From NCBI GenBank assembly GCA_948567375.1, contig OX419761.1, positions 9,710,243 through 9,774,242 of the forward strand: a DNA stretch of 64,000 nt, written 5' to 3'. The DNA comes from Lunularia cruciata (taxonomy: Eukaryota > Streptophyta > Marchantiopsida > Lunulariales > Lunulariaceae). The first letter of the stretch is position 1; each line of letters begins with the position of its first letter. Shown piece by piece: positions 1-64,000 of this stretch. Both the position numbers and the translations under genes were made by a program. The notes under the pieces are model-generated. The model had not been told where the DNA came from. It worked only from the letters and a program-made list of their open reading frames with translations, and searched no databases.

Positions 1-1256
1 TCCTTGCTCAATAAAGCATATCATGGTCTATGATCAAAATCAATGTTGGCGGTAATCACATCAAGTCCAAACTAGGTCCAAGGGTCATTTGTTGAAAGGA
101 AGACATTTTTTGAGCAAGGTGTAGACCTCTCATGCCAAAATTCATCACCTAATTGAGCCTCTGGATTAAAATTGTCAAGGGAACAACCTCAAGATGCATT
201 TTTATCCTACCTTAAGCACTCATTTGAGGAAGTTGAAAATAATTACAACAACTAGAACTCTAGAGGCATAGGTTCAAGTTTAGAAGCACTTCTTGTAGCC
301 TCATCTAACAATCTTCATTATTTCTTACAAGTTGAAAGACTTGGATTGAAGGCCTCTCAATAATCTGTCTTAACTAAAGATTAATAAATTGATGAGAAGA
401 AGAGTACCCACTAGAAATATGAATGGCATTTGAAGTGATAGCCTATAGAATAGAAATACTAATTGGACCAATGGAAGGGGTAGATTGCATTATTGTTGTG
501 CTTTGCTTTGTCTTCCTACAAACACATCAGGTGCTTAGCTATGGAGCCTATTGATAGGGGATTATAACTAGACATATAGAGTGTGGTTGTGCAAATATTT
601 TTTTCTGAACACTAGGAACTTCCACCCCAATTCTATTGAGAAGGGAAAAAAACAACCAAATATGTTGTAACAACTCAGTAAAGACTAAACTGCAATATTT
701 CAATAAAAGGACAAGTTGTTCCCAGAAGGATACTATTTAAGAATGGTTAGATACAAAGGAAAAGTCATAATATAGATTTTTAGTATTATCTTTTAACCTA
801 CTGGGCAAGAACTACTAAAGTATTAGGAAAATATTTTGGGTTTATTTTTTTGAGTTCTTTTTTTTTTTTTTTTTTGCAAATATGGGAGATTCTACACGTC
901 AAAGTAGAGATTTTTGTGTTTGAATGTTATTTGGAAGATGGCATTCAAGCCAAGTAGAAAAAGTATGCACCCCTGATGTACCTTCCAAATGCTTGTTATT
1001 CCAAGTAACATGCTAATTCCATTTGGTAAAGAGAATCTCATTCTTTCATATGAAAGGATGAATATAACATTTTACATATTTATCAAGGAGTGTGGGAGAA
1101 TTTATCATACTAGGTATTAAATTATCATATTTATGTTCTTATTTTATAAAAAAATTTAAATAAATTTTTTTATTATTCTAAAAAATATATATATAATTTT
1201 GCAATCGCACCCAGTGATGTTTATTAGAATGCTCTAATAATAATATATATACCATC
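1..1256. other. Gene-free AT-rich stretch
   Basis: I see no coding region or recognised repeat family here. All reading frames are broken at short intervals. The only clear local structure is a run of 18 T at 858-875. The sequence has the look of old, decayed intergenic DNA. Confidence 0.5.
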
Positions 1257-1338
1257 GGGTATGAGATATATACCTTATTATATTTAAGATATCTGAGCTC
1301 AGATTTCTTAAATATAATAGGGTATATGTCTCATACCC
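1257..1338. repeat. 82-bp near-perfect palindrome (inverted repeat)
   Basis: Two arms of about 41 bases are complementary around a centre at 1297/1298, where the 12-base core TCTGAGCTCAGA is itself a perfect palindrome. I count three non-Watson-Crick positions, two of them G-T, across the arms. The outer ends read GGGTATGAGA and its complement. There is essentially no loop. It could be the remains of a very short foldback/MITE-type element or a snap-back duplication; no target-site duplication was identified. Confidence 0.8.
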
Positions 1339-2675
1339 TATGTTATTGAAATTCAGCATCATTTTACTTCTTATATTTTATCCTCATATAGCTTGATAGG
1401 ATCTTCCCATCGTTCTTGCTGTCCTCTCTATTTACAGGAGCTTTGGTTTGATTCTCCAGAACGAAATTTTTCGCCTGAATCTACCTCGATATATCCGCAA
1501 ATGCGCCTGTGGATCCTTGAGATGATAACCGGTACATCTTTCAGGCCCTACAAGGTTGTAGGGTCTGAAAGATGTACCCTCACGCTCTCACGAGAAAGTT
1601 ACAACCACGGCACAGATTCGACATGCGTCTTCATGATTCGAGAATCTGATGTGTAAATTCATCATCAGTTTCTGGTGCTGCACAAAACACGAGCAAATCA
1701 AGCCTATTGCAAGATTTTCTTATTATATCACATCGATATGTGTTTGTGAAGTCACTACCTCAACATGCAGCTGCCACTTGCGTCCTTATTTATTGAAGGA
1801 TTAACAGTTACAGAGTAGTCGTTGAGATCTTGTGAGGAGAGTACATGACTTCGTGCTACAAGCGTACAAAGAGCAGCTTCACGACCTAAGTCGTAACAAA
1901 ACCGCATGGATTCGGCACTCGTCCTCTAAGCAGTTGTCGAACATGCACATCTCGTACTACGTGAAATTTAATTCTTTTCATTTTACTGGCCAGTGTAGTG
2001 GTTTACTCCGGCTTGATTTCCTTTGTACGGGACCGTAACCGGCAGGAAAGGTATGCGCTACGTTAGTCGTTCGATTCTCATGTCCCATGCAAATCAGGTA
2101 TTGCTCATATACTGTAACCAATTCGCATGATCTATATGATGACGCAACTCAGAACGATCCCGTACAGACAGCTTTTATGGAAATGAATCGTGCAGTTCGT
2201 GTTGGTTCATACCAATAGGGTATTTCGAGCTAGCAGGATTCTCACACAAAGTTTGCAGAAAGGTTCTTCTCGTTTCGATGTGATTATTATTGGCGCATTC
2301 CTCAGACTGAATGTTCCAATCTTGACAGTGTCATGACTTTTGTGCCCGTGAGACAGAAAACCACAACAAACGCCAGATGGCATTGTTCCCCACATATTAC
2401 TTTATATCCTGACTCGCTACTACAGTTTGCTCTGTCTAAAAGTATGTTTTCTAAGTCTGCTCTATCTAACAGTATATTCTCTAAAAGTACACACGCTATA
2501 AAAGTACAGATTCTCCGTACTGAGAAGAAGCGACAACGACTCCAGATATTTAAAGTTTAAAATACAGAATCTTCCAGGAATTTTTATACCTTATTTTATA
2601 ATTCCCTCATACATAGCATAAATAAAATATTATGTAATAGTTGAGATTTAGGTCTCTACTGCCAAAAATATTATA
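1339..2675. other. Single-copy-looking sequence without a recognised gene
   Basis: The composition changes here: CpG is more frequent and the stretch shares nothing with the repeats elsewhere in the window. Short open frames exist (for example 1832-2038 on the plus strand, 68 codons) but none resembles a protein family I know. It could be a piece of non-coding single-copy DNA or an unrecognised gene remnant. Confidence 0.35.
1531..1578. repeat. Hairpin with 23-bp arms and 2-base loop
   Basis: Arm 1531-1553 is complementary to arm 1556-1578 with one mismatch, separated by only GG. The outer end reads GGTACATCTTTCAG. The small loop and high identity suggest a young snap-back duplication or a stem able to form in RNA. 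Nothing around it identifies a transcript. Confidence 0.8.
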
Positions 2676-2712
2676 CGGTATATAGTAACTATATAAGCGT
2701 TACTATATACCG
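2676..2712. repeat. Short inverted repeat, 14-bp perfect arms
   Basis: CGGTATATAGTAAC at 2676-2689 is exactly complementary to 2699-2712, with a 9-base spacer. It lies in AT-rich sequence just before a dispersed repeat copy. Function unknown. Confidence 0.7.
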
Positions 2713-2756
2713 CTTATCACGTTATATTGTTGTTGGGATTGAACCATTAAATTTCA

Positions 2757-3078
2757 TTTGCAAAGTTCCTATGTGTCTTGCTCCTTTCACTCTCAATTTT
2801 ATCCTATCCCAAAGTAGCCATTTTCCTTGACCTGACCTTCTTGACTTGCGTTGCACAAAGAAAAGTTGTTACAATTCTTTGGATTGGGTTGATCACTCTG
2901 ATGCAAAGTGTCTTTACTTTGGGTTCAATCAGAGTCCTTCTTCCTCTGACTTAGAGTCAACTTTCTCGAGTCAGATCCAAACACAAGATTCTTCTTGTTT
3001 CTTCTCCATTTGGTTTCAATTTGGCTTCAACAATACACATCTTCTTTAAAACTCATAAAAAACAAAAAATGTGGGTAT
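2757..3078 (+). repeat. Dispersed repeat X, copy 1 (3' part)
   Basis: This stretch matches 21700-21990, 32040-32365 and, more weakly, 38270-38465, all in the same orientation. Shared landmarks are CACTCTCAATTTTATCC, AAGTAGCCATTTTC and a terminal A-rich tract running into ATGTGGGTA. The A-rich tract followed by TG resembles a polypurine tract at the edge of an LTR, but the flanks do not settle whether the repeat is an LTR, an untranslated region or a SINE-like unit. Here only the 3' two thirds are present, and a gag relic follows directly. Confidence 0.65.
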
Positions 3079-3860
3079 CACATGCTACCCAAGGATATTC
3101 AAAAATTTCTCTTCTACAAGAAAGCTACTACTCTAGCTCAAGCATTCAAGGAAGCACAATGTTGTGCTCATGCTAACAAGTAGGACATGGCCTAACCAGA
3201 CCTCTGCTCTATAATACCAAGATTCAAAGGGAATGTAATGAATAACCCCTATGCTTCTACTCAAGGATTCTAGCAGCCAAATTACTTCTATGGAGAAACC
3301 TCTTCAGTTGTGCCAACCCAATACTCGATACCACAACTAATACCCGTATATGATAATATGCTTGTAGCAATTCTCCCAGTTACTCCCATAGCTCTTCTAG
3401 CTCCATTGGGACTAATAGCTACCAATGTTCTTGTAGCAAATACCAAGATGGAGGATACCTTGGTGAAATTGGAATGTGTCAAGAATCTTCACATACCACA
3501 ATAGCCTTGAGAGAGAAATCCAATGAACATTGTTGCTAGGAGAGAGATCTTCTGTACACATTGCCTGGGATGGAAACACAAAAATGCTCAATGTGCCACC
3601 CTAGACATTCCTAATTATTGTGTCTATTGTGGGAAGTATGAACACATCATGGCAAACTGTAAAACAGTCAAGAGGCATCAAGAGTCTTGAGAAGAAAGAA
3701 TAAATGTTTCGGATGATGTCACGCAATATAACAACTTCAACCAACACCTCCAAGATCCACCCTTCCAAGGAGGAAGAGGAAATGGACAAGGTAGAGGACC
3801 TCTTGGACCCAATATATATTATTACATTTGTAGTGAGAATCACTATGCAAACCAATGTCC
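3079..3860 (+). pseudogene. gag relic with CCHC zinc knuckles
   Basis: Two zinc knuckles of the form C-x2-C-x4-H-x4-C are visible in one frame at 3553-3660: CTHCLGWKHKNAQC and CVYCGKYEHIMANC. A third, degenerate one (C-SENHYANQC) lies near 3830. Upstream is a remnant with FKEAQCCAHAN that fits the end of a gag domain. Gag proteins package the element RNA into virus-like particles, and the knuckles bind nucleic acid. Stops and frameshifts separate the pieces. Confidence 0.75.
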
Positions 3861-4391
3861 CAACAAGCTTGCCCATTGCATGTTTTACTTCACAGCCCAT
3901 ACTATGGCATAATGACCAAACTTCTAGAACTTTATTATTCAAGCCCAAGAAGTACCCATATAGAATGAACCTCACAATATGGTGGCCTTAACAAGAATGT
4001 GCATTGCATTGCACTTGAGGAAAGTTCTCATATGAGCAATATAATATTAACCAATGAAGTTGCTATTATGGAGATAAATGTGTTTCTCACAACCCATGCC
4101 TGCACTTGTGTGGTACTTGATCCAAATAGCAACGCTACTTCTGAGGATTAATCCTCTGAGAGTTTGGATGAAGAAGCCATGCAAGATGAACCCCTCAACC
4201 TGCTCTATAAATATACAGGGCCATAATTCCTATTTTTGACACTCTAGTGAAGCACCCACCAACTTTTATGATACATGACTATGAAATTATTTCTGATCTA
4301 GCTAACATAAAAGCCAACATCATTATGTAAATTTTGTAAGCAACTTTGTAAATTTTCTCCTATGGAGCATAAGAAGTTATAGAATTTCCTA

Positions 4392-4820
4392 TTGAATGAA
4401 CAAGCGGTAGTGCGCTTCAAGGATTCATTGACTAGGGATGTTTACTTGCAAAAACATGATTCCATAGATGTACCACTAACTTCAACTATAAGAATCCCAC
4501 ACAAGATTATGGTCAACATAATACCAACAGATCATCATGTGTTCTACACTAAGGTCCATGACCCAAACATTCTTGTGACAATCCAAGGGAGAGTCATCCC
4601 AAATTATCACATCTACTTGGGATCCTTAGTGAATATAATGACCAAGATTGTTATGGAAACACTAGGATTAAAGTGTATGATGAAGACTTCCACCCTCTTC
4701 CAAATTGCAAATGGGAGAAAACATTCTCCTCTCAAATTGTTGTCCAAGGTTCCTATACTCATTAATGATCAGACCTTTTTGGTCAACTACTTGATAATGG
4801 ATACTCCTACTTTGGCATAA
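4392..4820 (+). pseudogene. Retropepsin-like (aspartic protease) relic
   Basis: A 142-codon open stretch has the layout of a Ty3/gypsy retropepsin: the active-site neighbourhood reads IYLGSLVNIM, where the family has an Asp-Gly-Gly-Ser or Asp-Thr/Ser-Gly type motif, followed by LGLKCMMKTSTLF, an ANGR turn and a VPILINDQTFLVNYLIMD strand block. The catalytic Asp appears to be replaced, so it should be inactive even where the frame is open. The protease would cut the element polyprotein. It lies between the gag knuckles and RT, as expected. Confidence 0.7.
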
Positions 4821-5897
4821 TTTCCACTTTTAACGGGAGTCTCATGGCTAGTAGACATTGATATTTTCACCTCTTGATGGATTGGTAAGTTAACATTTGG
4901 GAGGAATCAAATCTCATTGTACTTCCAATGTACTCAATGGAACCTTTGTCAAGCTCAAATCATAAAGGAGAACCAAGTTTTAGCATTGATACATGGAGCC
5001 CTACTCATGTCGATAGCAATGAGGAAATCATAGATGTTAATTGTTTCTTTATAACCAAAGAAGAGATGAGTGGCCATGCCACATCTAATGTAATAAATGA
5101 CATGGCCTTCATCCCACTCTTCTACCCTAGTTGCAGATTGTTCTTGGCATGAACAGTTCTATGGGCTCAAAGGACGCCTCCTCAAATTGTGAGAATTTCT
5201 GTCATAAGTCTAGTGATGGAGGTTTTTTCCAGACAACGTTCCTCCTGCCTTACACATGGGAACATAACCACAAAGTTATGGTTTCCTCCTGCTTCTATAT
5301 CAAAGATGACATCAATTATTAGGACAAATAGTAGGAGAGTATACATTCATCTTAATAAACCTCTCATTGACTATGCTCGTATCTCTCAAGGAGAAGCAAG
5401 GAAGACTATTCTGCATAAAAAGGTACTTCAATTATTACTATGGATGATAGTTCTGCATCCTAGCAATTTGAGCCAATTTTTGGGACAAGCTCTTACCATT
5501 ATTGATTATTATGTGGGGAATCCCACAAAATGGGTCAAAAGGAACAAGAATTCTACCAAACAATACTTGAGGACAGATTGCAATGATACATTCTAAAGAA
5601 AGCCAAAGCAATCATCTAACATTGTCCCCCTCCACTTGCGGATCATAGATGAGTTTCACAATCTTGACACCTCACAAATAGACAAAACACCTAAATATGT
5701 TAGGATTAGCACAATGTATCAACAAAGGATTAGCCTATCTATCAAGCCCTTTTCCAAGAGTTTCAAGATGTGTTTTCCTACAACTACATAGAACTCCTGG
5801 ATTTTGATCCCTAGACATGCATAAAATTTTACTCCATCTAAACATTTTCCCAATAAGATCCAAACAATACAGGTTGAACTCCACCTACTCTTAAAAA

Positions 5898-6557
5898 GTG
5901 TGGGATGAACTAGACAAACTATTGAAGTGCAAGTTCATCTATCTTATGGGAGAAACCAAATGGGCCTCCTCAATCTTGGTGGTCCCTCAAATGGATACAA
6001 GAAAGGTATGCATATGTGTGGACTTCCAGAAATTGAATGCCAATACCATCCTAAACCCCTTTCCAATCCCACCCACATACACATTATTGGATAAAGTTGC
6101 CATAGCCAATGTTTCTCATATGGATGGGTATTTTGGCTACAATTAGATCACCATTGCTATATAAAATCAATGTAAGACTACCTTTGTCATAGAGTGGAGC
6201 AGCTATGCCTATCAAGTGATTCCCTTTGGGTTGCAAAATGCTCTTATAATGTTCCAACGCTATATGAAGAACTCCTTTGGGGCAATAAGGAAGGACATAC
6301 AACTATATCTTGATGATATAGGTGTATACAACTCCCATAATGATGATATCAGCATGATAAGGACCATTCTACATATTTGCAAGCAAGTGAGGATTTCTCA
6401 AAATCCACCAAAGTGTCTATTTGCCATCTCTTGTGGACCTCTCCTTAGTCATTTGGTTTGCAAAAAATGCATAATGGTGGATCCCAAGAAGATCAAGGTC
6501 ATTGAGGGGTTGCACATACCAAAGACCATGCGTGAGCTAAGAAGTTTCTCAATTTGA
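5898..6557 (+). pseudogene. Reverse transcriptase relic (Ty3/gypsy)
   Basis: Two open pieces in different frames (5898-6146, 6216-6557) together cover RT fingers and palm. Recognisable blocks are KWASSILVVPQMDTRK, VDFQKLNANTI, PFPIPP, HMDGYFGYN, PFGLQNALIMFQRYM and the catalytic LYLDD at 6303-6317. The two catalytic aspartates survive, but a stop after GYFGYN and a frameshift break the gene. RT copies the element RNA into DNA. The missing stretch between the pieces contains further in-frame sequence interrupted by a stop. Confidence 0.9.
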
Positions 6558-6589
6558 ACAAGATATTACATGTAACATGTTCACATTAT

Positions 6590-6895
6590 GCTTAGATCAC
6601 CTATACTCTAACAGGCCTTGTTCATGCCAAAATCAACTTTGTGTGGACAGACAAATTCACCCAAGCATTCAAAACCTTAAAGCAAACTTTGGCCACTGTA
6701 TTAATTTTGGCAACACTAAAGTGGGAGTTGGTTTTTAATGTTTTCATATATACCTCTAACATAGCCTTGGACATTCTCCTAACTCAGTATGATGAGGAAA
6801 AGTGGTAATACCCAACCTATTATGCAAGTCAAAAACTCACTATAAGAGTGCTTATGGGCAATTTGATGTATTTGTCTCAATCTCTTGAGGGGGAA
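6590..6895 (+). pseudogene. RNase H relic (partial)
   Basis: In a broken frame after RT, the connection and RNase H beginning can be followed: INFVWTDKFTQAFKTLK, then ATVLILATLKWELVF and VFIYTSNIALDILLTQYD, ending near YPTYYASQKLT. In Ty3/gypsy elements this domain removes the RNA template. The first catalytic Asp position (usually YTDAS-like) reads YTSNI, so it is degenerate. The rest of RNase H and the integrase core are not recognisable. Confidence 0.6.
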
Positions 6896-7014
6896 ACAAT
6901 AGAAAAAAGAGTTTGTGCATTGCATAATCTATCTAGAAAATGCATATGTGCACTCTACACATAGTACACCACTCAAGCTAAGAAGAAAACTTACTTCTAC
7001 CACAAAACCAAGGA

Positions 7015-7210
7015 GGACCTACAAAAGAGACTTAGTGTTGAAATTTAATGATAGGGTTGGCCAATTCCAAGCAAATTCATTGAAAAATAGCTAGGTCCTT
7101 ATTGAGTATAGGAAGTGTTCAACAACAAGTCAGTCCAACTGGAAATTTTGGATAGAGAACTCTTGGAATCTCATACTAATGGCACAGAGTGTAGACCATA
7201 CAACCTGCAT
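7015..7210 (+). pseudogene. Integrase C-terminal module relic
   Basis: The translated sequence contains DLVLKFNDRVGQFQ, then LGPY, EVFNNKSVQLEILDRELL and NGTECRPYN, the arrangement of the GPY/F module found at the end of plant Ty3/gypsy integrases. At least two stops interrupt it. The catalytic DDE core that should precede it is absent, which implies an internal deletion of about 1 kb relative to a full element. Confidence 0.6.
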
Positions 7211-10200
7211 TACATTGTGCTAAGGGAAAAAGAAGAAAAATTAGCATGAGAAACTTGATTCTTTTTTATCATGGAAGAAGAAGAATTGGGAAAAACCCTT
7301 GGGAGAAGGTTTTCCTCCAAGATTCAAAGGACTTCTTGAGCAACTACAAGGTTAATTATGGACTCCTTCCAATTGCAGGATATTCTTTCTCCAACCTACA
7401 ATCCCAAAGGACAAATTCAAATACAACTATGGGAACCTTCTATATCCTAGTGCAATTAATGGTTGCACTATTTCACATTCAAGAGCAAAATTATGACACA
7501 CAAAGGATGATTCACCTCCAATTCCTCGATGGCATGGAATGCATGATGGTCTCAATCCAAGTGCAGAAAAACACCAAATATATGAAGATGTTTCTACTCC
7601 TAGAGTAGGACTATGCATTGTGCATTGGAATTTAAATGCCAATCAAAGAAATTATGACATTCAACCCTTATAAAACCCTCACAAAACTCTTTAAACTCTT
7701 AAGTTTGCAATTTAGACATTGAGAAAGGGTTGATTATTGACCACTTGTGCCAAAGAGCAGTCTGTCACTTCACTATGTTAATCTTGTCAGAGAAAATAAG
7801 AAGCAAGCAAGAAGTGAAAGATTCTATATAAGAGGAGCAGCAGTTTACAGCCAGACTAATAGTGGGAGCAATCTTAGCAAGCTAGATCAAACAAGTTGAG
7901 AAAACATCATCTTGATCATTCAAAAGTTTTTGCAATAAGCATAGAACCACCAAGTTGATGGAGTTCTATAAGTGCAAGAATTGGAGAAAGTTATTGACCA
8001 AGTCTTCAACAAATTAGAGAGTTTCATTCCCAAACCCATGAAATCAGAATATTCCACAAATAAAATCTTGATCAAGAACTGCCCAACCAATTAACTTCAT
8101 CAATAAGGTTCCCAGATGGGACCTAGTTGTAACATGTGAAATACAAAAGAAATTTTGTTCTAGCCTCAAAATTATCATGCAGATCACCCACTACCTCAAT
8201 AGACCTTGCTTAACCACCAATGATTGTACTATAGCACTAGCAAAGACAGCGGATATCAAAATACCCTGGACCATATCACCAAGAGTACTACTAAATGCCT
8301 TGTTGAACTAAGCCAACCTTCCACTGAAATGGGTTTTCAGCTTATATACTCTTCTCATCTTAGTTTGGTTTGTCCTCAATCAATTCTTGGTCAAGTAAGC
8401 TTACCCCTACCACATAGACAGGTCAGCCAGTCTATTGAAAAAGTAAGGGGGTAAGGGTCCTCAAGAAAAACTAATGATCTGACACTAATCTGTTGCCACC
8501 AAATTTAAGCACTTCCCAAAATTGGCACTATTGACACATTGTATCCAATCTCACCTAAGCTAAGCTAATCTAATCTAATCTCTAAGTGGGTGGTGAGAAA
8601 ATGCCACCTTGAGTATCCATATCCTAAATACTCTATAAAAAGCAACATTACTCCCATTTACAACCTCTATCTAATTATAATTACAAAGGAAGAAGGCATC
8701 ACATAATTTAAGGAGTCTTTTTGCTCTTCTCCAATCACCTTGCTGGATGATTCTGGTACCATCATGAATGCTTACTTGAGGAGGCCATTCTAAATCTGGC
8801 TGGACGCCACTTCTTTTGTACAGCCTGCATGTGCTGAGGATTTAATCCCAATCAACATGGATCCCCTCAACTTCCATTTCTTACTTTGAGGTGGATCAGA
8901 AATTTGCACAAGCATTTGAAGTGCATTAGCTTCTCCTTTACTTTGTTGTGGTCACCTGGTACTTCCTCACCTAATTCATCCTGCTCAAGAGAATCTGCAA
9001 GGGAGCAATGGTCTCCTTCCCTACAAATTCTCTTCCAAAAGTTTCTTGGTCACTTCTTCACCCCACTTGTTTACCGTGGACAAGGTGGCTCCTTCTTTAC
9101 CTCCCATTTGAGCAATTGTAAATATCAAATGTCTAAGTGAGTTGGAGACTATCTAACACATCCTTGATTTCCTTGTCTCCAACCTAAAGTGAGGCATCCA
9201 AAGCTGAACCAACATTCCCATTTGCTTCTTCTTTTGATTTGGGTTGCTTTTGCTCCACCTCCTTCTCCTCAGGTTCAGATCAGGTTTTTTGGCAGGTCGG
9301 GGCTTTTTTGCTGGGAGATCTTGCAGCAATCCTTGGATTGATTTGATCTTCTTTGCCCTCTTACTTGCTATCCACTCCTACTTTGAGCCCCTCTTCCAAT
9401 TTTTTAGCCTTGGCCAATATTTCAGGATCTAACCTCATAAATCCCATACCTCTTGATGCCTAACATCCATCAGTCCCATGAAGTCTTGCACCTCCTCTAA
9501 TTCCTGTTGAACCAATTTTGACCAAATTGTGGGGTAGCTACCTCTTCCTCCAGCTGCCACTTCTGCATTATGGCAGCCACCACAATTTGGACAACCTTCA
9601 GGAGTGTTGTACTATCTATGGGGTCCTTCTCTACCAATAGAGCAATGTGCTCTATTACCTTCACTGACTCAAAGCAATGATCTTGTAACTTAACCGTACC
9701 TTGTTGCATTTCTTGAACCACTATTAGAGAAATAGGTACCCTTTGGAACTTTGCAGATAGGAATTGAGTGCTTGGAGGGAATTTTGATAATTTTGAAAGG
9801 TCCAAATTTAATACCTTGCAACCTATGATCTTCCTTTCCTTTTGCATCTCCATTTTCTTCATTTGCTGGAGAGTTCTTATCTTCTTCTTGCTCTAGTTGG
9901 ACTTTCCATGCTTCCTCTTGTTTTTCCTACTCTTCCTTCTCCCATAGGGTGAGCAAATCTCAGTTTTTATAGACATGGTATAGGAATGTGCAAATTCTTG
10001 AGTAGGAATTTGATTGATTTTCTAAGGCAAACACTTTCTCTTTGGTCGAGTGTTTGAAGGACACTCTTTGCCAAAATGGCTGAGAAAGAAGGGTCTTTGC
10101 ACGTAGTGCCTCTCCCTATAGTGCTTGTGCACAGAGATCATCACACCGGTGTGTAGGTGTGTAAGGGAGTTTTGCCAACCCTCGAATGCTTTCATGAAGT

Positions 10201-12477
10201 AATCTACCTTAGTTTATCACCTAGTCACCCAACCAAGCATTGACAAAGGTTGAAGACCAAACTTTGCTAATTAAGCAAGATGCTCAAGATGGACTATAGA
10301 GAGGAGGAAATCAAAAATATTCTTCACCTTTAGGTTAGTAATTGCAATAGATGTGTACCCATCTCTTGGATTGTAAGGGGTACCACCAAAATTGTTCTTA
10401 GTGGTCTTGTTGAGGACTACTCCTCTTGGTGATAGAACCTCTCCCACATCAGATAGCTCTTAAGCATCTAGCACTACCTGCAATTCCCAGCATTTGGGAT
10501 TACCTCTCACCTCTTGATTCATCCCTTTGGGCATTTGCCCTATAACTAGTTCAATCATTGTGGATTATATATCCTAAACCCCAATGTACTTGATATAACC
10601 AACCATATTTCAGCTTATCTAGATCCTCCGTTAAGTTGGTTTCCTCTTGTGTCCCAAGGGCCATTGTGCTCAACCTCTTAAGGTTGAGGCAAGGGTAGCT
10701 TGAGATCTTGTCAACATGATGAGGTCTCATGGTTTAAAAAAACTCTTGATGTTCTCTCACTCCTCTCAAGACCTTTTTGAGATCTTGACTTTGTTCCCCT
10801 TACTGAATGGTATTCCTGATTAATAAGTTAGGTTATCATGATATAGCCTCCAACATGTTTGTGAAAATCCCCTTTGAACTACAAAAATAATCAAGTCCTA
10901 CCGTATACACTCCCGTAGAGCTTCATAGTAGAAACCTGATGGCTACAAGAAAACAAGTTGTCCAATCTTTTTACTGTCCTTCTCTACCTCTTTCACTGCT
11001 CCCTCCTGGTTCTAATTTGCCCTCCACACTCTCTTGATTCCTCTTGAGATCAAAAGTGAAACCAATGAAAGCTAAAAAGAATGTCAAGAATTGTCAAATA
11101 CACTCTCATAGAGCTTTGTAGCAGAAATCTAATGACTATGGGAAAACAAGCTCTCCAATTTCTTCACAATCCTTCTCTACTCCCTCCTAGTTCTAATTTT
11201 CCCTCCCCACTCTCTCGATTCCATTTGAGATCAGAGGTGCAACTAACAAAACCTGCAAAAAAGGTCAAGAATTGTCAAATCCCTTTGAATGTGCTTTGGA
11301 AGCCTTGAGTTCTTTGAAGTCAGCAGATAGTGGACTTTCTCACTTCCAATATGTCTCAACAAGGCTCCTTGCTTTGGGAAACAATCATTTCCCCAAAAGT
11401 GTCTAAAACTCACAAGCAGTTTGCATGAGAGAAGTTGACCTTGATAGGCCAACCAGATCCATATAGTTCATGCTGGTAAATCATTGTTGTAAGTGTGCAC
11501 CAATGCCCATGTGGCAACCTTCTTTGGAACTAGTTTTGGTTTCAATTTTGGTCAACATTATGTGTGATTTTGTACCAAACCCCTTCCTTTCCATCTATAA
11601 GTTTTGCAAATTTCCTTAGGACTAAATCTGAAATAAGGAATGGGTATTTCTCCTTCTTCTACTTCTAGTGCAAGCCACTTCTTATCTTACTACCATCAAC
11701 ACAAAAAACAACAAATTTTAGTTTTAAATCTTCTCCTTCCTTAAGACCTATATACATATCACAAAAATTAGGACTATGACATCAACCTTAGAATATTCAA
11801 GATAATTTACATGATTATCTTTGTCTCACTCATCACCAAAGATCCTCCAAAGAAGGCTCTATGGACTCTTCTTTTAAAGACATAGTTTTACACAAATGTA
11901 GAAACTTCTTCCAATGTATTGTACTCATTGTCTTCTTCCTCTATTTTGAATCAGCAAATCTCAATTTGTTTTGGTACCAATCTATAGTCACCCATGCACT
12001 ATAAAGCCACGGTCTTCTGATTGATACAAGATGCTTCATTTTAGTAATAGGTTGAGTTTGAGTTTGAAAGGCACTCCACCTATGGTGGTTAACACATTGG
12101 ACAATAATCCTAATGATTGTCTATGAGATTGATTGATTAAGTTCAAAATTTGAAGAGTAGTTTCAAAGGTATAGAATCCTAATGAATGTGTTTAGTCTTT
12201 GGTCATCACATTTACTCCCAAGCTTGAGTCTATAGGACCAAAGTAATCATGCATCCTACTATCTTGGCATCCACTTTTAGAGATCCTAGATCTTCTTGTT
12301 TGATCCAATAATTGGTAGGCAACTCCTTTTGACTCATCTTCTTTACAAATTTGAGAGCAATAGCAAGCTGCTTCTTATAAATTTATTATCCTCCCAAAGT
12401 TTTTTCAAGGAAATATATGCTTTTGCCAAAGCTAAGTCTACAACAATGTCATCTTGAGGAATTCCTAAAGAGGTTAG
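7211..12477. other. Decayed sequence without recognised genes
   Basis: No domain could be recognised on either strand. A 120-codon open stretch at 7246-7608 (plus) directly follows the integrase tail and may be its 3' continuation, but it is not identifiable. A G-rich run near 8446-8458 could be an old polypurine tract. From about 8700 to 12400 the minus strand keeps a lysine/glutamate-rich composition that suggests a relic of a charged, coiled-coil type protein like those at 38.7, 42 and 45-47 kb. Confidence 0.4.
9497..9862 (-). pseudogene. Unidentified open stretch, hydrophilic relic
   Basis: A 121-codon minus-strand open frame contains KMEMQKERK near the start and LEEEVATPQF near the end. 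I do not recognise the family. Its charged composition continues, with stops, downstream on the minus strand (KEVEQKQPKSKEEANG around 9200), so it is more likely part of a decayed repeat-encoded protein than a small gene. Confidence 0.25.
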
Positions 12478-12504
12478 CTTCTTCTTCTTCTTCTTCTTCT
12501 TCTT
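12478..12504. repeat. (CTT)9 microsatellite
   Basis: Nine perfect CTT units in a row. On the minus strand they read as a lysine run inside a broken frame. Confidence 0.95.
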
Positions 12505-15500
12505 GATCTTATTTATGCTTTCTTTTGAGTTGTTTCCATGATTTTTGTGATGACAAGTCACTACAAGATTTTGATAGGAGGCACTTCTTTTATCTTTAAG
12601 GAGAAAAAGAATTTGAATTGGAATTGAGAGAGCATCAAAAATACAATCTGGCAATTCTCTGGAGAAAAGTTCATTCATCAATCTGGTCAAGAATAGCATG
12701 CATAAAAATAATGCCAATTTTATGTTATTTGGCCAATGTCTGCCTATGTCCAAAGCTGCACAAAATTTTATTTATTCAATTGGTGTTCCAATTTGTTTAT
12801 TCAATTTGTCTTCATACAATTCTATTTGAGGGTAAAAGTGACTCTAAAACTTCCTTTGCTCTTTTCTAGTCAACAAATTCAGCCCAAAGTAATAGTGCCA
12901 AGCAAAGGTGGTGATGTATTGGGTTCCATTGTCCACCTCTAAATTCCCCACCATCTTGTAAACATACTAATCAAATATTTTGCTCCAATTCATACTTACT
13001 CCGTGGAATACCTTATCAAAAAATATAATTTTCCTGTCCAATATGTAAGTTTTTCTTCCTAGTTTTAATAGGCACATTAGGTGCTAAGAATTCTTCACTT
13101 CATAAGCCCTTTCACCATACCCATTTCTTGAGCATCCTTTTGTAGAAGAATTCTTCATGATTTCAACCTCTTCTTGATTCAATGTATTGTCAAAAGGTTA
13201 TTCCATTCTTATCACCTTCATTGCTTCCTAACACCTGACTTCAGTTATCCCAAATCCAATTCCATGGATTCACTCTTTTATTTTAAACTCCCATTAATCA
13301 TTTTTCAAAGAATCCAAGAGGAACTACGCTCTTAGGTCCAAAACAAAAATATCAGGTTCGATTTCTCCAACATGCATCTTTGTGCCTCCATTTCCTAATT
13401 ATCAACTTGGGGAGTTTGTAGGGTCCATCCTATAGATTTAGGTCTACCCACTTTCCTCACCATCATTGCAATTTGCACTACCTTGCTGACTTCCTTCTCT
13501 CTACCAATTCCCTAGTTACACTTCACTCAAAGATTTCCTCTCTTGGTTTCCCTTAAAATGCCTATTTGCACACTTGAGCTCTGCTTGATTTCTTGAGGCC
13601 TGATTAGCCATCAGTTCACTTAATTTCCATGAAATTGTTGGTTCTTGCCTGCAGGAATTCTACATGACTGCCAACAGTCTTCTTAATTTTAACTGGGCCC
13701 TTCCGCTAAAATACCCCATGGATCTTGCTATGTGTAAATTCAGCCCACTAACACTTCATCTTTTCAAATGCCTTGAAATCTAGTGACAATCCTATGCCAA
13801 AATCTTTTGTTGACAATTGAACCACACTCATTCCTATCCACGTCAGCTAACCATTCCATCAACTATTCTTGCTTGCAATTGAGACTTTGTCATTATGGGT
13901 TTCTTAATTAGTTCATTTGTACTTTTTTTTGTACTGAATTACTACCATTCAAACTCTTTCAAATTAAATTCTAAAATTCTCCCCCTTAAAATATTCAAAT
14001 TGCTCTATAACTACCATATATACAAAATCAAAAATTTGTGCACCACATGTTGCAATACTCTAAAATATGTTGATTGACTACAAAATCGACACAAAGATAT
14101 TGGACTTGTGTAGAGATAGTGTCTTTGAATGTGTAGAATGCTTGTCTTTAGAAGAAGTACCACCAAGATCTTTGGAAGGAGTGAATATGTTCCAAACACG
14201 TATCTCTCTAGGAAGTGAAGGGAACTTATCTTCAAAATAAAGGTTTACGCCTCTTGCAAAGAGAAAGATCTTTGCTTCTGGAAGGGAAGTACATACATTT
14301 CTGGAGTGACTTATAGGATCCCTTTGACAAGCATCAATGGGATGAAACAACACTTTTTGAACCTTCTTTGGAATCAGATCTTCCTTGTGTTAGTAATTTT
14401 ACTTTGTTATTTCCATAGTGCAATTTCTTGGTAACATTGGCCTTTTCTTGGAGTTTTTTTTGCCCAACATGATAAAGACAAAAATAGTAAAGAACAAGAA
14501 AAGTGACATGTTTCTCTAAAACTTACCATTTTGGAAGTATATACCTATGGGAATGAATTTTTATTCATCAATATGGTGCAATTTTCCATGAAGTGGGTTG
14601 CTACACTAGCATCCAATGCTCCTCTTACAACATAGTGTTCACATACTAATAGTAAAATGATAAGAACAACTCATTACCACAAGGATACAAAGTTGGAAAT
14701 GACTAGATTTGAAAGGAAAAGTGTCACAATTGTTTTTGTTGTCTATTTAACCTCTTGTGCAAGAATCACTCCAAGAAGAAGGTAAAGTCACCTATTGTGG
14801 TCCTCTATAGAAAAGAGGAATTAAAATCACTTTCATAAAAGATTGGGTCCTAGGTAATCTTGAGGGTGATGGTTCACTTCATGCCAAAGGCCCCTTCTCA
14901 CCAAATAGCCATTTCACCCAAAAGACTTTCCCTCTAAGTGTGCTATGTATTTCTCCTTGGTAGCACTAGCAAACCAGGAGTACATGTTCTGATGATAAGT
15001 TAGGTTGCCTCTTATTCCCCTACTTGGTAGAAAGAATATTGGGAATAAGGCTAGAAGGTTTCAGCAATTGGGGAAATTAATGTGCTCAAACTATTAGCAA
15101 CAGTTCTTCATGCAACCTCCTATCCACAAGCTCCATAGCTAGGCATCCGGTGTGTTCACAACGGGAGAAAAGCAAAGTATGATAACCTAGTGATAGCTAA
15201 CCATCCTCAATCTGTCTTTCTCATCTTCATCTTTTGCATGATTGGGACTACCGGTAGTCTTGGATTGATCATAGAATCCATTCATGTGAGTGGGAAGAGT
15301 CATAGACATCAAGGGTGTGGAAGGGGTTTGAGACACCATTTCTAACAAGTCTTGAAATCTCACGCTTGTCAATGGCATTGGAATCAAATTGGAATATATA
15401 TCACTTAGATTGGCAAGGGGATAAGTGGAAGAGAATGTGAGACTATTGTTGAGGATCCAAAACACAAGAGGGACTGCCATTGCCATTTACATAGGATGAA

Positions 15501-17550
15501 ATTTATAGCAAAAGGGGACCTGCTGTTGCCAAGATTGACCAAGTGGGCGGAACTTCCATATGCCCTTCAACAATCTCCATCCCCAAATCAAAACCTCAAA
15601 AATTGCTCCAAAACTTGATTCCAAAATTTCTTAAGACTGTGCTTCCTAACTGATTTCTATTCACTTCACTCATGGCATACCCAACCAATCATCAATATTT
15701 AGTGTATTTGTCAATGTATGTGACAAGAGGAACCAAGTTCTCCTACCATTTTTGCAACCTCTCCAAATTTTCAACCCAAATACCCACTTCGATGCAAGTT
15801 CTGCCCACCTGTGTTTCTTCAGTGTCCCTCTTCATAAATTCAATCCTTACTAGTCGAGCTAATCTCACCCGGAAGCAGTCACTAACCCAGTCCACTAACC
15901 ATTTTGAAACTCCCCAATACTTGCCAAAATGTGACCCGTAAAGTAAGCAGTGATGATAAAATATATTTCGTCCCATTCACTTTTGGGCTCTTTCTCCCCG
16001 GGAACAGGCGCTCGAGTGTACGGCGAAGGGCCAGGTCCCGTACCCGACCATTCAAGTCCCCATTTCAAACCCCTCTTATTAGCTTTCCATGGATGTAACG
16101 GATGAAGGCAACCGCCTGTGTGACATAGAATACTAAATAATACTCGACTGCGACCTACAGAAGTATCAAAGGTATCAAGACTGCTGTACTTGTGTTTTAT
16201 GACATCTTAAGTTCCCGTCAACTTCCACTACTTAGAAATAGAAATGTGGGTCCGGAATCTATTTCAGAATCGACAACGCAGTACACGTGGTTGTTTGACT
16301 TAATATTAACGTGGACTCGGAGTGATAAACCGACTTTTACTCCATGCGTGGAGCAGTCATGTCTGCACTTTTTGAACGTGGAGGTCTAGAATCTCGATTC
16401 TGCATCTCGGTTTACAAAATTCAACCATCTTGTGTTTTGATATGCCGAGTCCAAACGCAGATGGGGCAGGAGGGAGCGTTTTGTTATCCTGTGCGTGCGC
16501 TCTTCTTTGCAAGGAGGAAATAAAGAAATATCTTTATGCCCGCCAAATTTTACTATCGGATAGTGTTGGACAAAAAGCTTCATTGACTTGTGAAGCATAC
16601 ATGTTCCCCCGAGGAGGAGAAAGGCTTAAACTGTCTCCAAAACTTTCCCTCCACCGCTGTTAGTGCAAGCAATTCAAATTAGATCACCAACCTCCGAAGA
16701 GATGCAACGCTTTATCAACCATCAGATAACAAGAATGAAACGGCTTTAAACAAAGTTTTATCCAGAGCATACCGGTGTTCAAATCCTTTGTTAATGCACA
16801 GATAGGACGATAGAGTGGAGATTTCGAAGTGTACTAACGTCAGCTTCAGTTTAGTGAGATTAAATCAGTTATTATCTATTAACTGCCTGTACTATTCCGG
16901 AACATACAATTGGTCATTCAGTTGCTGTACTGTCGATGAGATTTTGAGAATCCTGATTCAAAGTTGCAAGGTGTGAGGTTGATTTGGAAAATGTAGACAG
17001 TTCGTACTTATATTATCTACGGAACATGCCGTCTACGGAGAGCGCAAGTTATAGCGTCGACTTTGGTAAAACATTTAGATCCCTTGGATTTAACAAATTA
17101 TAGGTAGACACACCAAACATTATAACAACGCGTAGAACGTCAGGATTCAGTAATTTAAGGCATGTGCATCCAATTCATGGCCTGGGCATCAACTAGCATG
17201 GTTTCCCTTATGTCTCCAAACAAACCTCCTTGCACAAGTATTTCATTCGATGGTGACTTATAGTCTAATATATACAGTAATTAACATTATTTTAATATCA
17301 TTGTGATATAAATTTTACGTTGAGAGATGCTAGCTCAGCCTGGACTGAAGGAGGTTGGCTACGGCCATGTGGAGAAACCTACCTCATTTGGTTGATTACT
17401 TTCATGTAATATATTATTGAATGAAACTTACATTATAATTTCATCTCTTCCTAGTATTAGGTTTTATTAAATTTATTGTTTATTTTTATGATATCAAGTT
17501 ATCAAAAACTAAAATAGTATAATTTTTTATAATATGACAATAGTAATAAA
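12505..17550. other. Decayed and single-copy-looking sequence without a recognised gene
   Basis: Up to about 15.9 kb the sequence resembles the decayed repeat background; open stretches at 15187-15486 and 15743-15976 (minus) and 15672-15941 (plus) are unidentified. A phrase like TTAACCTCTTGTGCAAGAAT near 14750 recurs in variant form near 41370, 48485 and 57700, so a further dispersed repeat is present. From about 15.95 to 17.2 kb CpG content rises and the sequence looks single-copy, as at 1.4-2.6 kb. No protein family or RNA gene was recognised. Confidence 0.4.
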
Positions 17551-18139
17551 GGTAAATTTGACGGATACCCTGTATTTCGCACTAATTTGAAAGATACTCG
17601 GACAAGTTCATATAATTGGAAATATACCCCATTCTTGTAAGACACCCCTCTTCCTGTAGAAATAAGACGTTCCTGTATGTATTAAGGGTTGCTTGGATCG
17701 CAACAGCTCCTCTGTTATGTTACGGGACATCCAAATGAGGTCCTTTGGGAACATCAAATGTGTGATGATCAAATTTGTATGCTTCACCCCTCTCTTTTGC
17801 CTTCATCAGGAAGTCCCGTCGTCTTCAAATAAAACAGTAGGTACTCGTTACAAGAGCAGAGATTGGCATTCACTTGTAAGATTACCGTCAGGACTTCTCT
17901 TGCTGCATTAGAATCTCCTCAAAGCAGATGGCAGTGACTACGCTTGTTGGAGCAGAGGACCTCGTTTTGTAATCCAAACAACCCTTAACACATACAGGAA
18001 CATCTTACTTAGGGCTGGGCTGCGTCTTACAGGCGCAAGGTGAAGAGGAGATTGTCTTACAAAGGAATACTTCCAAGTATTTAAACTTGTAGTATTTGTT
18101 TCAAATTAGTGCAAAATATAGGTATCTTCCAAATTTTCC
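17551..18139. mobile_element. 589-bp element with long terminal inverted repeats
   Basis: The left arm (17551 to about 17703) is complementary to the right arm (about 17967-18139). Matching blocks on the two arms include GCACTAATTTGAAA, TTGTAAGACA, GTTCCTGTATGT and AAGGGTTGYTTGGATYRCAA. The arms are 150-175 bases each with small indels, and about 260 bases lie between them. The termini begin GG and continue toward GATACC. No transposase is present, so it is a non-autonomous element of the MITE or MULE type; the arms are longer than those of most MITEs. No convincing target-site duplication was found. Confidence 0.8.
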
Positions 18140-18511
18140 ATTATTATTATTATATAAATTATAATTTTCATTAAATAAAAGAAATTATATTTGCACAAGT
18201 ATGAATATAGAAGTATTAGATCCACATCATAAGAAAATATTGACATCACCCAACCCAATGCATCCAAATTTTTGGTCAAATGGTGAACTGTATGTCACTT
18301 AAAAAAAACCTTACATGATTCAATGATTTTTAATAAAAAGGTGTATGACTCTTACATTAATATAGATTCAAATGTAACTAGAATGATTGACTATTAAATT
18401 TATTATTTAGTTCAAAATAAAATAATTTTTGAGATTCGAATTTTAACTTAGTTATTCAGTACTTTTACTGATGTAAGTTTTATTTGTTAAAAAGTTTAGA
18501 ATATAACTAAA
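18140..18511. other. Very AT-rich stretch left of the plastid insert
   Basis: No coding sequence. The composition grades into the plastid-derived block that follows, so part of this may be plastid intergenic DNA too, but nothing in it identifies a plastid locus. Confidence 0.35.
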
Positions 18512-18524
18512 TTATAAATAAACT

Positions 18525-18682
18525 AAATTTCCTAGTATCATACTTAAAATAGCTAAATTTTTTAAAATAATTTTCCATTCATCTGGTGGAAAGCCAAATA
18601 AAATATTAAAAATTCTAGCAGCTAAAGCTAATCCAGCTATTTTTGAAGTAACAGAAAGAAGAGCAACAACTGGGGTAGGTGA
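18525..18682 (-). pseudogene. ndhB: ndhB exon 2 fragment (plastid NDH subunit 2)
   Basis: About 53 codons read [17 protein letters not shown], then [20 protein letters not shown] and [11 protein letters not shown], the well-conserved beginning of ndhB exon 2. NdhB is a membrane subunit of the chloroplast NAD(P)H dehydrogenase-like complex. The exon starts exactly where the land-plant ndhB intron ends (before Ser-Pro-Thr-Pro). After GNL the match stops abruptly, so the rest of the exon is missing. The SKIAGLAL and EWKI wording, as far as I can judge, is closer to bryophyte ndhB than to seed-plant versions. Pinaceae and gnetophyte plastomes lack intact ndh genes. Confidence 0.88.
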
Positions 18683-18757
18683 GTTAGAGTCTAAAAATTT
18701 GTTACTTTTTGTCTCATTCAAAACCGTGCATGAGATTTTAATCTCACATGGCTCCTA
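18683..18757 (-). other. 3' end of the ndhB group II intron, domain V hairpin
   Basis: Read on the minus strand, 18721-18755 forms GGAGCCATGTGAGATT, a four-base AAAA-type turn region and AATCTCATGCACGGTTT, which is the conserved domain V of organellar group II introns. The remaining bases up to 18683 would be domain VI and the 3' splice site. Its position directly before the ndhB exon supports both calls. Domain V is the catalytic hairpin of the self-splicing intron; here it is only a relic in nuclear DNA. Confidence 0.8.
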
Positions 18758-19551
18758 AGTTATTTAAATTTATTTAAAGTTATTTAAAACTTTTGAATAA
18801 TAATAAAAAATTTATAACTTTCCTTGTGTATGTATTATTGAAAACAAATTAAAATTAAAAATCTTTTTGAAGGATCCTTAGATTTTAATTATTTTTTTAT
18901 CAAAATTTTATTCCGTTCTCAATAGTTATTAATTTGGTTTGTTTTAAGAATATTATTTGTTGATTAGCAGTTATTTTTAAAAATTTATAATTTTGAAGAA
19001 TAAAAACTAAGTAAAAAGAGTATTGATTAATCAAATTTTTAATGAAAATTCTCCTCAATATTTTTTGACTTTTTAAATAATATTTATTTTTTATATAAAA
19101 ATAAATATTCTAATTTTTTCGTTATTTATTTATTTATTTTATAAAGATTTTATTTTCATTTTAGTGAAAAATATTTATATGTTAAATTTCTATTGAGTCT
19201 TTCATTTAAAAACATTAAATACTTTAATTTATAAAACAAATCACACTCATACCTATATATATATTTATATATGTAACAAGTAAATTCAATTTTTTCATTG
19301 CTTTATTATAAAAAATAAATCCATCTATTTAATAAATAATATTATTTAATATTAATTTTTTTATTTCGAATTTAAATAAGTTAGTAAAATAAGATAAGTA
19401 TTAATAATATTTAAATAGTTTTTTAGTGTATAATATATATAAATTAGTTTATAATTATCAATTTATTCATTTAATATAAATTATTTTGTTCTTACAATCT
19501 CATTACCAACTAATTTTCTATTTTGTGAAATATTTTTTTTTCGCTTTTGGC

Positions 19552-19644
19552 ATTTCTACACTTGTTGCTAAAAATATCAAAAATATTACTCAAATTATTG
19601 GTCCAGTAATAGATGTTGCTTTTCTCCACGTAAAATGCCTACTC
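19552..19644 (+). pseudogene. atpB: atpB N-terminal fragment (plastid ATP synthase beta)
   Basis: The frame reads GISTLVAKNIKNITQIIGP and then VIDVAF, the N-terminal region of the plastid ATP synthase beta subunit. One base later the frame slips: adding back one base would give the expected PP-KMP continuation, so there is a one-base loss near 19622. After the KMP region the match is lost. Only about 30 codons are present, so it is a truncated plastid-derived pseudogene. Confidence 0.8.
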
Positions 19645-19650
19645 GTAGAA

Positions 19651-20464
19651 ATACTACTATAAATCAATTTAAAATTTATATCTTTACAAATTTAAAATTT
19701 GTAAACTAATTATATAAAAATATACTATTAAAAACATTAAATATGTTTATTTCCAAGAATTTACGAATAATCTTGAGATTCATAAGACAAACTAGCAATG
19801 CATCGCATGGGCACCAAAATAGTATTTAATTCACTGCCACCTATCCATTAATGTCACACAACTTTCGACCCATCTTTCCTCCTCGAATATCAATGTAGCA
19901 TACCTTTAACGGTACCCTTTTAAGTACAATACAGGTCAGATACCGGTCCGACAAGAGGTAAAACATAAGTAAGGCCCACCATAAAGTGTATAGTTCGTGT
20001 GAATTTGTTTTGCAGTTGGTCGAGAGATGATATGTCCTCCCACAGCACTTGATTTCGTCCTGGAAGAATTGACTTCCGGTTCTCCAAGGACTTCCTCATA
20101 AGGTTCGCAGAGCGAGGAATCTGCTCCTCAGGTGGGTCCGTCGACTTGACCAGATTTTGACTACGCAATAGATTCTGAAGAATGTGTGTTGAGGTTGAAA
20201 GATGTAAGGAAGCATTATTATAAATGCTTTGCGGTTAGTAATGGTACGAGCTGTGATAGAACCAAACAAAACACTTCCAAAGTCTTCCAAAGTCCCTACA
20301 ATTGCAGACTGTAGACTTCTCTTCAATCTTGCTCCCCTCTAGAACACCAGCCTTGGCTCTTCAGCTCGCTCCTCGGCCATCTCCACCTCAGGTAATTCCA
20401 AATATTGAGCATCTCCTCCCTCCATGTGTTCAATAGCCTCATGGAACTCTTGATCATCTTCCTC
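19651..20464. other. Sequence without a recognised gene
   Basis: AT-rich up to about 19790, then more balanced and single-copy-looking to 20340. Minus-strand open stretches (19920-20168, 20096-20326) overlap in different frames and match nothing I know. From 20339 the acidic relic described separately begins. Confidence 0.35.
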
Positions 20465-21263
20465 AACCACTTCTTCTACCAACTGCTGAACTTTGAACCC
20501 AAAGTTCAGCAGTTGGTAGAAGAAGTGGTTGGTCTCCATTACTCTCATTGCTGGACTCTTTGCTCTAGAGAGTGATCTCTTCTTCTTCCTCCAAGTCCTT
20601 GCACTTGGACTCAGCTTCTCCTTCTGACTCTGTATCTGATAATAGGTCCACCACCACCGTCTTGTGCCGCGGGTTCACTCTCCGAGTCAATTCAGCCTTT
20701 CTTGGCTGAACTAGTGATACCATTTTCCTTTGGTTGACTCCTCTTCTTTAACTTTGGAATGGTGAGAAACACCATCTTCTCACACTCTATCTTGTCAAGT
20801 GATCATCTCCTTCTCAAATCATCAGTATGTAATATTTCTCATCAGCATTGGCATCCTGTTGAAGATCTGGGTGAAAGTGCAACACCATCTTCTATTTCTC
20901 CTCCAAGTTGAGCAGGTACAAACTCAAATAGAAATGTGTTGCAAATGGTATGAAGTAGTGTGGCGGGACTTTCATCCTCCAATTCACAATCATCTACCTT
21001 GTTTGCTTGTGAAAGCACTTCACCCAGTTCACCTTCTCTCTTGCAAACATCTGATGGAAGAACACCACCTATTGCTTCATCATGTAGGTGGTGTGCTCAG
21101 GTTTAAACATTGCCATCAAAGCCCCAACAATACTTTGCCTCATCGGGTCTCTATATGTGTCTACCTTGTATCTATTCGTGGTGCAAGGAGCACTAAAGGC
21201 ATTCTTCACCTCTATAGTCTCCTCCAAAGAATCATACTTTTGATAGAAGGTGACCCAGACCAT
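20339..21263 (-). pseudogene. Unidentified acidic protein relic
   Basis: Two minus-strand open stretches (21069-21263 and 20339-20548) appear to belong to one decayed frame. The upstream piece has YDSLEETIEVKNAF and MRQSIVGALMAMF; the downstream one is strongly acidic (LVEEVVEEDDQEFHEAIE, VEMAEERAEEP). I do not recognise the family. The setting between transposon-derived repeats, and similar charged relics elsewhere in the window, suggest a gag-like or other element-encoded protein. The palindrome at 20465-20530 lies inside the second piece. Confidence 0.3.
20465..20530. repeat. Perfect palindrome, 31-bp arms, 4-base loop
   Basis: 20465-20495 is exactly complementary to 20500-20530; the loop is AACC (20496-20499). 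All 31 pairs match. In a region otherwise full of decay, perfect arms mean that the duplication is recent or maintained. Read on the minus strand the right half would encode QQLVEEVVEED, so the left half is an inverted copy of coding-like sequence. Confidence 0.92.
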
Positions 21264-21544
21264 ATCCCCAACTTATCTCCCCAAGACTAATCTCCAATCT
21301 TACTTGGTCCAACAAGCCGGATTGCCTCTCTTCCCCTCTGCCTCATGACTATCTTCACAATTACTAGCAACTATTTATGCCATGAAACATGGAAAACTCA
21401 AGTTCTAATTTTGGGCCAGAAAGGTGATCCAAAGTCTACTCAAGACTTTGATCTTTGCTTCTACATCTAACCTCCAAATTGCAGGATTTCTCACCGCAAG
21501 TGAAGGAATCTGCCTTTTGCACTTCATTGGCATCGTGTGTTCTC

Positions 21545-21996
21545 TAATCCTTGGTCTTTGAAAAATCAAACTCTCGCTTCAGCCCATGATTCTAACTCTT
21601 CAAGAAAACTCTTAAGAGAGAGAAGATAATGATTTAGCATTGCAGAATTTTCTCGATGAGGTTGTGATTTTATACTTCTATGAATCTTGGTAATTCTTCA
21701 GCCAAACTACAATTGCAACTCACAAATTTTGTGTGTCTTGCTCTTATCACTCTCAATTTTATCCTACTCCAAAAGTAGCCATTTTCCTTGAACATACTTT
21801 CTTGATTTGTTTGGCCCAAGGAGAAGGTGTTTTGGTTTCTTTGGATAAGGTTGACCACTTTGATGCAAAGTATGCTTACTTTGGGTCTACAACCTTTTAA
21901 GTCCAATCTGAGTCCTTCTTCTTTTGACACAAAGTAGACTTCTTCAAGTCAAATCCAAACACACTATTCTTCTCTTTCCTTCTCCATTTGGCTTTG
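21545..21996 (+). repeat. Dispersed repeat X, copy 2
   Basis: Aligns by eye over about 450 bases with 31852-32365, from TTTGAAAAATCAAA through CACTCTCAATTTTATCC and AAGTAGCCATTTTC to CTTCTCCATTTGGCTT. The A-rich terminal tract and ATGTGGGTA seen in other copies are absent because the LTR-type repeat of the next element starts here, which suggests that the latter inserted into or recombined with repeat X. Confidence 0.7.
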
Positions 21997-22647
21997 TTGT
22001 GCATATATACATCGCTACACAACATACATCGCTGTCAACATCACACACTATAGAAGCACAACTCACACATAACTCAAACATGGACTCTCAAGTGCCACAA
22101 TAATCAGTTTGTTCACACAACTCGAATCACAGTCAATCAGATCAGTACTTGATCTATCACTCAATAATCTACCAACAATTGGGCACTGATTATAGTCAAA
22201 CCACATCCATTCTAGCTAGGAGAATCCAAGTGATGCTCATTGGCCTCTGTCCACCATAGCCAAGAACTTGAAGGCTCAACATTAGAGAAGTGAGCTCTCT
22301 AGAGCTGCACTTTGAAAGTATACCCCCTAGTCTCCAACCCTAACAGTCCCGCTGATGGCACATCAGACGGTGCAAATAGTGCTAAGTGATGGTGGGCCTT
22401 ACTATGTAGTCAGTACTCCAAGCACAAAATCTGACAGGCAACATGTAGTCTATGAGTAACTACCAAAATACTCTTGACTACCAACACTATTACTCCAAAG
22501 TCTGAGCAATCTAGGTGTGATGCTAAAAATGGCATGACAACTATTGTGCATATATACATTGCTACACAACATACATCACTGTCAACATCACACACTATAG
22601 AAGCACAACTCACACATAAGTCATACATGGACTCTCAAGTGCCACAA
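21997..22647 (-). repeat. 3' terminal LTR region (A - core - A)
   Basis: A core of about 440 bases (22101-22540) is shared with 28531-28980, 31361-31791 and, in opposite orientation, 58928-59382. It begins TGTCATGCC on the minus strand. On both sides sits a direct repeat of about 100 bases (21997-22100 and 22543-22648) beginning TTGTGGCACTTGAGAG on the minus strand. A purine-rich tract ends immediately before the upstream 100-base unit, so the 3' LTR may begin there with TGTGGCAC and end in ACA near 21997, giving about 650 bases. The 5' copies lack the flanking units, so the true LTR limits are unresolved. Confidence 0.75.
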
Positions 22648-22648
22648 T

Positions 22649-22660
22649 CACTCCCCTAGC
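22649..22660 (-). promoter_or_regulatory. Probable polypurine tract
   Basis: On the minus strand the sequence GCTAGGGGAGTGA runs directly into TTGTGGCAC at the edge of the terminal repeat. A purine run at this point primes plus-strand DNA synthesis in LTR retrotransposons. The assignment rests on position and composition only. Confidence 0.5.
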
Positions 22661-22822
22661 TGGTGGTTAGGTCCCTCTAACTCCAAATAGCCATCTACTC
22701 CAAGTAAATGGTATATCTTATGGTGGGCAAAAGATCAAGTGGCTGGGGACTATCAAGCCCCATCGTTAGTCGCATGTCTACATTTTATAACATATAAAGG
22801 ATGAACTAGCTATAAGTCAAGT

Positions 22823-22957
22823 ACATCTAGGATATAACCACTGTCCCTAAGGAACCACCAAAAGGGGATGAGTCATACATGCCATATGCCATACTCTCAA
22901 ATAGCTATCACACACTAACATAGTAGCACCTCCACCAAAAGAGTCGCATAACATACA
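22823..22957 (-). pseudogene. PHD-type C4HC3 zinc finger at the end of pol
   Basis: After the integrase tail the frame reads LRCMLCDSF, ATMLVCDSY, WHMAC, then HPLLVVP, a stop, GQW and YPRC. The spacing is C-x2-C-x11-C-x2-[C]-x4-H-x2-C-x14-[C]-x2-C, which is the canonical C4HC3 PHD pattern, with the aromatic Trp before His also conserved. Two ligand positions are Tyr (TAT for TGT), each a single G-to-A change, and one stop interrupts the domain. PHD fingers commonly read the H3 tail. Chromoviral integrases carry a chromodomain at the comparable place, so a targeting role is a reasonable inference. Alternatives such as a RING finger fit the spacing less well. Confidence 0.75.
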
Positions 22958-24010
22958 CCGCAAGCCTACATGTACAAGTACCAAGCTTGGGTCCAAAGTA
23001 CCATCAATGTTTGGGAGGTGGCACGGCACACAATTGCACACATGATCCTTCCAAACAACACCATCATGTCCTTCCAACACAAGGATTCTAGGTGGCCGCA
23101 AAACCTCATGCACCCTCAAGATAGTGCGGCTTGTAGAAACATCAAGTGTCGTTGGTGCTATGTGCTGTAGATATACAAAATCACCCCGATTAAACTGTTA
23201 GATGAGGGTCTATAACCTCCTCCTTGAAAAGTAGCATAGCATAAGGTATCCCCATGATGAGCAATCACCAAGTTCTCAAGGGCCATAGGCATCACTCTTT
23301 GAAAGATGTATGCCCGTTGAGAACATGTGCTCATCCATACATCGAGATCATCCAAGTCCAACACTACAATAATATCTCAATGAATGGCTGTAGGTAAATT
23401 TGGATCTTGTCCATAAAGTAGAAAGCAAGGAGAGAAGGATACTAAGGAAACTTGCCAATTGAACTGATAGCCCATGGCCAACCAAGGTAACTAGAGATCC
23501 CAATCTCCCAAGTGGCCTCTCTGCAAACCATACTTTCACAATCCTCTCTTCACTATTTGAACCACTCTCTTTGCTAAGCCATCTGCCTTAGGTGATCTCG
23601 GGAGGTAGTACAATGATCAATCAAAGCCTTGTCACACAAGATCTAAAATTCTCCCAAGAACTCTATACCTTGATCAGTCAAAACCTCCAATGGTGCACCA
23701 AAATGACTAAGAACCCAATCTAGGAATGAGTAAGCCATCCCTCACCGGACTTTTCAAGAAGTGCAACCAATTCAATCCACTTGGAGAAGTGCTCCACCAT
23801 CACCAAGATATACCAATGATGTCTCACAATCAACAATAAAGGTTTAGTGAAGTCCAAAATCCAATGGAAACTCAACCCCATGATAGGTAATGGGTGTAAC
23901 TATGGCATAGAAGCATTAAATGATGCTCTAACTTGGTCATAAACCACACATCTTGCAAAAAATTGTTGTACAATAGTATGCATATTGCACCACCAATAAT
24001 AAATCTAGAG
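22958..24010 (-). pseudogene. Integrase relic with long C-terminal region
   Basis: Catalytic-core landmarks on the minus strand are YILVMVEHFSKWIELVAL near 23820-23770, TDQGIEFLGEF with the second catalytic Asp at 23675-23673, then CDKALIDH and TSRDH. Downstream are KYGLQRGHLGDWDL, LDLDDLDVW, RVMPMALENLVIAHHGDTL and ATFQGGGYRP (23364-23158), followed by LVLEGHDGVVWKDHV and PCHLPNIDGT just before the PHD finger. The HHCC zinc region near 23990 is hard to follow. Integrase inserts the cDNA into the host genome. Stops and frame changes make it non-functional. The RVMPMALENLVIAHH block marks the Ty3/gypsy type that I associate with streptophyte algae and early land plants. Confidence 0.85.
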
Positions 24011-24470
24011 TAAGCTATATGTACACTATCTATCTATGTAATCTATAAGTACACTTTACTCCAAAATGTCCTAGCTCCTCATGAGCATGATGGACCAATT
24101 GTGGTCTCTAAGATGGAAGTGGTACTACTCTCACTCTACCATCCTCCCATACACAAAGAGGTGTTTTCCCTCCTATCTAAACAATCTGGCTTGCTAAAGA
24201 ACACAGTCTCTCTCCTTGGCCCCAATTGTGCCACCCACAACACCAATGCAAAGATAGTCTATCATTAAGAGATCATCATGAATGTCTTGCTGAACTGTAC
24301 CACTATCTCCACTCTTTGGATATATGATATCAATAACTCCTCTTGTATATACTGAGAGAGATACCACCAAAGCCTCAAAAAATATATAGAGAAAGGTAGA
24401 TGAAAGCCAACTTGGCACCATCTCCTCATCTATCTCACCATGCCAATGTGCCTCGGTCTGATTCTGTTGG
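24011..24470. other. Spacer between RNase H and integrase of the DNMT element
   Basis: No domain is recognisable. The minus-strand open stretch 24194-24421 is unidentified. In related elements this interval holds the region between RNase H and the integrase zinc-binding domain. Confidence 0.4.
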
Positions 24471-25020
24471 TTGGGTCATGGGTTTCTACTCAACCCATCT
24501 GCATCACAATTCACCATTTCATGTCTATGAATAACCATGAAATCATACTTCTATAAAATCATAACACATCATGCAAGCTTCCTTGAAAGCTTGTTGGACT
24601 CCATCAACCACTTCAATGGCTGATGATCAATGATGAGAGTAACGGGGTTACCAAATAGGTAACATAAAAATGTGCTATTCCTTATACTATTACCAAGCAC
24701 TCTCCCTCATATGAACTATACTTTACCTCCACTAAAATTTTGGAGCAACTAGCATAGGCGCTACCACTAGCATAGACTAGTATAGCTACCATAAACTCCT
24801 TCCTCTCATCATCATGTTGGGTGAGCACTTCTCCAAGCTCCAACATAATTCAATCAGTGTGAACCTAAAATTGTGGTCCTCTGATCAATCTTCTCAAAAT
24901 AGGAGCAGATGTCAACCTCTCCTTGAGCTCTACAAAAGCTCTCTCTTACGCATCTCCCCAACACCACTCTTGTGTAAGCTTGGTCAACTTCATCAAGGCC
25001 TTGGCAATGGCAATAAATCC
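24471..25020 (-). pseudogene. RNase H relic of the DNMT element
   Basis: The minus strand shows KALMKLTKLTQEWCWGDA, ERAFVELKERLTSAPILR, then degenerate RNase H with VHTD at the first catalytic Asp, GEVLTQHDDERKEF, YSSYEGECL, LIIDHQPLKWLMESNKLS and finally NCDADGLSRNP near 24500-24475. These blocks are the standard connection and RNase H of Ty3/gypsy pol. Several frame changes and stops are present. Confidence 0.85.
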
Positions 25021-25985
25021 TCTAATATAGCAGTGATAGAAGTTTTCCAACCCAAGGAATGCTTGCACTCTGCTCACATCTGCTCACTCTACTCACATGT
25101 ATAGATTGAGAAATACATGCAATAGCCTCCACCTTGGTTTTCTGAACACTAAGTCCTCCAAGGTAGATAATATGACCCAAACACTCAACTTGGTCATGAA
25201 AGAACCTACACTCCCCAAGATGTAATTTGTGTCCATGAGATCTCAACCTCTCAAACACCTCCAACAAATATCTCTCATGCTCCTCCACCGTATTGCTATA
25301 GACCAAAATGTCATCAATATAGCACCGAGCAAACCCAATCCAGCTAGAATCCTATCCATGATCCTTAGGAACTCAACAAGAGTGTTCTTTAACCCAAATG
25401 GTAAGAACCTCCATTGATATACTTAACTTGCTCATGAAAGAACCTACACTTCCCAAGATGTAATTTATGTCCATGAGATCTCAACCTCTCAAACACCTCC
25501 AACAATTGTCTCTCATGCTCCTCCACAATAGTGCTATAGACCAAAATATCATCAATATAGCATTGAGCAAAATCTAATCCAGCTAGGATCCTATCCATGA
25601 CCCTTTGGAATCTGGCAAGAGCATTCTTTAACCCAAGCAATAAGAACCTCCATTGATGTAATACATCCTTAACGTGAGGATTGATAGCCCAAAATGTTCT
25701 CTTGGACTTATCCTCCTCCTTGATCAGCAATTGATGATATACTGCTCAAAGATCCAAAGTATTGAAGACCTTTGCATGCCCAATTGCATCAAAGATCACA
25801 TTTGGTGTAGGCATGACATACAGATCAGCCTTAGTTTTTTAGTTGATGTGACAATAATCTCCACATATTTCCCTATTTATGTAGTTGTCATGTATATCCT
25901 TCTTGGTTGGCATTATTGTAGCTGATGCATACTCTCCATGTGAAATCTCTACCAAACTAGCCTCAAAAAGGTCTCTACTTTGGCT
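25021..25985 (-). pseudogene. Reverse transcriptase relic of the DNMT element
   Basis: Starting near 25980 the minus strand reads ASATIMPTKKD, then ICGDYCHIN, KTKADLYVMPTP, VFNTLDL, HQLLIKEEDKSK, LLLGLKNALARFQRVMD and the catalytic YIDDILVYS (YIDD at 25559-25548). The palm continues as VFERLRSHGHKLH and KCRFFH. A second copy of the palm segment follows because of an internal duplication, and LGHIIYLGGLSVQKTKVEAI then continues to the thumb. Catalytic Asp pair present in both copies at DNA level, but stops upstream inactivate the gene. Confidence 0.92.
25187..25660. repeat. Tandem duplication, 237-bp unit, inside RT
   Basis: 25187-25423 and 25424-25660 are copies of one another at roughly 90 percent identity by eye, starting AACTTGSTCATGAAAGAACC. 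The period is 237 bases, exactly 79 codons, so the frame is kept. Each unit encodes the YIDD catalytic strand and the following helix. The divergence shows that the duplication is not very recent. Confidence 0.9.
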
Positions 25986-26569
25986 GTAAATCAATGCTCT
26001 CTCCACATCACTATATCGATAAGGACATCAACAAATTGGTGTATTGCTAGTCAGCTCAATCCAAATACCAAGTCCCTTTAGACCACCCAAATCCTTCATA
26101 TTGAAAGTAAAACAACTTCAAGAAGATCTAGCTCTAGTTCTTGAAGATCTAGCTCTTCAAGAACCTCCAAACTCTTTGTCTTTCTCCTCTTGTAAGCTTG
26201 GATCTGGCTCCCAAGTATCCACTATAACTATCATAGGAGTGGAAGACATACTAACTGGCTACTACACTAGGCCCTTGAGAGCAGTAGTTTCATGCTTCCA
26301 ACCACTAGAAGTCCCAACCTCAGTGTGAAAAACTCCCTTTGATCTTGTTGCAAGATCTATACGTCCTCTAGTTGCATCCCAAGTAGACCAAGAGTGTAAT
26401 CTAAGTAGACCATGCTCACTTGGATGAACTCCAAGTACACCACTCTCCCTAGTAGCCACTGGCTATGTCCCAAGAATACCTTGTCCATTCGGTCCATTGC
26501 CCCCAACATGTGCCTTAATCATCTTGATAGGCACAGAGCTCACAAGTGTCCGAGTGGTGATACCTATCA
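25986..26569 (-). pseudogene. Linker between DNA methyltransferase and RT
   Basis: On the minus strand the methyltransferase frame continues as LGLAKQRMMHLIG and IKMIKAHVGGNGPNGQG, then open stretch 26459-26262 with DLATRSKGVF. No domain is recognisable before RT begins near 25980. It appears to be part of the same polyprotein, presumably a spacer. Confidence 0.45.
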
Positions 26570-27590
26570 AGTGCATCATACGTTGCTTTGCCAAGCCAAG
26601 GCTTGCAATCCAAGTCAAACAGTTCAGGTCCATAGCTTGACCTAACAATTGATGCTTGGATGCCTTTGACACTATTGGAACAACAATAATGCCGGTGCAA
26701 AATCCCATCACTCGCTCTCTCTCATCGGTGTTGGGCTCCACCAACTACTATAATTGTGAGTCTCAAACCAGTCCAAGATCTACCTCTCAAAAAGCATGGA
26801 AGCTTGGGAAACTCATACGTGTAGGAAAAGTAGCTCAAGGCTGTACAACTAGGTTCACCATTGCCATAGGTGACCTATCAATCACTACCACCATCTAAAA
26901 CTAATACCCAACATCCAAGATATCATCAACAATGACATGGTCTAGTCGTTGAATCCTATCATAAGCATGTTGTAGAACCTCTTTAGGTAAGAGGTTCATC
27001 CATCAAAGACAAAGATGATGAGCCCGTGATCCCACTTTGGCTGCATCTAACATCACGATAGGTTCCATCCAAGAATGGACCTAATGTGTACTTGCCACTA
27101 TTTGGGTGCATGAATCACCCATCAAAGGGATGTTCTCCAAAATGTAAGTTAGAGAAATAGACTGATGAACTTGGAGATGTGATAGTATTTGTAACATCTC
27201 CCAAAATGCACTAGAATGGAGATCTTGATGACCCAAACCTCGGCCACCCATGCGTGTAAATCCTTGACATGGCCATCCAAAAATCACCAAATGAGTGGGA
27301 CCATGTCTCTCTAGATTCTACACCACCAATATGGAAATGTGTATTGGTAGGATCTTATGGTAACCCTTGACTACTAATATTTGTAATAACTCAAGATACC
27401 CATAGAACAAGTGTGCAACATGATGTAGAGATACTTGCCTAGTAGTCTCATCTCTCTCCATGTACAAGTACCTTTATACTTGTATACCCACATGTAGTAC
27501 CGTAACTAGTCCAATGCTAATTCCACCAAACAACTCCAATAGACATACTCCCTTTATTGGATACTGCCGAACAATAAGTGTAAAATCTAG
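26570..27590 (-). pseudogene. Cytosine-5 DNA methyltransferase domain inside pol
   Basis: One minus-strand frame of about 340 codons shows C5-methyltransferase motifs in order: motif I LLELFGGISIG at about 27542-27510, IFGWPCQGF with the catalytic Cys codon at 27269-27267 (motif IV), YILENIPL with Glu-Asn at 27137-27132 (motif VI), VMLDAAKVGSRAHH (motif VIII), a target-recognition stretch with FPTRMSFPSFHAF, EPNTDERERVMGF (motif IX region) and LLGQAMDLNCLTW (motif X). The enzyme family transfers a methyl group from S-adenosylmethionine to cytosine. About ten stops but no frameshift break it; several are TGA where Arg is expected, for example after HAF and DLGLV. It lies between protease and RT. 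The motif VIII and X wording resembles DNMT3/DRM-like and retroelement-borne enzymes more than bacterial ones, judged by eye. Confidence 0.9.
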
Positions 27591-28430
27591 AGGTGTCAAG
27601 GTAATTGACTCTAGAGGCTTCTTCACACTCCTTCCCTCACACCTCCCTTACATTGGTCTCATGGTGGTTCAAAGGCTCCATTCCAAGCCTATTGCACCAA
27701 TTGATCTGCATGTTGCTGCAATGCCTTCTCTAAACTCCACAAAGGAACATCCAAGGTGGATGGAATGATACCACTTGTACTCCAAATCCAAGTCATCTCC
27801 TTTGGTACTGGAGTATCCTCTACATGAGCGTTCCCCTCCAATAAGTCACCAGGCCAAGTAATAGAACCATTGAAAGCTGAAATTGAAGCCACCATGGTCT
27901 TGGACTCTAGTGAGCCAAGATTACCACTACTGAAGCTTACACGTAGGTGACATAACCATCCCTCACCAAACTGTCAACTTAGTCTATAGGAGGCTATCTC
28001 CTCCCAATAATCAATGCTGAAACCCATGCGGTACAACACTACTCTCCCAACTAACACATCATATGACTCATCTATGGTGACAATAGCCTCAACTCTCACC
28101 ATAAAGCTGTCAGTCTAATAACTAGGCTGAATTTAAACAACAAGCTCTCCACATGTGATGTATTGTGTAGAACCATCCCTTAGAGATGTCTAGATCTAAT
28201 GTGGACATCTCTCCACATTGGTCTTCGGTAACTCTAGATCAACAATTGTAGCCTTCCCCAACATAAGGGCTATGCACTAGAGTCTAGTAAGACCCTCTAT
28301 GGTGTATAGACCTTCCTTGAAGGTCCCACCAAACAAAAGATATCCCTTTGGTTATCCCATAAGACATCCAAGTGTAAACCGCACTCGCTCAAAGGCCGGT
28401 CTAGTTGGTAACTCCAATCTAGCCTTTTGT
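27591..28430 (-). pseudogene. Protease end and pol N-terminal linker of the DNMT element
   Basis: On the minus strand a broken frame carries KATIVDLELPKTNVE, then MVRVEAIVTIDESYDVLVG, RVVLYRMGFSIDYWEEIA and later VASISAFNGSITW, DVPLWSLEKALQQHADQLVQ and AWNGAFEPP. The YDVLVGR-VLY-GF block fits the C-terminal end of a retropepsin fold, where an (I/L)LG motif precedes the final strands. The remaining part seems to be a family-specific linker leading into the methyltransferase. A frameshift near 27590 separates the two frames. The protease active site should be further upstream; see the gag entry. Confidence 0.55.
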
Positions 28431-28980
28431 TCTTATATACATCGCTACACAACATACATCGCTGTCAACATCATACACTATAGAAGCACAACTCACACAT
28501 AAGTCATACATAGGCTGTAAAGTGCCACAATAATCAGATTGTTTACAACTCTTGAATCCACTCAACTTAGATCAGTACTTGATCTGTCACTCTATGAACT
28601 GCCAACAATTGGGCATTGATTACAGTCAAGCCATACCCACTTTAGCTAAAAGAATCTAGGTGATGCTTGCCAGCCTCTGTCCACCATAGCTAGGAACTCG
28701 AAGGCTCAACATCAAAGAAGTGGGCTCTCTGGAGCTGCACTTTGAAAGTATACCCATAGATTTGAGCTAGGTCTAAAACCCTAATGGTCCCGTTGTTGGC
28801 ACAATTGACGGTGCAAACGGTGCAAAGTAATGCTGAGCCCCACCATGAAGTAAGTACCCTGAACACAAAATCTGACAGTCAGAAAGTAGTCTTTGAGAAA
28901 CTATTGAAATAACTCTAACTACTATCACTGGAACTCTAGTGTCCGAGCAATGTAGATGTAACACTACAAATGGCGTGACA
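28431..28980 (-). repeat. Internal LTR copy between gag and protease
   Basis: 28531-28980 matches the LTR core (starts TGTCACGCC on the minus strand) and 28431-28530 matches the 100-base flanking unit on its downstream side only. It separates gag from protease of what otherwise reads as one element, so it is a nested solo LTR of the same family or the scar of recombination between two tandem elements. No target-site duplication is evident. Confidence 0.8.
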
Positions 28981-28995
28981 AGCTGTTGCTACCTA

Positions 28996-31023
28996 TCATA
29001 AACCACTAGTTGCTAAGTGGATCCCATGCTCCACAACCAAGTTAGCCCCACTATCAACCCCCTCTACTCTAGTAGTAGGGACCACATCATCCTTACTCTC
29101 ACAAAGCTCGGTAGCCAACCGGAACACTATCATTGGGTCAACTTCCAAGGTAAACATGTCACTTGTTGAGCATAAAGGAAAGTGCATAATCAACTAAGCC
29201 ACTCCCAATATCAAGCTAGACTCAATCAATGTAGTAGTAGGTGGCTGACAAGTAGATAGTCCATCATGTACCTCATCACCACCTACCACACCTGCATTAA
29301 GACATGTAGCCATGGATGTTGTCTACAATGCCTCAAAGAGTGTAAAAGATTGGGGAAGTCTGACCTATCTACCAACCTCTCATCTCAATGGGTCCAACTC
29401 CACTAATTCTCCTTTAGGCTTTGGAACACATACTGCATTCATAGTCACTATGGCAAATGCATCTACTTGTGTTGCTCCACACATGAAGTCTAAGATATCT
29501 CTATCACCCGCATATGAGATAGAAGCCTCAACACCCAAAACTGATCTCCTTTGAGCTATGGCCATGCTAGCCAATCTTTGCTTCAATTGCTCAATCCAAG
29601 TAGCCATGGCTGTATTAGAAGTAAGGGTAGGTACAACACCCTTACTAGATGTGGATCTTCTATCACCACCTCTACCACCTCATCCTCCATGACCTAGAGC
29701 TCCTCTGCCACCTACCATAATAGCTCTACCACTTTGTAACTCCATGTGTAGGTCAAAGCATCAATCACTAGTGTGACCAAATCTATGGCAATGCTCACAC
29801 TATCTTTGTGTTGGTTGTGATGCACCAGAGGTATCAGGTCCGCTGCCCTGAGTGCACTCTCTCCTATGGTGAGGTCCAACACAAGTCCAACAAGCAACAC
29901 CACCACTCATTGGCTATTGTTGACCCAAAAATGAAGATATAGGTTATAGTCCTAGCTATAGTAGGCCCTCCACTTGCTCCATAGGGTCTAGGTTGTCCAC
30001 CTTGTCCTTGGAAACCAACATGGCGTGGTGCACTCTACTACACTCTAGAAGAAGGATAAGTTATAGATGAGGTCTCCCTACCAAAGCCAAATGTCACTAC
30101 TCTCTCTTCCACCATGTTGAGCTCAATATGCTCAACCAAACCAAAGACCACTACCAAAGTAGGCAAAGTAACCTATAATAATGTAGCATTACAGCCTCTA
30201 CATCACAACTCCTTGTCCAATATCCCATGCCAAAACTAGACTGCTTGGATCTCAATAACTCCCTCAATAAAGTTGATCAACTGACTCATGCAAATGTATG
30301 CCTCACGTAGGCTCTCTCTAACCTTTTGTTGGAACTCCTACAAGCTCCTCAACTTGTCAATCCTCACTCCGGTAGTTCTACTTCAAACACTAGAAGAACT
30401 CCATCATGAGGTTAAACCCCGGAATTACACCACCTCTTATAGTAGTACCTCCACTCATAGTAGCACCATCTCCAAGAGATCCAAGAGAGCTAGAACTTGT
30501 GGGTACAACCGATCCCCTAGAAACCGAGCCTGAAGTGATGAAGATATAGTCCAGAGATCAATAATATCTACATAGTTTAATATCCTCCAAGTGAGCTCTC
30601 CTGCACTCATGGTAGTCATCTATTGGTGGACCTTCCAAGTATTGAAACAAACCCCTTCCATGCCATGAAGGGTGTGAGCAAAGTCATGTTCTGCATTTAT
30701 TGCAAATCACATCAACTATCAAACTCATGGATGAAGTTATCCAACTCAATGGTACCCACTATACTTGAGTAATGCTTGGGGCCTTTGGAGGCCCCATAAA
30801 TCTTGTCCATGTCCCATAATGATGGTGTGGACACACCAAATGCACTCTCAACTCTTGCATCAAACTCCAACTCAAAGTCAATGTACTCTCTCACTAGGAC
30901 TTGAGATACAAGCCAATATTGAGCACCACTCTGGGTAAACTCACTACATAATGCAACGCTATCTCTTATGGAATCCCCAAAGAACTCCATTATGACAAAG
31001 TAACCGGAAACTGCAACCCACAA
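28996..31023 (-). pseudogene. gag relic of the DNMT element
   Basis: The minus strand reads YIDFELEFDARVESAFG, LWDMDKIYGASKG and TIELDNFIHEF at the N-terminal part (31023-30712), then zinc knuckles CWTCVGPHHRREC and CEHCHRFGHTSD near 29892-29755, then RLASMAIAQRR (29607-29380) and SDMFTLEVDP (29193-28996). The same order with closely similar words occurs on the plus strand at 60789-62582. A DSGAN motif near 29055-29041 could be the protease active site (Asp-Ser-Gly), which would place the internal LTR inside the protease; this is uncertain. Gag forms the particle and binds RNA. Confidence 0.85.
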
Positions 31024-31360
31024 TCATAAGTACCTCACCAAGTGCCAACACAACCAAGTGCCAACGTACCAACCAAACGTCACCCACTAATGTAGCTCTA
31101 ACTATGACAACTATAGTTGGAGAAAGGTAACCTATAACCTGCCATCATAACATGCACTCTCATTGTCTGCAAGTCATCACTTCTTGCCTTAGATTATGTA
31201 AATCCTTAAAGTTGGCTGACCGCCAAATCCTCCACTAAATCTTCATTCAAGCCAAATTGAAAATTTGGACCACAATCAAGCTACCAACAATTTGCAATGC
31301 TTGGAGATACCACCAATACCTTCAGTCCTTGCAACCAATTTCCTCTTGAATTGACTTCTC
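31024..31360 (-). other. Leader between 5' LTR and gag of the DNMT element
   Basis: Directly after the LTR end the minus strand begins GAGAAGTCAATTC and later contains ATTGGTGGTATCTCCAAGC, which is also found after the plus-strand LTR near 59430. The TGGTATC word resembles the start of a tRNA-iMet primer-binding site but lies too far from the LTR end, so I do not call a primer-binding site. Confidence 0.5.
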
Positions 31361-31791
31361 TGATGTAATCAATTTGTTTACACAACTCAAATCACACTCA
31401 ATCATATTAGTACTTGATTTGTCACTCAATAATCTACCAAAAATTGGGTACTTATTATAGTTGAGCCACGTCCACTTTAGCAAAGAGAATATAGATGACA
31501 CTCACCGGCCTCTATCTACCATAACTAGGAACTTGAAGGCTTAATATTAAAGAAGTGAGCTCTTTGGAGCTACACTTTGAAAGTATACCCCTTGTCTCCA
31601 ACCCTAATGGTCTTGCTGATGGCATCTAGTGGTGCAAATGGTGTTAAGTGACGGTGGGCCCTACCATGTAGTTAGTACCCCAAACAAAAAATCTGACCGT
31701 CAATAAGTAGTATGAGTAATTACTTCTAACTATCAACACTACTACTCCAGAGTGTAAGCAAGCTAGATGCAATGCTATAAATGGCATGACA
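31361..31791 (-). repeat. 5' LTR of the DNMT element
   Basis: Begins TGTCATGCC on the minus strand at 31791 and ends TGATTACATCA at 31361, a TG...CA structure of 431 bases. It has the same two ends as 58928-59382. Upstream it abuts a fragment of repeat X. It lacks the 100-base flanking unit found with the copies at 22 and 28.5 kb. Confidence 0.85.
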
Positions 31792-32365
31792 ACTTCAATT
31801 TGGCCTCAACAATACACTTCTTTAAAACTCATCAAAAACAAAAATGTGGGTACCAAAGTGTTTGAAAAATCAAATCCTTGCCTTGGCTTGTGATTCTTAC
31901 TCCTTGAAGACAACTCTTAAGTGGGACAAGATAACAATTCAACATTGCAAATTTGCTAATGTCAATCCAAAATTTTCTCAGAGTCATGATTTTATACTTC
32001 TACAATTTTTGGTCATTCTTTAGTCAAACTTCAATTGAAACTCACAAATTCTAGAAATCCTGCTCCTATCACTCTCAATTTTATCCAACTCCCAAAGTAG
32101 CCATTTTCTTTGAACATACCTTCTTGATTTATTTGGCATGAGGGCAAGTTGTTATAGTTTCTTTGGATTGGATCTAGCACTCTAATGCAAAGTATCCTTT
32201 CACCCCGTAAGTGTGATCTAAGTCCTTCTTTTTCTAAAACAAAGTTGACTTCCTCAGGTCGGATCCACACACATGATTCTTCTCTTTTCTTCTCCATTTG
32301 GCTTAAATTTGGTTTCAACAACACACTTCTTCTTAGAACTCATAAAAAAAAACAATGTGGGTACA
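31792..32365 (+). repeat. Dispersed repeat X, copies 3 (end fragment) and 4 (full)
   Basis: 31792-31850 is the terminal piece of repeat X, ending in the A-rich tract and AATGTGGGTACC. It is followed at once by a full copy (about 31852-32365) that again ends AACAATGTGGGTAC. The direct succession of an end fragment and a full copy means that the repeat spans about 515 bases from one ATGTGGGTA to the next, which would fit an LTR starting TGTGGGTA or a tandem unit. Confidence 0.7.
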
Positions 32366-33600
32366 ACAAGACTTTGTCAAAGAAACTACAATATTGAAGA
32401 AACATCTTGTCCCTTTGAATCATGAGCTGAGTTGTAGGATTGCTTCGTGAGAAACCAAAAATGAGTGAGCACACCATGCTTATGAAGGGTAGTAAATAGG
32501 TTTTGGCACTCTCTATCCAAAATCTTGTAATGTGGAGATTAGAAATGTTAGTGAGGATCATAATCTTAAGCCAACTTTGGATTACATTTTTGGCTTGGAA
32601 CTAGAACTTGAGATTTCCAAGGTTCATGATGGTGTTGTGGGGTTTGTCTGGTCTCGAGAGTGTACCGGGCACCTGGCTGCTTGCCCCTAGATTTCACAAT
32701 TTGTAATGGCTTGAGTGGCATGCATGGAATCTAGTAGATGGGACAGTGAACTTTCAGTGACTACCAAACTTGAATGCACCCAAGTTTTCCCTTTGATTCC
32801 CCAATATTCCTTCCAAAAGAACCAATAAAATTTTGGTCAGTTCTATCTGGCTTTGATTCCCGAATATTCCTCCCAAAAAAACCAATAGAATTTTGGACAG
32901 TTCTATCTGGGTCTGTGATAAGCTTATTCCGGGGCTATGTACCAAGGGTGCTTACCCTTGTATTCAGACCTCTTAGAACAAAACCACTGATTGTGTAGCT
33001 GCTATATTGGTAACTCGCTTGATTGTGAACATCTAGTCATGTCCAGTCATTTGTGATAGTGACAGTTGCAAAAATAAAGAGCTAGAGAATTGCACATGCA
33101 TATTTATTACTCTTTGGAGAGTCTCATGACTGCTTTTCCAGCACTAGCTTTATCTAAAGAAAGGGGTTGCATTGTTATAACACCGCCAGGTAACTCACCA
33201 ACCAGTACTTGATTCAGCAAGGGTCTTGTTATTCTCCAACACCTTTCCAACATTAATTAACTTCATATCATTTAATGTTTTGGACCTTTTTCCTTCTTTG
33301 AGGGCCATTGAGCAAGAATGCTCTCTTTCAAAGTAGAGACGATGGTGGCGGGGCATACTTGTTAGGACCTAGATCTGTGCCATCATATAGACAAAACATA
33401 AGCTTCACTAAATCCTGCATGGACTTCGAGACCAGATCCAGATCATGATTTCATCTCTCCAAACACTCATACTGTCCGGCACCTAATCTTGACATTGTGT
33501 TTCCAACTTCCACAAAAAAAAACCATTGTTGCAAAATGTCATTCCCTGTCCTGACTGCCAGATGGAAAACTCAACATGGATTTGTAACAAAGATAACATA
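32366..33600. other. Sequence without a recognised gene; 60-bp tandem pair
   Basis: No protein family recognised on either strand. 32791-32850 and 32851-32910 are two adjacent 60-base copies (each beginning CTTTGATTCC and ending TTCTATCTGG) with five or so differences. The rest shows no clear structure. Confidence 0.6.
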
Positions 33601-33799
33601 AGATCAGAACTAATGCACAAGCTCAAAAACATTTATTTGATAACTACTTTCATCATATAGTCCACCAAGCAGAACACAAATCATCATGTACTCCTTCAAA
33701 CCCATCACAGTTCACCATTACATCACTTTGCAGTAACCAAGATACAAGAAGATGAGCAAGAAATTGTACGAGGAGAAGACTGCCACTGTAGCCCGACCA

Positions 33800-35045
33800 C
33801 AACAAATGCTTGTGCAAGAAGAACTGGCCTGTTTTGATTCTTCTCTGCCCTTCCTGCTTCTTCCTTTGATCGCTCACTGTCACACACACTCTTCTTTGAT
33901 CCTTCTCCTCTCCTTTCTCTGCCCTTCTTGTTTCTTCCTTCAATCCTGTCTGATAAAATCTGTCTTTGTTTTCTGTCCAAACTCTTTGCCCTTTTGATTT
34001 CTTCCTTTCTCTTGATCCTTCATTAAAAACCTTCCCTTTTGAAACCTAAACTCCCTATTTTCTTTGTTAGTTCCACCTGCCTTTCTTTCTCTCTGCTGAA
34101 CTCTGCCCTCGATGGTTTTTCTTGTTCTCTTGTTCTCCTGATTTTTCTTCTAAGCACAACTAGTTCCACTTGCCTTTCTTTCTCTCTGCTGAACTTTGCA
34201 CTCAATGGTTTTCCTTGTTCTCCTAAATTTGCTTCTAAACACAACACTCAATGAAGATTGTCACTAAACCACTCTCTATTGAAGATTCACCATATTTTTA
34301 TGTCTTACTTCTTGCATCACACCCCAAAACAATTCAGCAGACCAAATAGCATTGCTAGGTCCTAGTCGTAGTAAGATTATGCTTTGCTATTACTTTCAGA
34401 TTTCTCACCTTCAGCTCCTTCACTGACTCCGTAATCTTTCACTCTCCTTTCCTTTTTCACTATCCTTCCCTTTCACTACCTCTGTATTTGATCACTCTAA
34501 TTTGTTTTTCACTATCCTTCCCTATCACTACCATTGTATTTTATCACTCCTTTCTTTTTTCTCAATCACTCTCCTCTCTCTTTTTCCTACCAATTCCTTT
34601 GCTCCTTTACTGCCTCTGCCAACCAATCTTCACTGTTTCTTTTCCTTTCCTTCACTGTAACCTCCTTTGATCCTTCCAGCCTATTCCTTTGCTGTCACTT
34701 CCTTCGATCCTTCCCTATCTATTCCTTTGATCCTTCGCTTCCTTCAATCCTTCCCTGTCTATCCTTTGATCCTTCACTATCTATTCCTTTGATTCTTCAC
34801 TACCTCTACCACAGATTCTTCATTGTTTTCTTTCCTTCTCTTCACTATCACCTCCTTCAATCCTTCCAGCCTATTCCTTTGGTGTCACTTCCTTTGATCC
34901 TTCCCTGTCTATTCCTTTGATCCTTCACTTCCTTTGATCCTCCCTATCTATTCCTTCGATCCTTCATTGTCTATTCCTTTGATCCTTCCCTGTCTATTCC
35001 TTTGATTCTTCACTGCCTCTACCAAAGATTCTTCACTATTTTCTT
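33800..35045. repeat. CT-rich minisatellite region
   Basis: A strongly C+T-rich plus strand made of short repeated phrases. 34069-34161 and 34162-34250 are a 93-base tandem pair. From about 34480 to 35045 the phrase TATTCCTTTGATCCTTC and variants (CTGTCTATTCCTTTGATCC, CACTACCTCTACC) occur many times at spacings of about 20-30 bases, with a larger duplication visible (34600-34700 against 34800-34890). Open frames here are only low-complexity products of the repeat. Confidence 0.85.
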
Positions 35046-38000
35046 TCCTTTTGTCCTCACAACCTACTCCTTCAAAAATCTGTCTACCTCCTCTCTCTCC
35101 CCTCTGTCCCGGACCTAATCCTTTGAAAAATTCCCCTATCCTCCTTTACTGGTCCTGCTCTTCCCCAAAAGCCTCTCGAATCCTCTCCAAACCCTTTCTC
35201 CTGGTCCTGTCCCTACCAAAGGCCTATCGAAGCTTTTCTTCAACTCAAGAAAAAATCATTTTGCTACGCCTTTAAAATGAAACAATCCAATAACATAAAA
35301 AAGTCATGAGCTCGTGTAACCCAAAATTAATTCCCGGCTCATGCAACATTAAAAGGACTCTTGAGCTTATAGCACCACAAACTATTTCCGGGCTTTACTA
35401 TAACATTGCAAATATATCTCCCATGACAAGGTAGCATGAAACAACTCCCTACATATCGACATAAAATTTGAGTTCACTACAACAAGAAGAAGAGGGAAAA
35501 AACTATCACACCAAAAGCATCAAGGGTATGTGTGGGCTATTTTCCCGACAAAAATGGAAATCCCAACTAGCAACTGTATAGATGGTCCCAAGTTGGATTA
35601 ATTTAGTTAGAGCTGATATCAAGAAACTTACTCATACTCTAAATGAGTAGAGTAATCAAAAATAGTTAAGATTGGAATGCAAGTGACTTTGGATGAGTTA
35701 CCTAAGTCATCTAAACTGGTTGGGATAGAGAAGAAGGAAGTAGTTAGGACAATTATTAATTTAGTTTTGATTCACATTGAAGATGTGACACTAGTAGAAG
35801 AAGAAGTAGAAGTAATTGATGAACCCAAAGTGCAAGAGGTGCTTGTAGGTAATTTGGGTGTAGAAGTTGAAGTCAAGGAAGTACTTGGATTGTATTGAGA
35901 GTAACCAATTTCAGATTTTAAGTGATAGATATGGAAAGGTAGAATGACACTTTGGATTTGGAGATTTGTAAGAAGCAATTGAAGTAGTTGAGGCAATTTT
36001 TCTTATTGCTGAGTGCTTTGCCTATTTAAAGCAGCAATTTTTTGTGTATTATATTCAGTTTTGAAGTTGAGTAAAGTGAAGCGCTGACACTCAAGGTTCA
36101 TTGTTTTAGCCTAATTCCGAGCACTAGCTTGTTTTTTGTGTGTGGAGAAATTTTTGTTGTAGTGAAGGTGTATTAGATTTTGGATTTTGCAACTTTGATT
36201 TCCGTTTATGTGTATGATCTTGAGTGGATAGCAATCAAAGTAATGCCTTGACGGATTTGTGAGAACTATATTGTTGTTAGTATTCAACATTTGTGATTAC
36301 AACCATTGGACTAATACAATATCATTTTGATTGAGGAATTTGTACCTTTAGTGGAGGGATGGAATGTAATTTTGAGGCAAAGTCACTTCGTGGTGGAGTA
36401 GTCTTCTTTGAATCAATTGAATCATCACAATTGAGATTGGATTGGAAAGATATTGAAGAAGTGTGATTTTTAGTGACATTAAAAAATGACAAGAGTTGTT
36501 GTTGAGCACTTGTTACTCTCTTCTGGGTGTGGTTTCTACCCAAGAGGCTAAAGACAAAATCAAGAAGAATTGCATTGTTCCACTTTACTTTGTATTTGAC
36601 TATAACTTACCAATATCTCAATGGGAATGAATGACTACTCATCTATTTCTACAAAAGTGATACTTGCTGTGTTTTCACAACTCACTAAGACCATGTCTAT
36701 TTTCCTTGTCAAAATAGTAGATTTGCTTGCAGAATTACTCACCTACTTTGTGATTATTTTTTGCAATTTCTAGCCAAAAGTGAGGAGATTTTTAACTTGT
36801 CTAGCTTTGCAGAAGTGGAAAATGGTTAACATGGTCTAGGTTTTTATGTTATTAGCTCAATAGTTACAAATTTTTGGTATGTGTACCTTGGGTGAGCAAT
36901 TGCAACCCATAAATGCAAAATTTGGGTACAATCAAACATTCTTAATTCCAATTCTTGATTTGACAACACCACATTGGAGTCATTATGATTCTTTTTATTG
37001 CTAACTTTCAGGCGAATGATGTCCCATGCAAAATGGTTCCCAAACCAAGGGGCTTCCAAGGCCAAAGGTTGATGGTATCAAAGGTTTGGTCTTAGGCCAA
37101 GGGTCTCCTTTGCCAAAGTGATCGTCTTCATCAAAATTATTGGGTACAAACTCTCCTTCTTGGTTAATTGCCATCAAATTCTCCATGTAACACATCTCCT
37201 TGTTCATATCTCTTCCATCTCTTGTATTTTCTCTTTGTGCCAAAGGTATATGGCATAAAAACTTCTCCAATTTTGGTAAACCATTATCTCCTTGTTCTTC
37301 TAAGTCAACAAAGTGAATTGAAAGAAAATTGTGCATTAAAAAATATGGTATGAATTTCAATGTCCTTCCAAAGATACTCATAGCCGCCCAAAGGCATAGT
37401 TGTTTCACTCCCTAAAGGACACAAAGTTTCCTTCCTTAAGGAGAAAAGTTTTTGTTCCTAAAGGAGAATTAGTTTCCTTCCAAAGGAGCCCAAAATAATT
37501 CCTCACTCTTGAAGGACCTAAATACATGGATTTTCCCTTTTTCTCTCTCCAATGACATATTTTTAAAACAAAGAAGTGAAAAAACACAAAAAAATAAATT
37601 TCCCTTGATACCATAGTCTTCAAGTAGGATTTTTGCATCAAACCACCCCAAGGAGTGTATCCTTAATAGTGGTTTCACAAAAAACTTTGTTATGTAACAA
37701 CACAACAAACACCAAATTGAAGCATTTGAGTATGTAATAGTTTGTTTCCACAAGGATACGGGTCAGAAATGCTTATATACAAAGAGAATGTCATAAAATT
37801 AGTCCATCATTATTTCATCTTTGATCTCTTAGGTAGAGACCACATCCAAAATAAGAGAGCAAAGTCACCAAGAAGTTGTATTGTAGATACAACAACCAAT
37901 ATCACATAGAATACTTACCATAACCTCTAAGAGTGGAGGGAAAAGGAATTAGTCCATAGGTGTCTTTTTCCCTTTGCTTAAATAGGAAGGTGACTCAGGA

Positions 38001-38269
38001 GTTACAAAAATCAACAATTAATGCCTAATTTCCTTACTTCTAAATTGGTCATGTAGATCCAAGGTCGTGCAGACCCGCAGTTATGTAGACCTTAAGTCTC
38101 TAGTGCATCTACTTGAAAAACTTCAAATGCTTGTAACTTCTACTATAGACCTCCAAACTTTGCAATCTTGGAGGGAATGGAAAGACATGAAGAAGATGCT
38201 TCCAAAAAAATATAGTATGCATGATTTGAACATGTCATCACAAAGATACGACCCCCTTCCAACCTTCAT
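35046..38269. other. Decayed sequence without recognised genes
   Basis: Acidic open stretch 35677-35898 (plus, 73 codons, contains LVEEEVEVIDEPKVQEV) and minus-strand stretches at 36322-36543, 37001-37408 and 37405-37753 are unidentified. No motif of a transposon or host protein was recognised. The G+C content and codon pattern match the decayed background. Confidence 0.4.
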
Positions 38270-38465
38270 TCCAATGCAAAGTAACCCTTCTTTGGGTCAA
38301 GTCCTTCCAATCCAATCCAAGTCCTTCTTGCTTTGACACAAAGTAAACTTCCTTGGGTTGGATCAAAATGCATGAGTCTTCTTTACTTCCTTCCATTTGG
38401 CTTTAATTTGTCTTCACAATATACTTCTCCTCTCAAAAAAAACCAAAAAAAAAAATGTGGGTATC
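38270..38465 (+). repeat. Dispersed repeat X, partial copy 5
   Basis: Contains the terminal third of repeat X: TTCTTGCTTTGACACAAAGT, TTCCATTTGGCTT and an A-rich tract of about 25 bases ending AAATGTGGGTATCACA. More diverged than the other copies. Confidence 0.6.
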
Positions 38466-38739
38466 ACAACTTCTTCTCTCTCATATCCTTTTTCATTAAA
38501 AACTACCATGATTTCTCTTTCTTCTCTTTGCATGGTGATTCCCAATCCTCCATCAATGGCAGTTTTGGCTGGTTAAGTCATTCCTTGCTGCTTGGTTGCA
38601 AGCTTTGAAGAGATACAAGTTAGCTCCGCACTAAGTCATTGCACTTCCCTTGTCTGGTTGTTAATTTTAGTGTATTGATCCAGAATAATGAAGTTTAGTT
38701 GTTTTCCAATAATCCAAAAAGGAAGCTTTGTATGTCTCC

Positions 38740-38952
38740 TTATGTTCTTATAGCTATTAACATAATTGGCTCCTTCATGGCTGATTCTAATTTGGAGTGC
38801 GTTGCCTCTACTTCCACCATATCTCTTGCCAAAGATTGATGTATTGCAGTAAAAACCTCATCCAATTCCTTGATATTCAGCTCTTTAGCCTTCTTTGTCT
38901 TTGCCAAAGCAAGTGTCTCTTCCTTCTGTGCCTTGATCTCTTCTTGCAGCAA
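38740..38952 (-). pseudogene. Unidentified coiled-coil relic
   Basis: A 70-codon minus-strand stretch with EEIKAQKEETLALAKTKKAK, LDEVFTAIHQSLARDM and ATHSKLESAM has the heptad-like, charged pattern of a coiled coil. I cannot name the family. Similar relics lie at 41.7-42.3 kb (minus) and 45.0-47.4 kb (plus). Confidence 0.3.
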
Positions 38953-39648
38953 TATTTAGTTCTCTTTATGCTAGTGTTCCTTGCTCTTGAGGTGTGCAAT
39001 TTCATTCACATGGGAATCCTCTAATGCTATTTGAAAATGAAGCTATAAATAAAAACTGCTTACCAATGAAATATAATTGCAAATGTCAACATTCTTTTTT
39101 CTATACACTAATAGTTATTCATCAAGTATAGATGTAATAAAGTCATAAACACGTTTTACATTGTGGAACTCTCAAGTGATGTTGTTGGTGTCGCAAACAG
39201 TCCTCCCTCATCAATTTCCTTCTCATTAGGCCTTGGTCCCTTTGGCTTCTCTGCAGGTTGCGCTTCTAGTTGCACTTCTACAAGTTGCATTTCCAAGTTC
39301 ATAGGTCCTTCAAAACCCTCTAATACATGCACTTCCTCTCTTGGAACTTCTTTTTACTCAATCTATTCTTTGTCTGATTTTTCCACTTCCTCATCTTCAT
39401 CTAATTTGTATTAGAACCCTTTTTGAACCCCTCTTCTTCATCTTTTGATTCAATGGTTGATTCTTCTTTGTCTTCAATTTCTTTTGCCCATCTTTCTCTA
39501 ATTCTCCAATAATGACATGTCTTTTGTATCTTGGCTATTGTTCTTGATGTCATTTTCTCCAAAGATGAGCATGATTGTCTAGGTCTCTTTCCTCTAAATT
39601 TCCTTGGCAGCTTGTATGTGCCAATTCTTGCAAATAGTGCACCACCTT

Positions 39649-39923
39649 ACACACTTAACCTAAAGCTACCTAGCAATAGGAAAGCGCTTGATAACAAAAA
39701 ATAGGGAAGGAGCCTATGTACTTACTAAATGGTTACCGTTTGGCAAGTTTTTGACTTTGACGCAGTCTATCAGGTTATCTTCAAAGGACCATGTAATAGG
39801 CGCTTGGGGGGTATGCGGGGTTGAAGAAGCTCCAAAGAAAATAAGCTTAGAGAGCCGTGTGATGGGCAACATATGGTTTGTAGAGCTGTACCCCAGATTG
39901 GTGAACCGGCCCCAGGGCGGACT
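39649..39923 (+). other. 275-bp insertion, probable organellar group II intron fragment
   Basis: The block is higher in GC than its surroundings and is flanked by a 38-base direct repeat (39611-39648 and 39924-39961, beginning CTTGTATGTGCCAATTCTTG, one or two differences). Near its 3' end GAGCCGTGTGATGGGCAAC followed by ATATGGTTTG (39852-39880) can fold as a 10-pair stem with several G-U pairs, which resembles domain V of a mitochondrial or plastid group II intron after C-to-T decay. The flanking repeat looks like a duplication of the target made on insertion. The source gene was not recognised. Confidence 0.4.
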
Positions 39924-39961
39924 CTTGTATGTGCCAATTCTTGTAAATAGTGCACCACCTT

Positions 39962-42900
39962 TCTCCATTTCCTTTACACCTTTTGCATCCAACAAGAAGT
40001 AGATGCTTGGGTAATAGTGACCTTGAAACATAACCTTCTATTTTTTGGTCAGAAAATGCATGCCAATGTAAAATTGAATAAAATGGCATTACATTATGGG
40101 GTTTGGGTGTGTCAAAGGTGGTGAATACTTGGGCAATGTGTCATGCAAAGATCTTTTCCCAATTGATGGGATTTCTTGAGAAGACATGTTCAAAGGAGAT
40201 TGCTTAGGCATTCAAAAGGTAAGTCATTGGTAGGGGCTTAAAGATCTTCATCAAGACCTCAAAAAAGCTCTATTTGTAAGGTCCTATAGCTATGTAGAGT
40301 CCACCCATTCAAACAGTTCTTCTTGGCAACAAAGGATGTAACAATTTGATCCTACATTGGTTGGCTAGTGTCCTAAAGGTAGTCTATATTGTAGTGTCAT
40401 CCTTGTGTCCAACATGTCTTCCCAACACTTATCTTTAATGGTTCTCCATCCACTATTGTGAATTAGCTTGCAATTACCTTAATATCAAGTGTTTCATCTC
40501 CTTGATCCCCTTCATCCTCATGGGTCCTTGATATACCCAAGATATACTCCCAATTGTAGAGGAGAAAGGTCAAGTTGAACTTCTCTATCAATGTTCTTCA
40601 TGCTTCCAAATCCCAAGGATTGATGGAGTGGTTCTTCAAACCGAGGAAAGTCTTATTTTGAGCATTCTCTCTCACCATCACTATTGCAATTCTCACTCTT
40701 AGATGCTCACTCAATTTACAAAGACATTTGCACTCTTGACTCAAGAACCCACTCCCTTTCCTAGGTCTCTTGAGTCCTTTGACTATCATTGAAGCTAGAA
40801 GTTCTTCAAGTGTAATGTCTTCAACTTGTAATCTTTGCACCACCTCAATTAGTGAGTTATGTTTCCTAGCCCATGACCATTCTTGACTTGTAGCCAAACA
40901 TTGTGTCATGCAATTTGAACACCATTGCAATCTCACATGAGATTCACGTGATTTTTAGTTCTTGGCAACAATACTTGCTCCATCAAGAAAGTACACTCTT
41001 AATGTTAATTTGGTCAAAGGTTGCAATCCTACTCACTCGGATGAAATTTGGGCCAAGTCCTTCCAAGTGAATCAAAGTACCTTTGGAGTGACACCTTGCA
41101 TTTGGAGTATGTCACTCTTACTCACTCAAACTGAGGTCCTCACCCTTCACTTGGAGTGAAATTTTGCTTATTGCAAAGGAATCCTTGACTATTCAAAGTT
41201 AACCCTATCATTCTCTTTGTAGGGAGATTCCTACCCAAATAAACTCAACCTCTCCTATTTACATTGGTTTCTTACCTTTCTATATACAAAATAAAGGAAC
41301 AAGGACCAAAAAAAAGAAATTTTAAAAGGAAGGTACCACAAGTATGACACTACACTCTTTTGGGTATTATCACACCCAAGAGGTTAAATAGGAAATAACA
41401 GAGAATTAACCATTGTGACACTTTCCTTCATCTTCTAATCATTTCAAACTTGAATCTCCATAGGAACAATCTTTTCTTATGGTCTTGCCACATTTTGGTC
41501 AACATTGAGTCATCACACTTCTCCATTTTGAATGTATTTCAACTTTATGGCAGCCAAGTCCTTCTCTTACTCTACAATCTAAAATGTGGCAATCTTCAAT
41601 TCTTTGTCCCTCTGCACTTTGGCTTCCCAAAACTTCACAATATCTAACAATTGCTCCTTAATATGGAAATTGGCACCTTTGCACTATGCTTCAAACTACT
41701 TCTCAAACTGAATCTTCTTCTCAGTAATAATCCCATTATCCAATCGTATTTGATCTACTTGACCAGTAAGTAGCATAGTCCTAACCTCCTTAAGTTTAAG
41801 CACCAGCTAGGTGCTTAAACTCCACCAAATTTTGAAGATTCCTCAATATAGAACTAAGCGCACCAATCTACTTGTTGTGCTTTTGTTCAATTTAAGATTT
41901 ATCCACCACTTCCCTTGCAAGCTCATCAACCCTCTCTTGCAATGCAATTTCCTTCTTCTCTCCTTGCTCATGTTGCTCCCTCCAAAGATATAACACTTCC
42001 AACTTCTAGGTCTCCTAAGTAGTCTTATGGTAATCTGACTATGAAATCATCAACCTCACCATGGCTGCATAACAATCATAATCTAGCTGCTCTACTTTGT
42101 ACTTATGATAATGAGTTTCAACCACCTCCAACAATGGTAGAGCCACATAGTTTACAGATTTCTTCAATGGCAATATCATGATAGTCTCATTCATGGTATA
42201 TGCATGAACTCCTCCTTTTGGTCTCCAAGGTATAGTAACTTCAATTGAGATGCAAGATTTGTACCTAGGACTAGATGCTCTAACATCTTCTTGTACTTCC
42301 TCAACAATATAGGTAATGAAACTAGCACAATTTGGATTGAATCCCATGACAATGCTTTGCTGCTCTAAAGACCTGATTCCAAGTTTTTCCCCTAGCTTTG
42401 TACATTAGGAATAATCATGTTATTGTTAAAAAATAAGTAAAAGGTCACATTAACAATTCTCTCTTAGCTCTATCCTCCACACATTACAATAGGTCAAGGA
42501 AAGGTAGCCAATGCAAAATTTATACTACCACTCTTTACCCACTGGATAGTTGCTTGGCATGAAAATCAATACAAGTATTGCAAAGAGTTAGTTCTATCTA
42601 TCATGTTAACATTTGTTCTACACTTAACTGATATATGCATATGTGTATGTTGAACAGCTTAGAAAGTGTGTGTTTCTCCTTGTGCTTGCAAGATGATTCA
42701 GTTTGGGTTTCTTGTATGCTTAGTCTATCCCCACCTATTGATTTGTCCAAAGTTGAAGTATTCTAGATAGTATGCAAAACAACTAGAATGTAAGTTGATT
42801 ATGAGTGGAAAATAATCGGCCATTGTCCCAATAGACATTGTTAAGTATGATTTAGAGGCCAACACTAATCGTAGAGGAAGAGCTGTCAAGTGACGTAAAG

Positions 42901-43700
42901 ATGCAGGTAGACTTTCACAAGTAAAGATGCAAGTAGACTTTCACAAGAAGTGAAGAACACACTAAGAATTGCATGTGGTACATTGACAACGTAATACATG
43001 AAGCTGCTTATAGAAGGAAAAGACCCTAGGTATAGGTATCTCAACTTATTTTTTTATTACATTCTTCCTTGTCTTACTCCACCACTTCCACATTTTCTGA
43101 TTCAAGGAGGAATGGCTGCCCTTTAACTTGCATCATAGTTGTTCAAGTCCTAGTGTTCTTCCCAAGGTCTAGACATAGTTGATCCTCATGTTTATGCTCT
43201 ATTCTGCACTCATCCTTCTCATCCTAGACCACGTTTGGAACTCCAAGTCCATTCATCCTACTCATGCTTGTGGTAGCTATATTTAAGAAGGTAGGAATTA
43301 TTAGTTCATCTAACCAATGGCTTTTTCACCATGTGTGAAGGCCAAGTCTTTGCCAAATGTCCTCCTAGTATTTCTTGATTGACAACCTTCCTAGTTGTAA
43401 GATACTTAGTTCTCCATGTTTGACTTCTTGAGTTGCAGTGGAGTGTGTGAGCAGCGGTCTTGGCAAAGGCAAGACCACTTGGATCTTCTAATGATCATCT
43501 TGGACATTGTCAGGTCTTACTATCTGACACATCTTTGCAGAGACTCCAAAGCTTAAATTAGCTAATCCCTAATAGTAGTTAGGATAAGCAATCACAAAGG
43601 AAGATGAGAATCAAATGGTCCACCCATTTGGTTCTAGCAGTTCCTTCAGCATTTAATGGGTTTAGACTTTGAGCTTCATCGAAAATATGTAATAAATACA
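39962..43700. other. Decayed sequence with minus-strand coiled-coil relic
   Basis: The clearest coding-like part is on the minus strand from 42347 downward: YIVEEVQEDVRASSPRYKSC, VHAYTMNETIMILPLKKS, VETHYHKYKVEQLDYDC, then after stops WREQHEQGEKKEIALQERVD and ELAREVVDKS. It looks like a structured N-terminal part followed by a coiled coil; family unknown. A 25-base direct repeat (AAAGATGCARGTAGACTTTC) occurs twice near 42898-42945. Nothing else is recognisable. Confidence 0.35.
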
Positions 43701-43702
43701 AT

Positions 43703-44215
43703 TGTTAATTATAACAATCTTTATGTGTGACACATCCATTCAGTGAACTTTAACAATAATCTTAATATTGGACCTTACCACATATCTATAAAAGTTTGCT
43801 CTCTGCATTTAGCAAGGTAATGCATTTTTTCCAAATTTGTATTGAAAGAGCACAAAGTGTGAGACACAAAATATCAAGTCAAGAACATAAGCTTAGTGGT
43901 ATATAAAGCCATTTATTGGATTTAGAGTTGTGGTTTAAAAATAATGCACCACCCCAATGTTTTAAAGTTCACTCAATGAATGTGTCAAACCCATAGAGAT
44001 TGTTAATTATAACAATCTCTATGGGTTTGACACATCCATTGAGTGAACTTTAACAAAAGTAGCAATACTAAATCTTCCCACATATCCATAAAAATCTACT
44101 CTCTACATTTAGCAAGGTAAGGCATTCTTTCCCTAATTGCATTAAAAGAGCCAAGGCTGCTCTTTCAATATACAGTGCTAGACTCAAAATATCAAGTCAA
44201 GAGCATAAGCTGAGT
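43703..44215. repeat. Duplicated ~200-bp unit with 92-bp palindrome at the junction
   Basis: 43703-43905 and 44002-44215 are direct copies, both beginning GTTAATTATAACAATCT and containing GACACATCCATT, GTGAACTTTAACAA and ATATCAAGTCAAGA. Between them, 43962-44005 is the inverse complement of 44010-44053: 44-base arms with a 4-base loop (ATTA) and about one mismatch. So the start of the second copy also exists in inverted form immediately before it. This resembles the junction of a foldback or an inversion-duplication event. Confidence 0.85.
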
Positions 44216-45003
44216 TGTATAAAGAGTCACAATTCATAACTTGAATAAAAATACAAAGTTCTAGCTCTTCAATCTTGGAAACTCTCTCAAGGGGTATGGA
44301 GTTAGTCTAGTGTGCTATTATGTGAGGTATAACATGTTGAAGCAAGAGTCTAATGTGTGAAATATGACATGTTGAAGCAAGAAAAATATAAAGAACTCTT
44401 ATAAAAGTGAAGATGATGAATGAGGAATAGTGTCACATCCCACTTGATGTTCTCTTAGATGAATTTTCTATTTTTTTGGTTGTTTTCCCCAAATAAGCAC
44501 ATCATGTTGAGTAGGATGATGCTTGACGGTATAAAGTATGGCTTATACCTCAATCTCTACAAAGTTCCTAAAGAGTCACAATTGAGAGGGGAGAAAATGA
44601 ATAAAAAGAAACCATGAACAAAGGTACCACAAACACTAGTGTGGCATGAAATGTCGGGAGTCATTGTTAGTACGTAACACTTTGACTTTCTATTTCACAA
44701 GGAACTAATTCATAGGATGAAGAACAAGTTTTGGTCTTCATCAGTCCTTGTGCCACTTTACACATGTACAGACCATGACACTTCACCAAAAATGCCTACC
44801 AAAATCTCAAATGGATCAATTGAAATTTATAAATACAATGTACTGCAAGGAGGTAAATTTTGATTGAATTGTCTTGACACTCTATCCATTCTTGAAGCAT
44901 TTGAAGTTGTGCAAGTGCAAAATTTTTAAAAGTGAAAAGAGCTTAGAGCATTTGAGCAATTCAAGAAATTGTAGGAGTAGGTGATAAGGATTGAGAGCGC
45001 AAA

Positions 45004-47367
45004 GTGAGGATTGGATTCAAGTTTCACTTGTCTATTATGACGTCTTCCATGAAGAAGAAGTATGGTATCATAATGTGGTCACTTAATGTAGAGAAGTGGG
45101 CACACTATTGCTATGTTGAGTACCTAAATTCAACACATTTGCATTCTCTACTATGGATTTGGGATTTTGCATACCTCCCAATGGTAGTGGAAATCAAGGA
45201 GAAAAATAACCCAAACTTCTTCAACTTGAGAGGAAACATGTAGTTTCCTCTCAAGGAACAAACAAAGAAGAGGTGGTTTTAACTTCACCAAGGACTAGGA
45301 AGAGACACCGACCAAACCCTCAAGTAGTGGACTCTTTGGAGGATGAGACTTTGCATGCCCACAATAAATCCCGATTGGGAAGTGATGCAAAGGCTGAACA
45401 AGACTCACAAGGTGGCCATAGTGAAGCCACTATGCTTGTAGCACAAGAGCAGGAAATTTTTCCAGCTGAAGGAGTTGTGCCACTAGAGCAAGAGAACTCT
45501 TTCTCCAAGATCAAAGTGTCTTTCAACAAGGCAGAAGTAGGAGAAATTGCAGGAGTGGAAGTTCAATCCACTCTTGTGATATTATTGCAGCCAGACGTGC
45601 CAGACCAGGCCATCCCAGACAAAGGAGATGTCATGGTGGATGACAAGAATAAGGTCTTGATATCTTGATTATAGAAGAAAGCTCTTCTCTTGACACCAAC
45701 ACACAAAGAAGAGGTGGCAGTTCAGGTTCTGTCTGTCCCTCAAGGAGATGCTCATCAGGTGGTAACTAGAACCCATGTTCAAGACTGTCCTACCCTCACC
45801 ATCTTGGGTGAGTGGAAGGAGACTTTTGAGTGAGGAGAAAGGAAAAGGACTTGGACTTGGACCAAATTATTGCAGAATTCACACTTGTCTTAAGGGTGTT
45901 AGACTCAAGGAGATGGTGGTGAATGAGTCTTGAACCAAAGAAGGGGAACCTGCAAGTACCCTGGGAGCACCACAAGTGTAGCATGCCCCAACGATCATTG
46001 CCCTAGCTCAAGACCTCTTGCAAGTTAGTGGAGCCATGCTGACCACCATGAGAGGCACTAATGCCAAGCCAAGCCCAACAATATACACAGAGGAGCCCTT
46101 TATGTACCCTCTCAACTATCCTCCACTGTTATCTTGGGTTGTTTACATGTTGGGACCAGTATTGAAGATTGGAAGAACTACTCCTTGCCTACCAAGAAAT
46201 TGACCTTGTGGTGATGGATCACAAGATATTGATCAATTTCTTGCACTTCCACTCCAGATGGAAGTATGGGAAAAACAAGCACTAGAGAGGGGATTGGTCA
46301 AAGCCTACATCCACATCTTGCACCTGGAGGGTGAACTCATGGAAATCAATGGGTATGGTGCATAGGATGACTACCATTAGGACTCCAAAGAATCTCAAGA
46401 GATGGCCCACCTCTAAGAATAGTTGGCACGTGCAATGGGAGAGGTCAGTATGGTGATCACTGCCGTGGAGCACCACAAAGAGGGAGCGTGGGGAAGAAGA
46501 CCCAACTTCTGCTCTAGAAAATCAGGAAGCCTCCTTGAAGATGAAGCAAGGTGAATTCACTATGCTTTCTGACAACTACAGGTCTTGAAAGCGTGACAAT
46601 GACACCATGCTAATGAATTAGAGAGCATCAAGGCAGACCTTGTAGTGATGAAGGCAGGGTCTACCCAACAAAGAAGGCCTTCATGGATTACACAACCGCA
46701 TAGGAAGAGGGTATGGGGTAGAAGGATTGAGAGATCTCCAAGATAAAGGAGGAGATATCAGGCTTGAGGTGGTGGATTACCCAAGTGGACTCCAACTTGA
46801 CAACTATCAAGGGTAGATACAAGCGGTGAGTGGAGGAGATGAAGAAGAAGCATGCCATGGAGTTGGATGCTAGGGACAAGGAGGTGATATCCCTAAAGAA
46901 GGAGGTAGATGGTCAACAGAAGGAGGAGGCCATAGAGGAGCAATCTCATAATGCCGCCTTGGAAGTAGCCAAGATGTCGGAAGTAGCCAAGATGCACATT
47001 GAAGATTTGTCCACAATTGTGGTTGATAGTTTCTTCTTCCTCCTCTGAGTACAAGTCAGACAAGAGGATACTCTAGATGGAGTTGCAATGAATCCATGAT
47101 ACTTTAGACGAGGAACAAATGTAAGTTCTTATAGTTGTGGAAGACAATGTTAGTAGGCTGAAGACCCAAGTGGAATTGGCTATTACAATCCAAGCACACC
47201 AAGCTAAGCTGCAGGAGCTGAAGTCAGAAATACATGCCTTAGAAGCCAAGACCTTCTCCATTGAACAATTAACCAAGCTGGCAGAGAAGCTGTGCAAGCA
47301 TGGTGATGCCAAGTTTGAGAGCATCTTAAGCAAAATCCACCATGAACTAGAAGAGTACAAGAAATGA
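45004..47367 (+). pseudogene. Unidentified repeat-encoded protein with long coiled coil
   Basis: A broken plus-strand frame runs for more than 2 kb. It starts with a piece containing EKWAHYCYVEYLNSTHLHSL (45004-45243), continues with TRKRHRPNPQVVDSLEDE and a Gln/Glu-rich part (45273-45668), and ends in a clear coiled coil: EEMKKKHAMELDARDKEV (46830 on) and SRLKTQVELAITIQAHQAKL, ELKSEIHALEAKTFSIEQL (47137-47367). I do not recognise the protein. Its length, decay and the presence of related-looking relics on both strands suggest a mobile-element protein (gag-like) rather than a host gene. Confidence 0.35.
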
Positions 47368-48614
47368 GTCAAGGAGCTGATTTGGAGGTGTAAAGCAAAA
47401 TGAGGGTCAGGAAAGTAGATCATGGTGAAAAATACTTGTATAATTGTAGTTAAGGACTGTCGGGTTGTCGTCATCAAAACATGACCATCGGGTTGCAACT
47501 TCATTGTGATGGGGACTTCATTGGGTTGTGGATTCATCATGATGGGGACTTCTTTGGGTTGGGAACTTCATTGAGTTGAGGATTTCATTGTGATGGGATG
47601 TCTCCACATGATGACAAGTAAAGGAATTGTTTGAGCAATTAAGGCTTTGACCTTAAATTAATTCTTTTGTAAATATCTGATTTTTAGGACCATTCTCCCA
47701 ATATGTAGTTGGAGTCATAGTCATGGTAGAGTGTACAGTAAGTGCCTCTCTAAAGGTGGCACCACCATAGCATTTAATTTGTAACAACCAATTAGGTAGA
47801 ATAGGGTTAGTCATAATTCATAGTTATGAGGTCGTGGGATTGGACAGCCGTGGATGCACCCCATCTTGCTGTAATAGAAATTATAAGGAGAGTCACCCTG
47901 ACTTAATATAGGTTCAGTCAATGCAGAATGGAATTCCATCTCATACCTATCTGTTCAAACTCTTGAATGTGCAATCAATAGGCTTGTGTGTTTGCAAAGT
48001 TGACTTTGTTGTGTGGACAATGCTCGAGGACCTCTTAGATCTTGAGTGTATCAATGTCAGTATGGTGTATGTTTCATGATCACTGAGTTAAGTAGTGGCG
48101 GAAAACTTGACGTAGGAACACAAGTGTTGAGGTGCGGGAGTGCAGTCAGGCTTGGGAGTTCAGAAGAGTCAAGGTGATGAGTTAGAGCCATAACGGCTGT
48201 GAGTGTCGTAATGTGTATCATATAACATGTAATGAAATGCTCAATGTATTGCGAACCTGTAGTATAGCGGTAAGGAGTGCCTTATGTGAAGGGTAGAACT
48301 CTCTCATTGGCATTGTATAGATAATTGTGAGGGAAAGACCTTTGGGGCCGGTGGCAAACATGGCAGACTGAATCATCACCGTAAGGAGCTCCTGCAATGT
48401 AATTCATGAATGTGACTTAGTGGTTTTGTTTTTGCTATAGTGTGCGGGAGAAGGGTACTCTACCCTCTTCTGGGAATTGTCCTGCGCAAGAGGTTAAATA
48501 TGCAACAATAGCAAACTTGTGACAAAGTGACACTTTCCCTTCATTCCTAGCCAATTCCAAACCGAATCCTTTTATGAATGACCTGTTCTTACCAAGTACG
48601 TTGACACAGGGCTG
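47368..48614. other. Sequence without a recognised gene
   Basis: A short internal phrase repeat occurs near 47480-47600 (variants of ATGGGGACTTC and GGGTTG with CATTG). The phrase GCGCAAGAGGTTAAATA near 48485 belongs to the dispersed sequence also seen near 14750 and 41380. No coding region identified. Confidence 0.4.
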
Positions 48615-48846
48615 TCACAAATAGAATGGGACCTTCTTTGACAAGACACCACTTCTCCCTGAGTGAATTGCCAAGACAACTTGTTTGTACTCTTGGACTA
48701 CTACAGAAAGCAAACACAAGTTCCCTAGTATCACAAATAGAATGGAACCTTCTTTGACTAGCAAACACCTCTTCTCCATGAATGAATTGCCAAGTTAACT
48801 TGTTTGTACTCTTGGACTACTACAGAAAGAAAACATAAGTTTCCCT
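48615..48846. repeat. Tandem duplication, 116-bp unit
   Basis: 48615-48730 and 48731-48846 each begin TCACAAATAGAATGG and contain GAATTGCCAAG and CTTGTTTGTACTCTTGGACT. About 10 differences separate them. Confidence 0.88.
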
Positions 48847-51800
48847 TGGTGCTCAACAAAACAGATCTCTATATACAACATGAGTGGTGGTTTAGAAAAA
48901 TAAACCACTAAACTAAGTAAACATCTCTAAAATCCAGCCCATTGTGAAAAAAAGACATTGAAGTGGGATGCGCTCTATAAAATGTTTGCCAACTGAATAA
49001 ACAGCAGAGTTGATGCCCGCATGTTTTCAAGAGAGTGGAAGCATTCAAAGCCCCATGGTGGAGTTTCCTCACGAAGCGAAGCGTGCGGGTTGATTGGTAA
49101 TTCTCTGATGGAAGGATTTCCGCTGCTGATTTTCGTCCCGTTATGACAATCATATGGTTGTCAAAATTGCTCCAATCTGTCCACTTCATAAGCTTCCTCA
49201 AGTTCCGAGAACAGGAGGTTAACCCTAGGTCTCGTGGTTTGTTTTGTGATTGAGGTACAGATTTACATTCCTTTCACGATAACTTTTAACATCAAATGCA
49301 TAAAGTTTCATTATTCTACATGAAACCACTAGATACTGCACAAGATGTTTGGACAGGATTGCAGTAGTGTAGTGTACATCCAAGCAGAATCCAGTTGGAA
49401 CAGCAAGTCTTAGTCCTCCATGAACTGGCAAAACTATTTTACAAATCTTGCAGATGTATACCTCGTTGAAGAGCATATGTTGGTCACTCTGCCACATTGT
49501 GCTTACTGGTCTAAATGTAGCTATAGAACAGAAAAGTAGAGACTGTCTGGTCCAAGGTCGAATCAACCCAAAGCTTCCATTTTAATTCAAATCTGTCTTG
49601 TCACAGTTTGTGGAAGTTGGTTTCAGCGTTCGCTGCCACGATAGTGTTATTGAGACAGCATTCTGAGCATCCAACAGGTTCTGTCGAGTTCTGCCTCCTT
49701 TGTCCAGAAATCCATATTGATACTATCACTACTAGCAATTGAGAAACACTAGGGGAACCAATTGCTTCAACATGGGAATAACAATGCTAGCACTACCATA
49801 GATCCACCATTAGTGTTCACACACAGCACCCCTTCCGCCCCTGCCAGTTCCTCCGGACCCCCCTCCACCTTCTCCATGAAGAAACTGAAAGACCAAAGAA
49901 TAATGCGATGGTGATGCATCGTTCTTGGCAGGAATTTCGTTTATTTCAGATGTACTATCGACCGAGCTTTCCTTCAGTTCTGCAAACTCGGCCCAGCCAT
50001 TCGCCATCAATGAAGTTGAAACGAAGGCGCCATGATGCAGTACCCTCCATGAATGACCAATTGACATAATAGTTAGCTCGTACATAAGTTGTTCTACTTA
50101 TGATCTTGAATCCATAATTTGCGATTTCAAACATGGCAAGTATGATGAGCGGGGCTTCCTGTCCTGTCGCCAAATCAATCGGTTACTGCAAGTAACCAAC
50201 AAATCAGTTAACTAAAAATCCTGAAAAAATATACTCTTGAAGGCAGAATCATTTGCCAGATTGTGGACTGGATAATCGTGTTGAGTTTTGACTCGAGTAT
50301 GAGTAAAAATTCGACGAGTAATAGACCTCCAGTAAGTGAGAAGTGAGCGTGGACGATCTGGGGCAACTCCTTTGAGATTGAAAGAGCAGGCATGCCAGTC
50401 CGACGGGCAGACTACTTTGAAAGCCGGTGAGATTTGATCTGTTTTATATTGAGAACTGTCCACAATTAAGCATTTTTGAGGTTCAGGATGTTTCATGATC
50501 ACGTCCGTGAGCACGATTGCGAATTTGGGGCCTTCACTCACTTCAACTATTGCTCATTTTTCTGTGAGCATCACGATGAGCTCCACAAGATCAGGACAGT
50601 TATTCCTAGTCTGCAGCTTGCTAACATTAAACTTTCCGTACCCTCACAGACATTTTCAAGGATCACGATAGTAAAATTTGCGTTGTGTGTCCTTGAGCAA
50701 AATTGACTAACCTCTCACATAACTTTGGGGCACAATTGAGTCTTAAATTGGTACTGGAGATCCGACGCTACTCTTGGCGGAGACTTGGTTCCCACGTCAC
50801 ATAACTGTCGATTCCCCTCACTGTGAAATAACTGTGAAGATCGGAGCTGCTGGTGGCTTATCTATTAGGAGGCAATAGCATGTATATGACATCGTTGACA
50901 TGCTCAGAACTCCGAAATCAGAAGTCTGTAGATCACAAAAGTTGTTTTATCTTTACCTCGACATCTATTTGTTAGTGAGCAGTTGGTTGAACTTTGAATA
51001 CCAGTTGTCTAGCAGAGGTGTGGTAAATCTAAAGTCGATTAATCGACTATCGTGCTCATGTCTTGAACTTCAGCTCAAAGGGTGTAACGACCACCCTCTA
51101 TTGAAATATTATCCCGTTCGGTGGAGTGTATCATAAACTTTCCTGAATGAGTCAAGTTGGATTTTCTTGCTAATCCTACCTTGACAGGGTAGAACGAGGA
51201 ACGGTTCTCACTACTCCAAAACTTGGTCTCTCAGGTTGCCTCAGTTATCAGCAGAGGTAGCACGGTTGTCAGGTCAATCCCCACAAGTTCTCAAAATATA
51301 AGCAAGCGTACCAACTTACATTAGAGAACTCCATAAATTTGGATCTCCTTGTGAAGTTTAAAGAAAAAGGAAAGAAATTGCCTCAATGCTATTATACTTG
51401 CACCAAAAGCTTGGCTGTGTATACATGTTTATGAATAATTTTCCACCTGCTACAAGAACTAGTACTTACGACACAAGACGAAAGAAATAGTTTTCCTCGT
51501 AGCCAGAACCTTCCTACAACTGTTTTTTTAATTTTTTATATTAAAACAGCTGTTGACATCCTAGTATTTCAACCAACCCACAGGCGAATTCTACTGTCAA
51601 CTTATCTCTCTCCTGTCAGAAACATGTCCACTTCTGCAGCTGTACCCAACTTGTTCTCGCACTGTCGTGTGGGAAAAAGGAGTGCTTACGGAAGTGTGAT
51701 GTATAATCATCTACAAAGGACACATTAGCTTCAGGTGTGTAACACATGAATATTGCAACAGCTGCGGTCTGTGTATGCACATTCTAAACCGTTCTTTGCA

Positions 51801-52293
51801 TAAATCACTCCCCTGCTTTCTACAATCGATGAATACATCCTGATCAATCTCAAACAGAAGACTATTTCCCCGATGAAATTTTTTTAGGTACTATTTGCAA
51901 CCAGCACAATCGAAGAGGTCCACTTGGACTTCATGGATTATTCTCTACAGATAACGCACAGGTTAACTAAAGATCTCTTCGTCCCTAGAGCCAGTGGTGG
52001 ATTGGCCTACTGAATGTTTATCAGTAAAGCTCTCTAAAGCTTAACAAATCGAATCACTTCAGATAGTCTGTTCAAGAAAGTTCAAGAGATCCCACAACTG
52101 ATTCCAAAAGCTGATTAATTTTGGATATTCTCAAACCAACCTGAGTCTCCAGAGGAATCCGTTGTGTACAATAGTTTGCTCCCGTCCGTGGCTCTGTTGC
52201 TGATAGCATTCTCTCATTATGACGGTTTTGGAGAGAAGAGTCAGGGCCTTGACAGAAACTAAAATGAGGTTGAGCGCACTTCGATCGTTATAT
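48847..52293. other. Single-copy-looking sequence, no gene identified
   Basis: CpG frequency and base composition differ from the decayed repeats, as at 1.4-2.6 and 16-17 kb. Several minus-strand open stretches (48908-49201, 49225-49566, 49955-50173, 50212-50541) of 70-110 codons could be exons of an unknown gene, but no splice-connected product or known domain could be recognised. Transposon motifs are absent. Confidence 0.35.
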
Positions 52294-52375
52294 TCACAGT
52301 CCTACTATCACAACCAGGAAGATGAAGATCGGTACTGGAACTGACAATAGCCTCAAAGTGGAACGCAAATCCGCA

Positions 52376-52813
52376 CTACCGAGATTTTGAGGACTCCCCA
52401 TTTGACCTACGTTCTGGAGTGAACGGCGTGGGATTGGTGATGGCTGGTGGGTTGAAGACTGGTGTGAATGGCTTAGGATTTGTGATCGCTGGTGGGATGA
52501 AGACTGGTGTACGAGGAGGGGAAGGACGGGAAGGACGGGAAAGAGTGGGTGGTTTCCGCGTTCTAGGACGGCCCGCTGTTGATGAAGATGGAAGTGATGC
52601 TCCACTTTTGAGCACATGAAAGCACCCAGAGGAATAAGGATGTGGTGGTGCTGCAGCACCTCTTCCAATAACTGGACTTGAATTGTTTGGTCTGCAGCAA
52701 TTGCACTGCTCGATCTTCCCTCTAATACTGCACGACGTGGTTTCTTCCCGTCCACCATAAACATCATTGGAAACATTCCCGCTGTGATGAACCACACCTT
52801 TCATGTTCGACAA
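52376..52813 (-). CDS. Possible proline-rich protein, 145 codons, unidentified
   Basis: An uninterrupted minus-strand frame from an ATG at 52813. The first half has Cys-Cys and Asn/Ser-rich sequence (KIEQCNCCRPNNSSPVIG), the second half is Pro/Ser-rich with a duplicated 15-residue unit (FIPPAITNPKP and FNPPAITNPTP) produced by a 45-base tandem repeat at 52420-52509. There is no signal peptide and no known domain. A second frame of similar length overlaps it fully (52294-52797), which weakens the case, because repeat-rich GC-rich DNA gives long open frames by chance. No splice context or regulatory signal was identified. Confidence 0.2.
   Translation of the reverse strand: MSNMKGVVHHSGNVSNDVYGGREETTSCSIRGKIEQCNCCRPNNSSPVIGRGAAAPPHPYSSGCFHVLKSGASLPSSSTAGRPRTRKPPTLSRPSRPSPPRTPVFIPPAITNPKPFTPVFNPPAITNPTPFTPERRSNGESSKSR
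52420..52509. repeat. 45-bp tandem pair
   Basis: 52420-52464 and 52465-52509 share TGTGATSGCTGGTGGG and TGAAGACTGGTGT with about six differences. Period 45 bases, a whole number of codons. Confidence 0.85.
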
Positions 52814-53279
52814 GTCGTCATGTCCCTTGCAATCTTGCTCCTACAATGCAGACTTCTTTGTTTCGACTTCTTTGTTTCTTTGTTCTTCTTTGTTTGTTTC
52901 CTACAATGCTAGAAGTTTCAGCTGTGTTCTTCCAACGGATGAAGAGATTGAGGAGACCTCTAAAGCTACAACTTTCGACGCTCAGATAACCAAAACTTTG
53001 GTATCGAAACTTTTAGAAGAAGTTTAACGGGCGTAAAATCCCATTCAACCTGAAAGAACTGGTGTGTTTTTGTTACTGTTAAGTGATACTGAAGAATGTA
53101 GCTGCAACCTAACTCGTTACCCTGAAATGCCGAGCTACTCAACGGTAACAGAATTTTCTCTGGTTCCAAAGATCAAAGACTCAACCACTTACATCTATGC
53201 ACGGGTGCAATCCGTTCATTTGTAAGGCATACGGAGTGAATAATTTGAGATATCCTCAAAGTTCTCCTTCAGTCTTGTC
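52814..53279. other. Sequence without a recognised gene
   Basis: Contains a short imperfect array of TTCTTTGTTT at about 52850-52905. Nothing else was recognised. Confidence 0.4.
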
Positions 53280-54110
53280 CTCTTTGCAAAAGTCGTGGTG
53301 ATCAGATAAGTGTCTATATGATCTTGAGTATGACGTCTCGCAAAAGCCGTGATGATCAGATAAGTGTCTATATGATCTTTCAATCTTGACCCCACAAAAG
53401 TCACGGCGATCAAGAAAAGTGTATTTATGATGATGAGAACCTTTCTTCCTAGTCTTTGAAGCAGTCTTTGAAGCAGATGGTACATCCTAGCACTCAGTTT
53501 TCCTAGTCTCACCATAGTAGACACTCCTCATTGCACTCAGCAATATTCAACTCACTCTCTCTCAGAGCCTTCAAAGATAACACATAGTAGCATTTACGCA
53601 ATATGACAGGTACCCCAATGGTACGCAGCATAGAAGACACCTAAAACAAGGTACAAGGTGCTAGGAATGATCTTTGTATGAAAACTTACCTTAACATGAA
53701 CATAGAACACTCATATATATGCACAAGCAAACTCTAGCTGGTTGCTTTGTAGAGCCCTAATTCCCTAATTAGAGTTGCACCCTCACTTCACTTTAATCAT
53801 ATATCTAGTCTGATCATGTATCTAACCTAGTCATGTATCTAGTCACTAAACTAAAGATTATCACAACTAAAATAAAATATGATCTTCAATCTTGAGCTCG
53901 TGCAATATCTAGTCACTAGTCATATATCTAGTCACTAAACTAAAGATTATCACAACTAAAATAAAATATGATCTTCAATCTTGAGCTCGTGCAATATCTA
54001 GTCACTAAACTAGAGATTATCACAACTAAAATATGATCTTCAATCTTGAGCTCGTGCAAAAGCCCGTGATGATCAGAGAGAACTGTCTACATGATCTTCG
54101 CTTTTCATAA
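53280..54110. repeat. Two interspersed minisatellite arrays
   Basis: About 53285-53420 has three units of roughly 60 bases built on GTGATCAGATAAGTGTCTAT and GATCTT; a fourth, related unit is at 54060-54110 (CCGTGATGATCAGAG). 53836-54059 has three units of about 70-80 bases built on TCTAGTCACTAAACTA, GATTATCACAACTAAAAT and CAATCTTGAGCTCGTGCAA. The same AGCTCGTGC words link the two arrays. Open frames here (53216-53524 minus) repeat the phrase DHIDTYLI and are products of the array. Confidence 0.85.
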
Positions 54111-54910
54111 AGTACGAAAACGGGTCGACACGATTTGAGTTGCAGATATAAACTACAATAAGGGATTCCATGTCGACCTGAATACAATCATGTGAATCAT
54201 CCTCACACACCTCAGTATAATGACTACATTTGCGAGTACCAGTTAAAGCAGCCGTGAATGTGGTGTAGTTTGTATTTCGCAATACAACATCATAGATTTG
54301 GCAGCCCTTTGCTGTCTGAGAGGATGCTTTCTTGATTATGGGCTTTAATCATGACACCAGGCATTTGGTTAAGATATTGCATAATAATGATTCGAATACT
54401 TTGTCGCATCTCTTCAATATATTTTCTTTCTCAAAGGCATCGCGCTACTTAGAACCAAATAAAGGCCAGAACCAAAGGGCTTCCAAATCTGTGATGTAGT
54501 ATTGCATAACATGCGGGAAACATGCCCGGAAGGCGGGGTTAAGTTAGACCAAAAGAGTGCGATATAAGTAGACCAAGAAAGAAGAACTTCAATTACCACG
54601 CCAGCTCCCACCGCCCGGGCTGCTGCCTGCCGGCACTGGCCATTCCGAAGGGAACCATCAAAGGATACTTACATTTTTCATTTAGCCTCCATTATTTACT
54701 TCCTTCTACAATTACTTCCTCATCGGGCTGAAGCCGCGCATTGATGACACATCAAATAACAACAAAATGAAAAGAAATTGAGGAGATTTAAAGGTACATG
54801 AGTCAAAGGCTGTTGCCGGGCAGCATATGGCCTTTAACCATTCATCTATATCCGCACATAATGCTGACCGCCCGTCTGTCTCCTTCACAACTGAAATACT
54901 TCTTTTAAGG

Positions 54911-56165
54911 CAACTGATATTTCCACACCCATTTACTATATTTCCACGTCCCTTGCCGGGAAATTGGGGCAATTCTAAATCAGCAGACTTTCAACTCAAA
55001 TTTGGAGGTGTATTTCCAAATGTCCAAACGTTTAGCGGAAGCGGGCGTAAGCAGATTTCCAGGCCGAACCAAGTGATGGTGCTCGTTGTAGGACATCCGG
55101 ATTCTGCAATGTACGACATTCGTATTCTAATATCGGTGCACAAATTAATTCTTGGCAATTCTTGATTCTGTAGCTATTTTTGCGCACTGGTAGAGAGTAG
55201 CGCGGAGCGCGAGTTTGGATAATCGTTTCATGCCATCGAGCGAGCGCAGAATACTGAAGCTTTTCCACGAGTACATTTCAGTCTCGTAACATATGCCGGA
55301 TACATGGCCTAAAGGTTCTTACTGATAAGTGCTAAATTTATTATGCAAGTATATTGAACAGGGAAGGTCAACTGTCTAGAAGATAGATGCCCTCACAGGA
55401 TTGCAAAACTTTATGAAGGCCAACTCATGGATGGTACACTTGAATGCTTGTACCACGGTTGGCAATTCATAGGGGAGGGGTTTTCAGTGACAATTTCACA
55501 GCTAGAATCAGGTGCTAAGATCCTAAAAAGAGCATGTGCACGGTCCTATGCCGTCAAGAAGTCTCAAGGTGTTCTATGGGCCTGGATGGGAGACGACCAA
55601 ACAGCTCCTTACGAAAAAGTTCCCCATCATGAAGCTTATGATAGAGAAGGATGGTGGGACTATTATCCGATTCATAAGCTTCATTAGGACAACTCCACCA
55701 TACTGGAGAATACAATGGACCCTTTGCATATACCTATCGCTCATGGACAGATCCCCTGCGAAACGAGAAGACGTTCAAGCTTTGGTTGTCAATGTGACAG
55801 AGCATGATGCAGAAGGATTTGGTGGATTTTACATAATATCAGAACTCTTGATAGAGTAACTTATACCTGGTTTCAAGCACCTTATATTGTGCATAGTAAG
55901 TCCAAGCCTGGTCTGTGACTTACTTCGATTCATGCATCCGTGAATGCGATTAGAGAATCCGGATGTCCTACAATGAGCTGTAGAGCACCTGTTTCGAGCT
56001 CGTGCCCCTGCGTCCGCTGGATGTCTGCTTAACCTAGATGCCTGGACAGTTGGGCATCCACAGCCAAAGTTAGGAGGGATGTAGAAATTATGGACTTATA
56101 TCTGCCAATTTAAAATGCTCCAGCTTGACGGGAGGTGTAGAAATATAGTAAATGGGTGTGGAAAG
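54911..56165. mobile_element. Pack-type element: 200-bp inverted repeats enclosing a host-gene fragment
   Basis: The left arm (54911 to about 55112) is complementary to the right arm (about 55945-56165). The outer 25 bases are identical on the two arms (TTTCCACACCCATTTACTAT onward). Further inward the pairs TGTCCA, GCAGA and, most clearly, TTGTAGGACATCCGGATTCT match. The arms are diverged and contain indels. The 800-base interior is not transposon sequence but an exon region of a Rieske oxygenase gene with its upstream intron end. The structure fits a Pack-MULE or similar non-autonomous DNA transposon that captured a gene piece. I found no 9-base target duplication, so the superfamily is open. 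Confidence 0.75.
55362..55920 (+). pseudogene. Rieske [2Fe-2S] oxygenase fragment (PAO / PTC52-like)
   Basis: After a splice-acceptor-like TATTGAACAG, the frame reads NCLEDRCPHRIAKLYEG, then DGTLECLYHGWQF, ACARSYAVKKSQGVLW, then YYPIH. CPH at 55388-55396 and CLYH at 55445-55456 are the C-x-H and C-x2-H ligands of the Rieske cluster, both intact. Downstream, ILENTMDPLHIPIAH carries the D-x2-H-x4-H type mononuclear-iron site. A stop at about 55685 and a frameshift near 55755 (next piece KREDVQALVVNVTEHD) show that it is a pseudogene. It covers the middle of a roughly 500-residue protein of the pheophorbide a oxygenase / protochlorophyllide-dependent translocon component 52 family, chloroplast inner-membrane enzymes of chlorophyll metabolism. 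Exactly which member it is cannot be told. Confidence 0.88.
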
Positions 56166-56884
56166 ATGGGTTCCCTCTTTTAATTAGAAGTAGAAAGAAA
56201 GAACGAAAAGCCTGCAAAAATTATCCCTACAAAGGTGATCTTTCATCGACCATAACAGATGCAATTCCCAGTTCCGGGAATTATTTGCTTATTCCTATGT
56301 CACAGAAGCGAGTTCCTCCCATGCCTGGTCGCCCGCACTCCATCATCCTTGCCTTGCCCCATCTCGGTCATCCACCTCAGCCTCAACCTCTCGTACTACA
56401 ACTTATTTAGGGGATCCATTATAAACGAATTGCTATTCTATGATGAGCGCCTGCACCTTCAAAGCAGCGCAGCCTCAATTTCTGTCCATTTGCGAGTGCA
56501 AATAATTCCTGTGCCTGAAGTACTTAACATGCTAGTTCTAAAAGAACTAATAAAATTTTCAAATTCCACACTCTTTACAGTTACAGGCGACTGGAACAAA
56601 TTTACAGAAGCCGACGGGCTGTACGTTACAGTTGATGCTATAGCAAGCATGGCAGACCCGTTTGACGAAAGGTTTTCGCTCTAGGTTCTCTGGTGTGTAT
56701 TGGGGGTGGGCCGGGTAATGCTGTGAATTGCTCGTTGTGTTGTGAATTGTGAATTGCTCGATACTCTCCGGGGTTGTTTGGGGTGCATTGGGTAGGTGAA
56801 GTGTGTTTGGTATTCCCGGAATCAACTGAAGTATTCAAGGGTCCGGAAGGGTGCAGAAGAGTTTGTTTCCACTTTAGTTTCCAT
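56166..56884. other. Sequence without a recognised gene
   Basis: Open stretches on both strands (56259-56684 plus, 56559-56901 minus) overlap and match nothing I know. A short direct repeat around GTGAATTGCTCG occurs at 56720-56765. Confidence 0.4.
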
Positions 56885-57165
56885 TTAAACGTGATAATCA
56901 ATTCTCAATGTGAAAATCATGTGATAATCAAATATCACTATGATATCAATAGGTGGAGAGGGTGGGGTGTCAACTTTAAAAAGTGGAGCCACTCGTTCAG
57001 AAAGTTCCTACAAATGATCTCATTTTAAAATCCCAATCAATGAATGGGGAATAGAGATTAAATTCTCAAAGTTGAAATCATGAAAATCAAATATCACTAT
57101 TGACAATATGTAGAGAGGGTGGAGTGGCAACTTCAAAGAGTAGAGCTACACACTCAAAAGTATGT
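56885..57165. repeat. Imperfect tandem duplication, ~160-bp period
   Basis: About 56885-57005 and 57050-57165 share AAATCAAATATCACTAT, GAGAGGGTGG and GAGCYACWCRYTCARAAAGT in the same order, with numerous differences. Probably an old duplication. Confidence 0.7.
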
Positions 57166-57880
57166 AACAAGCCCTGTGTTCATCTAATGAAGTCCTTTAC
57201 AGTCACAACTTTAGCCTCTTGTGCAGAAACCATTCCCCGTAGAGTGTAATGTCACCAGCAAGGCACACTACTAACAAATGAAAATTAAAATCACAATCTC
57301 TAACAACAATGAATTCCAAATAATCTCTAGGACTGATGATCCAATTCTGATGCGAAGAGGCTACTTCACAACAAAGAATACTACTCCAAAGAACCATGTT
57401 CTACCCTTCCACAAAGACATGCACCCCTACGAAGACGTGTTCTACTCAACAGTCAGTTTTTGTCTTCATCTCTATTGTATACTATAAGCATTAAAGGTCA
57501 CTTAAGTCCCATCAAGGCATTGCTTTAGGTGGATACCAACACACTTGGCCCAAATACCAAGGTGAACAAGCTAGCCAGCACACAATTGAAGTATTTTAGT
57601 AAGTAATAGGTCGATCCCACAAAGATATGGGCCAGAAATGATTGAATACAAAGAAAAGTGTCCTGTTTGAGTCCTTTACTATTTACTACTTAACCCCTTG
57701 GGCAAAGACAACTCCCATAGAAGGACAATGACACCAAGAAAATGCACTGTCGAAATAACAAAGAATAATAACTTGGACAAAAGTACATAATTCCAATGAA
57801 TTTTAAGAGAGTGATGGTTCAATACAAGAGGTGCTTTTATTATCCAAAGGTCTCCTGAAGATCCTAGGTAGATAAATATC
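57166..57880. other. Sequence without a recognised gene
   Basis: Phrases near 57180-57260 and 57660-57750 (TTAGCCTCTTGTGCAGAAA, TTAACCCCTTGGGCAAAGA) are further members of the dispersed sequence seen near 14750, 41380 and 48485. No coding sequence. Confidence 0.4.
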
Positions 57881-58380
57881 CTACCCTTCCAAAGACAAGG
57901 AATTTGGTCTTCCTAAGTTGAAGACCGTCCCTTCTTTGGAAGCCACTTACCTCCGCAAACTGATTACCCCCCAACCTCACTTCTGGAAACCTGAGTCTGT
58001 GGTCTTCCAAAGATAATGCGCATTTCCTTTTGAAGGCATTGTTCCTTGAAGTCAATGTACTTCCCTTGAAAAGGCACCATCTTCACCAAAGATAATGTAC
58101 TACCATCCTGTAGGTACTATCTTCAGCAAACCACAATGTTCTACCCTTTGATCGGCATTGTCTTCTCCAAAGACCAATATTCTTCCCCTTTACAAATCAT
58201 TGTCTTTGGAAGATTGTGCTTTCCAAAGATTACAACATTGCATTTGCTTGAAACCCAATGTTGTACCCTTTGGAAGGCACAATCTTCCTAAAACAATGTT
58301 CTACCCTTTGCAAGGATTTTCTTCACCAAAACCCAATGTTTTATCCTTTGGAAGGCATGATCTTCAAGGCACCATGTAGT
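57881..58380. repeat. Degenerate minisatellite
   Basis: Variants of CAATGTTCTACCCTTTG, GGAAGGCA and ATCTTC(A/C)CCAAA recur about ten times at spacings of about 40-60 bases between 58060 and 58380, with weaker units from 57880. No gene. Confidence 0.8.
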
Positions 58381-58927
58381 CTTTATAACAATCTATTCAT
58401 TTGGTTGTCAAATTTTGGTTACTTATAACACTACATCTCAAAGTCCATCAAGGCATTGTATCAAGAAATCACACCAAAGCCAATAATTACAGACACAAGG
58501 CAACCGACAATGTTAACTGATCTTCACCAAACTGCAAACAAAAATCAAGAAAATTTCATGCAAGAGTTTGAGCAAAGCAACAAAGAGCAGTGAAGCTTTT
58601 TCACTTTATTCACCAATCATATGCTAGATAATGTAATACTTTGAATGTTGTGCTTAAATAACTGCAAACATTTGAAACTAAGAACCACAAAACAAACAAA
58701 CAACAACCACAAGGAGAAGGGTACATAGATGGTAAGGCTATAACATTGTGCTCCACCAATCCCTCCTCAATAGGCTCTAAGGACTTCAGTGCCTCTTCAA
58801 ACCTCTCCTCCGGCTCTAGAGTCTCTATTACTTGAATGAAGCAAACTCTAATAGCAAGGTCATCCTCAAGCTCTCCTTTAACTCCCTCAACTTCATCTTT
58901 ATTCTAGTTCTAAGTCCTAAGGCAATC
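58381..58927 (-). other. Unassigned sequence with a possible minus-strand coding relic
   Basis: Between about 58908 and 58700 the minus strand reads DEVEGVKGELEDDLAIR, VCFIQVIETLEPEERFEEAL and SLEPIEEGLVEHNVIAL without a stop. The acidic, helix-like wording resembles linker regions of plant Ty3/gypsy polyproteins, but I cannot assign it. It is cut off by the LTR that starts at 58928. Confidence 0.3.
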
Positions 58928-59382
58928 TGTCACGCCATTTGTAGTGTCACATCTAGACATCTTGGACATTGGAGTTGCAATGATAGAAGTTAGAGGTATT
59001 TCAGCTGTTTCTCATAGGCTACTTTCCGATGGTCAGATTTTGTGTTTGGGGTATTGACTTCACGGTGGCGCCCACCGTCACTTTGCACTGTTCACACCAT
59101 TGAGTGTGCCATCAGTGGGACCGTTAGGGTTATAGACCTAGCTCGAGTCCAAGGGTATACTTGTGAAGTGTAGCTATAGAGAGCTGACTTCTTTGATGTT
59201 GAGCTTTTGAGTTCTTGGCTATGATAGACAAAGGCTGGTAAACGTCACTTGGATTCTTTTAGCTAGAGTGGGTGTGGCTTGACTATAATCAATGCCCAAT
59301 TTTTGGCAGTTTATAGAGTGACAAATCAAATACTAATTTGAGTTGAGTTGATTCAAGTGTTGTAAACAATTTGATTACATCA
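58928..59382 (+). repeat. LTR (TG...CA), plus strand
   Basis: Begins TGTCACGCCATTTGTAG and ends TTTGATTACATCA, 455 bases. It corresponds to the reverse complements of 31361-31791, 28531-28980 and 22101-22540. CATCA followed by GAGAAGT at the inner side is shared with the copy at 31361, which supports the LTR end at this point. Confidence 0.85.
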
Positions 59383-60788
59383 GAGAAGTGAAGTTAGGGA
59401 GAAATCAGGTGTAGAAACTTTGAGCATTGGTGGTATCTCCAAGCTTAGTGGATTGTTAGCATCTCAATTGAAGTTCAATTTTTCCTTGGTGTGAAGAAGC
59501 TCGTTGCTTGATGCAGATTTGGCAGTAAGGTAGATGGTATGCGGAAGTGCTAGCCAATTTTTGAGCAAATAAGAAACAATTTTTGAGCAGTGGTTGTGAT
59601 TTTGAGCTAAAGAGGTGAAAGCAAGACCAATTTGTTGGGAGTTGAGCTCAAAAAGTGATTTTGAAGGTGGAGTTGGGAACCCACCCCTATAAATTTGTGA
59701 TTTGGAGAAACTTGTTTTTTCAATTTGGCACAAGTGAAGAGTTACCAAAGGATTTGGCGGTCAGCCAACTTTAGGGTTTACATCAAATTTTATGTCTGAT
59801 TTTACGTCAGATTTTTGCTAGAGTTTATGTCAGATTTTGGCCTGATTTGGAGGAGTTTCACTAGCTGGCCAGATTTAGAGGAGTTTTGCAAGTTTGGAGG
59901 AGTTTTGCAAGTTTGAAGGAGTTTTGTAGATTTGGAGGAGTTTTGCTAGATTTGGAGAGGGTTCAAAGTAGCAAGAAGAAAGGCTTCATTTGGCTATGGG
60001 CTATGAAGGCCTAGAAGGGCCAGCATGCCAACTTGCTAGCGTGAGACTAGCTAGTTTAGAGTAGATCTTGGTCATTGTTTGACAAAATCTACCCATCCTG
60101 CTAGATTGTGCGCAATAGGGTTTGACCCCTAGATCTCTTGTTCCTAGACAGGTGCCCTTGCCAACTGGTCCATCCTCACTTGTTGTCCTAGAGATTGTGC
60201 CATTGTTATCTATACACTCGTAGCTTTGGCTAGGAGAGGCAATTTGATCCCATTCTTGGTGATCCTGATAGCTTAGGACATAAATAAAAACTTCTCTTAT
60301 GTCAAATAGTGGTAGAGTAAGTCTTGTATTGCTTTATGAGATGGAGGGTTTTTGTTTAGATTTCTTATGATTGGACCTTTCTATTCTTTACTTCATGTTT
60401 GTGCACCATGTTTGTGTGAGGTGCCCTGACTTTTGAGTGTTGGTGCTCTGGTGTGCTCTTGGTAGTGAGGCTGGAGTGATGACCAGTCAGACTACCTTTG
60501 TTTCTCTCCGATGAGGCAGGAAGTGATGACATGCAGACCATGATAGTGCATGTTGTGATGACAGGTCACAGGTTGTTCTTTCCCCTAGTGTAGTTATCTC
60601 AATTAGAGTTACATTAGTGGGTGGTGTTCTGTGGGTATTGGCACTTGGTGGTATTGGCACTTGGTGGAGTACTTGCGGTTGCGGTTTGTAGTTGCAATTT
60701 GTGGTTGTGGTTGCGGTTGCAATTGCAATTGCGGTTACTTTGTCACAACAGAGTTCTTGGGAGACTCTAGAGGAGATAGCCTTGCAAT
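59383..60788 (+). other. Leader region with short tandem repeats
   Basis: Untranslated leader of the element. At 59844-59960 a unit of about 20 bases (GATTTGGAGGAGTTTTGC) is repeated five times. At about 60640-60735 TTGGCACTTGGTGG is doubled and followed by a GGTTGC/GGTTGT/AATTGC hexamer-like array. No coding frame is recognisable before gag. The minus-strand open stretch at 59464-59748 is not a known protein. Confidence 0.7.
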
Positions 60789-62582
60789 ATGCAGCGGGTT
60801 TACTTGAAGTGGCACTCGGTATCTCAAGTTGTAGTTAGGGAGGAGATTGACTTTGAGTTGGAGTTCAACACAAGAGCTGAGTCAATTGAGAGTGCACTTG
60901 GCATGTCCGCACCGTTATTGTGGGACATGGATGAGATTTATGGGGCCTCCAAAGGCGCTAGGCATTACTTTGGTGCAATGGGTACCATTGAGTTGGATGA
61001 CTTTATCTAGGAGTTTGATAGTTGGTGTGATCTATAGTAGATGCGGAACCCAACTTTGTTTATACCCCTCATGGCATGGAAGGAGTTGTTTCAGCATTTG
61101 GAGGGTCCACTAATGGATGACTTCCATGAGTCCAGGAGAGTTCATGGAGGAGATTGAGTTATGGAGACGGTATTGGTCTCCAAACTATGTTTTTATCACT
61201 TAAAGCTTGGTTGCCAGGAGTAGATTGGTTGTACCCAAAAGTTCTAGCTCAAGTAGTGTTGGTGGAGCTAATGGAGGTACCACTACAGGAGGTGGTGTGG
61301 TACCAGGGTTTAACCCCATGGTAGAGTTCTTCCAGTGTTTGAGGTAGAACTACCAAGGAGTGCAGACTGACAAGCTGAGGTGCTAGGAGGAGTTCAAGTG
61401 GAAGGTTGTAGAGAGCCTATGCAAGGCATACACTTGCATGAGGCGGATGATCAATTTCACTCAGGGAGTTATTGAGGCCCAAGCAGTCCAGTTTTGGTAT
61501 GGGATACTGGATAGGGAGTTGCAACGTAGAGTTTGTGATGTTATGTTGTTACATGCTACTTTGCCTACTTTGGCAATGGTCTTTGGTTTGGTTGAGCGCA
61601 TTGAGCTCAACATGGTGGAGGAGAGAGTAGTGACATCTGGATTTGGTAGGAAGACCTCATCCATAGTTGTTACTTCTTCTAGAAATCAACAAAGTGCACC
61701 ATGCCTAGTTGGTTTTCAAGGACAATGCGGACAACCTAGGTCATATGGAGCAAGTGGGGGGCCTACTATAGTTAGACCCTTACCTTCATTTTTGGATCAA
61801 TAGCATCCAGTGAGTAGTGGTGTTGCTTGCTGGACTTGTGGTGGACCTCACTATAGGAGAGAGTGTACTTAGAGCAGCGGACCTAATACCTTTGGTGCAT
61901 CACAACCAACACAAAGGCAATGTGAGTATTGCCATAGATTTGGTCACACTAGTGACCGGTGCTTTGACCTACACTTAGAGTTACAGAGTGGTAGGGCTAC
62001 TATGGCAATTCATGGAGGACAAGGTGGTAGAGGTGGTGGTAGAGGATCTACACCTAGTAGAGGTGTAGGACCTGCCCTTACTTCTGATACAACTATGGCT
62101 GCTCGGATTGAGGAGTTGGAGCAAAGATTGGCTAGTATGGCCATTGCACAGAGGAGATCAGATTTGGGTGCTAAGGCTTCCACCCCATATGCTAGTGATA
62201 GAGATGCTTTAGACTTCATGTGCAAAGAAGCATAAGTGGATGCATATGCAATAGTGACTAGGAGTGCAGTTTGTGTTGTAGAGCCTACAAGAGCATCAGT
62301 GGAGTTGGATCCATAGAGAGGAGAGGTTGGAAGATAGGTCAGACTTCCCTAATCTTTCACACTATCTTAGGCAATGTAGGCAACATCCATGGCTCCTAGA
62401 AGTTCCAATGCAGGTGTTGTAGGTGGTGATGGGATGCATGATGGACTACCTTCTAGTCAACCACCTACCACTACATGGACTGAGTTGAGCACGATGTTTG
62501 GGGCGGCTCAGCTGATTATGCGGTGCCCTTCGTTTTCAGCTAGTGACATGTTTACATTAGGAGTTGATCCAACCCCGGTGTT
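60789..62582 (+). pseudogene. gag relic, plus-strand copy
   Basis: The frame opens with EIDFELEFNTRAESIE, LWDMDEIYGASKGARHY and GTIELDDFI, then after stops continues PGFNPMVEFFQCLR, EEFKWKVVESLCKAYTCM and a 121-codon open part (61438-61803) with LDRELQRRVCDVMLL. Zinc knuckles follow: CWTCGGPHYRREC (61828-61866) and CEYCHRFGHTSDRC (61921-61962, C-x2-C-x4-H-x4-C). A Gly/Arg-rich part, ARIEELEQRLASMAIAQRR and SDMFTLGVDP end the relic. Most of it stays in one frame with few stops, so this copy is less decayed than the minus-strand one. Confidence 0.88.
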
Positions 62583-63118
62583 TTGGGTTCTCTTTTAGTA
62601 GGCACACTTGAAATTATTGTGAGGGCTACTATGCTCACTGGGTTAGAATTTTTGAAAGTTGATAGGGTAAACTGGTCCCGCAAATGCATGCTCTTTGGAA
62701 AATTGTACATAGTCTGCCATTTCTTCATTTTTCGAGGAGTTATTCTGAAAATTTCCACGAAAATTAAATGGACTGCCTACTACTTTTTGCTACAAAAATT
62801 AGAGAGAGATCATTCTTCTATAGGGAGTTATGAGTTTTTGAGTGAAGTGGGTGGTTTTCAGACCAAATCTGGAATATGTGTGCTGAATAGAGAGGTGTCT
62901 AGACCAAATGGCTCAATGAAAAGATCTGAACTTTTTTAGAAAGGGACGCCATAGAGTTGTGATCAAGTGTGCAAAATTTCAGAGGAGTGTGACATACTAG
63001 TTGGGAGATTTGAATGACATTGTGAGGAAGGGTTAATTATGCAGAGTGGAGACCACATGCATGAGGAGTTTGAGAGCAACAAAAAGCATGTTTGAGTGTT
63101 TAGGTTCATCTTGGGAAC
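62583..63118. other. Unassigned sequence after the gag breakpoint
   Basis: The 118-codon plus frame at 62583-62939 looks like non-coding sequence read by chance: its composition is unbiased and it matches nothing. This stretch may be the untranslated part of the element whose ORFs begin at 63119. Confidence 0.35.
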
Positions 63119-63592
63119 ATGGAAGGTCATCAAGAGTGGGAATTGAGATTATGTCAGGTTCCTAAAGGGTTTGAGGTTATTTTAGGGGTGGATTTGAGGA
63201 AAAGATAGTTTACAATAGAATTTGAAGAGAGTGTTGAGAGGATCCAAAAACCTACGCCACTTGGAGGAAAGAGTGAGTCTAAGTGCTTTCTATGTGGAGA
63301 GAAGGGACATAAGGCAAGTTCATGTCCATTGACCTCTAAGAGCAAGAGATTGAGGGAAAGGAGAGGTTTACTTGACTTGGGTTTGCATGTTGGATCTTCT
63401 TCACCAAGATTGGGAGGGAGAAGATCTAAGACCAAGGAGTTTTGTGAGGTTTGTGGAGCAGAAGGACTTCCAAAAGGACATGAGTGTAGTAGAGTAAAAG
63501 CGCTTTTGGAGACTTTGGTGAAGTATCTTGGAGAGAGTCTTAGTACAACTACAGAAATACTACCACCTCCATCAGCCAGTTCTCAAGATTAG
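63119..63592 (+). pseudogene. CCHC zinc-knuckle protein relic
   Basis: From an ATG at 63119 one frame runs 157 codons to a TAG, with a single internal stop near 63207. It contains EWELRLCQVPKGFEVILGVD, a classic knuckle CFLCGEKGHKASSC (C-x2-C-x4-H-x4-C, from 63284) and a second Cys/His cluster CEVCGAEGLPKGHEC (63443-63487). Such double clusters bind nucleic acid and occur in retroelement gag or ORF1 proteins. It may belong to the same element as the gag-like ORF at 63821. Confidence 0.5.
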
Positions 63593-63820
63593 TGATGGAG
63601 ATAATCTTTCAACTTATGGATAAACTATCCATGAGAGTTAGATTAATATGCACTCTAGGATTTGATGTTGCTATAGAAATCTTGGAGCAACTTAAACCTC
63701 TTGTGTTCCCTAGAGTGGATTATTCTCAGATGGTGTTAGTCATGTATATACTCTATTAGTTATAGAGTGAGAGAAAGAAAAAAAAAATTTGAGAGAAAAG
63801 AAAGATAGTGAGTGATTAAG
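63593..63820 (+). other. Short spacer between two element ORFs
   Basis: Contains a 50-odd-codon frame from 63597 with RLICTLGFDVAIEILEQLK and ends in A-rich sequence (63778-63787) just before the next ORF. No identified function. Confidence 0.35.
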
Positions 63821-64000
63821 ATGGGGAAACTTCTGGTTTTCTTTGGAAAGGATGGAGAAGATATGGAGGCCTTTTTGAGAGACTTCAAGAGACCTTTCAT
63901 AGGAAAAAATGAGAGGAGGAAGAATGAGTGGGCCTCATTATTACCAGATTTCTTTGAGGATGCAGCACTTACATGGTATGAGTTAAAATACCAAAAGAGA
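63821..64000 (+). CDS. gag-like ORF start, truncated by the window edge
   Basis: Sixty open codons from ATG at 63821 to the end of the window: it begins MGKLLVFFGKDGEDMEAF, then FLRDFKRPFIGKNERRKN and WASLLPDFFEDAALTWYELK. The pattern of a leading Gly-x-Asp followed by F-LRDF-R and, later, L-F-A-LTWYE fits the retrotransposon gag domain (LPDFFEDAALTWYE corresponds to the L-G-AA-W block). It keeps an open frame without stops so far, so this may be a younger element. The rest lies outside the window. Confidence 0.6.
   Translation, partial: MGKLLVFFGKDGEDMEAFLRDFKRPFIGKNERRKNEWASLLPDFFEDAALTWYELKYQKR

What the first reader, a model, noticed from the sequence alone, without database searches (positions are those of the whole stretch)
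21997..31791. Retrotransposon carrying both a DNA methyltransferase and a PHD finger
A Ty3/gypsy element here reads gag - protease - cytosine-5 methyltransferase - RT - RNase H - integrase - PHD finger. Retroelement-borne methyltransferases are reported in dinoflagellates and charophyte algae (de Mendoza et al. 2018). Combining a methylation writer with a likely histone-tail reader in one polyprotein would give an element the means both to mark DNA and to choose chromatin. Seen: motif order of all domains. Inferred: a joint self-methylation and targeting strategy.
Basis: partly seen in the sequence, partly recalled or inferred. Interest (0 to 1): 0.93.

Follow-up and report, generated by a model that had tools for sequence, protein, structure and literature searches.

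The report
Plant retrotransposon with methyltransferase and PHD
A dead copy of a Ty3/gypsy-type retrotransposon carries a DNMT3-like DNA methyltransferase and, at the end of its integrase, a histone-reading type of domain (PHD finger); relatives in other organisms carry the same pairing, so it is not an accident at this locus.

Summary
On the minus strand, 31791-21995 is a decayed Ty3/gypsy-type element reading gag, protease, cytosine-5 methyltransferase (MTase), RT, RNase H, integrase, PHD finger. Pfam scores both extra domains below cut-off here, but relatives settle them: the MTase matches liverwort proteins at 46-54% identity (best E 2e-117), the IN-PHD end matches proteins at 46-63%. Nested insertion is excluded: P0016, P0017 and P0013 carry both domains in one protein, and L031, a 9.2-kb circular contig, has open gag-PR-MTase, a TAG, then RT-RH-IN-PHD in the same frame. 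The MTase is DNMT3-like. L033 (=L034) has the PHD without a detectable MTase. New beyond the finding: the ends are split repeats, A-coding-B-A-B, not plain LTRs, and a lone A.B sits between gag and protease. De Mendoza et al. (2018) described a Dnmt3-bearing gypsy element with DIRS-like repeats in the alga Klebsormidium, so this is a variant of a known kind. The PHD, the land-plant relatives and the leaky-stop layout were not found in the papers searched. Joint self-marking and targeting is plausible but untested. The window's own genome could not be searched.

The parts
31367..31791 (-). Repeat A1 at the 5' end of the element; followed by leader, not by repeat B
   Evidence: Gapped match to A2 80% over 442 bp; start TGTCATGCC and end ...TGATT read
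29098..30810 (-). gag with zinc knuckle, broken
   Evidence: tblastn to P0004 residues 1-554, P0002, P0005; 77.7% DNA match of 29133-31189 to copy 2
28425..28980 (-). Lone A.B repeat inserted between gag and protease (solo-LTR-like); flanks AGCT / GGCT
   Evidence: coding sequence resumes at the matching residue on the other side
27665..28423 (-). Protease region (DSSA in this copy, DSGA or DTGA in relatives)
   Evidence: tblastn to P0004 residues 590-846; frames; relatives
26496..27602 (-). DNMT3-like C5 cytosine methyltransferase, one frame with stops; PCQ and ENI motifs still readable
   Evidence: class from profile search of the PDB
26262..26264 (-). TAG about where several gag-PR-MTase proteins of relatives end; next codons TAG CCA
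24988..26114 (-). Reverse transcriptase, broken, with a 240-bp tandem duplication at 25183-25660
   Evidence: Pfam RVT_1 1.8e-18; tblastn P0008; repeat
24547..24987 (-). RNase H
   Evidence: tblastn P0014 residues 2-114 and onward, P0008
23203..24152 (-). DDE integrase with H2C2 zinc motif, broken into frames
   Evidence: Pfam H2C2 4.3e-4, below its cut-off; tblastn P0014 and P0016
22820..22957 (-). PHD finger at the C-terminal end of integrase; 2 of 8 zinc ligands lost and one stop
   Evidence: Pfam PF00628 20.8 bits; homologues; reading
22649..22657 (-). Purine-rich tract AGGGGAGTG directly before B1 (polypurine-tract-like)
   Evidence: homologous tract-B-A stretch in L031
22542..22648 (-). 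Repeat B1
   Evidence: 96% to B2 over 105 bp
22102..22539 (-). Repeat A2
21995..22101 (-). Repeat B2, the 3' end of the element
   Evidence: flank AAGC against AAGT on the other side
21732..21994 (.). Flank: part of a dispersed repeat interrupted by the element; continues at 31794-31855; uninterrupted copy at 2772-3080
58928..62572 (+). Second copy: A, leader, gag; then interrupted by other sequence

Best explanation
It is a dead copy of an old family of Ty3/gypsy-type retrotransposons that inherits both a DNMT3-like methyltransferase and a PHD finger. Shown: the order gag-PR-MTase-RT-RH-IN-PHD in this copy and in the open frames of L031, and MTase to PHD as a single protein in P0016; an in-frame TAG between MTase and RT in L031; split repeats A-coding-B-A-B in this copy. 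Inferred: the first frame makes gag-PR-MTase in bulk and a small share of ribosomes reads through the TAG to add RT-RH-IN-PHD. The MTase rides in the particle and methylates the new cDNA or the fresh insert. The PHD, placed where chromoviruses carry a chromodomain, tethers the integrase to histone H3 tails, probably unmethylated at lysine 4. The split repeats suggest that cDNA ends are joined and that the integrase cuts at the B|A junction. My rough odds: anatomy and inheritance 0.95, PHD as integration tether 0.55, MTase acting on element DNA 0.5, joined-end intermediate 0.45.
For: Collinear tblastn, 15 of 16 proteins. MTase homologues: 13 proteins, 8 from Marchantia, 1 Calypogeia, 1 Sphagnum, 3 unnamed. 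PHD homologues. Both domains in one protein: P0016, P0017, P0013 (the MTase of P0013 by homology, not Pfam). L031 with open frames. DNMT3A is the best solved relative of the MTase profile, E 2.3e-20. The PHD profile's best solved relatives include CHD4, KMT2C/2D, DPF2/3, ATXR5, PHF21A and KDM5B. C4HC3 ligands complete in 10 of 10 relatives inspected. Split repeats, a lone A.B copy and flanks. TAG CAA TCA in L031.
Against: The window copy is too decayed for Pfam cut-offs. No second copy of the MTase or PHD from the same genome could be examined; copy 2 breaks off before them. No activity, binding or expression data exist here. The Klebsormidium MTase gave no methylation when expressed in yeast, a result its authors call inconclusive (PMC5890265). 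A PHD-only relative (L033=L034) shows that the pairing is not obligatory. P0013 and P0017 have the MTase between RNase H and integrase. Four gene models (P0005, P0008, P0010, P0012) run from MTase into RT without the stop. CpG o/e of the element (0.14-0.20 in 3-kb bins) is no lower than in other CpG-poor stretches of the window (0.05-0.23), so no self-methylation trace is seen.
Confidence: 0.6

Rival explanations
1. Self-restraint: the MTase mainly helps to silence the element's own new copies or tempers its spread, which spares the host; the PHD is a general chromatin anchor. No protection of cDNA is involved.
For: De Mendoza et al. offer this option in their discussion and report CHH and CHG methylation on KnitGypsy-Dnmt3 copies. 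The element and much of its surroundings are CpG-poor, as expected if methylated.
Against: CpG loss here is not specific to this element. The place of the MTase beside gag and protease in L031 points to a particle role as easily.
Confidence: 0.25
2. The MTase acts on RNA or has a structural role, and is kept for that reason; the PHD alone does the chromatin work.
For: The K. nitens MTase domain showed no DNA methylation in yeast (inconclusive by its authors' words). The motif IV proline is not always kept: P0013, P0017 and P0018 read ECQ.
Against: The Cys of motif IV and the Glu-Asn of motif VI are present in every sequence not gapped there (P0005, P0010, P0012 and P0015 are gapped at motif IV, P0015 also at VI), and the profile scores DNMT3 far above the DNMT2 tRNA enzyme.
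Confidence: 0.12
3. Chimera by nested insertion: the MTase or PHD belongs to another element that jumped in at this locus.
For: The window is rich in repeats, and one repeat did insert inside this element (28980-28425).
Against: The same order in independent proteins and in contig L031; between MTase and PHD the repeat search showed only a local tandem duplication in RT; the insert found lies between gag and protease, and the reading frame continues behind it.
Confidence: 0.02

Closest known systems
KnitGypsy-Dnmt3 of Klebsormidium nitens (de Mendoza et al. 2018, PMC5890265)
   Same: Gypsy-type element with a Dnmt3-type methyltransferase; repeats described as those of a DIRS element, which the same paper gives as A-coding region-B-A-B
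   Different: The main text mentions no PHD (0 occurrences; figures not seen). There the MTase is placed in the Pol ORF; in L031 it lies with gag and protease before a stop. Its sequence was not recovered, so kinship is untested
Chromoviruses (Ty3/gypsy with chromodomain; recalled)
   Same: A histone-reader module at the C-terminal end of the integrase
   Different: PHD in place of the chromodomain; no chromodomain hit in the proteins scanned
DIRS/PAT/Ngaro tyrosine-recombinase elements (recalled; SymbioDIRS-Dnmt3 in PMC5890265)
   Same: Split direct repeats A-coding-B-A-B
   Different: DDE integrase (rve, H2C2) and no tyrosine recombinase hit; possible 4-bp target duplications here
DNMT3A and DNMT3B
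   Same: Methyltransferase class; a reader of unmodified H3K4 works beside the enzyme (ADD domain, recalled)
PHD in other mobile elements: CR1-like LINEs (Kapitonov and Jurka 2003, seen only as a reference title) and Ginger1 transposases (PMC2836005, passages)
   Same: PHD captured by a mobile element, in Ginger1 also beside a gypsy-like integrase
   Different: No methyltransferase in the passages read; different element classes

Membership tests
Ty3/gypsy retrotransposons | pol order PR-RT-RH-IN with a DDE integrase | tested here: met
   Collinear tblastn; Pfam on P0016 and L031
Ty3/gypsy retrotransposons | The same LTR at both ends | tested here: not met
   A1 without B at the 5' end in two copies; B1-A2-B2 at the 3' end of the one copy whose 3' end is in the window. 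Filed as gypsy-type pol with split repeats, not as a canonical LTR element
KnitGypsy-Dnmt3 | Dnmt3-class methyltransferase in a gypsy element | tested here: met
   Profile search of the PDB: DNMT3A/3B/3C fill the first 29 of the 60 rows shown (64 matches)
KnitGypsy-Dnmt3 | Repeat arrangement A-coding-B-A-B | tested here: met
   against the wording; the 3' end rests on one copy
KnitGypsy-Dnmt3 | MTase in the Pol reading frame | tested here: inconclusive
   L031: with gag and PR before a TAG. P0016 and P0018: joined to RT. P0005, P0008, P0010 and P0012 also run from MTase into RT, perhaps by spliced gene models
KnitGypsy-Dnmt3 | Sequence kinship with the K. nitens element | not tested
   No protein named K. 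nitens came up in the three protein searches
DIRS (tyrosine-recombinase) elements | Tyrosine recombinase | tested here: not met
   No PF00589 hit; rve and Integrase_H2C2 instead
Chromoviruses | Chromodomain at the integrase C-terminus | tested here: not met
   No chromodomain hit in P0013-P0017 or L031-L033, L035; PHD instead
C5 DNA methyltransferases (DNMT3 class) | Catalytic Cys of motif IV, ENV of motif VI, and motifs I, VIII, IX, X | tested here: met
   (some gene models gapped at motif IV); in the window copy PCQ and EN are readable between stops; motif numbers recalled
C5 DNA methyltransferases (DNMT3 class) | Enzyme activity | not testable with these tools
   None
PHD fingers | C4HC3 zinc ligands | tested here: met
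   Complete in 10 of 10 relatives inspected, 9 distinct; window copy keeps 6 of 8
PHD fingers reading unmodified H3K4 | Binding to unmethylated H3 tail | not testable with these tools
   Only resemblance to such readers (their binding preferences are recalled)

The most novel reading that the evidence does not exclude
A widespread, largely unreported lineage of gypsy-type elements in liverworts, mosses and green algae unites a DNA-methylation writer in its particle with a histone reader on its integrase, and integrates from joined cDNA ends, cutting a CA-NN-TG junction inside the repeat with a DDE integrase. It would thus be both an element that arrives pre-methylated in chosen chromatin and a bridge between LTR and DIRS-style replication.
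Probability: 0.3. Interest if true: 0.92.

Novelty: new variant of a known kind. Interest (0 to 1): 0.75.

Why it matters
Elements usually suffer DNA methylation; this family carries its own methyltransferase together with a likely histone reader. Relatives with open frames (L031, Marchantia proteins) make two open questions testable in a model plant: why retrotransposons keep a DNMT3 gene, and whether a reader on the integrase decides where they land. The split repeats with a DDE integrase also bear on how LTR and DIRS-type replication are related.

Tried and rejected
Nested insertion or chance similarity: rejected by single proteins and an open-frame contig with the same order. Two tandem elements sharing the middle repeat: rejected, because residues on both sides of the 28980-28425 repeat continue one protein. 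Canonical LTRs with a lost piece in the 5' copy: disfavoured, because copy 2 has the same A-leader junction and B follows a purine tract in L031 too. Element-specific CpG loss as a trace of self-methylation: not seen. A tRNA primer site after A1 was not convincingly found (only ATCAGAG, without TGG; the expected sequence is recalled). IMG/VR scans: no relative with P0016 or A5; with the MTase profile, 30 loci matching at 23-42%, not examined. Rfam: nothing at gathering threshold. Structure prediction was never accepted, so the fold was not checked. Host organism: not identified.

Limits of counts: several PHD relatives were found with queries containing the PHD, so 10 of 10 with PHD is biased. 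Of the 13 proteins found by MTase alone, only P0013 reaches the end of integrase, and it has the PHD. Rows in the trees: MTase 9 (window, P0001, P0003, P0004, P0006, P0013, P0016, P0017, L031; left out P0002, P0005, P0007-P0012, P0015, P0018); RT 10 (one outgroup from the window); IN 9 (window, P0012 and P0015 left out). L034 repeats L033.
Full report
What is there. On the minus strand, from 31791 down to 21995, lies one insertion of a gypsy-type element. Its borders are set by a dispersed repeat that it interrupts: 21732-21994 and 31794-31855 together match the uninterrupted copy at 2772-3080. tblastn of 16 related proteins gives one collinear order for 15 of them: gag 30810-29098, protease 28423-27665, methyltransferase 27602-26292, reverse transcriptase from 26114, RNase H about 24987-24547, integrase about 24152-23203, PHD 23197-22820. 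The sixteenth, P0013, has its MTase after RNase H. Pfam run directly on this copy is weak for the two unusual domains: DNA_methylase 10.5 bits against a cut-off of 22, PHD 20.8 against 24. The copy is dead: 11 stops in the first 370 codons of the MTase frame, 8 of them where the commonest residue among relatives is Gln, Arg or Trp, as expected from C-to-T decay, and two of eight PHD zinc ligands are lost.

Relatives settle the identity. The MTase stretch found 13 proteins (E 5.7e-35 to 2.0e-117): Calypogeia fissa 54%, eight from Marchantia polymorpha 46-52%, Sphagnum fallax 40%, and three from unnamed sources 32-53%. The integrase-end-plus-PHD stretch found 3 proteins: P0014 62%, Marchantia Mp_7g09570 (P0015) 63%, P0016 46%. 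A third search, with an alignment led by P0016, scored the 8000 candidates sharing most words and returned P0016 itself and two more, P0017 and P0018 from Closterium sp. NIES-53. P0016 (1516 aa) reads MTase-RT-RH-H2C2-IN-PHD in one protein. P0017 (1649 aa) reads RT-RH-MTase-H2C2-IN-PHD. P0013 (1833 aa) has the same order as P0017, with a Tudor-like match below cut-off after the PHD; its MTase is seen by homology, not by Pfam. P0015 carries MTase pieces, integrase end and PHD in one gene model.

A scan of prokaryote genome contigs with the IN-PHD alignment confirmed five loci of 108 candidate stretches; they look like eukaryotic contamination of metagenome-assembled genomes. L031 (CADCWO010000201.1, isolate AVDCRST_MAG81, which I take to mean desert crust) has identical 127-bp ends, so it reads as a circular contig of 9158 bp. 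It holds an open frame gag-PR-MTase (3-3491, continuing across the circle from 8582), a TAG, then RT-RH-IN-PHD (3492-6635) in the same frame. Pfam there: DNA_methylase 6.8e-12, RVT_1 4.3e-31, rve 1.2e-13, PHD 4.3e-10, all above cut-off. The stop context is TAG CAA TCA, which fits the UAG-CAR-YYA leaky-stop pattern known from tobacco mosaic virus (recalled). Proteins P0001, P0002, P0003, P0004, P0006, P0007 and P0011 also end shortly after the MTase, though no DNA was seen for them and some are partial records; at the corresponding place the window reads TAG TAG CCA. P0005, P0008, P0010 and P0012 instead run on into RT, perhaps through spliced gene models.

L033 and L034 (not told apart in RT and IN trees, same PHD) cover protease to PHD and give no MTase hit in six frames with a profile that scores 524 bits on L031. 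L032 starts at RT and gives none either. L035 starts too late to tell. Trees (midpoint-rooted and small): the IN tree splits P0014, P0016 and L031 (100/100) from P0017, P0013 and L032-L035 (100/100). In the RT tree the second set is held at 88/87, while the window joins Marchantia P0008 at 100/99 and the rest of the first set is unresolved. So the MTase lies between protease and RT in one group, between RNase H and integrase in two members of the other (P0013, P0017), and is missing from L033. Four of six inner MTase branches are weakly supported and P0016 has a long branch. Simplest reading: PHD old and constant; MTase moved, gained twice, or lost in some. PHD ligands are complete in 10 of 10 relatives inspected (9 distinct), but several were found with queries containing the PHD, so this count is biased.

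Class of the domains. A profile of four MTases against the PDB gives 64 matches, 60 shown; the first 29 are DNMT3A, 3B or 3C (best 2.3e-20), followed by a chain called DNA methyltransferase (4onj), bacterial enzymes and DRM2. A profile of four PHDs gives 108 matches, 60 shown, led by CHD4, KMT2C, DPF2, KMT2D, DPF3, ATXR5 and KAT6A, with PHF21A and KDM5B close behind. Many of these read H3 tails without K4 methylation (recalled). The Cys of motif IV and the Glu-Asn of motif VI are present in every sequence not gapped there; P0005, P0010, P0012 and P0015 are gapped at motif IV, P0015 also at VI. P0013, P0017 and P0018 read ECQ instead of PCQ.

The ends. The repeats are not plain LTRs. A (about 440 bp) at the 5' end is followed at once by leader sequence in this copy and in copy 2 (58928 onward), with the same junction TTGATTACATCAGAGAAG. 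At the 3' end the order is B1-A2-B2 (22648-21995), B being 107 bp; B has only three strong matches in the window. A further A.B lies alone at 28980-28425 between gag and protease, and the protein continues on its other side, as a solo repeat would. A purine tract AGGGGAGTG stands directly before B1, and tract, B and start of A align to L031 (score 67.5; best of 500 first-order shuffles 54). The B|A junction reads CACAATA-GT-TGTCATGCC here (B2 itself ends CACAACA) and CACGACA-GC-TGTCACGG in L031; the latter is like unprocessed integrase ends, CA-NN-TG. The A|B junctions at 22101 and in the lone copy are alike (CTGATT-ATTGTGGC) and equal the leader-side end of A joined to the tract-side end of B. 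This suggests joined cDNA ends, cut again at B|A; it is an inference, and the 3' arrangement rests on one copy. A circular contig such as L031 cannot tell split repeats from plain LTRs. Possible 4-bp duplications are AAGT/AAGC outside and AGCT/GGCT around the lone copy; each fits by chance with p about 0.02, and more than one register was considered.

Known or new. De Mendoza et al. 2018 (PMC5890265; abstract, sections 9-11 and passages read; figures and supplements not seen) report a Dnmt3-bearing gypsy element in Klebsormidium nitens, with repeats like those of DIRS, which they give as A-coding region-B-A-B, and Ka/Ks below 0.2 for the MTase. PHD occurs 0 times in its main text. PMC12344493 (passages) says that some DNMT3 members sit in retrotransposons of Copia and DIRS type, as reported in streptophytes and dinoflagellates, citing that paper. 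Ten library searches returned no paper that, by listing or by the passages I read, describes a PHD with a DNMT in one retroelement, or such elements in land plants. Most subscription journals and bioRxiv are not in that library, and of the listed papers I opened five, so this is not proof of absence.

How it may work. The place of the MTase with gag and protease in L031 suggests many copies per particle and action on cDNA or fresh inserts. The PHD at the integrase end suggests tethering to H3 tails. A protease in the same product likely parts the two, so 'joint' need not mean one protein. None of this was tested. CpG o/e of the element (0.14-0.20 in 3-kb bins) equals that of other CpG-poor stretches in the window (0.05-0.23), while three stretches at 1-3, 15-21 and 48-57 kb have 0.53-0.72, so there is no trace specific to this element.

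Not reached: the window's own genome, any structure model, the host's name.

Noticed in passing
window 58928-62572 (+): Second copy of the same element family (A repeat, leader, gag), cut off at 62572 by sequence with another gag-like zinc knuckle (CFLCGEKGHKASSCPL, about 63280-63330)
   Followed up: partly
window about 5850-6841 (+): Remains of a different gypsy element: RVT_1 2.1e-9 and RNase H 5.6e-8
   Followed up: partly
window 55352-55495 (+): Exon-like stretch with a Rieske domain (6.4e-11) resembling oxygenases such as dicamba O-demethylase; lies in a CpG-rich stretch (48-57 kb, o/e 0.55-0.72), so probably part of a host gene
   Followed up: partly
window 18001-20000: G+C drops to 22.6% in this 2-kb bin against 35-45% in the other bins
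   Followed up: no
window 34450-35050 (+): Array of pyrimidine-rich repeats around TTCCTTTGATCCTTC
   Followed up: no
L031-L035: Five contigs filed under cyanobacterial, Mollicutes, Halanaerobiaceae and Halorubrum MAGs carry eukaryote-type gypsy elements with PHD fingers, so those MAGs look contaminated
   Followed up: partly
window 21554-21994 and 31858-32304: Two neighbouring copies of a dispersed repeat flank the element; further matches at 2772-3080 and 38274-38469
   Followed up: no
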